From Hexactinellida sp. DTS-2022 (Eukaryota > Porifera > Hexactinellida): a stretch of 64,000 bases of DNA. Both the position numbers and the translations under genes were made by a program. Under the pieces are notes generated by a model. The model had not been told where the DNA came from, ran no database searches, and was given only the letters and a program-made list of their open reading frames with translations. Below, in pieces: positions 1 to 64,000 of this stretch (positions are counted from its first letter, which is position 1; the number at the start of each line of letters is the position of its first letter). Where the stretch lies: positions 4,588,001-4,652,000 of the forward strand of contig JAPNXP010000009.1 of NCBI GenBank assembly GCA_028753945.1, read 5' to 3'.

Positions 1-69
1 GGCCTTATTTTTCGTGCGTATGAAACTCCGGGGCTTAATCGGAACGACAGTAGTTACATCGTAAAGAGT

Positions 70-135
70 GAAATTGTAATCAATTGTAATCAATTGTAAT
101 CGATTACAACATTTCCTGTAATCGTAATCATAAAC
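70..135. repeat. GTAATCAATT short tandem repeat
   Basis: About four copies of a 10-12 bp unit (TTGTAATCAA / GTAATCGATTAC) lie side by side and end in a self-complementary stretch. It is probably the inner part of an old MITE whose ends are not visible. Confidence 0.5.
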
Positions 136-174
136 ACTCACTAGTAATCAGCCCCAGGTCTGGTTATGACACAT

Positions 175-1300
175 TTGTCAAGTGGTCACGAGCTACAAGG
201 AATGATTGGTAAATTGGGCTTGTTTCTATCTTAAACCATCTTGAGTTTAATGACATTAATTCATTATGTATGGATAGTATATTCTATAAACAGTTAATTA
301 TGTTATCCACGGTGAGTGGAGTAAATTCAATAAATTCCTTATTAAATTAATTTAATTTGCTTCAATCCATTTGTATAGTATTACTGCGATTGAATAGAAG
401 CCAGGTCGAAATCACATATTAAATTTATAATCATTATCGCAAGCAAGTTGAAACATTAGTGTAAGATTTGACAAGTTGAATCAATATAATTATTGCAAGT
501 TGAAACATTGGAATTAGATTTAACACTTTTAATAGAACTGAAGTGTTAATAAACAAAGTAAATTTGGAACTCAATTATGAAAGATGCTAAGTCAAATTTG
601 AAAATTCGTGCACTGTGACAAGGTGTAGAATTAAATTCTATATCGAATGCATATAAATTGAATATTCGGGAACCATTTATTGATCTTTTTCCAACATTAA
701 ACAGGTGTAAAAATGTGTCCAAACAAATGTAATAAAAAAATCGTGACCCCAGGCACATCTGTAACCCATGAGACACCCATCCCAAAAATTTGTGCTCTTA
801 ATTAATAAAACTCTGTTCTGTGGAGTGGCTACGGAAGAATAAAATCCAAAATTGCAGCCTGTGCCGACGCATGTTCCATTGGTGGCACTATATTTTGATG
901 GTGGTTTATTGATAGTGCCTCCAAAGGAACATGCTGTCGGCACAGGCTGCAATTTTGGATATTTACGCCATATCATCTTCACTATGAAGGTGTTAAATTC
1001 TTTCAGAAAGGTGTTTCAGAAGGCAACGACCCTTAGAGTGGTGGAGGTTTCCATTTAGCTCACTTCATTTTAGAAATATTAAAGTTTTAGTAGAATGTAA
1101 TATGTGATGAGTCAGCATTTTTTATGTGCGTGTTGGGTGTTTACCCAAAACCAACCAACCCATTCGAAATAAATAATGCACAAAATTGTAAAACACATTT
1201 TTTTGACGATGTCATCATCACCTCCTGGTGTCAAGACCCACTTGTATAGGTGGTACGTGCCATAAGGATCAACTGACAAATTGGAAGTTTGTTTCCTGGG
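175..1300 (+). mobile_element. R1 interspersed repeat, copy A (unclassified)
   Basis: About 1.1 kb that recurs, in reverse orientation, at 6.64-7.87 kb, and in pieces at 9.27-9.78, 10.09-10.33 and 11.15-11.29 kb. The copies share the tract around 233 (AAACCATCTTGAGTTTAATG), a middle part at 380-800, a 115-bp hairpin at 844-960 and a right part at 960-1290 ending near GGAAGTTTGTTTC. ORFs inside overlap only the hairpin and look like shadows. No transposase was recognised, so it is probably non-autonomous. Ends and target duplication could not be fixed. Confidence 0.65.
844..960. repeat. R1 hairpin, copy 1
   Basis: An inverted repeat with arms of about 50 bp: ATCCAAAATTGCAGCCTGTG on the left mirrors CACAGGCTGCAATTTTGGAT on the right. 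The arms differ by a short asymmetry (GACGCATG against CATGCTGTC). The loop contains GGTTTATTGATAG. Three more copies lie in this window. Confidence 0.85.
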
Positions 1301-1308
1301 TGGGTGTG

Positions 1309-1317
<9 letters not shown>

Positions 1318-1342
<25 letters not shown>
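1318..1342. repeat. (TA)n microsatellite
   Basis: An uninterrupted TA run directly next to the Tigger terminus at 1343. Tigger/pogo elements insert at TA, so the run may have been the target. Confidence 0.8.
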
Positions 1343-3110
1343 CTGTCAACATCCGGTAACTCGAACCCTCAGGGGAATGAAAAATCCGTTCGAGATAGCG
1401 AATGTTCGAGTTAACGGATGGCCACCATTTAATGTAACAAAATTGTATTTTACTCAATTCGTGGAAGCTGAACAAAAACTAAGCCATGTCTGCTCAATGC
1501 TATTCTATCTCTATATCTCGATGCATTCTAACTCGACTATAGTGACTATACTAGTATACTATCTCTCTATTTCATACGAAATATGAATCTAATGTACTCT
1601 GCTTCATTCGCTCTGTAAACTCCGACTCAAGCATTTTGTTCAGGATTAGTGAATGTTTACGGAGTTCATCTCCATTACTTGAAAACGAGCAATATTGGAA
1701 AACCAGATCCATGGCATTTCTTATTTCGTTCTGCGTTGGTTTCGACGGAGAATCATCACATATTTCTTCATCATAAATCTCTAAGATATCCTCTCCCCGT
1801 GGTTCGGCAAGTATTTCTTCTTCTGATGCCATAGGTGCTGTGGCAGTAAACTTCATCATCAACTGCCACTAAATCTTCCACAGTTACATTAAGTGGGACA
1901 ATATCTCGATCTTTTTCTCGTAGTATATCAATTTCTTCGATGAGTTCTTTGAATGGGTCATCATCATCTTGCAATGCTTGCTCCTGTAATGCTTCTGACA
2001 TGTTTGCCTTCGTAAAGCAGTTGATCACTGTCGTCTTTGTAACCATACTCCATACCGTTACAAGCATGCTCATTGCATTGCTAATATTAATCTTTGGTAA
2101 TGGCATCTTCCTGTCTAATGCTCTGATGTACTTTTGGACAACCAGGACGCGGTATTTTGCTTTAAGGCTGCGAATAACTCCCTGGTCCATTGGTTGAGTA
2201 CTCGCGGTAGTGTTGGGTGGAAGGAAAACCAGGTCGATTGCCTTTAGGTTGTCCATATGTGAATGGGCAGGACAATATCAACAAGAAGGGCTATTTTTCT
2301 TCTATCTTCCAGGAATTTCGAATCTAGCTCTCGCACCCACTCTTCAAACAAATCTCTGTCCATCCAGCTCTTTCCTTGTCCTCGGTAACGGCAAGGTAAG
2401 TTCGTAAGTCCAGCAAAACACCGTGGCTTCTTGGATTTACCTATGATAAACATAGGTAACTTGTCTCCAACTGCGTTGGCAGCTGCCATCCCAGTCAACC
2501 GTACTTTGCTGTGTTTTCCCCCAACACATTTCTCAGACTTTAAGTGAAGACTCTCACTTGGTAGACACTCATAGAACAAACCAAATTCGTCTGCATTGTA
2601 TATATCTTCCAAATGGTAGTTGGATAGTAGGGTCGGCAATGATGTCTCCTTCCATGGTGCGACCATTCCAGCAGTCACAGAGTTAGCTTCTCCTGATATC
2701 GTTTTGAAACTGATATTGTACCTCTTTTTCCAACGGCGAATCCAACCATCAGATGCTTGAAAATCGTCTAACCCAATCTCTTTAGCATATTCCAATGTCT
2801 TTGCTTTAAAAACCACTCCTCCAATCGGTACATCCGGGCTTTTTGCAGACAAAAACCACTTAAATATAGCTTCATCCAATTTTTCATGAATACCTGTACG
2901 TAATTTCTTGCTTTTAGGATTATTTCCTCCATTCAATGAACTCATAATCTTATGTTTGTTCTTCACCCAATGTTGAAAGAGTGTTTTTCGGGATGTTGTA
3001 TTTTTTGCAACACTCCTATTTGATGCACCTTTCTCGAGGTCTTTGAGGGCATCATACTTTTCCTTGAGAGACTTGTGACACATCTTACGTGTTGCTGCAG
3101 ACGCCATTAT
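1343..3110 (-). mobile_element. Tigger/pogo DNA transposon, decayed
   Basis: The 3-prime end is visible as TA followed by CTGTCAACATCCGG and AACTCGAACCC, the usual style of Tigger termini. The transposase reads from 3107 down to 1572 on the minus strand. No matching terminus was found upstream of 3110, so the 5-prime end is lost or too diverged. Confidence 0.7.
1572..3107 (-). pseudogene. Tigger/pogo transposase pseudogene
   Basis: Three reading frames follow one another and together cover a full Tigger transposase. The first, 287 aa, has an N-terminal CENP-B/pogo helix-turn-helix (about residues 10-60), a second Tc5-type DNA-binding region (70-135) and the first catalytic Asp in NADEFGLFY (D173). 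The second frame starts after a one-base loss in the LLVDN-CPAH motif near 2250 and carries PPNTTASTQPMDQG with the third acidic residue. The third, after a break near 1860, ends in TLDSYF, similar to the usual Tigger C-terminus. The product would bind terminal repeats and cut DNA at TA sites. Two frameshifts make this copy inactive. Confidence 0.92.
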
Positions 3111-3342
3111 TTATCCAAACAAACGAAATATGTTGAGATTCAGATCTAATATTCAAAACTAATTCATAACCACATTAACACAATATGATTGTGATTCTAA
3201 TCATCATACTTCACTATCAAAACTTAGGTTTTATAGCTTAGATTATAGCCAACCACTTGTTTTCACTTTTGAGACTGATCAAGGAATTTTTCAATGAAAT
3301 ACATGGCTGCTGGGTTTTGAAGATACTTTTAATAATTTAAGT
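3111..3342. other. AT-rich gap, no gene
   Basis: Sequence between the Tigger start codon and the next ORF. It may hold the Tigger 5-prime leader; no terminal repeat or promoter could be recognised. Confidence 0.4.
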
Positions 3343-3672
3343 ATGGCAAGCAAAAACGAATATGTTTCTGATGAAGGAAAAGCTGTCTCAAGCGAAGAGC
3401 AACTGTCAGTCGATTTGAAAGAATTCAAAATTGATACATTCGTTAAAGGTTTCCATGTTTATAAGAGTAAATGGAAACCACATGCTGGGGAAAAACTCCA
3501 AGCTGCGATAGAGCCTGACAATGTCGTAGATAAATACGCAGTTTGTGTTTTGAAGAATAATGAAGTAATTGGGCATTTACCAAAAGGAACCAATGGAAAA
3601 TTTGATCAATCTGAATTTTCTATTGAGCGAGCACCAATTTTGAACCAAATTTGTTTACTTTTTCCCGATTAA
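3343..3672 (+). CDS. HIRAN-domain-like protein fragment
   Basis: A 109-aa ORF with an acidic, Lys-rich leader (residues 1-30) and then a stretch resembling the HIRAN fold: GFHVYKSKWKPHAGEKL, followed by an EPDN-x-DKYAV core and a VIGHLPKG strand (about residues 35-85). HIRAN domains bind DNA ends in helicases, and stand-alone copies are common in transposon-rich animal genomes. The last 20 codons run into a Tigger-like tract (CCCGATTAAGG), so the true C-terminus was probably lost and replaced by inserted DNA. It could be a transposon accessory gene or a captured host exon. The domain assignment is by eye. Confidence 0.5.
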   Translation: MASKNEYVSDEGKAVSSEEQLSVDLKEFKIDTFVKGFHVYKSKWKPHAGEKLQAAIEPDNVVDKYAVCVLKNNEVIGHLPKGTNGKFDQSEFSIERAPILNQICLLFPD

Positions 3673-3884
3673 GGCTCGACTCGCAAGTTTAAAAAAAATT
3701 CCATTAAACGTTATATTAATATTTATTGCATATTTAGCATGCTCCATATGGCTATAGTATTCACTGAAAGTTTCATTCAGAAATTCCAAATACTTGGGAA
3801 ATATCAACACCTGAAGTACATTCTTCTCCATGTATAGCGGATTTCGTCCCGATTTACTGAAAATTTGGTAATAGCTTCTAATGA

Positions 3885-3964
3885 AAGGATTCTGTTCGTG
3901 GGGCGTTGTCCCAATTAAGCTGCTGTCCCGATTAACCGGTGTCCCAATTAAGCGGAGTACACTG
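3885..3964 (-). mobile_element. Tigger-like terminus
   Basis: Read on the minus strand, it starts after TA with CAGTGTACTCCGCTTAATTG and continues with repeated TTAATCGGGACA-type words, a classic Tigger/pogo end. A weaker matching word (CCCGATTAAGG) near 3665 may be the other side of the same short element. Confidence 0.6.
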
Positions 3965-4480
3965 TATTTTGGTAATATTATATTAGTGTTGATTAATACG
4001 TATTTTCTAAGAATTGCTTTTGATTAATTAATTAACAGTGGAATAATTATCTTAATTTCACTAGGCTAATAGTAGTAATGGCACATAAATATTTATACTT
4101 AGGCATATCATGCATCCGAAATTCATTTTTATATTTTTCATGTTCTCCAAGCACGAAGTGGAGAAACCCGCCGGACCAATCGGTAATAGGTTCCTACGCC
4201 CCTGAGTTAGATATACATTGTGAATGTATGCATTGAGGAAGACTTTTTTAATAGCACAATTTTAATTATTCCCTGATACCTTGGTTGTAAATTAAATCAA
4301 ATCTCTCAAATATTTGATTTGATTTGATTTAATTAATAAAGATAATTTGGGAGACTAATTATTTGATTTGATTTTATTTGAAATTATTTGAAGTCTTAAA
4401 GATTTGAATTGAGAAAAAATTTATGATTTATTTACAACCCTGCCTGATACTATTGGTAATTATTATTGTTTAACTATTAG
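3965..4480. other. Gene-free, TTGATTT-rich stretch
   Basis: No ORF is supported. The part at 4290-4435 holds a run of TTGATTTGATTT words in both orientations, probably a fold-back remnant. Confidence 0.45.
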
Positions 4481-4740
4481 CAGGGGCGGCACACCCGGTG
4501 CGGCGAGCCCCGTACCACTTTTCAGAGTGGTCCTGCGTCGCCGCACCACTTCAGGATGGCCAGCTTTGCTCTACCACCTCTATCAAGTTCGAAATTATAC
4601 AATTAATTGACAACTTATCCCATTAAAGATTTTATGATCGTTGAACCACACTCAAATACTGGTGTTGAACCGCCGGACCACATTAGAATACTGTAAAAAT
4701 TCTCCGCCGTACCACTTTTCGAAAGGACGTGCCGCCCCTG
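4481..4740. mobile_element. hAT-like MITE (260 bp)
   Basis: Terminal inverted repeats CAGGGGCGGCAC and GTGCCGCCCCTG bound a GC-rich interior with repeated GTACCAC words. The flanks (ACTATTAG left, ATTACTAATAG right) are only loosely duplicated, so the 8-bp TSD expected of hAT is not clean. Confidence 0.7.
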
Positions 4741-5039
4741 ATTACTAATAGTAGTATATTGTTATTTGTACCTTCTGTTTGCAAGTCTGTAGTTTCACTT
4801 ATGGACTATGGTGTGTAGTTGTGTTTGCTGCGAAGCGCTAGTATATTTTAAGTTTGGATTTTGTATATATTCTAGGCCAGTGTAGCGATTTATCTAATGT
4901 AAATTGAGTTTCAACAAGCTATACAAATCATGCAAGTGACTCCCGTGATACGAATCTATTTCAACATATTATTTATTAAATAATCGAGCATGGAAAAATT
5001 TTAATTATTCCTTCTTGTTTTAGTAAATATTACTTAGAT
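4741..5039. other. Gene-free gap
   Basis: AT-rich leader in front of the ORF at 5040. No recognisable promoter or repeat. Confidence 0.35.
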
Positions 5040-5474
5040 ATGAATTCTCTATTGGAACTGTCTTCATCATTTTTTAAATTGGAAACCAAAGTTTATAGCT
5101 GTATTCAGCAAAACTTGTCTCTCTTTGACACGCTTGAGAACTTCTTATTCAATTATACACATACTGATTATATAGATTCTCAGCTTAATTTTTATACTAA
5201 AAAGAAACTGACGGAATGCTATACTACTACCAACGAATTACATCAAACTTTTGAGGAATGTTCGTTACTTTTTGTGCGGTTTTATGATTGTTATTCTGGA
5301 TTTAAACTTGAACAGAAAAAGACCCATAGTATTATTGAAGAACTAATGAGATCATTTATAGAACGAAATGATACATTATCTAATAAAATACAAGAGTTGA
5401 ACCAAGAAAAGACGGTTGTTTTTAAGGAATTTTCTGAAATCAAGTCCAATTTTCTTGAAGTAGGTTGTAATTAG
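5040..5474 (+). CDS. Small helical protein of unknown function
   Basis: A 144-aa ORF that begins at the first ATG after an AT-rich leader and ends at TAG. It is rich in Leu, Glu and Lys with heptad-like spacing, especially residues 85-140, so a coiled coil is likely. There is no signal peptide or membrane segment. Its N-terminal LELSSSFFKLE and the later RFYDCYSGFKLEQKK faintly recall SKA2, a small kinetochore coiled-coil protein, but this resemblance is weak and from memory. It shows no transposase motif, so it is the best candidate here for a host-type or captured gene. It could also be a spurious or partial ORF. Confidence 0.4.
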   Translation: MNSLLELSSSFFKLETKVYSCIQQNLSLFDTLENFLFNYTHTDYIDSQLNFYTKKKLTECYTTTNELHQTFEECSLLFVRFYDCYSGFKLEQKKTHSIIEELMRSFIERNDTLSNKIQELNQEKTVVFKEFSEIKSNFLEVGCN

Positions 5475-5511
5475 TACAACAATTAATTATATTTAATATT
5501 CTGTCTCACGT

Positions 5512-5922
5512 CTATATAATCACTGAATTTCCATCCAATAATGTTAGTTTTTCCGCACAAAAAATCCACAATCTACACTCACCTTCAAAGTATTCGTACC
5601 GATCATTAATTTCCACTTGCATTTGTTCTTTCACTAAATTTTCAATTTCAAAATATAAATAATCACTAACTTGGGTTTCGATATATTGACACTCATAGAT
5701 TGGTATATCAGAGACGGACCCGGTCGCTTCTGACCGGCACCGGTCGACCGGTCCTGTCGGGTCGGGTCGGGTACCGGTCGGAACCCTGACCGGCCGGTCG
5801 AGATCTCTATATGATTTATTCGATATCATAATATCATAATTTGTTTTGAAAGAATCTGGCTCCAATAGCCCTTGAGAGCTTAGTAGTCTTAAAGGAGTCT
5901 TCCTTAAATGGTCTATGGCCAT
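5512..5922 (-). pseudogene. Unknown ORF interrupted by GC-rich repeat
   Basis: A 136-aa reading frame whose ends have ordinary composition, while the middle (about residues 42-70) is encoded by the GC-rich block at 5712-5808. Removing that block would leave an N-part (MAIDHLRKTPLRLL) and a C-part with several acidic and Tyr residues. No family was recognised. It lies convergent to the ORF at 5040-5474. It may be chance coding or a gene fragment split by the repeat. Confidence 0.25.
5712..5808. repeat. GC-rich CCGGTCGGGTC repeat block 1
   Basis: About 95 bp made of overlapping ACCGGTCG and GGTCGGGTCGGG words, palindromic overall and far richer in GC than its surroundings. The flanking bases are also partly mirrored (TATATCAGAG and CTCTATATGA). 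Confidence 0.7.
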
Positions 5923-6001
5923 AATATTTATTCCTAATTATATGACATGACACTACAGTAGATTCTTATTCTATTATTTATAAATTATTGCTAGTTATGA
6001 T

Positions 6002-6085
6002 TGACCGGTCGACCGCCGGTCGGGTCGGGTCAAAATTTCCAACTGCACCGGTCGGGTCGGGTCATGAAAATCCCTACCGGTTCTA
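6002..6085. repeat. GC-rich CCGGTCGGGTC repeat block 2
   Basis: The same words as block 1 (GACCGGTCGACC, CCGGTCGGGTCGGGTC twice) about 200 bp downstream. The two may be the ends of one element of about 380 bp, or two insertions. Confidence 0.65.
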
Positions 6086-6546
6086 TCTCTGTGGTATATA
6101 ATGATGATATATTTTACAAAATTACTGTAATTTTAACTTATCTAGGCGATTTTTTAATTGTAACTTCATTGAGCCTAAAAGAATTAGGGATGCCGTTACA
6201 TAAACAGTTGACCATAAATTCTATTACAATTGATTTAATGTTGAATTTTTATAATCTTAAAATGGCGAAATCTATATCAGTGATGGTAAATTACGTAATA
6301 TTACAAATATTTATTATTCAAATTGCAATTGAATAGCTTTTTTCAAAAAGCTATTCATATTATTTATTCATATTATTTATTCAAATCAAAGATATATTTT
6401 TCTCTCTAAAAACCAAATACATCATTCATTTTCCAACGCTGGTTCCGGTTATAACCATATATGATTTTGATTATCAAAAGTATCCCAATAGCCTTTTGAA
6501 AATATTTGAGTTAGTGTTGCATTTGAAATCCTCTGTTGTCATTATT
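6086..6546. other. Gene-free AT-rich stretch
   Basis: A frame is open across 6001-6336, but its beginning lies in the GC-rich repeat and its composition is low-complexity. I do not regard it as a gene. Confidence 0.4.
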
Positions 6547-6547
6547 A

Positions 6548-6580
6548 CTGTGCCGACTATACTATAGTATAGTGGCCCAG
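6548..6580. repeat. 33-bp inverted marker, left copy
   Basis: A 33-bp palindromic tract beginning CTGTGCCGACTATAC. Its reverse complement, with one difference, lies at 11329-11361. Flanking ATT/AAT runs are mirrored too. Confidence 0.7.
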
Positions 6581-6639
6581 TATTGGAATCACTGCCTTTA
6601 TTATTATTATTTTATTATTATTAATTATTTATACTAATT

Positions 6640-7872
6640 AGCTAAATTTCATTAATCTCAGAGATGATACAAGATAGAAACAAACTTTCAATTTATCAAT
6701 TGGTCCTTATGCCACGTACCACCTATACAAGTGGGTCTTGACACCATGAGGTGATGATGACATCGTCAAAAAAATGTATTTTTACAATTTTGTGAATTAA
6801 ATAATTCGCATGGGTTGGTTGGAGTTGGGTGAATACCCAACACGCACTTTAAAAATGCTGAGTCATCACAGATTATATTCTACTGAAACTTGAATATCTC
6901 TCAAATGAAGTGAGCTAAATGGAAACTTCCACCACTCTAAGGGTCGTTGCCTACTGAAACACCTTTCTGTAATAATTTAACACCTTCATAGTGATGATGA
7001 CTAGGCGAAAAAAAATCCAAAATTGCAGCTTGTGCCGACAGCATGTTCCTTTGGAGTCACTATCAATAAACCACCACCAAAATATAGTGCCACCTAAGGA
7101 CATGCGTCGGCACAGGGTGCAATTTTGGATTTTATTATTTTTAGTTTTTTTATTTTTTCTCCGTAGACGGTGCCCTGGCCAGATCTTTATAGTTGATGGG
7201 CTGAAACTTGGCATGTAGGTGCGATGGGACCGTCTAATTTGCACCTGGGGTTACGATTTTTGATTAACAAATTTTGGACACATCCTAACACCTTTCAAAA
7301 TTTGTCTGGTCCATAACTAAAAAGATGTATTACTATACCCCCAAATTTTATTTCATATTTGGATTCACCATAAAATTCTGCGTCTGATGGGAGAAGAAAT
7401 TTTTCTATAAAGGGGTCAATTTCTGCCATTAATGGGGGTTGAGATTTCTTTGTTTACTCACACTTCAATTTCAGTAAAGTGTTAAATCTAATTCTATTGT
7501 TTCAACTTGTAATAATTATATTGATTTAACTTGTCAAATCCTACTCTAGTGATTCAACTTGCGATAATTATATTGATTTAACTTATAAATTCCAGCTGGC
7601 TTCTATTTAATTCTAGTTACACTATACAATGGATTAAATAAAATAATATAATATAAGGAATTTGTTGACTCAACTCAACCAACCATGGATAACATTGCTA
7701 AAATGAATAACTAATAATATAACTTATTATCAATACATAATGAATGAATGGCATTAAACTCAAGATGGTTTATGATAGAAACTGACTTCTAATTTATCTA
7801 CCGTTCCTTGTGACTCCGACCAATTAACAAATGGTTCTTCACACCTTGGGCGTTGATGACTTGGCGAAAAAA
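6640..7872 (-). mobile_element. R1 interspersed repeat, copy B
   Basis: The reverse-complement counterpart of copy A. Segments match in order: the right end near 6660-6960, the hairpin at 7015-7130, the TGTGTCCAAA/GGGGTCACGA tract (7240-7290), the TTCAACTTG repeats (7500-7600) and AACTCAAGATGGTTTATGATAG near 7755-7785. No coding capacity was recognised. Confidence 0.65.
7015..7130. repeat. R1 hairpin, copy 2
   Basis: Same inverted repeat as at 844-960, in the opposite orientation, with a few substitutions (CAGCTTGTG, CACAGGGTG). Confidence 0.8.
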
Positions 7873-7989
7873 ATCCAAAATTGCAGCCTGCGCCGACAGC
7901 ATGTTCCTTTGGAGGCACTATCAATAAACCACAATCAAAATATAGTGCCACCAAAGGAACATGCGTCGGCACAGGCTGCAATTTTGGAT
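7873..7989. repeat. R1 hairpin, copy 3
   Basis: Same inverted repeat, same orientation as copy 2, about 740 bp after it. It belongs to a second R1 unit joined to copy B through the GATAGAAACTGAC tract. Confidence 0.8.
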
Positions 7990-9219
7990 TTTTTTATTGT
8001 GCAACTTTGAATTTGTTAAAACAATGGATAATTATTCTTTCGCAGAATACTCATTTTCGACATTTACAACGTTGAAGATTAAATTTAAGTTTCTAATTAA
8101 ACATAACCTAGAATATGAAGGCCATCCGAGTACCATGGATAAGATAAGGCGATTTTATTATCACCCATAGTGTTAATATATTCATTTTGGTTGAGAAGAC
8201 TCAAGTTAGTATTCCGTTAATGGGATTTGTTTGTACAAAATACTAGTACAATGTATTTCTATACTACTAAAACACAAGTCTCTCCATATATACTACATAG
8301 TATTATATATTTGTAACAAAACTGACGGATTCGAAGTCTAATTTTTGGCTTAAAGGGGTAAGCTTTGGCTCCCGACAAGTTTAGGTTTCTACTAGAAATT
8401 TCTCACACCTCGCCAACAGTTGCGGCGCTACCTGCCGATACTGGTGGGGTAGAGCCCCACCAGACACCCCCCCCCCCTCGCTGCCGCTTCTGCTCGCCTA
8501 GTTATTACGTCAATCACTTTTTGGAAGCCTGAAAATTCACTTGATCGCACATAATTCGAACCCTCTAAGAGACAAACATCTGAAATTTTAAAAGAACATG
8601 TAATTTAATTATGCGGACATGTTTGTTACACCAGATTGCCAATGTGCTTACGCATCGCATTCTGATATAGTATGTCAATGGCACTGATATATTTAGTTGG
8701 ACCATGGACTGGTTAAAAGAGTTAGATAGTATTCGATTATATTATGTATAATAAAGTTTGTTTTCGTTTACAGTCAGGTAAAATGTTGATGCATATTTCT
8801 TAGGTTTTTCTTACCTTGTTCTCCTTTTGACAAAAATCTCTGAGTTCCCAATAGTGGTTAGTGAGATTTGAACTAACACTACATGGTTAATTAATTCATG
8901 AAATAAATATTCAAGACTTAGTGAAATATGTGTAAACAACAATATAGAGTCTCTCTGCAAAGTCATGAGATTAGGAATTTTTCTTGTATTCGTAGTAGAG
9001 TTCGTCAAAGGGACTCTATACTTAACAAACATTTGATGGGGCAGTTGTTTTCTAATTGGTTCCACGGATGGAAGTAGGGGTCGAAACGATATCTGAATTT
9101 GTATAACTGGCCATGAACACTGTGCACCCCCATGTTTGGTATATGGTAAAGGGGGTCCACGGTTGAAAAAGGTTGGAATTCGCTGTGATATTATGTATTT
9201 AGAATAAAATAAGCATTAT
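7990..9219. other. Gene-free stretch
   Basis: No coding region is supported. A C9 run lies near 8467 and a repeat fragment at 8325-8425. Confidence 0.45.
8325..8425 (-). repeat. Interspersed repeat S, fragment
   Basis: The reverse complement matches parts of 45690-45790 and 57060-57160: GAGGTGTGAGAAATTT, AGGAAACCT-like, ACTTGTCGGG and GCCAAAAAT occur in the same order. It is an old, truncated copy. Confidence 0.55.
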
Positions 9220-9263
9220 CATAGCCCACTATTCGCAGGCCTTACAGTAAACTCCACGGATTA
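9220..9263 (+). mobile_element. Solo P-type terminal repeat
   Basis: CATAGCCCACTATTCGCAGG followed by CCTTACAGTAAACTCCACGG matches the P-B terminus at 20448 with a few changes. There is no transposase beside it. It is directly followed by R1 sequence, so the rest of that P element was lost or replaced. Confidence 0.6.
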
Positions 9264-9775
9264 AATAGAAGTCATATTTTAAAAAAAATCAAAAATTGCA
9301 GCCTGTGCCGACGCATGTTCCTTTGGTGACACTATATTTTGGTGGTGGTTTATTGATAGTGCCTCCAAAGGAACATGCTGTCGGCACAGGCTGCAATTTT
9401 GGATTTTTTATCCGCCATGTCACCATCACTATGAAGGTGTTAAATTATTTCAAAAGGTGTTTCAGAAGGCATCGACCCTTAGAGTGGTGGAAGTTTCCAT
9501 TTAGTTCACTTCATTTTAGAGATATTCAAGTTTGAGTAGAATATAATAGCTGATGACTCAGTATTTTTTACGTGAGTGTTGGCTCATCACCCAACATCAA
9601 CTAACCCATTTTAAATATCGTATTAACAAATTGGAAAAACACATTTTTTTGACGATGTCATCATCACCTCAAGGTGTCAAGACTCATTTGTAGAGGTGTT
9701 ACGTGGCATAAGGATCAATTGATAAATTTGAAATTTGTTCTATCTTATTTGATTTCTGAGATTTATGATATTTAA
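9264..9775 (+). mobile_element. R1 interspersed repeat, copy D
   Basis: A hairpin (9288-9404) followed by the right part of R1 in the same orientation and order as copy A, ending near TTTGTTCTATCTTA. Confidence 0.65.
9288..9404. repeat. R1 hairpin, copy 4
   Basis: Same orientation as copy 1. It is nearly identical to it in both arms. Confidence 0.85.
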
Positions 9776-10084
9776 TTAATTAGTATAAATAATTATAAAT
9801 ATTATTTATAATATAGCACCAATATCAATGTCAACTTACAATTATTAAGTTAAATTATTTTGTCATAAATAATTAATTAATTAATTTGGTTATCAAATTT
9901 CAATTCCGCACTCTCGATAACCCCTAATGAACAAATTGGAAGCATCTATATAAGTAATATACTGACTGAATTAATTATAATTAATTACGTCAGTATATTA
10001 ACAGTGCAATAATATTCTCGCAGAAGTAAATATAATCACATAATCTGTCGTTCTTATGAAATATATAATCATTTTTTTCAATTG

Positions 10085-10330
10085 GAAAATAGAAGCCTAC
10101 TCGATCTCACAAGTTGAATCAATATAATAATAGCAAGTTGAAACAATAGAATTAGATTAACACTTTCAATTGAACTGAAGTGTTAGTAAACAAAGGAAAC
10201 TTGCAACTCAATTGTGGCACAAACAAAACCCAATTTAAAAATTCGTGCACTGTCAAAAGGTGTAGAATTTAATTCTCTATCGAATGCATATAAATTGAAT
10301 ATTCGCGCACTATTTATTGTTCCTTTTTAG
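10085..10330 (+). mobile_element. R1 fragment (middle part)
   Basis: Matches copy A at 385-690: AATAGAAGCC, CAAGTTGAATCAATATAAT, AACTGAAGTGTTAGTAAAC and TCGAATGCATATAAATTGAA occur in the same order. Confidence 0.6.
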
Positions 10331-11147
10331 TGTGCTTCTTCTAGTAAAAACGTTATAGTAGGGTCCTACTATAGTTTTATACTATAAGTGCACACTATTG
10401 AATTTACCTCTGTCGGACTTCCCGCTGGCCGGCCGGCCGGCCGTACGCGATGGCCTGACTAAACCATTGGTGATGGAGATTTAAAATTTTGACAGGAGAT
10501 TTAGAATTTCCTGGAAATGATCACCTCGAAGCCTGATTTCTCAATTTCGCTTTTGTTCGTCAGTTATATCGAAATTTGTATTCTGGTCCAGTGACTCTTT
10601 AATAATTCGAATTAGTTATTGAAAATATAGAGGTTGTATTCTCCTAAGGATGTTCTTTTTATATATCAATTAAAATTATTAGGTCGCTAATCAATTCTAC
10701 GTTTTATTATCGATTATTTACATAGATCAGCCATCTTCTCCATATTGTAATTACTCTATACTATAGTATACTGAATATAATAGAACATATTACATAAGCC
10801 TACATAAGATAATGACTGTTATTGATTGGTTTGTAAGTGAATATGTGTTTCATACAAGTGCAATTAAAACACTTGGAAGTTGGAATATTTTACAGGTTGA
10901 TGATGATGTCAATTCTATTTTTCAAAATAGTAACGTAAATACTAGCACGTATTCCTAATTTCTATTTGTAATAATTAATCTTTAATTAATTTAATTAAAC
11001 ATTTGAAGTCTTCACAATTCAAACATTAATTAAATTGTATTACACTAAGATGAAATGTAATTTGAATATTGAATTCTAGTTAAATTAAACATTGGGGAAG
11101 TGTAATCAGAAGGAGCACACTCCCATCCCGTCTGTGAGGGGTTTTTT
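10331..11147. other. Gene-free stretch with short palindromes
   Basis: No ORF is supported. It contains a short inverted repeat (GTGTGC at 10329 against GCACAC near 10390), a GGCC run at 10427-10443 and an ATTAATTTAATTAA tract. Confidence 0.4.
10427..10443. repeat. (GGCC)4 run
   Basis: Four consecutive GGCC units in otherwise AT-rich DNA. Confidence 0.8.
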
Positions 11148-11290
11148 AACATAAAATAGGTGTAAAATGTGTCCAAAAACGTGATAAAAAATCGTGACCC
11201 CAGGTGCACATCTGTAACCCATGAGACACCTGTCCTGAAAATTTCAGTTCTTAGTTAATAAAACTCTGTTCTGTGGAGAATCTACGGACC
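11148..11290 (+). mobile_element. R1 fragment
   Basis: Matches copy A at 700-840: AGGTGTAAAATGTGTCC, AAAATCGTGACCCCAGG, TAACCCATGAGACACC and AATAAAACTCTGTTCTGTGG. Confidence 0.6.
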
Positions 11291-11328
11291 AATAATAATA
11301 ATAATATACCAAAGCACTAAGATTAGAA

Positions 11329-11361
11329 CTGGGCCACTACACTATAGTATAGTCGGCACAG
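11329..11361. repeat. 33-bp inverted marker, right copy
   Basis: Reverse complement of 6548-6580 with one mismatch. The pair brackets 4.8 kb that contain most R1 copies. Confidence 0.7.
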
Positions 11362-11552
11362 TAATAATATATAGCTGAGTGCCAGGTAACTAGTTCTAGA
11401 TTTAACATTATTCTACTGATCACAATCGGTATTCTACAATTAATAAAAGGAATTAAACATGGTATACCAATAATCAACAAATATTTTCGCCACACAGAGC
11501 CAATACACTACAAATATACTACTTAACACGGATCGTTAATTCACATATTATT

Positions 11553-12497
11553 GAACTTTAAACTTCTTTAATTTACGGATATCTTCTCGTGAAGCTACTT
11601 GGGAGTTAAAATTATTAACTAAGTTTTCGATAAGCCAATCAAACTAATTTCCGTAACACTTCCCAACCATCAGAATTGCAAAGCAAGCATCTGTTACGCC
11701 ATGTTTCGCTCGAGGTATCTTCAACGGTTCTAATTGACAATTCTATTAGAATCGCGCGAAGTTTTTCGTTGACTAACTGTTTCCAGATATCCACATCCTG
11801 TTTAAATGTTATTATAGTCCGCCAAAGAGTGATGATAGAATCTAAGACTGGATCTGATGGCCACTTCAAAGAACCTCTGTCTAGATTTCAATAAGCATGT
11901 GTTTTATAGATTCCTTGGATAGAATAACAGATCTCTGTTAGCGGTTAGGAAATTAAACAGAGTCGGCAATTCTGAAACTTCTGATTCTTGAAAAATTGAT
12001 GGACACAATAACCAGCAATAATAGCCAAAGATTGGATGGTCTCATTGTCAAAGATGACAGTAAAATACATCTTGTAACTTTGGATTTAGGTCGGGGCTTC
12101 GTCTGAAGTGAATGATTTGAAAAAAAAAATTAAATTATATTCTTTACAAGCTGTTGTGAAAATAGCTTCAGGATTCTAGAGACTTTGAGTCGGCGTTCTG
12201 TATCGAGAATCTGACTAAATGAAACATGATAATTTGAGCCAGACATCATTCTATACAACCCGAAGTGGTGTTCTAGCGGATCTGTTTGTAAGAAATAAGT
12301 AAGTACGTAGGAAATCTACATTGAGAAGCTAAATGGTTGACTAGAATCGGTAGCGCTTCACAAGTATGTTTGAAGGAAGTGAAAGTCTAGTATACTCAAT
12401 TTGCCATGTTTTCTGGGTAATGATTATCAGGCAGTGATCCAGTTAACAATGCAATTAATGAGCTCAAATCTAGAATCATTAAAGACTAGTTATTTGG
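11553..12497 (-). pseudogene. P-E transposase, C-terminal part
   Basis: P-element/THAP9-type transposase remains in several minus-strand frames. Seen in order from high to low coordinate: the DPLEHHFGLYRMMSGS-type block near 12230-12290, then a block ending in LKWPSDPVLDSIITLW (about 11830-11869), a TWRNRCLLCNSDGWEVL zinc-like motif, and VNNFNS near 11610. The same blocks occur in P-A, P-B and P-C. The reading frame continues at 15787 once the MULE insertion is taken out. Frameshifts and stops make it inactive. No CATAGCC terminus was found at this 3-prime side. Confidence 0.85.
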
Positions 12498-12502
12498 GTC
12501 TA

Positions 12503-12595
12503 GCACATTTGTGTACCTCACACTTGTGTACATGACATTTGCGTACAAAGTTTGTCATTCACATTTGCGTACATCTCACTTGCGTACAATACATT
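12503..12595 (+). repeat. MULE-1 left terminal array
   Basis: Five or six degenerate units of a 13-16 bp motif around ACATTTGCGTAC. The right end has the reverse complement. Confidence 0.8.
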
Positions 12596-12780
12596 ATTAT
12601 TTGTAGACTATTCAAATTGATTTATCTAATTAATTTAAAAACAGGAATGAAAATTTAATGGGTATAACAGAAAATAACAAGCATAATAATTATAGGAAAT
12701 AATTTATTAAAATATGGTTCTAAAAGCAAGCCCTCTTAAGAACACTAATACAGGCCTGTGATAAAATGAATTTACTAAGG

Positions 12781-13163
12781 TTATAATTGCTTTTTTATTA
12801 TCAATCGATTTTTTCGTTTTTTTGGGGTCTTACCATGGGTAAATTTAAATTGTTTTAACTCGACATTACCCTGTTCTGTTTTAAGGCAACGTATAAATTT
12901 CCAAACTGTAGGGTGGTGACAACCACATGTGCTTAGAAATCCACGATGCCATGCTTCTAATAAGTTTGTACTTCTCGGCAATCCTTGTGGACAAGATTAA
13001 AATTGTTCCAAAGGGATATAGGAAAGAGAGGAGGATTCCTTTCCCCATTCAAGCTTAGAAGGCCTATGTAACTTTCCTCAAAATATCTGCAGAGAGGAGA
13101 TGCATTTTCAGGGAAAATCATGACCAGTTGTTGGAAAGACCAGCTGACTTGCTCTGGTGGTAC
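12781..13163 (-). pseudogene. MULE-1 transposase, C-terminal part
   Basis: Two frames continue the transposase past the inserted hAT element. The first (13163 down to about 12957) runs PEQVSWSFQQL...; the second (12981-12781) has STNLLEAWHRGFLSTCGCHH followed by PTVWKFI and a basic tail. The E of NLLEAWH is the expected third acidic residue of the MULE DDE domain. A frameshift lies near 12970. Together with 14652-15600 it makes one gene. Confidence 0.8.
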
Positions 13164-13319
13164 CAGAGGCGGATTAACCAAGGGGCACGGGGGGGGCACG
13201 TGCCCCAGGGCCCCAAAGTTCAGGGGCCCCCACTCAGGGACGTTGCCAGGATTTTTCATCTAGGAGGGGCATAGAAATTGTCAGGGGGGGCAAACATCTA
13301 TATTATTAAATCTCGATTG

Positions 13320-13345
13320 TTGTGTGTGTGTGTGTGTGCGTGTGT
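13320..13345. repeat. (GT)n microsatellite
   Basis: A GT run with one CG interruption. Confidence 0.8.
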
Positions 13346-13443
13346 TTTTGTTTGTGTGTTGGTCCGGATGTAGTATTAAAGTGATGGGGGAATATAAACC
13401 GCATTTATATATGAGATAGAAATTAAGTTCCAAATGTTATAAT

Positions 13444-13855
13444 AGGTAAACAAGTATGCTGATTTCGAATTTCGCATTTATACATTTCTAACATTAATAT
13501 TTGTTGTTGTTGTTTACACAAAATAGGTAAACAAATTAATGAAAATTCAAAATCAACCTAGAAGTTAGCTTTCAACTGGTATTAAGGTAAAAAAGTATGC
13601 TCAACACGAATTTTCGCAATTATAAATTTCTAACATGAATATTTGTTGTTGTTGATTACACAAAATAAGTAAACAAATTAATGAAAATTCAAAATCAACC
13701 TAGAAGTTAGCTTTCAACTGGTATTAAGGTAAACAAGTATGCTGAACACGAATTTCGCGTTTATAAATTCTAATATTAATATTTGTTGTTGTTGTTGATT
13801 ACACAAAATAAGTAAACAAATTAATGAAAATTCAAAATTAACCTAGAAGTTAGCT
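13444..13855. repeat. Minisatellite, about 142-bp unit, 3 copies
   Basis: The unit beginning AAGGTAAACAAGTATGCT recurs at about 13443, 13583 and 13726. Each copy contains ATTTGTTGTTGTTG and AACCTAGAAGTTAGCT. Confidence 0.85.
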
Positions 13856-13887
13856 AAAGTATGGAAAATGGTAGTTAAGGGTGTATA

Positions 13888-14073
13888 CAGTGGAGCCTCC
13901 CATAACGGACACTCCAAATAGCGGACAACCTCTAAATAACGGACAACCCTCGTGGCACGGATTTATTTATTTAGGATATGTCTAATAGAATATCAACCTC
14001 TAAATAGCGGACAACCTCTAAATAACGGACAACGGTTCCGGTCCAAAGGTGTCCGTTGTTCAGAGGTTCTCTG
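13888..14073. mobile_element. Tigger-type MITE, copy 1 (186 bp)
   Basis: TA-flanked, starts CAGTGGAGCCTCCC and ends with GAGGTTCTCTG. It contains repeated CTAAATARCGGACAACC words. A near-identical copy lies at 28105-28291. Confidence 0.85.
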
Positions 14074-14119
14074 TATATCAACAACAACTATTACTAACTA
14101 TATAATCAATGGTTCAGTG

Positions 14120-14198
14120 AGGAAGGCCGCGTAGCGGCTGTCAACTTGAGGTGCGTAGCACCGATCAGTCGCAAAGCGACCGAGACCGAAGGGCTCGT

Positions 14199-14226
<28 letters not shown>
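14120..14226 (-). repeat. CGCTTTGCGAC-word repeat with (TA)n tail
   Basis: GC-rich words (GCCGCGTAGCGGC, GGTGCGTAGCACC, CAGTCGCAAAGCGACC) followed by a TA run at 14198-14224. A 20-base part of its complement recurs near 54965. It looks like the tail of an unclassified interspersed repeat. Confidence 0.5.
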
Positions 14227-14230
<4 letters not shown>

Positions 14231-14338
14231 GGATATTTTGACAAGCAAATGTTTCAATAATTGACGAGAAGTCGAGATCCCTAAGAATGTGGGTCTCGAT
14301 TGACATTATTGAGAGGAAAAGTGGAAATAGTTATAGTA

Positions 14339-14498
14339 CAGTAAACTTTCGTTCATACGAACACCAGGGGACTGTCAGAATTAGTTCGCAATAACCGAAA
14401 TTCGTATTAATTAACCAAAGTCATTGGTATTCATTTGAATAGGCTGGTGAATTTAGAATGTCTGCCTTATCCATGTTCGTATTAACGAGAGTCTACAG
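14339..14498. mobile_element. TA-flanked MITE (160 bp)
   Basis: Inverted ends CAGTAAACTTTCGTTCATAC and GTATTAACGAGAGTCTACAG with TA on both sides, consistent with a Tc1/mariner-pogo superfamily MITE. Confidence 0.75.
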
Positions 14499-14651
14499 TA
14501 TTACAATAATAAGGACCGTTGAACATCACGATTCTGTGGGACATATGACCGAAATTTTTTAAATTTCTAGCAATAATAAGCCTATCGAGGAAAATGGGGC
14601 CTCACATTCACAACTTGCCCCAGGGCCCCAGCCCTCCTTGATCCGCCCCTG

Positions 14652-15600
14652 GGTGGTACGAATGCTAGAGCATGTAGCATACGCATGGTTAATGCAAATT
14701 CCGGATCAGTATGGTATTCTGACTGCAGCCCAAGAGACTGAAGTTTCCTAAAAACTGACTGTGAGAGATGAAAAAGCACCCTTTCACTAGGGTTAATGTC
14801 CAAATTGAATTGAAAGATTTGATTGCTGCTTGCTCAAAGTCGACAAAAAGATAGTGCGGTTGAGAATTAGGGCATGATTCACGGATTATTGTCCACATTT
14901 TAGTATATGTTGAGATCGATTTGTTTGGCAGTAGCGCGTATACACATGGTAACAGATGACCATTTTCAAAAGGATTGGGTCCTCCAACGAGACAATGGAT
15001 TGTGTATAGTTGGAAAAAGAGAGTAGGGACTGTTTTGAATGTCCCATCGGCTAGCCAGATGCTTGACATGGACAAGAATTCTATGTTCTCCTTGGTTGCA
15101 AATATCACTATCCTGTGCGGGCCAATACCAGAGTCGTAGAATAGAAAGTTCCTGTTAGAAAATGTCTTGAGGTTTTCAGCGTCTAATTGAAGTTCTTCAA
15201 GAGATGCTGGATTAGGCGGAGCAATACGTTGCCTCTTATACATCGTCTTCAGGGCGTGTTGATTTTGAAGCAGAGACTTCGCAGGTTCAGACAATACACT
15301 GGTCATCTCTCCTATCGCAACGTGAGGATTGTCGTTTGTTTCTCTTGCTCGCTTCCTCATTAAATCTTTCATGACTGTTACCTCATCTTTACCGTATTCC
15401 TGTGGATGAGAATGTTCCCCAGACTTCTTGATGATTGTCTCATTAACGGAGTGTATTCTTGCTTTACAACCTCTTACGTCACACCTCCATTCCTTTTTCG
15501 AAGCCCCCGATGGAAACTATATAAGTACCCGTCGTGGGATAATTTGTCAGTACCCTTGGAGGATTTGACAATGCTGAAGGTTGTATCAATATTAGTAGCC
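14652..15600 (-). pseudogene. MULE-1 transposase, N-terminal and catalytic part
   Basis: Minus strand. A FLYWCH zinc finger is spread over two frames near 15600-15395 (LSHDGYLYSFHRG, then CDVRGCKARIHS and GEHSHPQE, giving the C-C-H-H ligands). The 227-aa frame from 15372 follows with the MULE domain: IWLADGTFKTVP (first Asp), YLFVDFEQAAIKSF (second Asp) and KGCFF. A one-base shift near 14770 moves the frame to a 73-aa piece with HLSQSVFRKLQSLGL, which runs into the hAT insertion. MULE transposases cut and join at their terminal repeats. This copy is inactive. Confidence 0.88.
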
Positions 15601-15709
15601 ATTTTTTTATTGTTCGAAATTGGTGCTTAGCTAATTCCTTTTATATATTAGTTTGTATGCTTTTCACAGCTTACTGAACTAGTTAGTATACGTATATTGT
15701 ATATTTCTT

Positions 15710-15786
15710 TTGTACGCAACTGTGAATGACAAACATTGTACGCAAATGTAATGTAAGCAAATGTGATGTACGCAAATGTGCGGCTT
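15710..15786 (-). repeat. MULE-1 right terminal array
   Basis: Four units of GTACGCAAATGTGAT type, inverted relative to the array at 12503-12595. Confidence 0.8.
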
Positions 15787-16450
15787 CTAGTTGTTTGGAA
15801 TATTCGTGATTCAGACGTTTGTCTTTGTTCGGCCGATTAACGATAAACAATTTCCAGAACATAACGATGGTATCGATGAATTCAGCGGTATGGTTTTTGA
15901 AACGTTCGAGGCGAGTTTCTTTGCAAATCTTCAGGGCTACGCGGGTAGAGTCGTCGAAAATGCGGAGAGCTAAATAACATTTTGGCGCTCTAACTTCGAA
16001 GGCCAACATACTTTGGCTGTGAGACGCGGTGCAAGTTTTGCAATGCTGACGAATATCAGTGAAGGAGGATGTCTGTAGGTTTGGAGGATATCGAGTGTAG
16101 TTTGGCAAAAAATCTTCAAGCTTTGGGTAGATAATAGTCAGATTAGAATTTTTCAATTTAGCAAATTGTTACGAATTGTCTTTACAATATGCACAAAATA
16201 AAACATAAGAATGATTGATTTGTTGCACAAAGAGGATGAGGGATCAATGGTTGCAATGTTTTCTGATCAGAAGAAAATAACTTTAAAAAATTTACATTTA
16301 GCGGATAGTTATCTGTGCATAATACCTGAACTGAAAGTCCACAACCTTCAATGTCAGCAATTACCTGCACAATGATGGGATAAATATCTCTACCACTTGT
16401 TGTAGAGAGTGGGATTATATAAGAAGTTAAAATGCATTCCTGTAGTACAT
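15787..16450 (-). pseudogene. P-E transposase, middle part
   Basis: Continuation of the P-E gene on the other side of MULE-1. Two frames: one at 16430-16182 with VIADIEGCGL, CTDNYPLNVNFLKLFSS and PHP, the block just before the FDxVHxLK motif; and one of 157 aa ending in NKDKRLNHEYSK, aligned to the region before the SRPL block of the other P copies (for example IDTIVMFWKLF against LLFLWKIFNFN in P-B). The gene then jumps to 20020 across the hAT-like element at 16451-20019. Confidence 0.82.
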
Positions 16451-16622
16451 CAGGGATGGATCCAGCACAAAATATCTTGGGGGTGCAATGCACAGGGTTG
16501 GGCCTTAGAATTGTGGACGCCGTGGAGACACCCGCGGGTCAACTGTGTCAGTTTTTGGACGTTATTTTTTTAAGAACCCCATTTTAGGATTCATCTTTCA
16601 AAAAATTTAAAATATATTTAAT

Positions 16623-19600
16623 CATAGCCTACTCTATATAAGGCATACCATCAAATGTACCATGGATGAAGTAGTGTACGATGAGAAAGTGATAAACACA
16701 GTTCAATGTTTTCAACTTCATTTAGAAATGAATCTGTTATAATAAATAATTCTAGTAAATTAATAGATTTTCTCTATTGAGTCTTTATTGCTCACTTAAC
16801 AACAATGATAAGAATACATAAAGAATAATGTGGGTCAAATAACAATGCTAATAACAATAATAATAATAGAAGAGTAGCCTTCTGGTGTATTTCATTAATG
16901 TGAGAACTTCAGTTTTCGCTTTTCTATTCATTTAGATGCAACAGCGGAGTTATAATTTTTAACCTTGTTAGCTTTAGGATAGTCAAAATAGAGACACCAC
17001 AAGAAATGCAACTCAATTTAGCAATCGCATCAGTCTCTTCTAAGAATATCAAGGTTACTTTCACAATAATTTTTCTGGATGATCCTTCCCTCAATATCGC
17101 CAACAAGTTTTCTTTGCTTTCAATTGCAATTAACGTCTTCCATAAAGTTACTATAAATTTGAGGATAAACTCAGATGGATACTTTAGGCCACCACGGTCA
17201 GTTAATTGCAGAAGCCTGAAATCGGGTTGTGAATCTTCATCAAAGATAAAGTCTCTGTCAATGGTCAAAAGATCAATGCAAACATGACATGGCTGAGTTT
17301 TAAAAATATATTTATGTACTCCATAACCAGCAATAAAAGTTAATGACTGAAGAGTCTGTAAACTACATTCAATGGAAGTTAGATCATCAATTAATCCCAG
17401 ACTAGTTGGACATCGATTTCATCGCCATTATTCGTATCAAAGGATGAGTATGAATCAATAAATGTCTGAATTGAATATGAGCCACAATCTTGTTGTGAAG
17501 CAAAAATCTTTAATATGTTAGATAACTTGAGGCGGCGTTAAGTTTCAAGGATTTGAAGATACGAGATATGATAGTTTGAACCTGACATCATACGATATAG
17601 GCCAAAGTGATGTTCCAATGGATCTGTCTGTAAAAGGGATGTCAAAAGATAGTTAAATCCACAAAATCCAGTTAAATGGTTAGTTATCTGAGGCAATACA
17701 GTATAAGCGTGTTTAAAACTGGTAAACATTTGTTTACTTAACTTTCCTACATTTCCTGGCAAGGCCAGCCAAGTCTCTAACCGAATAACAACACAAGCTA
17801 AGAATGGAAATCGTTCGTCCTGGTATGTTAGAGGTCTTGAGATATCATCATTCAAACGTTTACGTTAAGTGGGGTATTTATGTTGAAAAGCTTCCGAATT
17901 AGAAGAAGCATTTCAACAATGTCTTGTGTATTGTTTCGGTCTTCTTGGTTACGGAGTTCATTCAGTAACTTCAGAGCTGCAACAGTTAATTCGTTGAATA
18001 CTTTCAAAACAAGTTTCATATTTTTGCGCTCAATAGCAGAAGGATAACAAGCTTTGATAGTCAAGCTAGGTGCTAACTTAGCTAAGGATTCTTTCTCTAA
18101 ATTATAGAGGAGACGCACATCACTAAAAGATGCAGAGTAAACTTGAACAGGATACACACAGTAATCCAGCTTAATGTTCTGAAAGTTGGGAAAGTGAAAG
18201 GTTTCCGAATATCTTTCTGATTCAACCAGTTGTTTCGAATACTTTTCAAAATGTGCACAAAGTCAAAAGTAACATAGAGGTTTCTTTTATTATCAGAAGG
18301 GTGTGGTACACTAGTCTCTAACTGTTTAGTTGGAGAAAATAACTTGAATAAGTTGTCTTTTAAAGGGTAATTGTCGGTAGAAATAATCTGTACTTTCAAA
18401 CCGCAAGATTCGATATCCAAAATACAAGACTTAATTATAGGAAAGGTATTCAGCAGATATAGATGCGCAAGGTATCAAACGAGAAATACAGGACCATTTT
18501 TTGTGTAAACTAGAAACCATGATAGCAAATACAGTTCTTGTGGGGTATTCAGGGGATAAGTTTGGACCAAATATTTTCCCACCCTTATATGAGATATCAG
18601 ACTTAACGTGTATCTCATCCATCTGAATAATTACATTCTTCTCTTGAGAACTAAAAGAAGAAGTTACCTGGCTAAGGTAAGTACAAGAGTCGTTTTTCCA
18701 GCCCAAAAGAAGAGTACAACTTTTCTAGTGTGTGAACATGTGGAAAAGAAATGCATTCTGAACTTTGGAGAAATTGTAACTAGCAGGAGCAACCAGAAGC
18801 GTTTTTATGGCCAGAATTTGTGTAATAATATTATATCTCCTTCTCTTCTTGTAAATACCCACATTCTCTAGTTTGCCAAGAATAAATTGTAATCTTGGCA
18901 AATCGGAACAATTGGACTCTGTTTCATCACTATCTAATAGATTACATATGTCCTCCTCAATATGTTCTTTTGCTTTAGAGATATGGTGAGGATGTTTCTT
19001 CTGAGGGGAGAGCTAAGTTTCAGAGTAATCTCTGTAAACAGCGTTTCAATTTGTCGGATATCAGTGATAGAGATAAGTGAGAGAGAAATGGACTCCCCAT
19101 ATATATATCCGTTCACAGATAAAAAAGAATTTATTTCAAGAGAAACATCTGCTACAATATTATGATTTTCTATCACATGCAAAAAAATCTCACACAATTA
19201 TCTGTTTGAATCCAAACTAACCAGTCAGTTGGGATTGTTATCAAAGCTAACTTATCTCGTATTTCTTGTATACAACCAACACGAAACTTCTCCATTTCTG
19301 TGTTCTCTGATCTCAAGCTGAGATTAGTTGCTTGGTTCAATAAATGCATGTCTTAACTCAGGTGGACTATCTGGAAGTTTAAAAACTGGGACGCGCTCTT
19401 CTGGGGTATAATTACACCTCAACCAGGGGCAGAATAGTTCGGCATTGAGAAAAATTAAATATCTAACTATTAAAAAGAAACGAAGTCAAATATAGCACTA
19501 GGAAGTGCTTACAATATCGTTGGAAGGAGAATTGTATTAATTAATTTCTAAAAATTAACAAAAATCAGTACAAGTTGATCAAACTATTTTTAAAATATTT

Positions 19601-19716
19601 ATAACTGTACAGAGATAAATGTAAATAACTATGGGTCAATAATAATATCGTACACTACTTCATCCTTGGTGCAAAATATCAGCTTTGATGGTAGGCCTTA
19701 TATAGAGTAGGCTATG
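16623..19716 (-). mobile_element. P-type element, copy P-A
   Basis: Complete at both ends: CATAGCCTACTCTATATAAG at the left and its inverted match ending GTAGGCTATG at the right. Further inverted words (CTTCATCC, GTGTACGAT) extend the TIR to about 80 bp. The flanks show an exact 7-bp duplication ATTTAAT (16616-16622 and 19717-19723). 3.1 kb, with the transposase on the minus strand. Apart from deletions it is nearly identical to P-C at 34.2-43.7 kb. Confidence 0.93.
16924..19460 (-). pseudogene. P-A transposase (THAP9/P-type), broken
   Basis: Minus strand. Starts at a degenerate THAP (CPWLRCNYTP near 19430) whose second half is deleted: RHA is joined directly to the NQATNLSL block. Then follow NVIIQMDEIHVKSDISYKGG with a catalytic Asp (about 18640-18570), DIESCGLKVQIISTDNYPL (18410), TFDFVHILKSIRNNWLNQ (18270), a region ending FNINTPLNV (17860), DPLEHHFGLYRMMSGS (17590) and DRGGLKYPSEF (17200). 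Frameshifts near 18150 and 17855 split the central ORFs of 107, 101 and 105 aa. Known P transposases bind DNA through THAP, use GTP and cut at 31-bp-type ends. This copy cannot make the protein. Confidence 0.9.
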
Positions 19717-20019
19717 ATTTAATATACTTCAAAGAAATCTATACTAATTAATATTCCAAATACCACTTTCAGTCAGAGAGAACTCAGTATATATTTTTGT
19801 TCAGCTATTTAGTTCTGAATTTGGAGGATTCCTGATATTTGATATACAGCGTTGCCAAAAGTATTCACAGAAGAGCAGGGAAGAGAACTCTGATATATTT
19901 CTCTCAACCAATCTCGGAAATTGTGCCAGTCCCTTGATATCATTTTTGGATTATAATATCATATTCTTGGGAAGGGGGGTTTACAACCCCCCTGAACCCC
20001 CCCCGGTGGATCCATCCCG

Positions 20020-20447
20020 AGGTACATTGATTTCAATACATGCCAATGACAATGTAAACTTCTTGATAAATCTAACTTGAATATTCCATCAACATAATGT
20101 ATTTTGTTCGACTTTGATACTGTAATTCTGAAACCACAAAAATTGCTATTTTTTAGAGTTGTTGTAGCATCTCAGACACATAACTCTTGATCTCGAATAT
20201 TTCTCACTTCAATAAATTGGAATTCATGTATGCTGAAAATGATGTCATAGATATCGAGTCAATCTGAGGTGATCGAAAAATGCTCTATTTCCACTTGTTT
20301 GCTCACTGTAGATGAAACAGCTCCAGTGTGTAATTTGGGATGACCTCGAGGTATTTCTTGAAATGTGTCATCAAGATTCGGTACTTTATATGCACGTTCT
20401 ATGTCTTCATCCCGGAAATGATTTACACAAACGAATATAGATTTAAG
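20020..20447 (-). pseudogene. P-E transposase, THAP second half
   Basis: A minus-strand frame from 20447 downwards reads SIFVCVNHFRDEDIERAYKV and then a PRGHPKL linker: the C-x2-HF half of a C2CH THAP zinc finger and its AVPTIF-type tail. Its first half lies at 25261-25410, beyond P-B. The coding blocks expected next (DEIHVK) are absent, so P-E had an internal deletion of its own. Confidence 0.85.
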
Positions 20448-20657
20448 CATAGCCTACTATACATAAGGCCTCACAGTAACCTGTGGATTTTGGACCAGGG
20501 ATGTCGGAGTCAACCTAACTATTTTGTTACAAAATATATCGATATATGGTTTTAATAGGTTAATGTAGGATAACGTATCTAGATAGTGAAGGCACAAAAC
20601 TACTACTTTAATCTACTTTTTGAAATTTGAATTACTGAAATTTTAGTCAACCCATAA

Positions 20658-21035
20658 ATGTTAATTATAACATATGTATATATTTGTACTATACGTACAA
20701 TTCAAATTAGACAATTTCACCAATTCATTTCAGATTTAGCATTACATTCAAGCAAGTATACGTATTATTTCCTCACGATTACAATTCCCAGCCGCTGTTC
20801 TGCTCCCGGATGTAGAAGCAATTATGATAATGCCGAGCGAATCCCAGTGTTCAAGATGCCACACAAACCAGACGAACTTCGACACGCTTGGATTCGAGCA
20901 CTCCACAGAGATGATATTCATGAACTCAAGACTGTGCATGTTTGTTCCTTGCATTTCAAGGAAGAAGAAATTGAACTCACCTACAAGGTACCGAATGGCG
21001 ATGGGACATATCGAGAGTACCACGAAAGTACATAA
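20658..21035 (+). pseudogene. P-B transposase, THAP domain
   Basis: A 125-aa frame containing a complete THAP zinc finger from about residue 45: SRCSAPGCRSNYDN, then ERIPVFKMP, RHAWIRALHRDD and VHVCSLHF (C2CH ligands Cys, Cys, Cys, His). The usual start (MPxxCSAPGC in P-C) is changed here: ATT stands where ATG is expected near 20804, so the upstream ATG at 20658 is probably not original. A frameshift near 21015 separates it from the next block (EGAVPSILPGCPNYY). THAP domains recognise the element ends. Confidence 0.88.
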
Positions 21036-21420
21036 AGCTTAAAGAAGGAGCTGTACCATCCATTCTACCTGGATGCCCGAATTATTATTCTACACAAACT
21101 ACCAACAAACGTAGTCGACCTTCTATTGAATCTAAAGATGAAAAACTCTTCTCACAAGCATTACATCTTAGCCTGAAATCGAATATTGATGAGAATGAGA
21201 GGTTTATATTGAACAGTTTCCAGGATTGCAAGATAAGTTACCAATTATTTGTATTTCTAATGTCATATCATATTGGTATCCCAATCCGAATTCTTTGATT
21301 TTTATGCGCCCTCATTTAGATAATAACAAAATTCTAGTTAATATATATTTGACAGTAGAAATTGATTGATCCATAAGAGCATATCGTAATGGCCAAATTT
21401 TCCCGCTTTCACGAATTTTT

Positions 21421-24080
21421 GTGAGCGACACACGTCATCTTGAAACTTTATTAGATGAAATTGCATTTAATTCTGATAGTTTTGAAACGTCTCTTGTCTG
21501 TACTTCTAATGATTCTCATATTGCATTTGCTGGAATTCATATACAACAAGTTATCTATAATATCAGTGATAAAAAGTCAGATGAAGAGTTCCGCAATTCT
21601 CCGGAAAGTCAGAACTTCAATTTATTCATTGCCAACTTCAAAACAGTCTAATTCCGAAAAACAGGCGACGTTAAAATATATTAACACAATCCCTCAAAAC
21701 ACATCTAATTTCACCTTCTTGTTATAAATATCTCCTGAGTATGTCTTGCTATCTCTTCCTCACTTCAATACTTTAGAAAAATTGTATTCTTCTTTTGGAC
21801 TTGATAATGATTTTTCACATTTCTTAGACAACTACGCAATATTTTCTCCACAGCAAAAGCATGTAATCATTCAGATGGATGAAATACATGTGAAGTCCGA
21901 CATTTCTTACAAAGGAGGTAAGATACTTGATTCCAATCTTGTTGCCGATGACCCTACGGAAACTGTTTTTACTATTATGGTGTCCAGTTTGTGTAAGAAA
22001 TGGTCATGTGTTATCCGTTCACTTCCATGTGCTTCTGTCTCAGCTGAGAAGTTGTTTGACACGATTAAATCTTGTATTTGTGATGTTGAGGATTGTGGCC
22101 TACAGGGCCGTGTCACTAATACAAACTGACCAGGTCAAACCTGGGCAGAATTTTTCCAGACCAGGTTCTGACCAGGTTCTCACTAACTTGCTGAGTTTCA
22201 AAACAATTATTAAGAAATATTTAAAGTTTAAACTAGTATAATTTTCTATCCTAAACTCAAATAAAGGAAACCATGATGATATTAATTAATAAGTTAATAA
22301 ACCCGTAGTTGCCATTGGGGTCAAAGGTATGAATCGAAAAATCCCATTTTCACTTTCATTTTCAATTAGAAGTGAATTAACTTTTAGTTTCACTTCAACA
22401 TTCCTGGGCAGCTACGAGTTAAGAGTTTAAGAAGTTAATAATATTTAAAAAAATTAACAATGGGTAGCAATCATGCTTACTCTAGTTAGGTTTCACCTGG
22501 GCAGGTATCAATAGGCTCGCACGGCCCTGGGCCTATTTGTCCAAATTATTTCTACTGACAATTATCCTCTTAATGTGAAACTCTTCTAATGTTTTCCCCT
22601 ACTGGTAAACTGGAGACGCGATTACCACATCCTTGTGGTATAGACAGGAGTCTGTTTCTTACTTTTGACTTCGTGCATATTTTAAAAACTATTCGTAATA
22701 ATTGGCTGAATCAGCAATCTGATGGTAAACTCTTTTCTTATCCTGATTTAGATTGCATCTCCATTGATCGATCCACCAATCCTTTGAAAGTTTGTCATGC
22801 TTCTTTTCGTGATATTCGAATGCTATATATGTCAGAGAGGGATAGCTTTGCAAAACTAGCTCCACGTTTGACCCTGAAGTATTGTTATCCATCTAGCCTC
22901 GAACGTCAAAATGTTAAACTTGTTTTAAAGGTAGTTCATGAATCCACTATTGCAGCTCTGGGTATACAAAATGAACAACGCAGCCCAGCATTCAAATCCC
23001 ATACCTCAGAATTTGTTCAGATTCTATTATTTCTTTGGAAAATCTTTAATTTTAATATGCCATATCAACATGTTCGTTTAAATGATTCTTTATCTCGTCC
23101 TTTGATTTCTAATGATGACCGCTTTATTTTTCTACGCGCATTGTTTACTGGTTAGATACTTGGCAGCCATTGCCTGAGAAAGGAGGAAAATTGAGCAAGC
23201 AGACATTTACAAGCTTGAGACATGCTTGTCTAGCTAGTATTAGCTCAAATTACAAACTTCTTAACTGAAAACTGCGGCTATTCATTTCTCTTAACATCAT
23301 TCCGGCAGACAGATCCACTCGAACACCATTTCGGTTTATATCGTATGATGTCAGGTTCCAACTATCACGTTTATTATCTTCAGATCTTTGAATCGGAGCG
23401 TCGTCTTAAAGTTTCCAGCATCTTAAACTTGTTTTCCAGTCAGACTGTCTCTAGCACATCTTCTTTACAAGAGTTCATAGAATAATTCTCTTCTGTGGAC
23501 AGCGTAGAATCTCACTGCGAGATTGATTTAGAGCCATTTTTGATCGCAATATCAGACCTATCTATCATTGAGTGTAGTATCCAGGTCCTCCAGTCCTTAG
23601 CATTTATTACGGGCTTTTCAACACACCAATACTTGAAGCGTAGCAAGTCATGTAATATATGGCGAGATTTCTTAACTATTGATAAAGATCTTATAACGAT
23701 CTATCTATATCTCAATTTAAGCTTTTAGACCTCTCTGATCGCGGGTCCTTGAAATACCCTTCTGAGATCGTATTAGAATCTATTGTTATCGTTTGGAAGA
23801 TTTTTATTATCATAAAGAATAATAATGAACTGATGGCGAAGTTATTGGAGGGACCATCTAGGAAAATTCCTGCCGAGCTCTCAACTAATTCTGTTTTGGA
23901 TTGTAATATCTGTGATTAATGGAATAATAGCTGTTTGTTCTGTTCAATTGATGGCTGACACATCCTTAAGAAACTTGTATTTGTAGTTGTTAACTGTTTT
24001 CTAGCAAATATAGTTACAAATTATAACTCAATGGTTATTTCTAAGGGTATGGACGAACGATAACTGAAAAATTTAGTAAG
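21421..24080 (+). pseudogene. P-B transposase, catalytic part
   Basis: Several plus-strand frames in family order. 21421-21651: DTRHLETLLDEIAF. 21746-22102: HVIIQMDEIHVKSDISYKGG (catalytic Asp) up to DVEDCGL, where a hAT MITE interrupts. 22530-23155: STDNYPL, then LTFDFVHILKTIRNNWLNQ and a long helical region to NDSLSRPLISNDDRF. About 23290-23365: TDPLEHHFGLYRMMSGS. 23495-23728: DLSIIECSIQVLQSLAFITG. 23725-24080: LSDRGSLKYPSEIVLES and a final NYNS motif. Frameshifts and stops are spread throughout. P-B is clearly diverged from P-A and P-C. Confidence 0.88.
22103..22529. mobile_element. hAT-like MITE in P-B (427 bp)
   Basis: Ends CAGGGCCGTG and CACGGCCCTG are perfect 10-bp inverted repeats. 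The P-B codons for CGL are repeated on both sides (GTGGCCTA left, a degraded GGCCTA right), as expected from an 8-bp duplication. Confidence 0.8.
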
Positions 24081-24225
24081 TAATATTGATATAATTTTGA
24101 TATTGGTCTGTTCGTATAGTATTTCTCTCGCTGTATTGTCTTTATGGGGGATATTGTAAGATTTCATCTGGAGGACTGGCTTAATATCTGGAGGACATGC
24201 TTAATTTCTGGAGGACAGGATTGTT
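24081..24225. other. P-B 3-prime region
   Basis: Non-coding. Contains three tandem copies of TCTGGAGGAC at 24170-24217. Confidence 0.45.
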
Positions 24226-24920
24226 CATAGGCGGCGCAAGCACTGCGAACACTTCGAGCATGCTCCCACCTATATTTTATCAGAAAATTTGGCCTAACTA
24301 TTTTGAGGGCATCAACTGCATTTATAACATCTGTGATCATAATATTCAGATATTCTATTTGAGTTAAATAGATACGTACACTACGCTTAATAGAGCAACT
24401 AGTTAATCGGATCAACCTGACTAATCGGGTCACTTGGCTAGAAATAGAAACATGTAAAGAGTGTTGAATTACTCCTTTTAATCGAACCAACAGCTTTATT
24501 CCGCTTAATTGGCTCAAAATGGCCTGAACCCGACTCCCGAATGTGACCCTATCCTTCGGGTGTACTGTAAATTCTGCAATTACTATATTAATAGTCACTA
24601 GTGCAGCTATTATTTGAGCCTATTTTTTGTTTACAAATGATTTTGGCACATTAGAAAGTTTTAAATGAATTTATCGCATAGAAGCGTTACAGGTTTGCGA
24701 ATTTCTAATTGTATTGATCATGAATATATAAGTAATTATTTATCCTTTTTAGAACTCTTACTATGTGTTTCGTGTATTACAAAATCTGTATTACAAAATT
24801 TGAAATATATTGCATTGACTTATTAAAAGAAAATTAATTTAAATTACTAAGTATTTAAAGAAAATTTGGGCCTAAATGAGGAGTGCTCGCACCAACATCG
24901 AAATGCATCCGCCACCACTG
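24226..24920. mobile_element. hAT-like element in P-B (695 bp)
   Basis: Left end CATAGGCGGCGCAAGCAC and right end rich in complementary words (GTGCTCGCACC, CCGCCACCACTG). Duplication GGATTGTT (24218-24225) and GGATTGTA (24921-24928), 7 of 8. The middle (24360-24560) carries TTAATCGG/TTAATTGG words of Tigger style, probably a further nested MITE. Confidence 0.7.
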
Positions 24921-25260
24921 GGATTGTAATTTGGAGGGCTACTTTGATTTTCACTAAAGAACCTTTGGACACTTGCTACTGATTAATACTATATATACGT
25001 ATATATATTCACACATTACCATATCACTTGCATGTATTTTATTGCTGTTAGGAGTCAATATTATATATCCTAGATTTGAATTTCTATATAGATTCTATGC
25101 GAAATGAACGAAACAAAATTATACTGTCTAGAATACGTTATTATACCCTACATTAACCTACTAAAACCATATATCTATATATTTTGTAACAAAATAGTTA
25201 GGTCGACTCCGAGTCCAAAATCCACAAGTTAATGTGAGGCCTTATGTATAGTAGGCTATG

Positions 25261-25410
25261 GTTTAAAGTTAGTTACGTTCTCTCGGTGAAGATCTTTTAT
25301 CCACTCTTGCCGTAATTCAGGGGCTTGGAAGGAAGTATATACACTGGAACATAAGAATCTCTAAATGGTAATAATTATTCGTACAATTCGCTGCAGAACA
25401 CTTGTTCGGT
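25261..25410 (-). pseudogene. P-E transposase, THAP first half
   Basis: Minus strand: KCSAANCTNNYYHLE (first two Cys ligands), then a YFLPSPELRQEWIKDLHREN-type helix and VTNFK, which joins to SIFVCVNHF at 20447 once P-B is removed. The expected start Met is replaced (codons T-K-P-N-K-C). The 5-prime end of P-E and its terminal repeat were not found beyond this point. Confidence 0.8.
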
Positions 25411-25831
25411 TTAGTCAAGCAGCTAGCTATAAAAGAATGGGTCAAATTGGCTAATTCAAAAAACCACGTGCTTCCTCAATCCAGGCAGAATATATCTCCA
25501 ATTAGAGAATTTATCTAAAGTGGAGAAATACACCTTACACTGGCTTGAACAGAAGATCAAATTTACAAACAAGTAACACCGACCATGATGCTAAATATTT
25601 TATACGAAGACGTATCACGCTATATTCATCGGGATACTATAATGACCAATTTTCAGGGATGGAAAGAAATGAGAACTTACCTTACATTTCCTGGGAATCT
25701 TTGACTTCTCTTTCTTTCTTCCATGTTTGACTCAGGCTGAGTGATATAGCTGAGAAAACAATTCATCTTCCGCTCAGTCGAGATAACTGTGCACGTGATA
25801 AATTGAGAATAGTAGTCCGAGGGGAATTCCA
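25411..25831 (+). pseudogene. PGKKDYV-family gene, possible first exon
   Basis: Plus-strand fragments before a clear donor at GGAATTCCAG|GTAAAC (25831/25832). The reverse-strand relative at 33.6 kb has the same PPGEFQ ending before GTCAAC. Coding is broken by stops; the 61-aa frame at 25545-25730 is one remnant. It probably belongs with the exons at 26677-29140. No domain was recognised. Confidence 0.35.
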
Positions 25832-26676
25832 GGTAAACTCAACCAGTCATTTCACCAACTTTCTCGGATTTACCTGTTACTTCGTTAGTTAGTAGACAAT
25901 GGTTTGTCAATTAATTTGTGCAAGTTACAAATAATTCGGTCAATTGGTTCAAAAGCTATGACCTTACAAAATTTTGAAATTTCGTCATTGAATCCGATTT
26001 TTGAAAGGTTTTTCAAACTACCTCCCTAATTCAAACTATTGTATAATGGTGATTTTATTACCTATTTGCAACAAGAACATCCAACTTGATACTTTAAAAG
26101 GCGTATATTCCAATGAGCGTATAATTGATTTGATATAAACTCATATTCCACCTCAAAACTGAAACCGGAAGTGATTTCGGAACTATGACATAGCATTCGG
26201 GGAAATTTTGGGAACTAAATTTTTAAATCTTTATATACTAGCTTTCACTTTATTTTCAGCATGTAGAAAGTTTCTTTTACTTTCCATGTTTTCCCTTAGT
26301 GATATGAACATTTATCAGACATTGACCACTAAATTTCAAAACTGAAAATTAAAATAACTTTAATTTTTGGAATTTGTTTATATATTTCGGTGCATTTTCT
26401 GTTCAATCGAAGTATTTCCAGTCCAATCTCTATTTTAACTCAGTGTTAAATAATTATACAAATGTTATCTTTCAAATTATGATAAATCATGTTTAAACTA
26501 ACCTCAATTTACCTTAGTTTCAGTTGGTTGCTTTTGAATTTATTAAATTGCTTTATTGATAAATGGTACTAATTGCTTCTATTATAAATATAAACAGTAA
26601 ACTGATTTTTGAAAACATTTCTCAACTATTATATTTCGTGAGTAATTGAACTATTTGATTATTGATGTCATTACAG
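25832..26676 (+). other. Probable GT-AG intron (845 bp)
   Basis: Starts GTAAAC and ends TCATTACAG, directly before the coding frame SCSIGKVNESACHI. Its sequence at 25832-26290 has an inverted relative at 32220-33620, so intron and exons were duplicated together. Confidence 0.5.
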
Positions 26677-28104
26677 TCTTGTTCAATCGGAAAAGTTAAT
26701 GAGTCTGCTTGTCACATAACAGTGCATACACATGGAAAAATTGGAATTTTATCTATTGTTGAAATTGCTCATGAAAACATTGAGTTATTAGTGTGGAGAA
26801 CAGGAATTCGAAAAAATTGCTTGAAAACAGTTTGTCTTCATCACCTAAACAAGATTTAGACAAGTTCACTACACTAAATCCATTTTGTTGTGATCCATTT
26901 GGACATCATGCTGAGAAGAAAAATTACAAAGGTAGTCAATTAATATCCAATCTGAGTTTGACAAAATTTATACATATATAATTTCTAGGAACTGTAATAC
27001 AAACTAAAGTAAGGCATTAGAATTTAGATCTATTGTCCTTCGATGTTTCAATTGTCCCTGGATGTAAGTTGTGTTCGCGCTGTTGTTCTTTTCTTTCTGA
27101 TATATTAAACGGAACGAAAGACTATAATGCAATCAGACATCTTTACAACACCAATTCCCCTTCAGAAGGCAAGATTTTATCTACCGTGACAAGTACAGAA
27201 TCCAAAGTTTAGACCTGGCTGTAACTCAGGTATGTTACTTATTCAGTAGTCTGGAATTGATTTTGGTAAACTAAATCTTTCGAATGAACCTTAATTAAGT
27301 AAATTACCTATTAATCCTAAGAATGTTAGAAGATATCATTGACGTCTCCCAAAAGCTCTAGAGATTTCGCCAATCAAAACACATGCCTCGCATATTAGAT
27401 ATAGGCAAATAAAGATTAATGAAAAATTCGCAAAATTGACATAAAAATTCGAGGTTGTTCTTATTCAATTCTTTTTAAGAAAAAATTTATGGATTTAAAT
27501 TTACTGAGCATTATAGCTGGCAAACATAGACGAACATGAAGAATGCTTAAGCGTGACCATTCCAACAAGCATTGCATTAACAGTCCAACATTAGTCTGAA
27601 CAATTTGATTTATTAATGGACTCAATTTGAATGAAAATCACATGTGCAGATAATCGAAGGCAACAGCAGCTTCTTACCTTAGTCCCTCAGTCCTGCTCCC
27701 GTCAAACAATCACTTTTTCGGAATAAGTAATTATCTAGTTCGTGTGTCACGTGAATTATTCAAAAGATCTGGCATTCTTGGAGATGTTGATTGTAAAAAA
27801 GGTAGACTTATTTAAATCAATCGATGGTACTTAATATTAACAAAGGAGTATATGCAATTTTTTTCTAAAATAGGGAAAAAGTTAACTGAAGAAACAATCA
27901 GAGCTGTTGCGCCTTTTTATCAAGACGATGAATTTACACGCCAGATGCCTGGAAAGAAAGATTACGTTGGCATTGCACGTAACGTACATGTTCAGAAAAG
28001 ACTAATCCTGTCTAATATAAGAGAATTATTTGTCGAGTTCAAGATAGCGTACCCTAACTTAAAGGTACAAACTGTTGTTACTTTCCTAATAAATTTGCGT
28101 AATA

Positions 28105-28291
28105 CAGTGGAGCCTCCCATAACGGACACTCCAAATAGCGGACAACCTCTAAATAACGGACAACCCTCGTGGCACGGATTTATTTATTTAGCATATGTCT
28201 AATAGAAAAGCAACCTCTGAATAGCGGACAACCTCTAAATAACGGACAACGGTTCCGGTCCCAAGGTGTCCGTTGTTCAAAGGCTCTACTG
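28105..28291. mobile_element. Tigger-type MITE, copy 2 (187 bp)
   Basis: TA on both sides, begins CAGTGGAGCCTCCC, ends AGGCTCTACTG. Over 90 percent identical by eye to the copy at 13888-14073. Confidence 0.88.
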
Positions 28292-28448
28292 TATTTTAAA
28301 GCATATATATAACTTTCATTAGATTTCATTTTCGAAGTTTTGTGAACTACGCCCAAAGTGGTGCGTACTTGCAGATTCACATGGTACACACTCCGTGTGT
28401 GTTTGTTCCATTTACCAAAACGCCATCCTTCTCGTTGACGCTCTAGAC

Positions 28449-28611
28449 CAGTGTTTTTTTTAAGGCAAATTAGAGGCCCAAAATGGTCTTCTAATTTTTC
28501 TCAATGGGCCTCTAATTTTTAACGTGCTAAGTACTCAATATCATGAAATGTAGAGTGAGGGCCTCTAATTGTTGGTAGGGCCCTCTAAGCAAATCCTTAA
28601 AAAAAACACTG
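28449..28611. mobile_element. hAT-like MITE (163 bp)
   Basis: Inverted ends CAGTGTTTTTTTTAAGG and CCTTAAAAAAAACACTG with an exact 8-bp duplication CTCTAGAC (28441-28448, 28612-28619). The interior repeats GGGCCTCTAATT. Its ends resemble those of the MITE at 58036. Confidence 0.93.
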
Positions 28612-29238
28612 CTCTAGACTACAAAGATCTTATGTCAAAGCTAGTTTGTTCACCTGAATATTCGGAGTGTATGATTCATCGATGTGAAAAATGTCCGGGA
28701 AGCGAGAACCTAGGAAAATAATGGATATTGTGATCTGTGAAAAAGATGAACACGTTTGTGTAAACTATCATTTGATATTTCCTAGAATAGTGACTAAGTA
28801 TATAATTGTCTGTATTTTCTAAATTAATAGGCGTTTATTGAATACAATCAATGGGAAAGCACTGATAAATACACCTTAGAGACATATTCAACCACCTTAA
28901 AACAATACAAAGAAATTCTAATTAATTCAATTAACTAAATTAACATCTCACTCATTTATTTCTCGAGCTGAAACTTCGTATTTAAAAATGCGAAAAGATG
29001 CCCTTGATGACTATTCAGCAATTGTTTTGGTTGATTTTGCGGAGAATTACTCTTTTGTTGTGCAAGACGAAGTCCAAGGATTTCATTGGAATAACCTGCA
29101 AGCGACTTAACAACCAATCGTATTCTACTATCGAGAAAATGGTAAGTAGCATATGAGTAGTAAGTAGTACAATGTGTGATTTGGATATACTTATTTAGTA
29201 AATCACTTTGTATTATATCCGATGATACAGAGCATGAT

Positions 29239-29445
29239 GGGAAAGCGGAATAAGATCGAAACCTGAATTTGGAATAATATCGAAACTGATGTTGGAATAA
29301 GATCGAAAGCTGAAGTTGGAATAAGATCGAAAGGATGTTATGTAGGAATAAGTTCGAAAACCTCGTAAGTTGGAATAAGATCGAAAATATTCTTGAAGTT
29401 GGAATAAGATCGAAAGCATGTTATGTTTGAATAAGATCGAGATGT
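29239..29445 (+). repeat. MULE-2 left terminal array
   Basis: Eight degenerate units around TTGGAATAAGATCGAAA with spacers of 5-20 bp. Confidence 0.9.
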
Positions 29446-29615
29446 CAATTCTTGATTTGTTTGCGTTTGTAATGTTTCTATAGAAGTGAAATTTTAATTT
29501 TATTATTCTTTGGCACTTGGATTTGCAATATGTTTATTATTGAAACATGAACCGGTAGAATAGGTGGATTACAGTGTTATATAAAATAGATTATGTCTGT
29601 ATTTAGTTAAACGAA

Positions 29616-30938
29616 ATGGAATTCTCTTTGATTGAAGGCAAAAGGAAATGTTCCTGGAATTACATAGCAGAAGGCTATCGCTATACTAAGAATCGCGAAA
29701 ACAATGGCATTATCTATCTTAAATGTACTCTCGCAAAGCAATGTGCTTGTAATAGTTTAGCAAGAGTTGACGCTAGAACTAATCTTTTAGAGGTGACAAG
29801 AGGACACAATCATTCTCAAGCTGAGTACAAATCTGACAGCATAGTTTTAGCAAACAGAATTAAAAGATCTGCTGTGTCTTCGACTGATACTCTAAGAGAA
29901 ATTTTCGATGATGAATGTCGTGGTTCTTCAGCTGGATCTTCTCTGACCTTTAGGAAACTGGAAAGTACTATGTACAAAAGACTGAAGTTAGAGGTACCCA
30001 ATATTCCCTTATCGCCTGAAGAGTTTGTTGAGCAGCTGATAGTTTATTCCTACACCAACACATACAGATTTTCAATTGCAAATGATAATGGTACTGCAGC
30101 AGTATTTGCGACTGAATTAATGCTATCAAAATTGAGGGAATCGGATAGTATTCATTTTGATGCCACCTTCAAAGTTGTCCCGCGACTTTTTTACCAACTT
30201 ATGACCATTTTTATTCCGTTTAAAGGACACACTATACCGGCTATACATATACTTATGACTAGCAAGAATGAACAGCTTTATAAAGCAGTGTTGTTATCCC
30301 TGAAAGATATCCTTCCCAATTTCAACCCATCAACAGCGATGTGTGATTTCGAAAAATCTTCCCGTAATGCATTTAGAAGTGTTTATCCCAGTATCAATCT
30401 AATAGGATGTTGGTTTCATTTTACAAAGGCTATATATGACAAAATTAAGAAATTTGGCCTCTGTAAATTATATAAACTTAACAAAGCATTCAAAAAGTGG
30501 ATCTACCAAATCATGTCACTACCCTTTTTGCCTGAAGAAGAAATTCGCCCAACATACTCAACCCTTTCACTGTCATTATTAGGACTTACTACTGCTAAAT
30601 TGGAACTTGTCACTTCGTTCAAGAAATATTTCGTTAAAACATGGTTAGATGGAAGAAAAAATTCTTCCGTGTTTTATTACGAGTTCAGTACGAATAATGG
30701 TGCAGAGTCCTACCACAAAAATTTGAAGTCCAAAATCAAGACAAATCATCCTAATATATGGAAATTTGTGACTTACTTGGAAAATGTAATGTCAGACTAT
30801 GATTTGGAATACAGGAGGTTAAGTGATGGATTAGAAACTACCAGAATGTCAAACCTCAGATCTCGCTTAAATTCACAACTTCGAACTAATTATAAAACTC
30901 GATTTTTAATGGGACCTATACCACGGTCCAATATCTAA
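29616..30938 (+). CDS. MULE transposase with FLYWCH zinc finger
   Basis: One uninterrupted 440-aa frame. Residues 1-70 form a FLYWCH-type finger (C37, C43, H64, H66; WNYIAEGYRYTKN and RGHNHSQ), expected to bind the terminal repeats. The MULE DDE domain has D182 in HFDATFKVVP, D244 in AMCDFEKSS, the C-x2-H signature in GCWFHF (C265, H268) and E364 in NNGAESYHKNL. The protein would cut out and reinsert the element in the nucleus. The ATG at 29616 follows an in-frame AT-rich leader and is the first that includes the whole finger. No broken motif is visible, so this is the least damaged transposase gene in the first half of the window; activity is not proven. The last 14 codons overlap the next ORF. 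Confidence 0.93.
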   Translation: MEFSLIEGKRKCSWNYIAEGYRYTKNRENNGIIYLKCTLAKQCACNSLARVDARTNLLEVTRGHNHSQAEYKSDSIVLANRIKRSAVSSTDTLREIFDDECRGSSAGSSLTFRKLESTMYKRLKLEVPNIPLSPEEFVEQLIVYSYTNTYRFSIANDNGTAAVFATELMLSKLRESDSIHFDATFKVVPRLFYQLMTIFIPFKGHTIPAIHILMTSKNEQLYKAVLLSLKDILPNFNPSTAMCDFEKSSRNAFRSVYPSINLIGCWFHFTKAIYDKIKKFGLCKLYKLNKAFKKWIYQIMSLPFLPEEEIRPTYSTLSLSLLGLTTAKLELVTSFKKYFVKTWLDGRKNSSVFYYEFSTNNGAESYHKNLKSKIKTNHPNIWKFVTYLENVMSDYDLEYRRLSDGLETTRMSNLRSRLNSQLRTNYKTRFLMGPIPRSNI

Positions 30939-31228
30939 ATTTAATCTCGCTAACAATAGGGGCAGAAAACATAAACGTAGCTTTAATTAGTACCGAGAAT
31001 GAACTACAGTCAGTTACAGAAGAAACACACTCATCGGATGACGAAGAAAGCGTGGAAGCTCGATGTTTTATATGTCTACCGGAGAGAACAGAAAATTTTG
31101 CGTTTCTACATCATAATTTTGCTCATGCTGGATTTTGTGAACAATGTGCAAACGAAATACACCAAGCTAATCGTGAATGTCCTATTTGCCGCGGAAAAAT
31201 CGATGGAGTAATGAAGATCTTCCAATAA
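30896..31228 (+). CDS. RING-finger ORF downstream of MULE transposase
   Basis: An open frame of 110 codons in the -1 frame relative to the transposase, overlapping its end by about 43 bp. The first part is acidic (THSSDDEESVEA). Residues from about 31075 on give CFIC, then HNFAHAGFCEQCANEIH and RECPICRGKID before a VMKIFQ end: a RING-type zinc finger as in ubiquitin E3 ligases, with His in place of one usual Cys. No ATG opens this frame before the finger. It could be made by -1 frameshifting (TTT-TTA at 30903-30908 is a partial slip site), by splicing, or be a decayed separate ORF. A similar RING remnant lies in the element at 44566-46045. Confidence 0.75.
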   Translation, partial: NSIFNGTYTTVQYLNLISLTIGAENINVALISTENELQSVTEETHSSDDEESVEARCFICLPERTENFAFLHHNFAHAGFCEQCANEIHQANRECPICRGKIDGVMKIFQ

Positions 31229-31724
31229 TTATAAGCAGATAAAGATTCATTTTTCTTATTATCCCTACTCTCATTATACCTTTTATCATCAATTGTTGAC
31301 CCTTCATTGACTAAATTTATTTTCAGTCATTTATCATTATATAAAACTTTCTTGTTGAGCTTTAAATAGCCCTCTTTTGTCTATAGTTATTTGAAACTAA
31401 ATTGAAAGAAGTTTTAAATGGCCATGAGTCATAGAAAGGGGTAGTTTGAATTGTCGGAAATTGTTCGAAATGCCAATTCGGAAATTGTTCGAAATGCCAA
31501 AATAGGAAATAGTTCGCGCTACACAGGTGCGAACGCTTCGCGTCCGCACTCGGGCCTTCGTCCCTTGAATAGATAACAACTATGCATTTAAAATAACAAA
31601 TATGTATATTATGATATTAAGAACATCATATTTAAACTCAGCACAATCGATTAACATAGACTACCCATTGGAAGCATGCTTCTATGACATTTTTGAAATC
31701 TGATTCCTTTAATTACCAAAACAA
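31229..31724. other. MULE-2 3-prime non-coding region
   Basis: No gene. A short tandem repeat (AATTGTTCGAAATGCCAA, two to three units) lies at 31455-31520, next to a GC-rich word cluster (GCGAACGCTTCGCGTCCGC). Confidence 0.5.
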
Positions 31725-32182
31725 CGATTTTCGATCTTATTCCAACTTAACATGCTTTCGATCATAGGCGTCGTAAACCGCCCGGGTGCCCGGAAATGTC
31801 CGGGCGGGCCGAAGGGATTGTCCCTATGCTACTAACACTAAACTCCGAGTTTACCCGGAGTTTACCCGGACATTACCCGGAATTTCCGGGCGGCCCGAAG
31901 GATTGACCTTTGCATTTACGACGCCTATGCTTTCGATCTTATTCCAACTTCATTTTCGATCTTATTCCAACTTAACATGCTTTCGATCTTATTCCAACTT
32001 AACATGCTTTCGATCTTATTCCAACTTCATTTTCGATCTTATTCCAACTTAACATGCTTTCGATCTTATTCCAACTTCATTTTCGATCTTATTCCAACTT
32101 CAGAAATATTTTCGATCTTATTCCAACATAAGAGATTTTCGATCTTATTCCAACTTCATTTTCGATCTTATTCAGTCTTCCC
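31725..32182 (-). repeat. MULE-2 right terminal array
   Basis: About ten units of TTTCGATCTTATTCCAACTT type, inverted relative to the left array. Some units are joined by AACATGC or TTCAT spacers. Confidence 0.9.
31763..31929. mobile_element. hAT-like MITE in MULE-2 array (167 bp)
   Basis: Ends CATAGGCGTCGTAAA and TTTACGACGCCTATG are perfect inverted repeats. Exact 8-bp duplication CTTTCGAT (31755-31762, 31930-31937). The interior is GC-rich with CCCGGA words. Confidence 0.92.
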
Positions 32183-32461
32183 ATATCACTAAGGGAATGA
32201 ATACATGGGAAGTAAAAGAAACTTTCTACATTCTGAAAATAAAGTCAAAGCTAGTATATAAAGATTTAAAAATTTAGTTCCCAAAATCTTCCCGAATGCT
32301 ATGTCATCGTTTCCGAAACCACTTCCGGTTTCAGTTTCAGTTTCAGTTTTGAGGTGGAATATGAGTTTATATCAAATCAATTATACGCTCATTGGAATAT
32401 TCGCCTTTTAAAGTATCAAGTTGGATGTTCTTGTTGCAATAGGAAATAAAATCACCATTAT

Positions 32462-33391
32462 TAATCTGGTCGTTGAAATTCAGAAATGGGTCATACCTAG
32501 AAAAAATTCATCAAAGCGTATTTTAGTATCATTATAAGCGGAATTTTTCGTAGAATAACATATCCAAAATCCGCTAAATTCCGTTTTGGAGATAATTTTT
32601 TACACGGGTGGCAGTGTCGGCCATTTCATAGTAAATCGCCGACATTTTCGTAACTAACTTTCTCAAATCAATTCTAATCAACTTATAATCATCATATTTA
32701 TAAAATTTCCAGCTATTTGATATATCACACGACAACATTTGGAGGATTTTTCCATAGCAACGCTGGAATGTATCAAAAATATATCAGGAATGTGCGAACA
32801 TTCCATTCTCAAATTGTGTGCCTATCCAATCTAGTGACCCCTCGTTCAACTCCACTAGTATAATCATACACATATCGACCCTCTAAAATGGGATTTGTCG
32901 AGATTAATCGAGATAAACCTAAAATAAGTAAAATTGAAGATTTTCAATCTCCTCAAATTCCATTTTAGAGGGTCGATATGTGTATAATTATACTAGTGGA
33001 GTTGAACGAGGGGTCACTAGATTGGATAGGCACAAAATTTTAGAATGGAATGTTCGCACATTCCTGATATATTTTTGATACATTCCAGCGTTGCTATGGA
33101 AAAAATCCTCCAAATGTTGTCATGTGATATATCAAATTGCTGGAAATTTTACGCTGAGTACAAATATGATGATTATAATTTGATTATAATTGATTTGAGA
33201 TAGTTAATTACGAAAATGTCGGCGATTTACTATGAAATGGCCGACACTGCCACCCGTGAAATAATTTCCCCAAAACGGATTTTAGCGGATTTTGGATATA
33301 TTATTCTACGAAAAATTCCGCCTCTAATGATACTAAAGACGCTTTGTATTAATTTTTTCTAGATTCAACCTTCCAAAGACCAGACTCTATA
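32462..33391. mobile_element. Large palindromic element (930 bp)
   Basis: Left arm 32470-32905 and right arm 32945-33385 are reverse complements over more than 400 bp with few differences, around a short spacer. The outer words are CTGGTC at the left and GACCAG at the right. The related intron at 26040-26060 lacks it (CACCATTATACAATAG is continuous there), so it is a real insertion. There is no ORF. It is a fold-back MITE of unknown superfamily. Confidence 0.85.
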
Positions 33392-33542
33392 TACAATAGT
33401 TTGAATTAGGGAGGTAGTTTGAAAAACTTTTCAAAAATCGGATTCAATCACGAAATTTTGAAATTTTGTAAGGTCATAACCTTTGAACCAGTTTACCGAA
33501 TTATTTGTAACTTGCACAAATTAAATGACAGACCATTGTCTA

Positions 33543-33792
33543 CTAACTAACGAAGTAACAGGCAAATCCGAGAAAGTTGGTGAAATGACTGGTCGAGTTG
33601 ACCTGGAATTCCCCAGGAGGGAAATCCTGGTTGTAAAACTGTTGCAGAATATCTATTAGCTTTAGATTCACGCATGCAGTGTCGCGAAATGTAACGCCTC
33701 CATTGGGAACTGTTTTGTCTCTTCTTTGCAAATTCACCCAATAAAGCTTTTCTGAGTTGGTCTGGTTTCTTCTGCATCTTGAAATGAAGCAA
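33543..33792 (-). pseudogene. PGKKDYV-family gene exon fragment, second copy
   Basis: Minus strand. Two overlapping frames: one with KKPDQLRKALLGEFAKKRQN, the other with TVPNGGVTFRDTACVNLK and PPGEFQ before a GT. The donor matches that at 25831. No domain was recognised; it is assigned by its match to 25.8 kb only. Confidence 0.4.
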
Positions 33793-33800
33793 CCGTCTGA

Positions 33801-34169
33801 CCTTTACACCTTTGAGCCGAAGAATTACGTAGTGGCATATTTCAGTTAGTAGCTAGCATAACCACAATAAAATCATTACATTTATGACAAACAAGAGTGT
33901 AATGCACAGTGGGCATTTCCAAGGGTGTAAGTGGAAATAGGAAAACTATGCTAGATAGACTCTAATGAAGTATTATTGACATATAGGTTATCGGTAGCTG
34001 CAAACCGAATGGCACCAGCAAAAATATTGAGTGTAATCTCATAACAGTAGTTTGGGACGATCAATGGTAAATCCATGATTTATTATATTTTTGGTTTTGT
34101 AACAATCATATATTAATCACTCATGATTATTGATTTTACATATTGAACTGGGGAAAAAATAATTGGAAT
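33801..34169. other. Gene-free stretch
   Basis: AT-rich; nothing recognised before the P-C terminus. Confidence 0.4.
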
Positions 34170-34448
34170 GTTTGTCCATAGCCTACTCTATATATGACCT
34201 ACCATCAAAGCTAATATTTTGCACCAAGGATGAAGTAGTGTACGATATTATTATTGACCCATATTTATTTACATTTATCTCTGTACAGTTAGAAATATTT
34301 TTAGTTGGATCAACTTGTTACTGATTTTTGTTAATTTTTATTTATTAATTAATCCAATTCTCCTTCCACCGATATTTTAAGCACTTCCTAGTACTATATT
34401 TGACTTTGTTTCTTTTTAATAAATAGTTAGATATTTAATTTTTCTCAA

Positions 34449-34488
34449 TGCCGAACTGTTCTGCCCCTGGTTGTAGGGGTAATTATAC
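34449..34488 (+). pseudogene. P-C transposase, start and first THAP residues
   Basis: ATG at 34449 opens MPNCSAPGCRGNY, the first half of the THAP zinc finger with its first two Cys ligands. The exon is cut by the Merlin element after the codons for NYT and resumes at 40609. Confidence 0.88.
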
Positions 34489-34833
34489 GGTACAATTCTA
34501 GAATCTTACACCCCCCATTTTTACTAAGTAACCATAATACCTGTTATTCTCGTGTATACCACTCGTTACAATAAGCAAAATGAGACAAAAAGAATCTAAA
34601 TCGGTCCACTTTTGACTGAATTACAGTTAATTTTCGTTTATAAGCCAAAGTCAATGGAGAAATGTTGTTACATTAAAAGAAGCCAATTATGCATCAAAAC
34701 ACTGTTATGCGATACGCATACTGCATTCTTGTTACCTTTTTGAAGTAATACGATTCTAACTCAGGTACGTAATATGCGAAATTCTCACAGAGCAACAGTG
34801 ATTCACTGTAATTGTATGTTGCGATAGTTCATA
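34489..34833 (+). repeat. Merlin left terminal inverted repeat
   Basis: 345 bp, over 95 percent complementary by eye to 40256-40600. Ends at GCGATAGTTCATA. Confidence 0.92.
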
Positions 34834-35096
34834 CCAATATTATTGAAATAGAACTGCCTTGGAATGTATTAACATGAGTACATGCAGATATTATTACAGA
34901 TAGATAACAAACAATTTTGAGGATAATATTTAGTAATTGTATGTTCACTAGAGAGTAGTAGAATAAATCCTACGGATGTTAAAATTTAGGATGGATGGAG
35001 ATGATAAACAAGTATTTAATATGCATTAACTTAATTTACCTCTCTAAATAATGTTGTTCTTTGTTACATGCTAGTATCTTTAAGATTTAGCGAATG

Positions 35097-35428
35097 CATA
35101 GTAACCGCGTACGTTTGTACGGTACGAAATAATACTTTGTGAACAATCAAACAATATATACAAGTATTTCTATATTTCAAATAATAATTCATAAACAAGG
35201 ATCTTATCTATTATAGTTCTATTATAGTTTGTACTAAGAATCGACAGTAAATCTTGATAAATTTACCTAACTAATTCTTCGATAAAAAATAAGAATCAAG
35301 AGCTAAAATATAAGCATCTATACTATCATTAACTAAGTACGTACATAGTGCGTAAGTCCGGTACGAAAGGATAATCTGCGTACTAAGTTCGTACCGTAGC
35401 GTACAGTACGCCGTACTAGGTTACTATG
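35097..35428. mobile_element. hAT-like MITE in Merlin (332 bp)
   Basis: Ends CATAGTAACC and GGTTACTATG, with many GTACG words inside. Duplication AGCGAATG and AGCAAATC, 6 of 8. Confidence 0.7.
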
Positions 35429-35453
35429 AGCAAATCTGAAGTGAACTCAACTA

Positions 35454-35543
35454 CAGTGAAACCCCGGTATCCGAACTTCGATTATCCGAAATCCCGATTA
35501 TCCGAACATTTTGTCTGACCCCAAGATAATCAGGGTTGCACTG
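35454..35543. mobile_element. Tigger-type MITE (90 bp)
   Basis: TA-flanked; ends CAGTGAAACCCCGGTATCCG and ATCAGGGTTGCACTG. Contains GATTATCCGAA words. Confidence 0.8.
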
Positions 35544-35849
35544 TATATCTAGGTGTTAATATTAATTTTGATGAGAGCAGGGGTTTATCCAGAAATTTAT
35601 TGGCCAACAAATCTTGCCAAACACCCGGATGCGGAACCTAATTAAGAATCACACTGTAACCAACCTCTCAAACGATGCTGGGCCCTTTATGTGCTAGGCA
35701 CCTAGGTAAACCCTGGATGAGAGAGTACAGTAACAATTCATTTGGATAAGCATAGAGAATATATGAACTACACATAACTTTGGAGCAATGCAAATATACT
35801 AATGGAATAAACTTAAATCATTATTATAATATCATACAGAATACTTGCT

Positions 35850-36316
35850 TTAGACTACAGGGTATTGATTTCTAATTTCTATTACTAAATTATTGGAAAT
35901 GTTTTCATTATGCCTCTTCTTCCAACAGTATTCGGCTAAGTAGATATCCAGTAATTCTTGATTGGTTGTCATAGAATTCCTCATTTTCTTCTTAGCCTGT
36001 CCCCAGGTACTCTCAATCGTTTGAGAATGTATATCTGTCCCCGGAACTACGAAATGGATGCTATGGTTCACCTTCAAATGAGTAAAGTTACCTGGAGGAA
36101 TTAGATTATATGATGCCCATTCATCACTTAAGATTGTTGTTCCTAGTTTTATATACCGCTCAATTATGGGATCAAGGTAGCAGCTGATCGATCATCCACT
36201 GAAATCATAAAAGCCTCTTTGGAATCTCTGTCAATTCCTCCAAAGAGCCATTTTCCAGATAGTTGTCTACCGCGATGGTATTTCCTCCTTCCGAATTTGC
36301 TTTCATCAATCTCTAC
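35850..36316 (-). pseudogene. Merlin transposase, catalytic part
   Basis: Minus strand. Begins directly after the inserted MITE with VVEIDESKFGRRKYHRG (first catalytic Asp), GKWLFGGIDRDS and SVDDRSAATL. After a one-base shift near 36165 it continues with ERYIKLGTTILSDEWASY (second Asp), VNHSIHFV, IHSQTIESTWGQAKKKMR (third acidic residue) and YLAEYCWKKRH. ISXO2-type DDE transposases cut at long inverted repeats. Apart from this shift and the MITE the gene is well preserved. Confidence 0.92.
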
Positions 36317-36318
36317 TA

Positions 36319-36818
36319 CAGTGCAACCTCTATAAGTGGGGTCTCTATAAATGGGGAACCTCCATAAGTGGGGAATTTTTTTACCATATTCGTATATATC
36401 CATACAAATGAACCTCTATAAGCGGGGAAGTGGGGAATGGGGGACCATAAATTTCAAGGAGTTTTTATCTGCATACAAAACAACCTCCATTAATGGGGGG
36501 AATGGACAAATCCTAACATGATTCTTATAAAATAATACAATATTTCCAATAAATCGACTCTAAAGTTCTACAGAAAAAATATTTTCGATTGATCTACTCT
36601 GATGTTTTAAGAAGAAATCTCCTAGTGTAGATCAGCAGTTAACTAAATTGTCATAATATACAAATAATAACTATAACGTGCATTAATGTGTGTGTTATAT
36701 GAATACTTTGTATAATATAGCATATATAATGTTTTTCCAATTGAATTTTATAATCGGGGAATGGGGGGCAATTGAAATTTTCCCCGTCCCATGCTCCCCA
36801 CTTATAGAGGTTCCACTG
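36319..36818. mobile_element. Tigger-type MITE inside the Merlin transposase (500 bp)
   Basis: TA-flanked; starts CAGTGCAACCTCTATAAGTG and ends CACTTATAGAGGTTCCACTG. The interior repeats ATAAGTGGGGAA words. It splits the Merlin gene between GGPGHI and VEIDES. Confidence 0.92.
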
Positions 36819-36820
36819 TA

Positions 36821-37331
36821 TATGTCCAGGACCACCAATTGGTTCTGGGTTAGCGAGGTATCTTTCAACACAGAGATCACGTAAGAAGTTTTTCCAATCG
36901 GTGATGGTAGCTGTTGCCCATCCCAAATTCTTGTGTACAAATTTGGTGTCTTGTAGGCCTTCAGCCCAAAAAAATAAAAACTCTACAAGTTCTGTTAATG
37001 ACAAGTTTGATCCTTCAAAAAATGATCCTACTCGTCGATGTGCAAACTTTTTGCAGTTTTTCTTAGGACATCTCCAGCCCAACCCATCAATGACTTTTGT
37101 GAAAATTCCCTCGCGCATATCTGTGCCGCACTTACAAATTATACCTCTCGCTAAGAGTTCGTGAACTCTCAACCAATCGGTAGACGTATCTTCATTGATA
37201 GTGATTTGTAAGAATAGTTCCTTCAGGTTCATTTCCTCAATGTATGGAAAAGTAGAGGGTAACATAATTGGGGTAAATATAGGCGTCGCCATAATAAAGT
37301 GAAGAGATTCAAGTTGTCGAGTCGAGTACAA
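36821..37331 (-). pseudogene. Merlin transposase, N-terminal part
   Basis: Minus strand, up to 226 aa in the frame, of which the last 60 read into the MITE. It contains a zinc-binding block (CKCGTDM and WRCPKKNCKKFAHRR, about residues 72-105), FFEGSNLSLTELVEFLFFWA and GWATATITDWKNFLRD. This is the DNA-binding N-terminal half usual for ISXO2-like transposases. The likely start is MATPIF at 37292, as the first 14 codons seem to be leader. The gene continues at 36316. Confidence 0.9.
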
Positions 37332-37902
37332 AAGTATAATTTGGGTAATACATTTTTTTAATTTATAGCAAATATGATAACATAAATTGTCTTTAAATAT
37401 TGTGCATGAATGAAAATGCTATTTGTGAAGTATAAACTACTAATTTTAGTTAATGGATGAGCTAACTTTCACAATGTTCCTTTAACTATATAATTTCAAT
37501 AGCATGCTGCATTATAATTCATTCAAAAAGTATAATTACATGGCTATAGATTGTTTTCACACATAAGTTAATATGGTAGGGATTTATATTTACGAATTGT
37601 ATGGATCATTCCATAATACTTGTACAATAGAAGTTTGCTCTAATAACCATATCTAAGTGTTTAATTGGAAACTTTAAAATTATTTTCTGTCAAAATTGAT
37701 GTGTTTTGGGTTAAGATGTTTATAAAAATATCCTATTCGCATTGGTTAGGGCAATCTTGATCCTTTAAAATATGCAAGCTCTCCAATAATATATCTGTAA
37801 ATACTTGTATTTACAGAGCAAAGCAACGTAAACAATCTAGGCCAAAAGCTAATGTTGTCTCATATATTTAACATAATTATTTTCTTTCGGATTGTTCTAA
37901 GT
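37332..37902. other. Merlin 5-prime region
   Basis: AT-rich, no gene and no repeat recognised. Confidence 0.4.
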
Positions 37903-38512
37903 ACTCTTCCAGTTCTAACTTTACTGCTTTGTTTTAATTGTCAAAAACTGATTGAGCAACTGGATAAGTGCTACAGAATCGAAATTTAATAGTTGGTAAT
38001 TGGAATATTAAATATAGAACTAAGTTAGATATACCAAAATTTAAATACCTACTTAAGAAAATTCTAGAGTTGTCCTAGTATGGATTAGCAGCTTGATTTC
38101 AATTCGTTTAAATTGATTATAGTGTCTCTTCAGTTGTTATTGTCTTAATTAATTAATTTTAAGCTGTTATTTGATTGAGAATAATTGATTATCAAATAAC
38201 TAATTGGAATGGATGAATTTACTCTCAGCCAATTAGATTACATTCTGAGTCAGGCATTCTATCCTTCACAATAACAACTGAAGAGACACTATAATCAATT
38301 TAAACGAATTGAAATCAAGCTGCTAATCCATACTAGGACATCTCTAGAATTTTCTTAAGTAGGTATTTAAATTTGGGTATACGTAACTAACTTAGTTCTA
38401 TATTTAATATTCCAATTACCAACTATTAAATTTCGATTCTGTAGCACTTATCCAGTTGCTCAATCAGTTCTTGACAATTAAAACAAAGCAGTAAAGTTAG
38501 AACTGGAAGAGT
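37903..38512. mobile_element. Palindromic MITE in Merlin (610 bp)
   Basis: Arms 37903-38150 and 38275-38512 are nearly perfect inverted repeats beginning ACTCTTCCAGTTCTAACTTT. The 120-bp centre is unpaired. Flanks share TAAG, too short to call a duplication. Confidence 0.85.
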
Positions 38513-39041
38513 TAAGGATCGACAGCAGAAGAAATTCGGAATTCCCAAATAAACTAGTGAGAGTTAGCAGTAATGTTCTATTTGTAGTTCGTACATGAAG
38601 TTAGATAAATATAATATAAATTAATAATTGTTTGAGGAACTAAATAATATCAATTATTATTGTTATTTACATAGTACATAGTATAAAAACTCAATTTATA
38701 ATATTTGATAGTATTTTAGTAATAATTACCGAAATATTATGGTCAATCCAGAAATTTTATTACTGTGCGGATGGGGAAATACCCTACTTCGAAATAAGTC
38801 AGTTAGATAATTGTCATTGTCAAGCTATTATTGGAATAAATTATCTAGTATACAGGGGAGGGTCCAGGGTAGCGTCACCTCCTGGTGGGGGAAAATAGAT
38901 TTCAAGTGAAACTTGAAATCTTTTAGAATTATGAACAAATAAGAACCATCGAATAATAAGTATTACTGTTTATATTGATTTCCAAGTAAAGAATCAGATA
39001 AAATATATATTGTAATGGGGGGGGGGTAGCGCCCAAGAATC
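38513..39041. other. Gene-free Merlin interior
   Basis: No ORF is supported. Around 38855 a CAGGGGAGGG word and at 39018 a G10 run suggest the end of another decayed hAT-like element. Confidence 0.4.
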
Positions 39042-39562
39042 CAGAGCATTAGAAGAGCGGCCCACCAGATGCGCGCTCCATTTTTCAGGAGCTGAAGGTG
39101 GAGCGCGCGCCTTTGAAATTTGAGGAGCGAAAGCTTGAGCGCCGCTAGATTTTTTCGGGACGTGCTCACTGGAGCTCACTCCTTTTTAAAATATCACTAT
39201 TCTAATATACAATTACCTGAATAATAGAGTTATCACGAAGATTGGATAATTTGAGCATGCAGAACATACAATTGCCTTATATAAACAAGGGCACGTGTAA
39301 TTTGGTACGTAATTATTTTATTGATAATGTAGTAAAATAACTAAGTTACCATGGGGTTTCCGCAGTTTTTAATTAAGCGCGAATCAAAATTAATTAACTA
39401 GATACACATCTTTGTTTATTTAGCATATTTTGGTGCAAAAGAAATGAAGGAGCGAAAAGTGAGCGCGCTCCTTTTTTTATCGGAGTGCGAAAAGAGGAGC
39501 GCCGCTCTTTATTATGGTTAGGAGCGCGCTCCAAGAAATAATAAGGAGCGCTTAATGCTCTG
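39042..39562. mobile_element. hAT-like MITE with GAGCGC words (521 bp)
   Basis: Ends CAGAGCATTAGAAGAGCG and GAGCGCTTAATGCTCTG. Duplication CAAGAATC and CGAGAATC, 7 of 8. The ends carry many GGAGCGCGCTCC words. Similar words occur at 63690-63815. Confidence 0.82.
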
Positions 39563-40255
39563 CGAGAATCCAATAACCCTATCTGCTACGTAAATCAATC
39601 AGGATACTAATTTAGATAGTGAGGAGTTACCAATTGTTGAATGTGTTATTATTTAAAAAGAATTTTAAATTAGTTAAGTAATGTGTAATGTGATTTCGCT
39701 GAAAAATTAAAGTGTACAGTTGGATGTGAAATTTAAAATTTTCAAAATATTGTCAGTGTGATCACAACAAATCAATGACTAAGAGATTATATTTGATAAA
39801 ATTAACACAAATTGAAATTCCATTCATGTTACTAGGTACATTGAAATGTTTAAAGTAGTGAATAGTAATTGAATTTTGTAAATTATACTTAAATTATAAA
39901 CATTATCATAATGAGGCATTTAGAATATACAAATTCTGATTAAATATTTGGATAATACGTAGTCTGATTACTCTAGGTGCACAATTTCTAATCATTACGA
40001 TCATTTCCCACTGAGATACAGCCACATTCCCATGTGTGCCACTTGTGCCACAAGTGGCAAGTGGTTAGGCCACTTATGCCACTTCATGGATATTGTATAA
40101 AATTGACTTAAAATATCAATGATATGAAGTTGGGAATCATGGCAATATATTTAAAGTCATTTTAGAGTAGTTTAAACAGCCGTCAACAAACGATTTGAAG
40201 CATATTTTGTCTGGAATATAATTCCTGTTGTTCAAATACATTTGACCGGTCAGTG
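39563..40255. other. Gene-free Merlin interior
   Basis: AT-rich. A small palindromic cluster of CCACTTGTGCCACAAGTGG lies at 40035-40085. Confidence 0.45.
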
Positions 40256-40600
40256 TATGAACTATCGCAACATACAATTACAGTGAATCACTGTTGCTCT
40301 GTGAGAATTTCGAATATTACGTAACTGAGTTAGAATCGTATTACTTCAAAAAGGTAACAAGAATGCAGTATGCGTATCGCATAACAGTGTTTTGATGCAT
40401 AATTGGCTTCTTTTAATGTAACAACATTTCTCCATTGACTTTGGCTTATAAACGAAAATTAACTGTAATTCAGTCAAAAGTGGACCGATTTAGATTCTTT
40501 TTGTCTCATTTTGCTTATTTTAACGAGTGCTATACACGAGAATAACAGGTATTATGGTTACTTAGAAAAAATGGGTGGTGTAAGATTCTAGAATTGTACC
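40256..40600 (-). repeat. Merlin right terminal inverted repeat
   Basis: Reverse complement of 34489-34833; ends GATTCTAGAATTGTACC. Confidence 0.92.
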
Positions 40601-40608
40601 AATTATAC

Positions 40609-43442
40609 CCCATAAGAGCGCGTCCCAGTTTTAAACTTCCAGATGGTCCACCTGAGTTACGACATGCCTGGATACGTGCTCTCCATCGTGAGGACATTTC
40701 TGACCTGAAAATGGTCTATGTGTGTGCTAAACATTTTCCGAGGTAAGATATTCAATATTTTCACACGGTATCCAGAGGAGATGGCACATCCTATGAGGTC
40801 CCGCGAGGAAGACCCAAATTATATGCTGGCGCTGCCCCCTCTCTCCTTCCTGGTTGTCCGTCTTATTATGCCTCTATCCCTTCAATTAGAATCAAACGAA
40901 CTCGGTTCTCTTACGACTCCAAAGAGGAAGATTTATTGAACCAAGCAACTAATCTCAGCTTGAGATCAGAGAATACAGAAATGGAGAAGTTTCGTGTTGG
41001 TTGTATACAAGAAATACGAGATCAGTTAGTTTTGATAACAATCCCAACTGACTGGTTAGTTTGAATTCAAACAGATAATTGTGTGAGATTTTTTTGCTTA
41101 AGATAGAAAATAATAATATTTATGCAGATGTTTCTCTTGAAATAGATTCTTTTTTATCTGTGAACGGATATATAAATATAATTAATATTATATATATGGG
41201 AGGAGTCCATTTCTCTCTCACTTATCTCTATCACTGATATCCGACAAATTGAAACGCTGTTTACAGAGATTACTCTGAAACTTAGTTCTTCCCCTCAGAA
41301 GAAACATCCTCACCATATCTCTAAAGCAAAAGAACTAATTGAGGAGGCCATATGTAATCTATTAGATAGTGATGAAACAGAATTCAATTGTTCCTATTTG
41401 CCAAGATTACAATTTATTCTTGGCCAACTAGAGAATGTGGGTATTTACAAGAAGAGAAGGAGTTATAATGTTCTTACACAAATTCTGGCCATAAAAACGC
41501 ATCTGGTTTCTCCTGCTAGTTACAAATTCTCCAAAGTTCAGAATGCAATTCTTTTCCACATGTTCATACACTAGAAAGTTGTACTCTTCTTTTGGGCTGG
41601 AAAACGACTCTTGTACTTACCATAGCCAGGTAACTTCGTCTTTAAGTTCTCAAGAGAAGAATGTAATTATTCAGTAGGATGAGATCCACGTTAACTTAAG
41701 TCTGAGGGGTGGGAAGGGTGAGAAAATATTTGGTCCTGACTTATCCCCTGAATACCCCACAAGAACTGTATTTGCTATCATGGTTTCTAGTTTACACAAA
41801 AAATGGTCCTGTATTTCTCGTTTGATACCTTGCGCATCTATATCTGCTGAATACCTTTCCTATAATTAAGTCTTGTATTTTGGATATCGAATCTTGCGGT
41901 TTGAAAGTACAGATTATTTCTACCGACAATTACCCTTTAAAAGACAACTTATTCAAGTTATTTTCTCCAACTAAACAGTTAGAGACTAGTGTACCACACC
42001 CTTCTGATAATAAAAGAAACCTCTATGTTACTTTTGACTTTGTGCACATTTTGAAAAGTATTCGAAACAACTGGTTGAATCAGAAAGATATTCGGAAACC
42101 TTTCACTTTCCCAACTTTCAGAACATTAAGCTGGATTACTGTGTGTATCCTGTTCAAGTTTACTCTGCATCTTTTAGTGATGTGCGTCTCCTCTATAATT
42201 TAGAGAAAGAATCCTTAGCTAAGTTAGCACCTAGCTTGACTATCAAAGCTTGTTATCCTTCTGCTATTGAGCGCAAAAATATGAAACTTGTTTTGAAAGT
42301 ATTCAACGAATTAACTGTTGCAGCTCTGAAGTTACTGAATGAACTCCGTAACCAAGAAGACCGAAACAATACACAAGACATTGTTGAAATGCTTCTTCTA
42401 ATTCGGAAGCTTTTCAACATAAATACCCCACTTAACGTAAACGTTTGAATGATGATATCTCAAGACCTCTAACATACCAGGACGAACGATTTCCATTCTT
42501 AGCTTGTGTTGTTATTCGGTTAGAGACTTGGCTGGCCTTGCCAGGAAATGTAGGAAAGTTAAGTAAACAAATGTTTACCAGTTTTAAACACGCTTATACT
42601 GTATTGCCTCAGATAACTAACCATTTAACTGGATTTTGTGGATTTAACTATCTTTTGACATCCCTTTTACAGACAGATCCATTGGAACATCACTTTGGCC
42701 TATATCGTATGATGTCAGGTTCAAACTATCATATCTCGTATCTTCAAATCCTTGAAACTTAACGCCGCCTCAAGTTATCTAACATATTAAAGATTTTTGC
42801 TTCACAACAAGATTGTGGCTCATATTCAATTCAGACATTTATTGATTCATACTCATCCTTTGATACGAATAATGGCGATGAAATCGATGTCCAACTAGTC
42901 TGGGATTAATTGATGATCTAACTTCCATTGAATGTAGTTTACAGACTCTTCAGTCATTAACTTTTATTGCTGGTTATGGAGTACATAAATATATTTTTAA
43001 AACTCAGCCATGTCATGTTTGCATTGATCTTTTGACCATTGACAGAGACTTTATCTTTGATGAAGATTCACAACCCGATTTCAGGCTTCTGCAATTAACT
43101 GACCGTGGTGGCCTAAAGTATCCATCTGAGTTTATCCTCAAATTTATAGTAACTTTATGGAAGACGTTAATTGCAATTGAAAGCAAAGAAAACTTGTTGG
43201 CGATATTGAGGGAAGGATCATCCAGAAAAATTATTGTGAAAGTAACCTTGATATTCTTAGAAGAGACTGATGCGATTGCTAAATTGAGTTGCATTTCTTG
43301 TGGTGTCTCTATTTTGACTATCCTAAAAAATCTTATTTTCACTTGCGGCAACTGTTTACTAGCTAACAAGGTTAATAATTATAACTCCGCTGTTGCATCT
43401 AAAGGTATAGACAAGCGAAAACTGATGAAGTTCTCACATTAA
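40609..43442 (+). pseudogene. P-C transposase, remainder
   Basis: Plus strand. The second THAP half (GPPELRHAWIRALHRED, VYVCAKHF near 40655-40735) is in a frame shifted by one base. Then come the NQATNLSLRSENTEME block (40935), a DEIHV block with a stop directly before it (about 41665-41700), DIESCGLKVQIISTDNYPL (41880), TFDFVHILKSIRNNWLNQ (42030), KLAPSLTIKACYPS (42225), FNINTPLNV (42415), DPLEHHFGLYRMMSGS (42680) and DRGGLKYPSEF (43105), ending in NYNSAVASKGIDKRK. The 107-, 101- and 105-aa frames at 41880-42762 are the same as in P-A, including the two frameshifts between them. Confidence 0.9.
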
Positions 43443-43681
43443 TGAAATACACCTAGAAGGCTACTCTTCTTTTATTATTATTGTTATTTGACCCACATTA
43501 TTCTTTATGTATTCTTATCATTGTTGTTAAGTAAGCAATATAGACTCAATAGAGAAAATCTATTAATTTACTAGAATTATTTATTATAACAGATTAATTT
43601 CTAAAATTAATCTCATCGTACACTACTTCATCCATGGTACATTTGATGGTAGGCCTTATATAGAGTAGGCTATGGTTTGTC

Positions 43682-44565
43682 TTATCCCAGGTGTTCTATA
43701 TCGCATTGAATTTAAAGAGGTTAGATGGATACGGAGTGTAACTATCGCAGGTGCAATTACTCTTAGGAAACCCAGGATAGTATTAGGTAGCATAGTGTAT
43801 AATGTGGAACATTGCTAGCGCCTAAATTTCTTCCTGATCTCATAAATTTTCGTACTGAAATTCAAAAGCATGGATGAATTGCTAATTTGGTATGCCGATT
43901 GAGAGATTTGACTTTAAAATATCATTAACTGCTTTGTTATTCATTATCAGTAATGAAATAACTAAAGTTATTGGATGAATAGTGGAGAAATTAATTATAT
44001 ACGTATTATAGGAATTTTCTGAGGGGACAATGGTAAATTTAAAAAATATGTAGAGGGGTGTGCTTGGGGGTTCTATTATTTCGGATAGACCAGGTCAATA
44101 AGTATTTAGACTAATTAGAATCAATGAAATAACTGACCACTATGGACCACCCAAAGTATTTGAACTGAATGTGAAAATTAATTAGTGTCCGATCTTTAGA
44201 AAATCTCTCGATAATCTGGCAACTTCAGACTCAAAACTCAAATCAAATTTATCTTATCTGATAATAGTCTGATATCATATTGGGTATGAACACTAGTAAG
44301 ATAAAACTGCGATTACGCATCAGATTAGCATACACTATAGTATAGTTATTGTGAATTCAATTTCAATGTTTCCTAAACACAAAATATGTTTTGAAAATGA
44401 GTATTACACTACTCATTCCTTTTCACAGTAATCATTGCCCTTGATTTGTATTACTTTAAAAATTGAGTTTTAGAGGTTTTAGGTTATGCTGAATCCAAAA
44501 AAAAGTATAAGTAATAGATTTAACAATGTTATACAGTCACACTATTGCTTTGCCCACTGTGTAAT
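43682..44565. other. Gene-free stretch
   Basis: No ORF or repeat was recognised apart from a CACTATAGTATAG word near 44333, also seen at 6558, 10752 and 11340. Confidence 0.4.
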
Positions 44566-44575
44566 GGGACTGTAT

Positions 44576-44750
44576 ATTTTGATCAACGTGTATGTGGGAT
44601 ATTGATCAACGTTTTCATTGTTGTAGGATTTTGATCAACGCATTTTATATGATTTTTATCGACGTTTTTATTGATAGATGATTTTGATCAACGCATGTTG
44701 TTGGATTTTGATCAACGTTTTTATCAATGTGGGATTTGATCATTGATTAT
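44576..44750 (+). repeat. GATCAACG tandem array
   Basis: Six to seven degenerate units of 25-35 bp with the core TTTTGATCAACG. Confidence 0.85.
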
Positions 44751-44977
44751 ACCAACGTGTTATTATATACATATCAATCTAACATTTAATTTAAACTTAT
44801 GTACTTGGAATCTGTGATTTATCAGCAAATATACTCTTACTTTAAACCAATTTATTCAAAGACAAGACCATATCTATAAGTTGATCCATATAAAACCAAA
44901 CCAATTGCTCTCCGAAATAAGCTAAATTGAGCGGCGGAAACTTCAAGTAGTAGGTTACGTGATATTTTCTATGATAC

Positions 44978-45300
44978 ATGCACCACAAGGAAAATGCAAT
45001 CAAACGGAGGATATGCAAAGAGAAACTTAGCAATGGAACTTATGCTCCACTAGAATATCTCATTGATGTCAGTTCAACAGTTAGCAAACAATCTTACCGT
45101 AATACCAAGGAAACTGACTTTGAAGATGAGTTCCATGATGAAATATCTGAGGACGAAACAGGATTTGATAATATATGATGGCATGTCTACAAATTAGGCA
45201 AGAAACTTAGTGTCGTGTGGACGTGGTAATCTATGTGCTAATTGGCCCATACATATAATGTCTGAAAATTGAAGATGCCCAACTTGTAGGAGCGAAACTA
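44978..45300 (+). pseudogene. Acidic ORF and RING-finger remnant
   Basis: A 66-aa frame (44978-45178) with RRICKEKLSNGTYAPLEYLI and an acidic end (DEFHDEISEDETGF). In a shifted frame directly after it, 45190-45300, a decayed RING finger can be read: ARNLVSCGRGNLCANW, a stop, then RCPTCRSETTQ. The Cys pattern fits a C3HC4 RING in which a His became Arg and a Cys became Trp. The position in a Foldback-type element parallels the RING ORF of MULE-2. No transposase was found, so the element is internally deleted. Confidence 0.5.
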
Positions 45301-45409
45301 CTCAGTCAAATTCTACTTTTCCAATAATATTATTCGCATCTAATTAGTATAGGTTCATTTTATTTCTGCTTCATTTTCATCATTTACTGTACATTTTTCT
45401 AATTTATTA

Positions 45410-45870
45410 AATAACTAGCGCGCTTCGCTTTCTAGGTCGCTTCGCGGCAGAACACAACTACACTCACCAACCGCTTCGTGGTTTATGTGTGGTTCATATA
45501 CTTTAACATTGATTATAAAACGTAAATACGCCTAATAGTCAAATTTATCCAGAGACTGCCTGAACGATTTTCAGGAAAATAGAAAATACAACAGTTCTTT
45601 GTATTTAATATTTAGAACCTAGTAATTTGAAATCCAAAAAGGGCATAATTCAGCGTTTCAGGGTTCTCGAAATGTGATAATGACGTCATAACTTGTCGAG
45701 GTGTGAGAAATTTTGAGTGGAAACCTCAACTTGTTGGCGGGTGCCAAAGGTTACCCCTATATGCCAAAAATCACATTTGGAAACTGTCCAGTTTCTTAAA
45801 TCAACTCGGAACATACAAACAAACATATACACCCACCCTAGTGTTTTAATAGTATAGATTATGTATGCTT
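45410..45870 (+). repeat. Interspersed repeat S, copy 1
   Basis: Starts CTAGCGCGCTTCGCTTTCTA and ends near ACATACAAACAAACATATAC. Matches 56780-57210 over most of its length (AGAAATTTTGAGTGGAAACC, CATTTGGAAACTGTCCA). No ORF. Class unknown; it resembles a short non-autonomous repeat. Confidence 0.65.
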
Positions 45871-46191
45871 CCTCATATTCCCACGTCAATATACAAGCTA
45901 CACTGAGATTCAAAATACAACACATCAATATTCCACTTTGATAAGAATGTTGATCAAATCCTACATCAAAGAAAACCTTGATCAAAATCCAACTTAGGGC
46001 ATAGATTATCCAAATCCACAAACTCGTTGATCTAAATATAGTCCCATACTGGAAACTGTAATAGGTCCGAATGGATTAAGTCCAACCAAATTCCATAGTC
46101 CCTGGCCATTAAAGCATTTTTCTATTATATATATTTCATTTTTGTAATGTTTTACTATCCAAAGTGGGGTCTCCGTTATATACCTTTCCCG

Positions 46192-46508
46192 CAGTGGCGT
46201 ATCTAAGGTTTCGGGGCCCCCGGTTCAAATGTTCGCGGCATGCATCTGGGTAAATTTGAGTTCGGAAACCAAATTCATATTCCAAATACCACTTTCAGCA
46301 GAGAGAACTCAGTATATATTTTGTTTAGCTATTTAGTTTTGAATTTGGAGGATTCCTGATATTTTCTATACAATGTTCCCGAAAGTATTCACAGAAAAGA
46401 TAGGGAGGAGAACTCTGATAAATTTCTCTCAACCAATCTCGGAAATTGTGCCAGTCCTGATGTTATTTCTGGATTATGATATCATATTATTGGGGGGAAG
46501 GGGGGGGG
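46192..46508 (+). mobile_element. hAT-like element end
   Basis: Starts CAGTGGCGTATCTAAGG, the common hAT-type terminus. The part at 46270-46500 matches 19760-19985 in the element around P-A. It is broken at 46509 by P-F; its other end was not found. Confidence 0.6.
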
Positions 46509-46744
46509 CATGGCCTACTAAATACACGGCCTGCTAAGTTCCCGAAATGGACTATAAAATAGCAGGCCACTTTATTTACTCTATTAAATTTCTTATTTAA
46601 ACTTAGAAAAGTTATTAACTCCACGTTGATGAATTAAATATCGATTGATATTGAAGATTGGTTGAACTGCTGTATTAATCAATACATAATATTATAGACT
46701 AACTAAAATCGAATAACTACTAGTATATTAATAATTGATATTAA

Positions 46745-48671
46745 GTAACTTTTTGACGCTTTACCGATTTGAACGCTACTACTTGGTCTTTCCGTACGCT
46801 CTCATTGATGGCTTTACGCAAGTTGTTGTAATAAATGTTGGCAATAATTCTGTTCATAGGCGCCGATGTTGGGGTTCTGGGGGGGGTCTAGACCCCCCAG
46901 GTCGGAAGGCTGGGGGGTCTGGGGGGGTACACTGGGGGAATGTAGACTAAATTTATTAAAATTTAATGCGCTCAGTATATATATTGTGCAATTTTGTTCG
47001 TGCAAAAGAAAATATATTAATATCATCTGTAATTGTTATGAAATTTATAATAGAAGCTATTCGATTTCACAAAGTGACATCGAATACTAGCTTCTATTTT
47101 CAATTTGAAAATTAAGATTGTATATAAGATTATATATACTACCATACGCGTAAATGTACCTATCATGGTGGGCTCTGGGAAGTCAGGATCCCCCAGGTCG
47201 TTGATATGCTCCTGTTGAGTGAAGGATTAGCCATGCCAGGTAAGTTTGTAAATTTAATGTACTATATTTGTTTAAAGCATTAGTAGTACTAGCATCATTA
47301 GCCTCCGAATGCTCAAGTCGCTCGACTTGGAACGAATTGACCTTTCTAATCAACCTTCGACCTTTGGCTCCCAAGGTATAAAAAATTGGTCCCAAATTTG
47401 TCCCCCCCCAGGAAATACCTCACTCCTACAAAGATCGGCGCCTATGATTCTGTTGACAGTTTTTCGGACTTGTTGTGTATGCGAGATGCATGCAAAACCG
47501 CTATCCCATTTTGTGAAACTTCCTATAATAATCTCAAGCTTAGTGTTTTCCAGGAAATGCAGTTTGGACAATTTCAGTTTCACTAGTTTCAAGGACACAA
47601 AATACAGATCCCACATAATGATTAAGGGAAGAATACGGTAAAGTAAGACCCCCTCTATCCAAATCCTTGAGGTATTGAGTCACTATAGGACCTTGCTGCA
47701 AAAGGTTTATACATTCTATGCATAAAGCATCTTTGAGTAAAGTGTATGAAATATATCCAGAGATATATGCTACAACTTGGTGTGATTTCTCGGATAAAAG
47801 AAGATTTTCATAATTGATAAATTGTAGCTTTAAAACTTGTTCTTCAAGAAGGTTTTCATTCTATTCTTGGTTTGATTCCTTTGTCAATGCACTAATTTCG
47901 AATTTATGTTGAAGTAGTGTTTTCATCTTGATTATAGATTCTGAACTAATTACTTCACTGAGGCTAGCAAGAAAACATCCTCCGCTCATTTGACGATAAT
48001 GTGAAAATCTTCTTTCTAAGCAGTCAGTTTGCATTCTTCCCGTTAAAACGAATTTGTATCCATCAGAAAGTAAATCAGAAGATAGATCTGCTATGACATT
48101 GTTAGTTTGCCTGAAAGCAGAGAAAGTATGTCTTGATAAACCAAATTTTGTTGCTGCCTCCCATTTGGTTAACCACAGTTCATAGCTCTTAGAAATTCAG
48201 GCCAACATCACCGAAAACTAATGCATTTCCTCTTATGTTGGGATGGTAAGGTTCTTTAGAATTAACGACCAACCACCATGTGTTAATTAGATGTAAAAAG
48301 CTGGGTGTTGTATTATCTTCGGGTAGATAGAGTCTAAAAGCAGATGCGGTTGTTTCTTCAAAGATAGCTAGTGCGAGAGGACTGTTTTTTGTTTTTTTGT
48401 TTCCCGGGTGTAGTACTGCATAGTTAATTTTTGGTGCAGCTCGAAGGTGTGCAGCTAGACGAAGATCTTGTTCATGAATCTTATTAAAAGATGACCAAGT
48501 AAGTAAACCAGCAGAAATCGTAAGACTAATATTAGATGAGAAATTAAACTCAGGAAGGTTAAAACATTTTACGACTAGTAGGTTATTGCGAATATTCTTT
48601 AGTAAATGCACAGTATCAAATTGAAGGTAAATTGTCTTTTCAGAATCATAAGGATTGTAAATAACATGATC
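46745..48671 (-). pseudogene. P-F transposase, C-terminal half
   Basis: Minus strand. The 161-aa frame 48671-48189 has YLQFDTVHLLKNIRNNLL and LAAHLRAAPKINYAVLHP, then a long helical part ending INTWWLVVNSKEPYHPN. Beyond it, broken frames read DCLERRFSHYRQMSGG (near 48030), DRGGLTLPYS (47640), CDSGFACISHTQQVRKTV and, past a MITE, ANIYYNNLRKAINESV (46850-46790). The motif order is that of P/THAP9 transposases, but the sequence is clearly different from P-A to P-E: DTVHLLK instead of DFVHILK and ERRFSHYRQMSGG instead of EHHFGLYRMMSGS. Confidence 0.82.
46855..47446. mobile_element. hAT-like MITE in P-F (592 bp)
   Basis: Ends CATAGGCGCCGAT and ATCGGCGCCTATG, exact 8-bp duplication ATTCTGTT (46847-46854, 47447-47454). 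Removing it joins VNRII to ANIYYNN in the P-F frame. The ends contain mirrored runs of G and C. Same terminus type as 31763-31929. Confidence 0.93.
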
Positions 48672-50685
48672 CATAGCCTACTCTATATATGGCCTGACAG
48701 TAACCTATAAAATATGGACCAAGGATGAAGGAGAAGATGGTAATATTTATCCAACCACAATTTTTAATTTCAAAAATAATATTAATAATCAACCACATTA
48801 ATTAGAATATTCTTGAAATATATACAACTATTGATCAGATTTTATTCCAAACACTTTTATTGACGTACTATCCCATCCTTTTACATTTCGCTTTGGTATT
48901 TTATTCATATTAGCATCTATTCATGCCTAACTCTTGTTCTGTCCCCGGTTGCAAGAGCAATTACGTAAAACCCGGATGACCATGTTCCTGTGTTCAAGAT
49001 TTCTCAAAGTACACCAACCCTGATTCATGCCTGGACATGTGCTCTTCGTCGCGAGGATTTCGGTGACCTGAAGGTGGTCTATGTATGTATCAACCATTTT
49101 CAGAAATAAGACATATACTACACTTTCAAAGCCCCAAAAGGAGATGGTACTTTTACTGAAGTACCGCGGGCGAAGCCAAAGCTGAAGGAAGGCGCTGTCC
49201 AAGTTTTACTTCCTGGCTGCCCGGCATATTTCTCAACCATAACTAACAAACGGAATCGCTTGTTATACGATGCAAATAGGAAGAATTGATGAACCAAACA
49301 CTACAACTCAGCTTGAGGTCCGAGAGTCAAGAAAAAGAGAAGTTTGTGGTGAACTCTCTACAGGACTTGAAAGATAAGTTAACCTTGATTTATTTACCTA
49401 ATAGTTGGTTGGTGTGGTTTCCTTAATTAATGAGAGTAACATAACGTTTTTTCTCGCTAAAATGGCTGAAAAATATCTCCATAAATTTGTACCTTGAAAT
49501 CAATGCTTATTTATCCACCTCATCCTATTTTAATGGACAGTATATCCGTTCCCAATTACTGCAATTAGTGACATCCGAGAAATTGAATCTGTTTTGCAAG
49601 AACTTGCTTTAAAATACAACTCTAGTTCTTATTGTGATTATCCCCCTAAGTTCGGTTGTACATTCTTTCAAGATGTATGTCAATTATATAATTCAGAAAG
49701 AACAAGTTTAGTCAAGTTAGCTCCTCATTTGACTATGGAGTGATGTTTTCCGTCTAGCATAGAGCGTCAAAATGTCAAACTGGTTTTTAGTCGTTAATGA
49801 ATTAACAATATCTGCGCTAACTATCCAGAACGAATTGCGTTATCCTGTATATAGAAAGAATACTCCTAAGTTTGTTGATACCCTTCTTACTGTTTGGAAA
49901 TTATTCAACGTTAACACACCATTTAAAGGAATACGTATACGTTTGAACGATAATTTCTCAAGACCTTTGACTTCTAATGACGAGCGATTTCTATTTTTGA
50001 CTCGGTGTACTTTTTGGTTAGATGCTTGGCAAAATTTACCAGAAACATTGGCAAACTGAGTAAACAAACATACACCAGTTTTAGACATGCTTGTATTACC
50101 TTACAACAAATTACCAACCATTTGACTCAATCTTGTGGCTTTACATATGTGTTGTCCTCCTTTCTACAGACGGATCCCTTGTAACACCATTTCGGTCTTT
50201 ACCGTATGATGTCTTCAAATCCTTGAAACGAGCATCGACTTGAACTTTCTAGCATAATCAAACATATTTACTAACCAACAAGACACTTCCTTTCAATCTA
50301 TTCAGTCATTTGTCAAGTCATTTTCTTGTCCGTATTCCACTACTGATGGTGAATTCAATTTGGAGCCATTTCTTGATGAGATTCATGACCTATTAACAAT
50401 TGATTGTGGTTCACAGTTGATTCAATTATTAGCCTTTATTACAGGCTATTCTTTCATCATTACCTGAACGAACAAAACCGTGTCATGCCTGTCTACATAT
50501 GCTAACCGTTGATAAATAATTTCTCCTTGATTTAGACCTGGACTCTCAGTATAAACTTCTGCAGCTAACGGACCGTGGCGGACTTAAATATCCATCTGAC
50601 CAGTTTTGAAATCCATTCTTGTTTTATGGAAAACCTTTTAATAATTAATTAGAAATAGTATCAAGAAATAACTACTTACTAGTAA
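48672..50685 (+). mobile_element. P-type element, copy P-D, 3-prime truncated
   Basis: Starts CATAGCCTACTCTATATATG like P-C. The transposase runs on the plus strand to about 50680 and then stops abruptly against Transib sequence. The right terminus is missing, so no duplication can be tested. Confidence 0.85.
48920..50685 (+). pseudogene. P-D transposase, broken
   Basis: Plus strand. ATG at 48923 opens MPNSCSVPGCKSNYVK, a THAP start, followed by CALRREDFGDLKVVY and VCINHFQK in shifted frames. The DEIHVK catalytic block and the FDFVHILK block are deleted: the reading jumps from ISDIREIESVLQELA (49565) to KLAPHLTME (49720). Then come ELTISALTIQNELRYPVYRK (49800-50059), a damaged TDPL*HHFGLYRMMS (50170) and DRGGLKYPSD (50570). 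There are many stops. It is more diverged from P-A/P-C than these are from each other. Confidence 0.85.
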
Positions 50686-50689
50686 CTCT

Positions 50690-52642
50690 TGATCATTAGT
50701 ATCTTGTCTACGATTAGGACGGTGCAAACGGCAACTGTGAACTTCTTCACTACATTGTTTACACTTTCTAACTTTACGAAGAGTTAACATCACCGGGTCA
50801 GTATTAGTCAGGAGGCGTGTAGAAATGTCTATGCAGTTTAATACAAATGAGCATTTTCTTAAAAGATTATCACGATATCTTCTAACTAACTTGTTACAAG
50901 CTTCTAAAGCCTCTTCTGAATACTCTTTCATTCCATATCCATCATTGCATGATTCAGTAAGCTCCACACAGTGAGCTAATAGCTTATGAAGTGAGGGAGT
51001 TATATTTACCCATGGCATTTCGGTTACGATAAATTCATATGTATATTTGCACAAGGTGTTCAGTTTAGCAGTATCAATCTGTTTACTGGAATTAAAGACA
51101 CGTAGAATGGCTGAAGTGTTGTTATGTATTATTCTTATTGTATCTCTAAATTGTGATGGTATTAGTGTCAAGACGCATTTAAGGAAGTCATTCTTATTCA
51201 TAAAACAGGATCTAGCTATATTACCAGTTGTAGTTGTACCTCCTTCACTTGATGGCTGATCAATTCTCATTCCAGTCTTTTCTTGTAGTAACTCACGAGT
51301 AAATTTCATGGAAGTTTGGATAAATTTACAAGTTGGAGACCATTTATATGTACCTGAATGCAAAAGGTACACTACAAGCATGAACCACCTGAAAACGCAA
51401 GTATAGGTGTGAAGTGGAGAGGCTGACATTATGTCGATATTTGATAAGGGTTCATGGGTCAAACCAAACCTCTCGTTCGAAGGTAATGAGAAAAATTATC
51501 TTTGTCGACTGAATCGAAGATTAATTTGGAAGCTGATATAGTTCTGTGATCGGGTACCCAGCTCGTATGAAATCCCTAAACTTTCAATTCTGTAAATTTA
51601 GCTGTGCACAATTGACAGCTAGCCCCTCCTGCACCTGATAGAATGGAAGACATTTTTCCATCAAACATACTACGCATGATAGTGACTATGACTTCACCGT
51701 CATGAAATAATAATCCTTCTTGCTCAATTATTGATACTTCTGGATTGATAACTTCTTCCATTCTGAATTTCGTGTTTTCTAGATTTTCCTTCTGAGAAAG
51801 ATGTACAACTGGCCTTAGTCCAAATGGATAATTAAGGACCTCATTTACATAAAGAGATTTGACAGCGTTATCTGTTAAAGACAAGACTTTAAATCCAAAC
51901 AAGATATAATTTGTGGTATTGAAATTTGGATATTCATGTAGTTGGTTATAAACCTTATGAAAACCCGAGCCATCTAATCCATTAAATATTTTCAATGTCA
52001 TCAGATACATTGTAATGTCAATTTTCTGATCTATAGACTCGAACATCCGAGAAACAGTTTGTTGCAAAAGAACTTTATATGAGATGCCTATCCCAATTAT
52101 TTCATCCCTTGGATTCTTAATAGATTGCAATTCATTTGCTATTACAATCTTGCCACGATATTCACTAATTGTATTATTTAGGAAGGGAATATGAAGTTTT
52201 CTGTTTTGCAGAGGTGGCGGAGTTCTGTGTTTTTCCGTTTACCAATTTCGAGGAGATTGACGATAAAAACTGATTAGGTATGGGCATATGCTGTAAGGGT
52301 TTTGAGAATGTACCAGTGCTGATGATTTCCCTACAAACAACTGGAAGTTTCTTATCAGAAAGTTCTTGAGAAACCAATTGTACAGCATAGGTAACTATTG
52401 ATATCCTATCAGTTTCCTCTTTTTCCCCACCATTCTCCCTTCAAGGTATCCAAAGACTTCCTACTTGTTTTCAATCGCTCATTAACTTTAGCCAGTTGAG
52501 CACAAACCGATTTGTACTTGTCATCTTCCAGTCCCAATATCATTACAATTTCTTGAGCCGCTTTTGGAATATCAGAATCATTGCGACGAAGGATTTCCGC
52601 AAGATCTAGTCGTGTTTGAGGAATCACAAGATCCATTGCCAT
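50690..52642 (-). pseudogene. Transib transposase (RAG1-related), broken
   Basis: Minus strand, four frames. 52642-52409 and 52377-52174 form the N-terminal part without recognised motifs. The 184-aa frame 52130-51576 has the first catalytic Asp in GLDGSGFHKVYNQ (residue 53) and RSMFDGKMSSILS followed by a CQLC zinc pair (172, 175). After a stop and a shift, the frame from 51462 has SASPLHTYTCVFRWF, GGTTTTGNIARSCF, VNITPSLHKLLAHC and EYSEEALEACNKLVRRYRDN, with E187 at the position of the third catalytic residue, and then TNTDPV. This motif set is specific to the Transib/RAG1 core. The residue two after the LH motif is Tyr, so the second Asp could not be placed. Inactive. Confidence 0.9.
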
Positions 52643-52645
52643 TCA
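50690..52645 (-). mobile_element. Transib DNA transposon, decayed
   Basis: The transposase occupies the minus strand from 52642 to about 50690, where P-D sequence begins. No CACWRTG-type end was found at the left. At the right, CACTGTG at 53625-53631 could be a heptamer-like end, but this is not supported by a duplication. Confidence 0.7.
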
Positions 52646-52718
52646 CATTGAATTATGTATTAGTATGAAATAAAGTTTATTGTGTATTTATTATTAGGTT
52701 GAATTTGTGGACTGGAAG

Positions 52719-53191
52719 CAGGGTTGCCAATCCAATCCAATCGAGAGAACATCCATTGGATTGCCCAAAGTCTTCATCGATAGGATTGCCCAAAGTCTTC
52801 ATCGATTCGATAATTATCGACGAATTTTTATCGATTATCGATTTTTTCTATTTTTTCTATTGCACAATCGATGGATAATCAATGCATAATTGATAGAAAA
52901 TCGATAAATAATTGATAGAAAATCGACAAATAATCGATAGAAAATCGATAGAAAATCGACAAATAATTGATAGATAATCGATTATTAAAATGATAAATAG
53001 TCTATAAATTTAATCGATAGAAAATCGATAAATAATCTATTGAAAATCAATAAATAATCGATGATTTTTATCGATTATTGATTGGATTGGATTGTCAGAT
53101 CATATCATCAATTGGATTGGTTATCGATATCGATTGCCAAAATTTACATCGATTGGATTAGATTATCGATTGGATTGGATTGGCAACCCTG
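52719..53191. mobile_element. hAT-like MITE with ATCGAT-rich core (473 bp)
   Basis: Ends CAGGGTTGCCAATCCAATCC and GGATTGGATTGGCAACCCTG are perfect inverted repeats. Exact 8-bp duplication ACTGGAAG (52711-52718, 53192-53199). The core is a tandem array of AAATCGATAGAAAATCGAT-like words in both orientations. Confidence 0.95.
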
Positions 53192-53199
53192 ACTGGAAG

Positions 53200-53858
53200 T
53201 CTCGGAAACTAAGAATACCGCCGAATACCACTCAAAATTTATCTTATTTATAGTTAAATATTCAATTTAAACTATATATATTATTTATAGCTCCCGGATC
53301 ATAGCGCAATATGGAATTTAGCTTAGCATTCCATAGTTTATATTTGGTTGCTATGGTTTCTTCATATGTGAACTGTTTTGTAATTGAAGCAATAATATTA
53401 TACATCTCCTAAGTATATAATAATTTGCAGTTTATGAAACTGTTAAATCATGATTTCGGATATTTGTTTTGTCTAGGATTCAAATTCTTGTCGTTTGAAT
53501 AAATAGGCATATTTCTGTTTGAGATTTGAAATCTAGGTGAATCGAAGTATACAGAAACAGAATAGATCAAATTTACTTGTAAATTCAAACATGAAAATTT
53601 TGCCTTTACTTCCACCTTTCGGGCCACTGTGAGCTAGCTAGCTAGCTAGCTAGCTCTTAGTGTCCTTTCTTTGTGTAGCTTAATGTATTCAATATCTAAT
53701 AACTAAAAGAACGAGTCTCTAGCCCAGAGAATTTTCTTAATAATCACTTTTTGTCATACTGGAACAAAAAATATTTGTAATGCTATCTATGTAAATCATT
53801 GAAATCATCAGTGCAATTCACTATTATTTGATATGTTTTGATATCAAGCTAGTTTACC
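53200..53858. other. Gene-free stretch with (AGCT)n
   Basis: No gene. A GCTA/AGCT tandem of seven units lies at 53632-53656. Confidence 0.5.
53632..53656. repeat. (GCTA)6 microsatellite
   Basis: Tetranucleotide run, palindromic because AGCT is self-complementary. Confidence 0.9.
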
Positions 53859-53860
53859 TA

Positions 53861-54270
53861 CAGTGGAACTCGCTTAGTACGTTGTTGGCTTAAGCCATAC
53901 TCTCTCATACTACGTACTATTCTCTAATAACCGATTTCCCTCCTATCTGATCCAATATAAATGATTCGGTTAATACCTACTCGGATAAGACGTACCAATT
54001 TATATTCCGAACTAAATAAAATGCATTTATTTTAATTCGGTTCGTACGTACTCTATAAAACTATCAGCAGAACTCAGTATTTAGTTTAAATGAGTAGGTG
54101 ACAACTAAATACATCTCATATGTTTAATATTTGAATACCCTACATCGTATTCATATCATTGAACAAGACAGTATTTCGATTTGTGGATAATGCTACGGTT
54201 AAGAAGTAACTCGGTTAGTACATATTCTTTCTTATTTCCCAGGGTGGTACGTCTTAACGGAGTTGTACTG
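53861..54270. mobile_element. Tigger-type MITE (410 bp)
   Basis: TA-flanked; ends CAGTGGAACTCGCTTAGTAC and TCTTAACGGAGTTGTACTG. Contains GGTTAGTACRTACTC words in both directions. Confidence 0.82.
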
Positions 54271-56542
54271 TATATATAATAATTTTCAAATTCTCAGATT
54301 CTCAAAAGCTTCTGCTTAAAATTGGGATGAACTGCATGCAAGCCACCAAAGTACCTCAATGTTAAAGAAAGCTGTCTATTATTTGCAGCGATAATTATCG
54401 ATTAATTGCTAACCATAAAAATTCGATGAATTGTTTCTCATTCCCACCAAAAGTATTCGTACTCCAAAGAAATCCTCTTGAAATCGTACTATACTAGTCT
54501 AAATATGATATTTAGCAATAAGTATTTACATAATATGAGATATATCAACTTTGATTTAAGAATCGTATTCTCCACGTCCAAATTAACCATTGCAGAAGAT
54601 TAAACTCAATTTTATATTGACTAGTTTGAAATTTACACTTTTCCAATTGCCAACAAGGTACAGAATGGGAACAAGTGGCACATGGTTGTAATTTATAATA
54701 ATTTTCAACTTAATCAATATCTAATAGTTACTGAAAGGTTCTGCAATAGATATTTCGATTGCGTCGAAACGAATCTGAACAAAAAATTGCAATATCCCAT
54801 ATATTTTGAATACTATAAACATTATTGAGAAGCTCACTATATTACTATTTTCTGTGGGATGTTTTTGGAGCACGAATGCTCTTGTTAGGGGAGTGTTTTG
54901 TAAAAGAATAAATGGACTTCACCGACATCCATGGTCCGAAATTTAACAGTAACGAGCTCTTCGGTCTCGGTCGCTTTGCGACGGGTCACTTTCTCACAAA
55001 GGTCGCTTTTCAACCTTTGTTCGTCCGCTTTAGACACTACGTAACACAATTAACGACCGCTTCGCGTCTTACCATCCTTAAAATATCACTCATATTAAAA
55101 ATGTTGAACCTGTGACTTGTAAATTACACGTACTCAATTCAGTATGCTGCTATTATTTGGGAGCCAATTACGTCAACTAATTAAGAATTGCTATTTACTA
55201 ATTCAGGATTTAAGCTCCTGTATAGTAAATTGTATGATTATAAATAATTCGCTGCACTACACTGATCTGATTTATTATGCAGAATAAATAGGTCAGTAAA
55301 TCGTTGAATAAACTTTGATAGTATTGCAAATCATTGAATAACTTTGATGGTAATATTATGCATACTTATGTGATTGATTTAATCAAAGTATGCGATTTCG
55401 GAATTTATGTAGGTGAAGATTAAATCATCACCCTCAATATGTGCAATGAAGCAGCAATTGGAGGTTTACATTTTTGTTATTGCCTGGCGCAAATTAAATT
55501 AAAATTCTAAATCAATACAATATATTTTAGAAAGTGACAAAATTGTTTGACAATTGAATCAATATTGTAAGAGCCGAACTTAATTAGTTCCTACGTTCGT
55601 CACATTCACATTAATCGGTATACGTGCATCTCATTGTATGTTGTCTTGCTACCTAAAATTGTGGACGAATCGGATTAAATTTGAAAGAGTTATTCCAAAA
55701 TATGTGCCTCTATGACGTCAAAATCCTGTTATTTCGTTTAAATAACCAATAGATCGTTGTCAGCGTGTAAAATCAAACAAAAATCTGGATAAACACACGA
55801 ACAAAAATTGTGCTTTTAATATTTGGATGAACAGGCCTTATCATGACGTAGTTCACAGTTAACAACATTTATACCCACCTCTTGACAAATCCAAGAATAA
55901 ATTACTAATATTGATGAATCTCGTACTTTTCGCAACAATAAGCTTTTGACATTAAAATTTTTAGCATATCAAACAGAGATACATTATTATACGAAGGTTA
56001 ACGAAGGGCGATCTGTTCAACCGATGTTGACAATTGATTTATAACAAAATCAAAATGACTAGGTTTCATTGCATTATAATTTATAATATGTACATTAGTA
56101 AATTAATTGATTGATTTCAAGTATATTTTTATTATTTTATAACTACGTATATACATAACTACACCAATTAAAATGATTGAATCAACTTTTTCTTATATTT
56201 CAGTTTCGGACAACAGATATAATTTAGGCCGCCATCTAAAAAGTGATGGGACATAGAGAATGAATAATTGAGAATATCTTGAATTTCTCAAAACGTAACT
56301 TTTGTGAGAGAAGCTTGCAATCCAGTGACTTGAGGATTACGATGAGATCTGTCTAATATCAAACAATTTGGTGTCAATTTGGTGAATTACAGTTTATCAT
56401 GGAGCTGAATTTGCGGAAAATTAGTGGAAATATAATTTTTTGACATAATTACATGTTAAGAATATTGCCATAATTTGGTTCTATTAGCTCTAAAACATAA
56501 TATTCAATAAATCTTTTTCTAAATGCATGAAAAGGTGTGACG
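54271..56542. other. Gene-free 2.3-kb stretch
   Basis: No ORF with recognisable content. The 67-aa frame at 54912-55115 lies over the GCTTTGCGAC-word repeat at 54955-55085 and is not supported as a gene. Confidence 0.45.
54955..55085 (+). repeat. CGCTTTGCGAC-word repeat
   Basis: Shares TTCGGTCTCGGTCGCTTTGC with the complement of 14155-14190 and has further words such as GACCGCTTCGCGTC. Same unclassified repeat type. Confidence 0.5.
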
Positions 56543-56779
56543 CAGTGGCGTAGCAAGACCTTGTGGCAAACCTGGTGTACTCATCCACGGCGTAGCCAGA
56601 AGAAAATGAAGGGGGGGTTCAAAGGTAAATCCTGCTAAAGGGGGCTTGGGGGTGTTGTCCCCGTAATATTTTCACTAAGTTTATGTGAAAAACCAGGGCA
56701 TTATTGTCTTACTGGTACTAGTCTCACAATCATTCATAATAATAATAATAATAGGGGATAGTGCATTCATACTTTAGCT

Positions 56780-57210
56780 TAACTAGCGCGCTTCGCTTGC
56801 TAGATCGCTTCGGGGTAGAACACACCACACACCAACCGATTATTAAGCGTAAATATTCCAAAAACTAAATTTTCTAAATGGAAAATTTACTGATTACGTC
56901 ATCATGCGATAATGACTCAGCATATTGCCAATCTGGTGTGACCAACGTGTCCGCATCATTAATGTGCATGTTCTATTAAATTTTCAGATTTATATCTCTT
57001 AGAGGGCGGGAATTATCTGTGATTAAATGACTTTACAGGGTTCTCGAAATGTGACAATAACGTCATAACTTGGCGAGATGTGAGAAATTTTGAGTGGAAA
57101 CCTCAACTTGTTGTCGGGGGACAAAAGTTACCCCTTATGCCAAAAATCTCATTTGGAAACTGTCCACTTTCTTCAAACAACTCGGGACATACAAACAAAT
57201 ATATATATAT
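56780..57210 (+). repeat. Interspersed repeat S, copy 2
   Basis: Starts CTAGCGCGCTTCGCTTGCTA. Matches 45410-45870, including CGACAATAACGTCATAACTT-type and GAGAAATTTTGAGTGG tracts. Followed by a TA run. Confidence 0.7.
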
Positions 57211-58035
57211 CCAAATTTTGTCCCTAAATCGAGTAAAGTTCTTTAAGTGTGTTTTATGGTTATTATCCAGCAAAAGTGTCTTTACTCGGCAAAATGAGCC
57301 ATAGGACACGCTTCAGTTTTGCCTAGACAAAACACCGGCTTTAGGGACAATTTTTTGCATATAGGGACAAAACACCAGATTTATGGACAGTTTTTGCATA
57401 CACACACACATATATAGATTTTTATTTAAATGTGTAGATAGTATGTTATAATACTAGCGTGCCACGCTTACTCCTGGCCTTCGCCACTTGTAATATCCAC
57501 AAAACAACCGCTTCGCAGTTGTTGTCTGGTACTAATCTCAACAACTCTCGTAATTAGTGTGCAGTTTCCAGATACATTAATTAAAGCCATTATTAAGCAC
57601 AATTTCATACAGGCTCATATCAAGCAAATTATTATAGGTGCGGCGAAGTGACGTCGAGTTATTGAATCTCAGAGCGACTTAAAATGATCCCCGAATATTG
57701 ATGCGTCTAGCTAAAATATTGTTGCGGTCAAGGCCGCACCTGCTCCTGCGGACTATGTGAATATTTTACATTTACTGATATATATGTCTATATTTACTTA
57801 AACAAATTTATCCTTTTCTTCCATGTGTTTTTATTTATACCCTACCCGTGACCTTCGTCATGTAAGGCCTTACCACTACTCCGAACCATGGATTACTTAA
57901 AGTCCATATATAAATAGGTGACTTATCTTTATCTCAATATAGCTAGTAATGACAGACCTGAGAAATGCATTCTAATTATTTAGGAAATTAGGAACATGAT
58001 ATCAAGGAATACATGAGATAATGAGTGTATTACCA
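57211..58035. other. Gene-free interior of the hAT-like element
   Basis: Short tandem GGGACAAAACACC units at 57325-57395 and a GCTTCGC-word cluster at 57455-57520. No coding region. Confidence 0.45.
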
Positions 58036-58232
58036 CAGGGTTTTTTTTAAGGCCGATCTCGGTGTATAATTTGCACAAAGATTTTTTGGAGTTACACCAC
58101 GATTCGGGTCGGCAGCGGCCTCTGCAGTGTTGAGTTACACCAAGATTATGGGTCGGCCGCGGCCGCTGCAGTGTTTAGTTACACCATGGCCGCGATGAGT
58201 TGCACCAAAGTCTCGACCTTAAAAAAACCCTG
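58036..58232. mobile_element. hAT-like MITE (197 bp)
   Basis: Ends CAGGGTTTTTTTTAAGG and CCTTAAAAAAACCCTG, exact 8-bp duplication TATTACCA (58028-58035, 58233-58240). The interior repeats GAGTTACACCA and a CGGC-rich word. Confidence 0.95.
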
Positions 58233-58617
58233 TATTACCATATAAAGAATTGAGTGCTAATAATATCATTATCTCAAATAATATTGAAGTTAGGCCTAGA
58301 AGATGTATTTTCAATGAATAGGAAGTTACCAATTGCGGATAAATCAGTACTAGCATAGTTTACAAAATTTCGATAGTTTTTGATTTATGGCTCATTTTAG
58401 GAAATATACATTTCCCTGGCAACCGACGTATGTGTCAACATTCCATTTATAATTTCGATATATTTCATTCAACGAGTTATGGACATCCTCATGTTCCAAT
58501 TTTGAACATTTGTAACGCGTTTAACTATGTTTAAAGCACGCTATAAAAACACGATAATTCCAATGATCGGGGCCTGGCCCCGGCTGCCTCCCCCCTGGCT
58601 ACGCCACTGGTGTGACG

Positions 58618-58830
58618 TGGGTTCCTTAAATCGCGGATTCCCTGGAATGAAAAATTGAAACTGAAAGTTGATTGAATTTCAATTGAAAGTGAAAAAGAAA
58701 ATGGGGTTTTTCTATTTATACCTTTGACCCAAAGTAATCCGGATGTTAATTAAAATCACTTTGAACTACTATATATTTTAGGTTTTTTGAAAAATTTACC
58801 TTGTTCAAGAAATATAATCAATAATTATAG
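58618..58830. other. Gene-free gap
   Basis: AT-rich, nothing recognised. Confidence 0.35.
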
Positions 58831-59056
58831 GTGAACAGTAAAATTTTGTTCATGAAATGTCTTGAACTACGTTTAGGAGACTACATAGAGTTGACTTCGC
58901 TCAATAGAGTCACCTCGGGACCAGGTCGCTTTGACCCGATTAAGCTGGGAAATTTATTAACCGAAAATATTTCTAGCCAAAATGTAATTCCGTCCTATAA
59001 TTCCTGTGAAATTTTGACCCGATTAAGCTGTGAAATCTATTAAGCGGAGTCCTCTG
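58831..59056 (-). mobile_element. Tigger-like terminus
   Basis: Read on the minus strand from TA at 59057: CAGAGGACTCCGCTTAATAG, followed by TTAATCGGG words at two further sites. The other end is unclear; the open frame here is not a gene. Confidence 0.55.
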
Positions 59057-59295
59057 TACATCATTTTTGATAATGCCATTCCGTTTGCTGCTACCGATAT
59101 CCTATCTGTCAATAATTCTTCATTAGAGCCTATCTAGCTTAGTTTCCAATTTCTACTCACACTTCTGAAACTGTCCACTGTGCCTTATTTCTGAGCATCT
59201 TTTCTTGATTATCTTAGACTTTCTGGAAATTCTGATTTGAAGTTAAAAAGCATCCTTCGGGACTCCTCTTTTGGTAATTCTGTAACAGCCTAAAC
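59057..59295. other. Gene-free gap
   Basis: No feature recognised. Confidence 0.35.
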
Positions 59296-61060
59296 CAGGG
59301 GTTCTTAAACTGCGGGGCGCACCCCACTAGGGGGGCGTAATACTCCCAGAAAATGCTAACTCATCAATTATAGAATAGTATCAGCTTTAGCTAAATTATG
59401 TATTCTTCAGAGCGTATGGTTTTAGATGACTAATGACGAAATAAAAAAGTGCAATTCTGATGACATACGATATTTTGTTTAATTATAACAACTTTAGATC
59501 AAATAAACAGAATACCAATGTTTTAGATTCAGTACTTGTTTTCCATTGTCGATATTATACCCTCCTAGACCTAATGACTAGCTGTGCTAAAAAGAGGAAA
59601 TTTTTGGATGACTACTTCAAATATGGATTTACTGTCATCAGTAAGAATGGTATCGAAATGCCACTGTGTTATTTGTTATAAAACATTGAGCAATGATGCA
59701 ATGCGCCCGTCACGTATGGAGCGACATCTATCTACAGTTATCCCAGATCTGGTAAATAAGCCAAAGAACTACTTCTCTGGGAAGTCCATATCATTGAAAC
59801 GAGTGAAATTGGACAGAGTTGGAGATTTTCGTCAGGGTTTAAAGAAGGTTGTGGAGGCATCTTACGAAATCTCCTCACTAATTGTAAGAGCAAAGAAACA
59901 GCACAACATAGGTGAAACACTTGTAAAGCCTTGCATTCTTAGTGCAGCAAAGCTAGTACTTGGAGAGGATAGCTACCAAAGGTTATCTGAAATTTCGCTA
60001 TCAGACTCTACTTAAGCTTCGAATTGATGAATTGGCATATTATATTAAAATCCAGATGTTGGAGAAGGTTCGATCTTCGCCATTCTTGGCGATTCATTGT
60101 GACGAGACTACAGATGTGTCTCAGTGCCCTAACCAGCAATGTTAGGTTCTCGTTCTGGATTTGTTACCAAGATCAAACAAAAGAGTCCTTCAGCTGTTGG
60201 AACTCATTGCGTCATTCATCGTGAAGTACTTGCAGCACGGACCCTTCCTGTCGAGCTTTTGAATTAACTCAATTCTGTGATCAAGATAGTTAACTTCATA
60301 AAAGGTGGGGCCCTTAATACTACGATTATTTGCGAGGCTCTGTCATGACATTGGAGCAGACCACGAAGCATTACTGTTTCACACAAATGTACCCTGGTTT
60401 TCAAAGGGGATATGTTTGAAAGATTTAATGAATTAAATGACGAAGTGAAGTTATTTTTAGAAGATCAGAAGAGGTTTGACCACCTTGCTATTTTACACTC
60501 CGAGGAATTTCAGTTATCTTTAGCATGCCTCGTTGATATATTTGAGGCCTTAAACAAGCTCAACCGCCAGCTAGAAGGCAGAAACAGCAATATTATCTGT
60601 CATCACGATGCCATTCGAGCTTTTATTGCCAAGTTGCACTTATGGAAGCGTCGAATCTCGGATCGAAATACAGGACCATTCCCACACCTTGATGAGGCTC
60701 TCAAAGATAAACTCCTCGATGATGATCATCAACAATTAATTCAATCCCATCATCAAGTGATCAGAGATTAATTCTGTCGATATTTTCCGGATATTGAAGA
60801 AGAAAGTTTAGAATGGAAGCTCATCAGGAATCCTTTTTTCACTGATGTCGAAGATATCCCTGAGTACATTCAGGAAGAGTTTTTGGATATGGAGTGCAAC
60901 TCTTCTGCAAAGGATGATTTTAACAGAATTTCGTTAGAGGAATTCTGGCTCAAATATTTAGCAATGTATCATAATGTCAGTCTACTTGCCTTGCGTGTGA
61001 TTGTAGGTTTTCCTCAACATACATATCTCTGTGAAGCTGCATTTCGACACTATTGTTCAT
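59296..61060 (+). mobile_element. hAT transposon (ZBED5/SCAND3-like), 3-prime truncated
   Basis: Starts CAGGGGTTCTTAAACTGCGG, a typical hAT (Charlie-like) terminus. The transposase pseudogene follows on the plus strand. The last part of the gene and the right terminus are missing. Confidence 0.8.
59584..61060 (+). pseudogene. hAT transposase, ZBED5/SCAND3-like, broken
   Basis: Plus strand, several frames. Order: a BED-type zinc finger (CHCVICYKTLSNDAMRPSRM with ERHLST, residues 27-50 of the 143-aa frame), a block with KKQHNIGETLVKPC, LSDST; then a frame with LAYYIKIQMLEKV and SPFLAIHCDETTDVSQC, containing the first acidic motif. 60145-60411 is badly broken. 60412-60771 reads MFERFNELNDEVKLFLEDQK, EALNKLNRQLEGRN and KLHLWKRR. 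60771-61060 holds RYFPDIEEESLEWKLIRNPF, QEEFLDME and FPQHTYLCEAAF, where the TYLCE motif carries the catalytic Glu. The remaining tail is absent. Related to domesticated ZBED5 and SCAND3 of vertebrates. Confidence 0.88.
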
Positions 61061-61260
61061 AAATAACAAGTGCCGCAACAGGATGGATATAGAAAATGAC
61101 CAGTGTTCTCGCTATGCCTCTTTCGGGGGGTGCAGTACCCCCTTATTACGATTATGCACCCCTCTATCGTGCTTAAATAGACATAGTGTACCCCCCTGTA
61201 GTGCTTAAACAAACCTAATGTGCCCCATATAGTAGTCAATATTAATTTATACTTTGAATA
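61061..61260. repeat. ACCCCC...GTGCTTAAA degenerate tandem
   Basis: Three imperfect units of about 35 bp (GCACCCCTCTATCGTGCTTAA, TACCCCCCTGTAGTGCTTAAA-like) replace the end of the hAT gene. No function recognised. Confidence 0.5.
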
Positions 61261-61296
61261 TTTATTGAAATTCCAATTAATAATAATAGTATTGAT

Positions 61297-63316
61297 TCAG
61301 CATTCAGTGTCATTAGCATGCGAGTGATGAGATCGAGAGATCTGTATTCGTCTATTACCCATAGATTCCCACTTCCTTAGAGCTGGGTATGGGTCCCAGT
61401 TTTGGACACAGGGACCTTCAATAGAAATTCGCATAAGGTTATCCAATGTGTTTGATTTCAAACGGTTTCTCTGTGCAGATTTGATCCTTTTCATAGTAGA
61501 AAAGAGTCTTTCAACCTGTGCACTTGATGCAGGTAATACTGCAATACGTGCCAAAATATTTGAAATTAGTGGATATGCTACTGCCATTGTTTCTCTGTTT
61601 GCTGATGAATGCATAACATTGAACAGCTACCTCCACACTCAGAGGCATTGGCAAGCTTTGAACAAACGACCTGTACCCGATGTACTCTTGCCAAAGCCTA
61701 ATGCCGTCAATCTGTAATCTATCTCCAAGCTCCAACATGTTAAGCTGAGTAGTAGATTGGACATTTCGTGGATCAAAGTATCCCAGCAGCGTGAGTGTTC
61801 TAACTTGTGGAAACCTATTCTCCAAATTAGTTATGATGGCACCACTGTATGATTTGGCATTCTTAATAAAACCAGTTTCATCAAGTGGAGTAGTAACTTC
61901 AATTTCCTCCAAACTTGCTTCCAGGTCCATCATATATCCACCATGTAGAGGGTCTTCTTTAATCACACATAATGCTGCTTTGGCATCCTCAACTAACTGC
62001 TCCACAGCAAGTAGGTTGAGTTGTGCTAGCTGGAATGTTCGAGAAAGATTCCCAAGTATAGCTAGAATGTTTGAGAGAAGCAGTAGTGATGCAATGAATG
62101 TAGGCTTTTCAATTTCATTGCAAAGCCCGTGGGAAGTTGCTTCTCCCTCAGCAGCCTCATGCTGTAACGTTGCATATACAGCCTTTATGCTTCTCCGAAG
62201 AGCATCTACTGCACTTTGATGTGACAGCCACCTTGTCTCTGTAGGGCGTTGTAACTTCAAATGAGGTTCATTCAGTAACTTTTGCATCTCACAGAGTTCT
62301 GAAGTACGCACAGTACTCCTTGAAAAAAAGACATATATTTGATTCAGAATTCGCTGGAATCTTTGGATCATTGTAGATGCATTACTAGCATCACAGGCTG
62401 CAAGAGATAACCTATGTGCACTACAGTGTGTAGCAATGAATGTAGGTACTACTTGCTTGATCCTAGTCACCACACCTTGTTCACATCCCACCATGACTGA
62501 GGCTCCATCAGTTGCACCACCTGCTAGCTTGCTAATATCAAGTGTAACCGGTGCTTTAGAGGTTAGGTAAGAAATCACAGCTTCTGTTATTACATCTGCT
62601 GTTCCATGGATGATTTCTAGTAATTTTAGATTCCTGGTCCGAACAACTGCGTTGTTATCCAGATACTGAATACTAATACCAAGTTGTTTAGCCACAGAAA
62701 TATCTGTAGCCTCATCAAGGATGATAGAATAAAAAGGCGATTCATTTACTTCACGGAGAATCTCCTCTTCTAGAGTCTTGCCTATCACTTCAACAATTTC
62801 TCCCATTATCTGCTCGGATTCATAGTTTGTATTGCCAGATTTTTTCAGCACTGATAGGCTCTTGTTACCTAGTAGTACACACAGCTCTCTCAAATCTGAA
62901 AAATTTGTGGTATGGGCTATTTCATGTTTGTTGAGATAGTACATGCAACGCATAGCATCACAGAAGGAAGATTCGTCGACTGTCAGTATGTTACTTCTTT
63001 CCACCATGTTTAATACAGTAGATTTATTAGCTACTCTGGTTACCCACTCCTGATAAACTATGTGACTATCTGCGTGAGCTGTGCACGACTCATGTCTCCG
63101 AAGTTTATCAGGTCTGTTTCCTGTATATGGCATAGTAATAAACACTCCCGATCGGCTTCGAACTTCGTATTTATTGTAAATACAATACTTACAGTAAAGG
63201 CCATCTTCTTTCAACTTTAGCCACGGATAAATATCTCGCCATTTCGACTCTCCAAACGATCTCCAGGAAGTTGTATTACCACGTCTTGAGCTGGAGGACT
63301 CACCGAAAAAACTCAC
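61297..63316 (-). pseudogene. hAT transposase, ZNF862-like, one frameshift
   Basis: Minus strand, a 601-aa frame (63316-61511) overlapping a 105-aa frame (61614-61297). Residues 20-85 form a TTF-type zinc finger (FGESKWRDIYPWLKLKEDGL, C42, C45, H75, H81). The hAT catalytic core follows: IILDEATDIS (D201), GGATDGASVMVG (D270), ATHCSAHRLSLA, TETRWLSH and, in the second frame, VLPASSAQVERLFSTMKRIK with the catalytic Glu and the dimerisation motif QRNRL. A single shift near 61600-61615 separates the two. This type resembles vertebrate ZNF862. Except for the shift it is full length, so it is young or was recently active. Terminal repeats were not found. Confidence 0.9.
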
Positions 63317-64000
63317 CCCTAATTTTACTGAAGATGACTCAGAGCAGGGACGATGAGTATTAGAGTTAGACTGGATCGATTCTTGTTATGGAAGGAATTC
63401 ATGCACAATCTTTGTTGTCCCTCGGAAAGTTTAAGCTTTTTTAGTGGCATGTCAATCTAGCGTCAGGATTCAGCTCTAAATCACGCGGTTAATTAAGTTC
63501 TAAGTTAAATAATGTAAAAAAACAGTAGCACTAGAATAATTAAGTAATAATATTTGAAAATGTCAGAAATGTGATCGAAAGAATTGCTATGGGTAATTAT
63601 ATAGTAGATTTATCCCGTATTCCCCCATTATAACCAGTGTATTATACAGCCATTTGTAAATACGCTCCTAATCCTGGTCTGATCCAATTTTCATACGCCT
63701 AAATCACAAATTAATGTTACGGTATAGGAGTGGATTCCAAATTTTCGCGCTCCTAAATTCAAATTTTCCAAAAATCATGCTCCAAAAGGAGCGTCTAGCG
63801 CTCCTGGATAATACCTTGATTATAACCTCGTAATTCGGAGTTTAAATATTCACCCACAAAAGGGACAATAATCTTCCTTATTCCTTAGGGGTGTGAATTA
63901 GGCACTGAGTGTGCACCCTCCTATCAAAAAATCCTGGCGAGAACCCTGAAAATGACATGCGTTGTGCTATCTCTGAGACACCCCAAAGGATTAAAAAACT
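63317..64000. other. Gene-free right edge
   Basis: Upstream side of the hAT gene; its promoter should be here but no motif is recognisable. 63690-63815 has GGAGCG and CGCTCC words like those in the MITE at 39042, probably one decayed end of the same family. Confidence 0.4.

Follow-up and report, generated by a model that had tools for sequence, protein, structure and literature searches.

The stretch of DNA analysed here (the window, 64,000 nucleotides, G000:C18:4588001-4652000, from a genome of 112.4 Mb in 18 contigs) contains four separated pieces of P-type transposase sequence with other transposons between them, raising the questions of whether the pieces belong to a single element, here called P-E, and of what separates them and in which order it arrived. 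We compared each layer with other copies within the same genome, looking at empty sites, divergence and colinearity. These comparisons support the view that the P-E copy is a single P element with nesting at least four levels deep; the first-pass annotation had described a four-level nest, and the deepest stack in fact has five members, with P-E containing a MULE, the MULE an inner hAT-like element, this an element Z, and Z a Tigger-like MITE. Directly within P-E we find insertion X (with element Y), the P-superfamily element P-B (with a MITE), the repeat R1 and the MULE, and R1 contains an outer hAT-like element that itself contains a further P-superfamily element, P-A. The best explanation of the whole, to which we give a probability of roughly 0.93, is that a 3.5-kb P-superfamily transposon inserted at the site and decayed, that its remains then took in at least eleven later insertions, either directly or within earlier inserts, and that R1 probably arrived by insertion and was followed by a deletion. 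The earlier description is thus partly confirmed: the nest is real, and is deeper and wider than first described, while the account of the third gap was wrong in part and the chronology partly wrong.

One P element in four pieces

All four pieces lie on the reverse strand, and in the 976-codon frame of the uninterrupted copy L010 they correspond to codons 1-65, with the start of the THAP domain (25261-25456), codons 64-109, with its end (20310-20447), codons 433-651 (15788-16412, the junction being read at the R1 side), and codons 649-976 together with the 3' part (11363-12495). DNA searches with the four pieces located the uninterrupted copies, and the pieces are colinear with three of these (L010, L011 and L012) at 88.6-93.5% DNA identity, all four matching L010 with E <= 2.7e-56. 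In L010 the order is 11363-12497, 15787-16417, 970 bp that are absent from the window, 20309-20447 and 25261-25456; L011 and L012 share this arrangement, and L013 and L014 largely do so. Pieces from different P families, or pieces overlapping in protein coordinates, would not be expected of one element. Because the same copies match all of the pieces and the protein coordinates overlap only by the target duplications, the pieces come from one family. Two readings proposed across gaps in P-E are also borne out by L011: SK|QLVFNDSRF is identical to its SKQLVFNDSRF, and NFK|SIFVCVNHF fits its DLKHIFVCVNHF.

Both L010 and L011 have a frame that stays open for 976 codons from stop to stop. The L010 frame has Pfam matches to THAP (1.3e-12), TNP-like_RNaseH_N (9.7e-10) and TNP-like_GBD (2.4e-7), and shows homology to the structure of the Drosophila P transposase (PDB 6p5a; residues 320-740, E=1.5e-5). 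With its THAP domain, P-type RNase H / GTP-binding transposase and terminal inverted repeats, P-E belongs to the P superfamily. In full, as seen in L011 with L119, a copy of the family measures about 3.5 kb, has both inverted repeats and is flanked by the 7-bp duplication GACTAGC. The window copy retains the left repeat only, at 9220-9284 on the reverse strand, where the family terminus (CATAGCC...) and subterminal sequence match the L010 terminus at 86% over 66 bp (E=2e-15).

Within the window, neither the P-E tail (about 300 bp beyond 25456) nor a right end gave a significant match, and the right end was presumably lost where repeat R2 now abuts. R2 (25457-25835 and 33615-33786) itself appears to hold a 7.8-kb element at 25821-33614, whose inverted ends agree at 94% (225 bp) and at 90% (about 264-281 bp); its open frame of 443 codons (29607-30938) contains a MULE domain, and a FLYWCH match there falls just short of the cut-off. 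Differences between the window P-E and L010 fall almost evenly over the three codon positions (39, 42 and 50 at 621, 620 and 624 sites), as expected of neutral decay since the sequence became non-coding; the window copy would thus have decayed neutrally after losing its coding role.

The third gap

It had been proposed that every gap in P-E is a definable insertion. This holds for the gaps filled by P-B and the MULE; the third gap holds R1, and 970 bp of P-E, carrying codons 110-432, are missing there as well. R1 is present as a left fragment (16413-16450) and, resuming at about 20020, a right fragment with an intact right end (20022-20309), which has at least 39 other matches at 77-86% among the 40 of 71 candidates that were scored. 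The left fragment is contiguous with 20022-20309 in L071 and L072, two copies 99% identical to each other in which 16413-16444 and 20022-20309 are adjacent. The segments at 20020-20308 and about 16413-16450, which had been counted with the P-E pieces, therefore belong to R1, and P-E coding sequence at 20020-20308 is ruled out by this contiguity.

The same adjacency shows that the outer hAT-like element (16451-20019) is inserted in R1, not directly in P-E as had been thought. It is flanked by an imperfect duplication, TAGTACAT / AGGTACAT, in which 6 of 8 bases agree if one base has been lost at the right end of the element, and the empty site in L071 reads ATGTACAT. That this element holds P-A was correctly recognized: P-A lies at 16623-19716 on the reverse strand with the 7-bp duplication ATTTAAT on both sides, and an outer-hAT copy (L019) has the empty site ATTGAAT. 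The hAT name of both the outer and the inner element is based on their ends and on the hAT-typical 8-bp target duplication, perfect in the inner one; the only frame of at least 150 codons in the outer element is that of P-A (16924-17418), and the inner element has none.

Related sequences occur elsewhere in the window. Another P-superfamily element lies at 40606-43434, and the first residues of its frame at 42882-43442 are also those with which the P-A frame begins. At 47570-50600, both strands carry fragments of at least one additional P-superfamily element. An open frame of 624 codons at 61511-63385 matches DUF4371 and is a putative hAT relative.

R1 is cut at its left junction with P-E, where there is a 2-bp microhomology, GA; its family copies extend about 490 bp further on that side, and 20309 is the true family end on the right. 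The simplest account of the third gap is that R1 arrived by insertion and that a deletion with this microhomology at its junction later took away some 970 bp of P-E together with some 490 bp of R1. A tentative alternative, which we consider distinctly less probable, is that P-E suffered an internal deletion and that gap repair brought in R1 as copied filler. P elements have been reported to capture sequence by gap filling (PMC8277862), the left junction has microhomology, and in another P-E copy, L013, this region likewise measures less (309 bp rather than 970). However, the right end of R1 coincides with the family end, as expected of a transposed copy, whereas filler need not keep ends. We favour insertion of R1 followed by deletion.

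Insertions and their empty sites

Seven of the eleven insertions (the MULE, P-B, the inner hAT-like element, the outer one in R1, P-A, the MITE in P-B, and Y, this last within a T run) have base-level empty sites in other copies of their hosts. The junction of X is known to within 2 bp, and Z and the Tigger-like MITE are identified by their absence from other host copies. The left end of P-E, the insertion at 9285-11362 with its own insert, the MITE in P-B and the level Z had all been missed in the first-pass annotation.

P-B (20448-25260, forward strand) begins where most family matches that reach the left end begin, at 20448. Its 7-bp duplication (20441-20447 and 25261-25267), already described from the sequence, is borne out by the empty site GTTTAAG in all four P-E copies compared (L010-L013), the window flanks reading ATTTAAG and GTTTAAA; two random window positions would share 7 bp with a chance of 1.6e-4. 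The P-B frame at 22574-23155 gave no matches in PDB. Within P-B, a MITE at 22103-22529 has CAGGGCCGTG ends and a 6-bp duplication, GGCCTA, and its site is empty in 4/4 P-B copies covering the place (L077-L080); a fifth copy, L076, matches only to 22077, so that the site is outside its coverage.

The MULE (12496-15787, reverse strand), whose ends were fixed from copy L070, is flanked by the 9-bp duplication TAGTTATTT (12487-12495) / TAGTTGTTT (15788-15796). The site, CTAGTTGTTTGG, is unbroken in all seven P-E copies compared, identically in six and with one difference in L013. Its assignment follows from the transposase domain (PF10551 in Pfam, in 14689-15516, E=8.1e-8) and the target duplication of about 9 bp, L070 likewise having a 9-bp duplication (ATTATTTAT/ATTATGTAT). 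The frame restored across its own insertion, VPP|EQ, fits VQPEL in the uninterrupted copy L069.

That insertion is the inner hAT-like element (13164-14651), flanked by two identical copies of the 8-bp duplication GGTGGTAC; its site is empty in both L069 and L070. Its family matches end exactly at 14651 in 12 of 25 others and within 2 bases of it in 20, and the three family copies with both ends start at 13163-13164. The order of hosts described earlier, MULE, hAT-like element and Tigger MITE, stands, with Z as an extra level between the last two. The segment at 13237-14223, which includes Z, is without a match in three of the four family copies fetched, where different sequence of 122, 116 and 491 bp stands instead; the fourth, L122, lacks the left end. 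Z is a tandem-repeat element (13296-14208) that is found without the hAT-like shell in L091-L093. The Tigger-like MITE is absent from these Z copies, in which its exact site is not alignable; in the window it lies at 13888-14073 with a TA duplication on both sides, and at least 39 other copies at 96-97% were found among the 40 of 531 candidates scored. The TA duplication, short inverted repeats and high copy number are those of a Tigger/pogo MITE, a label that we presume from the look of its ends. A second inverted-repeat pair in the inner hAT-like element, at 14331-14506, resembles a pogo-type MITE; it is common to family copies L121, L123 and L124 and thus moved with the inner hAT family. 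Elsewhere in the window, at 1771-3110, lies a Tigger/pogo-type transposase frame; its HTH_Tnp_Tc5 and DDE_1 domains are in 2244-3110, and next to it a second frame covers 1771-2277.

At the left of P-E, X (9285-11362) separates two parts that are contiguous in L010 to within 2 bp. Without its own insert it is about 1.28 kb long, and it is a repeat that is also found in clusters. Its two parts are contiguous, and X thus uninterrupted at the position of Y, in all six loci compared (L057, L058, L061, L063, L065 and L066). Y (10324-11147) is about 820 bp long, with ends that are uncertain by a few bases because of a T run, and 38 of its 41 non-window matches are near-full-length at 89-96%.

These junctions also bear on whether the pieces might be fragments of several P elements lying side by side. 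The window does contain several P-superfamily elements (P-A, P-B and the relatives at 40606-43434 and 47570-50600), but the four pieces match the same three uninterrupted copies, keep a single order and strand, and fit together to the base at the P-B and MULE sites, whereas P-A and P-B have only about 33-68% protein identity to the P-E frame; we regard a side-by-side origin as highly improbable. An assembly artefact from collapsed repeats is scarcely credible too, since, although the region is rich in repeats, the length of each junction duplication is the one that its superfamily would be expected to make, and every layer has substitutions of its own.

Order of insertion and relation to known systems

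Divergence from the family majority is 6.1% for P-E (seven copies among those fetched, L010-L017 minus L011, a near-duplicate of L010), 6.6% for X, 4.3% for the outer hAT-like element, 3.7+/-0.6% for P-B, 2.7% for the MITE, 1.6% for both P-A and Y, and 1.4+/-0.5% for the MULE; that of Z is not usable as an age. This ranking agrees with the nesting within error. The proposed order had been P-E, then MULE and hAT, then P-A, P-B and the MITEs, which is in part contradicted. Both the MULE and P-B are directly in P-E, so nesting gives no order between them, but their divergences differ by about 2.9 standard errors and contradict a MULE older than P-B (1.4% vs 3.7%); P-B was probably the earlier at this locus.

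Nesting orders the insertions at a locus, not the periods of activity of the families. Over 3438 bp, L010 and L011 share 99.91% identity, and their flanks differ at once outside the left end; this near-identity at different sites shows that P-E moved recently elsewhere, although the window copy is old, and the family was thus active late as well.

Such nests are commonplace in transposon-rich genomes, and this one is of the ordinary kind, its members being new and their superfamilies already known; it leaves the general view of transposon biology unchanged. Its value is as a worked example, because base-level empty sites for seven of the eleven insertions make it possible to give the order of insertion, and to date it in part, from one assembly. 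Relative dating from nesting is an established method, described for TinT, TRANScendence and REANNOTATE, whose logic as set out there is the one used here; the difference is that we treat a single locus, mainly of DNA transposons and repeats, and check it by empty sites.

The window MULE is like known Mutator-like elements in its transposase domain and 9-bp duplication; a difference is seen in a related copy on C1 (G000:C1:10191042-10193105), whose end is a series of numerous tandem units with a spacing of mostly about 41 bp.

Among the P-superfamily insertions, all five of P-E, P-A and P-B that are resolved on both sides have 7-bp duplications: ATTTAAT (window) and TTTGTGC (C14) for P-A, GTTGGAC (C5) and GACTAGC (L011, on C2) for P-E, and, by way of the empty site GTTTAAG, the window P-B; other copies are read on one side only. 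At the right ends of P-B and P-A copies, one short stretch (L085) is readable and seven of eight (L081-L084 and L086-L088) have no readable end. The 8-bp duplication of canonical P, given for Drosophila and zebrafish P elements in one account (PMC7776569), is thus absent from all five. Galileo, of the same superfamily, is described as duplicating 7 bp of target in most cases and 8 bp in three (PMC4168063), so that our result excludes canonical P and not the superfamily. The chances seem about even that several P-superfamily lineages, all with 7-bp duplications, were mobile over overlapping periods in each other's remains, that P-E may still be mobile, and that the 7-bp habit may be common across the P superfamily and not peculiar to Drosophila. 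Three families with 7-bp duplications, and a P family in which open copies are nearly identical, may help to place Galileo-like elements. P-E is like Drosophila P and THAP9 (PDB 6p5a) in its THAP domain, its RNase H-like core with a GTP-binding insertion and its short terminal inverted repeats, but differs in its 7-bp rather than 8-bp duplication and in its single open frame of 976 codons. Galileo of Drosophila, likened here by published description, has for the most part the 7-bp duplication of P-E, P-A and P-B; its inverted repeats are described as long and Foldback-like (PMC3688188), whereas theirs are short.
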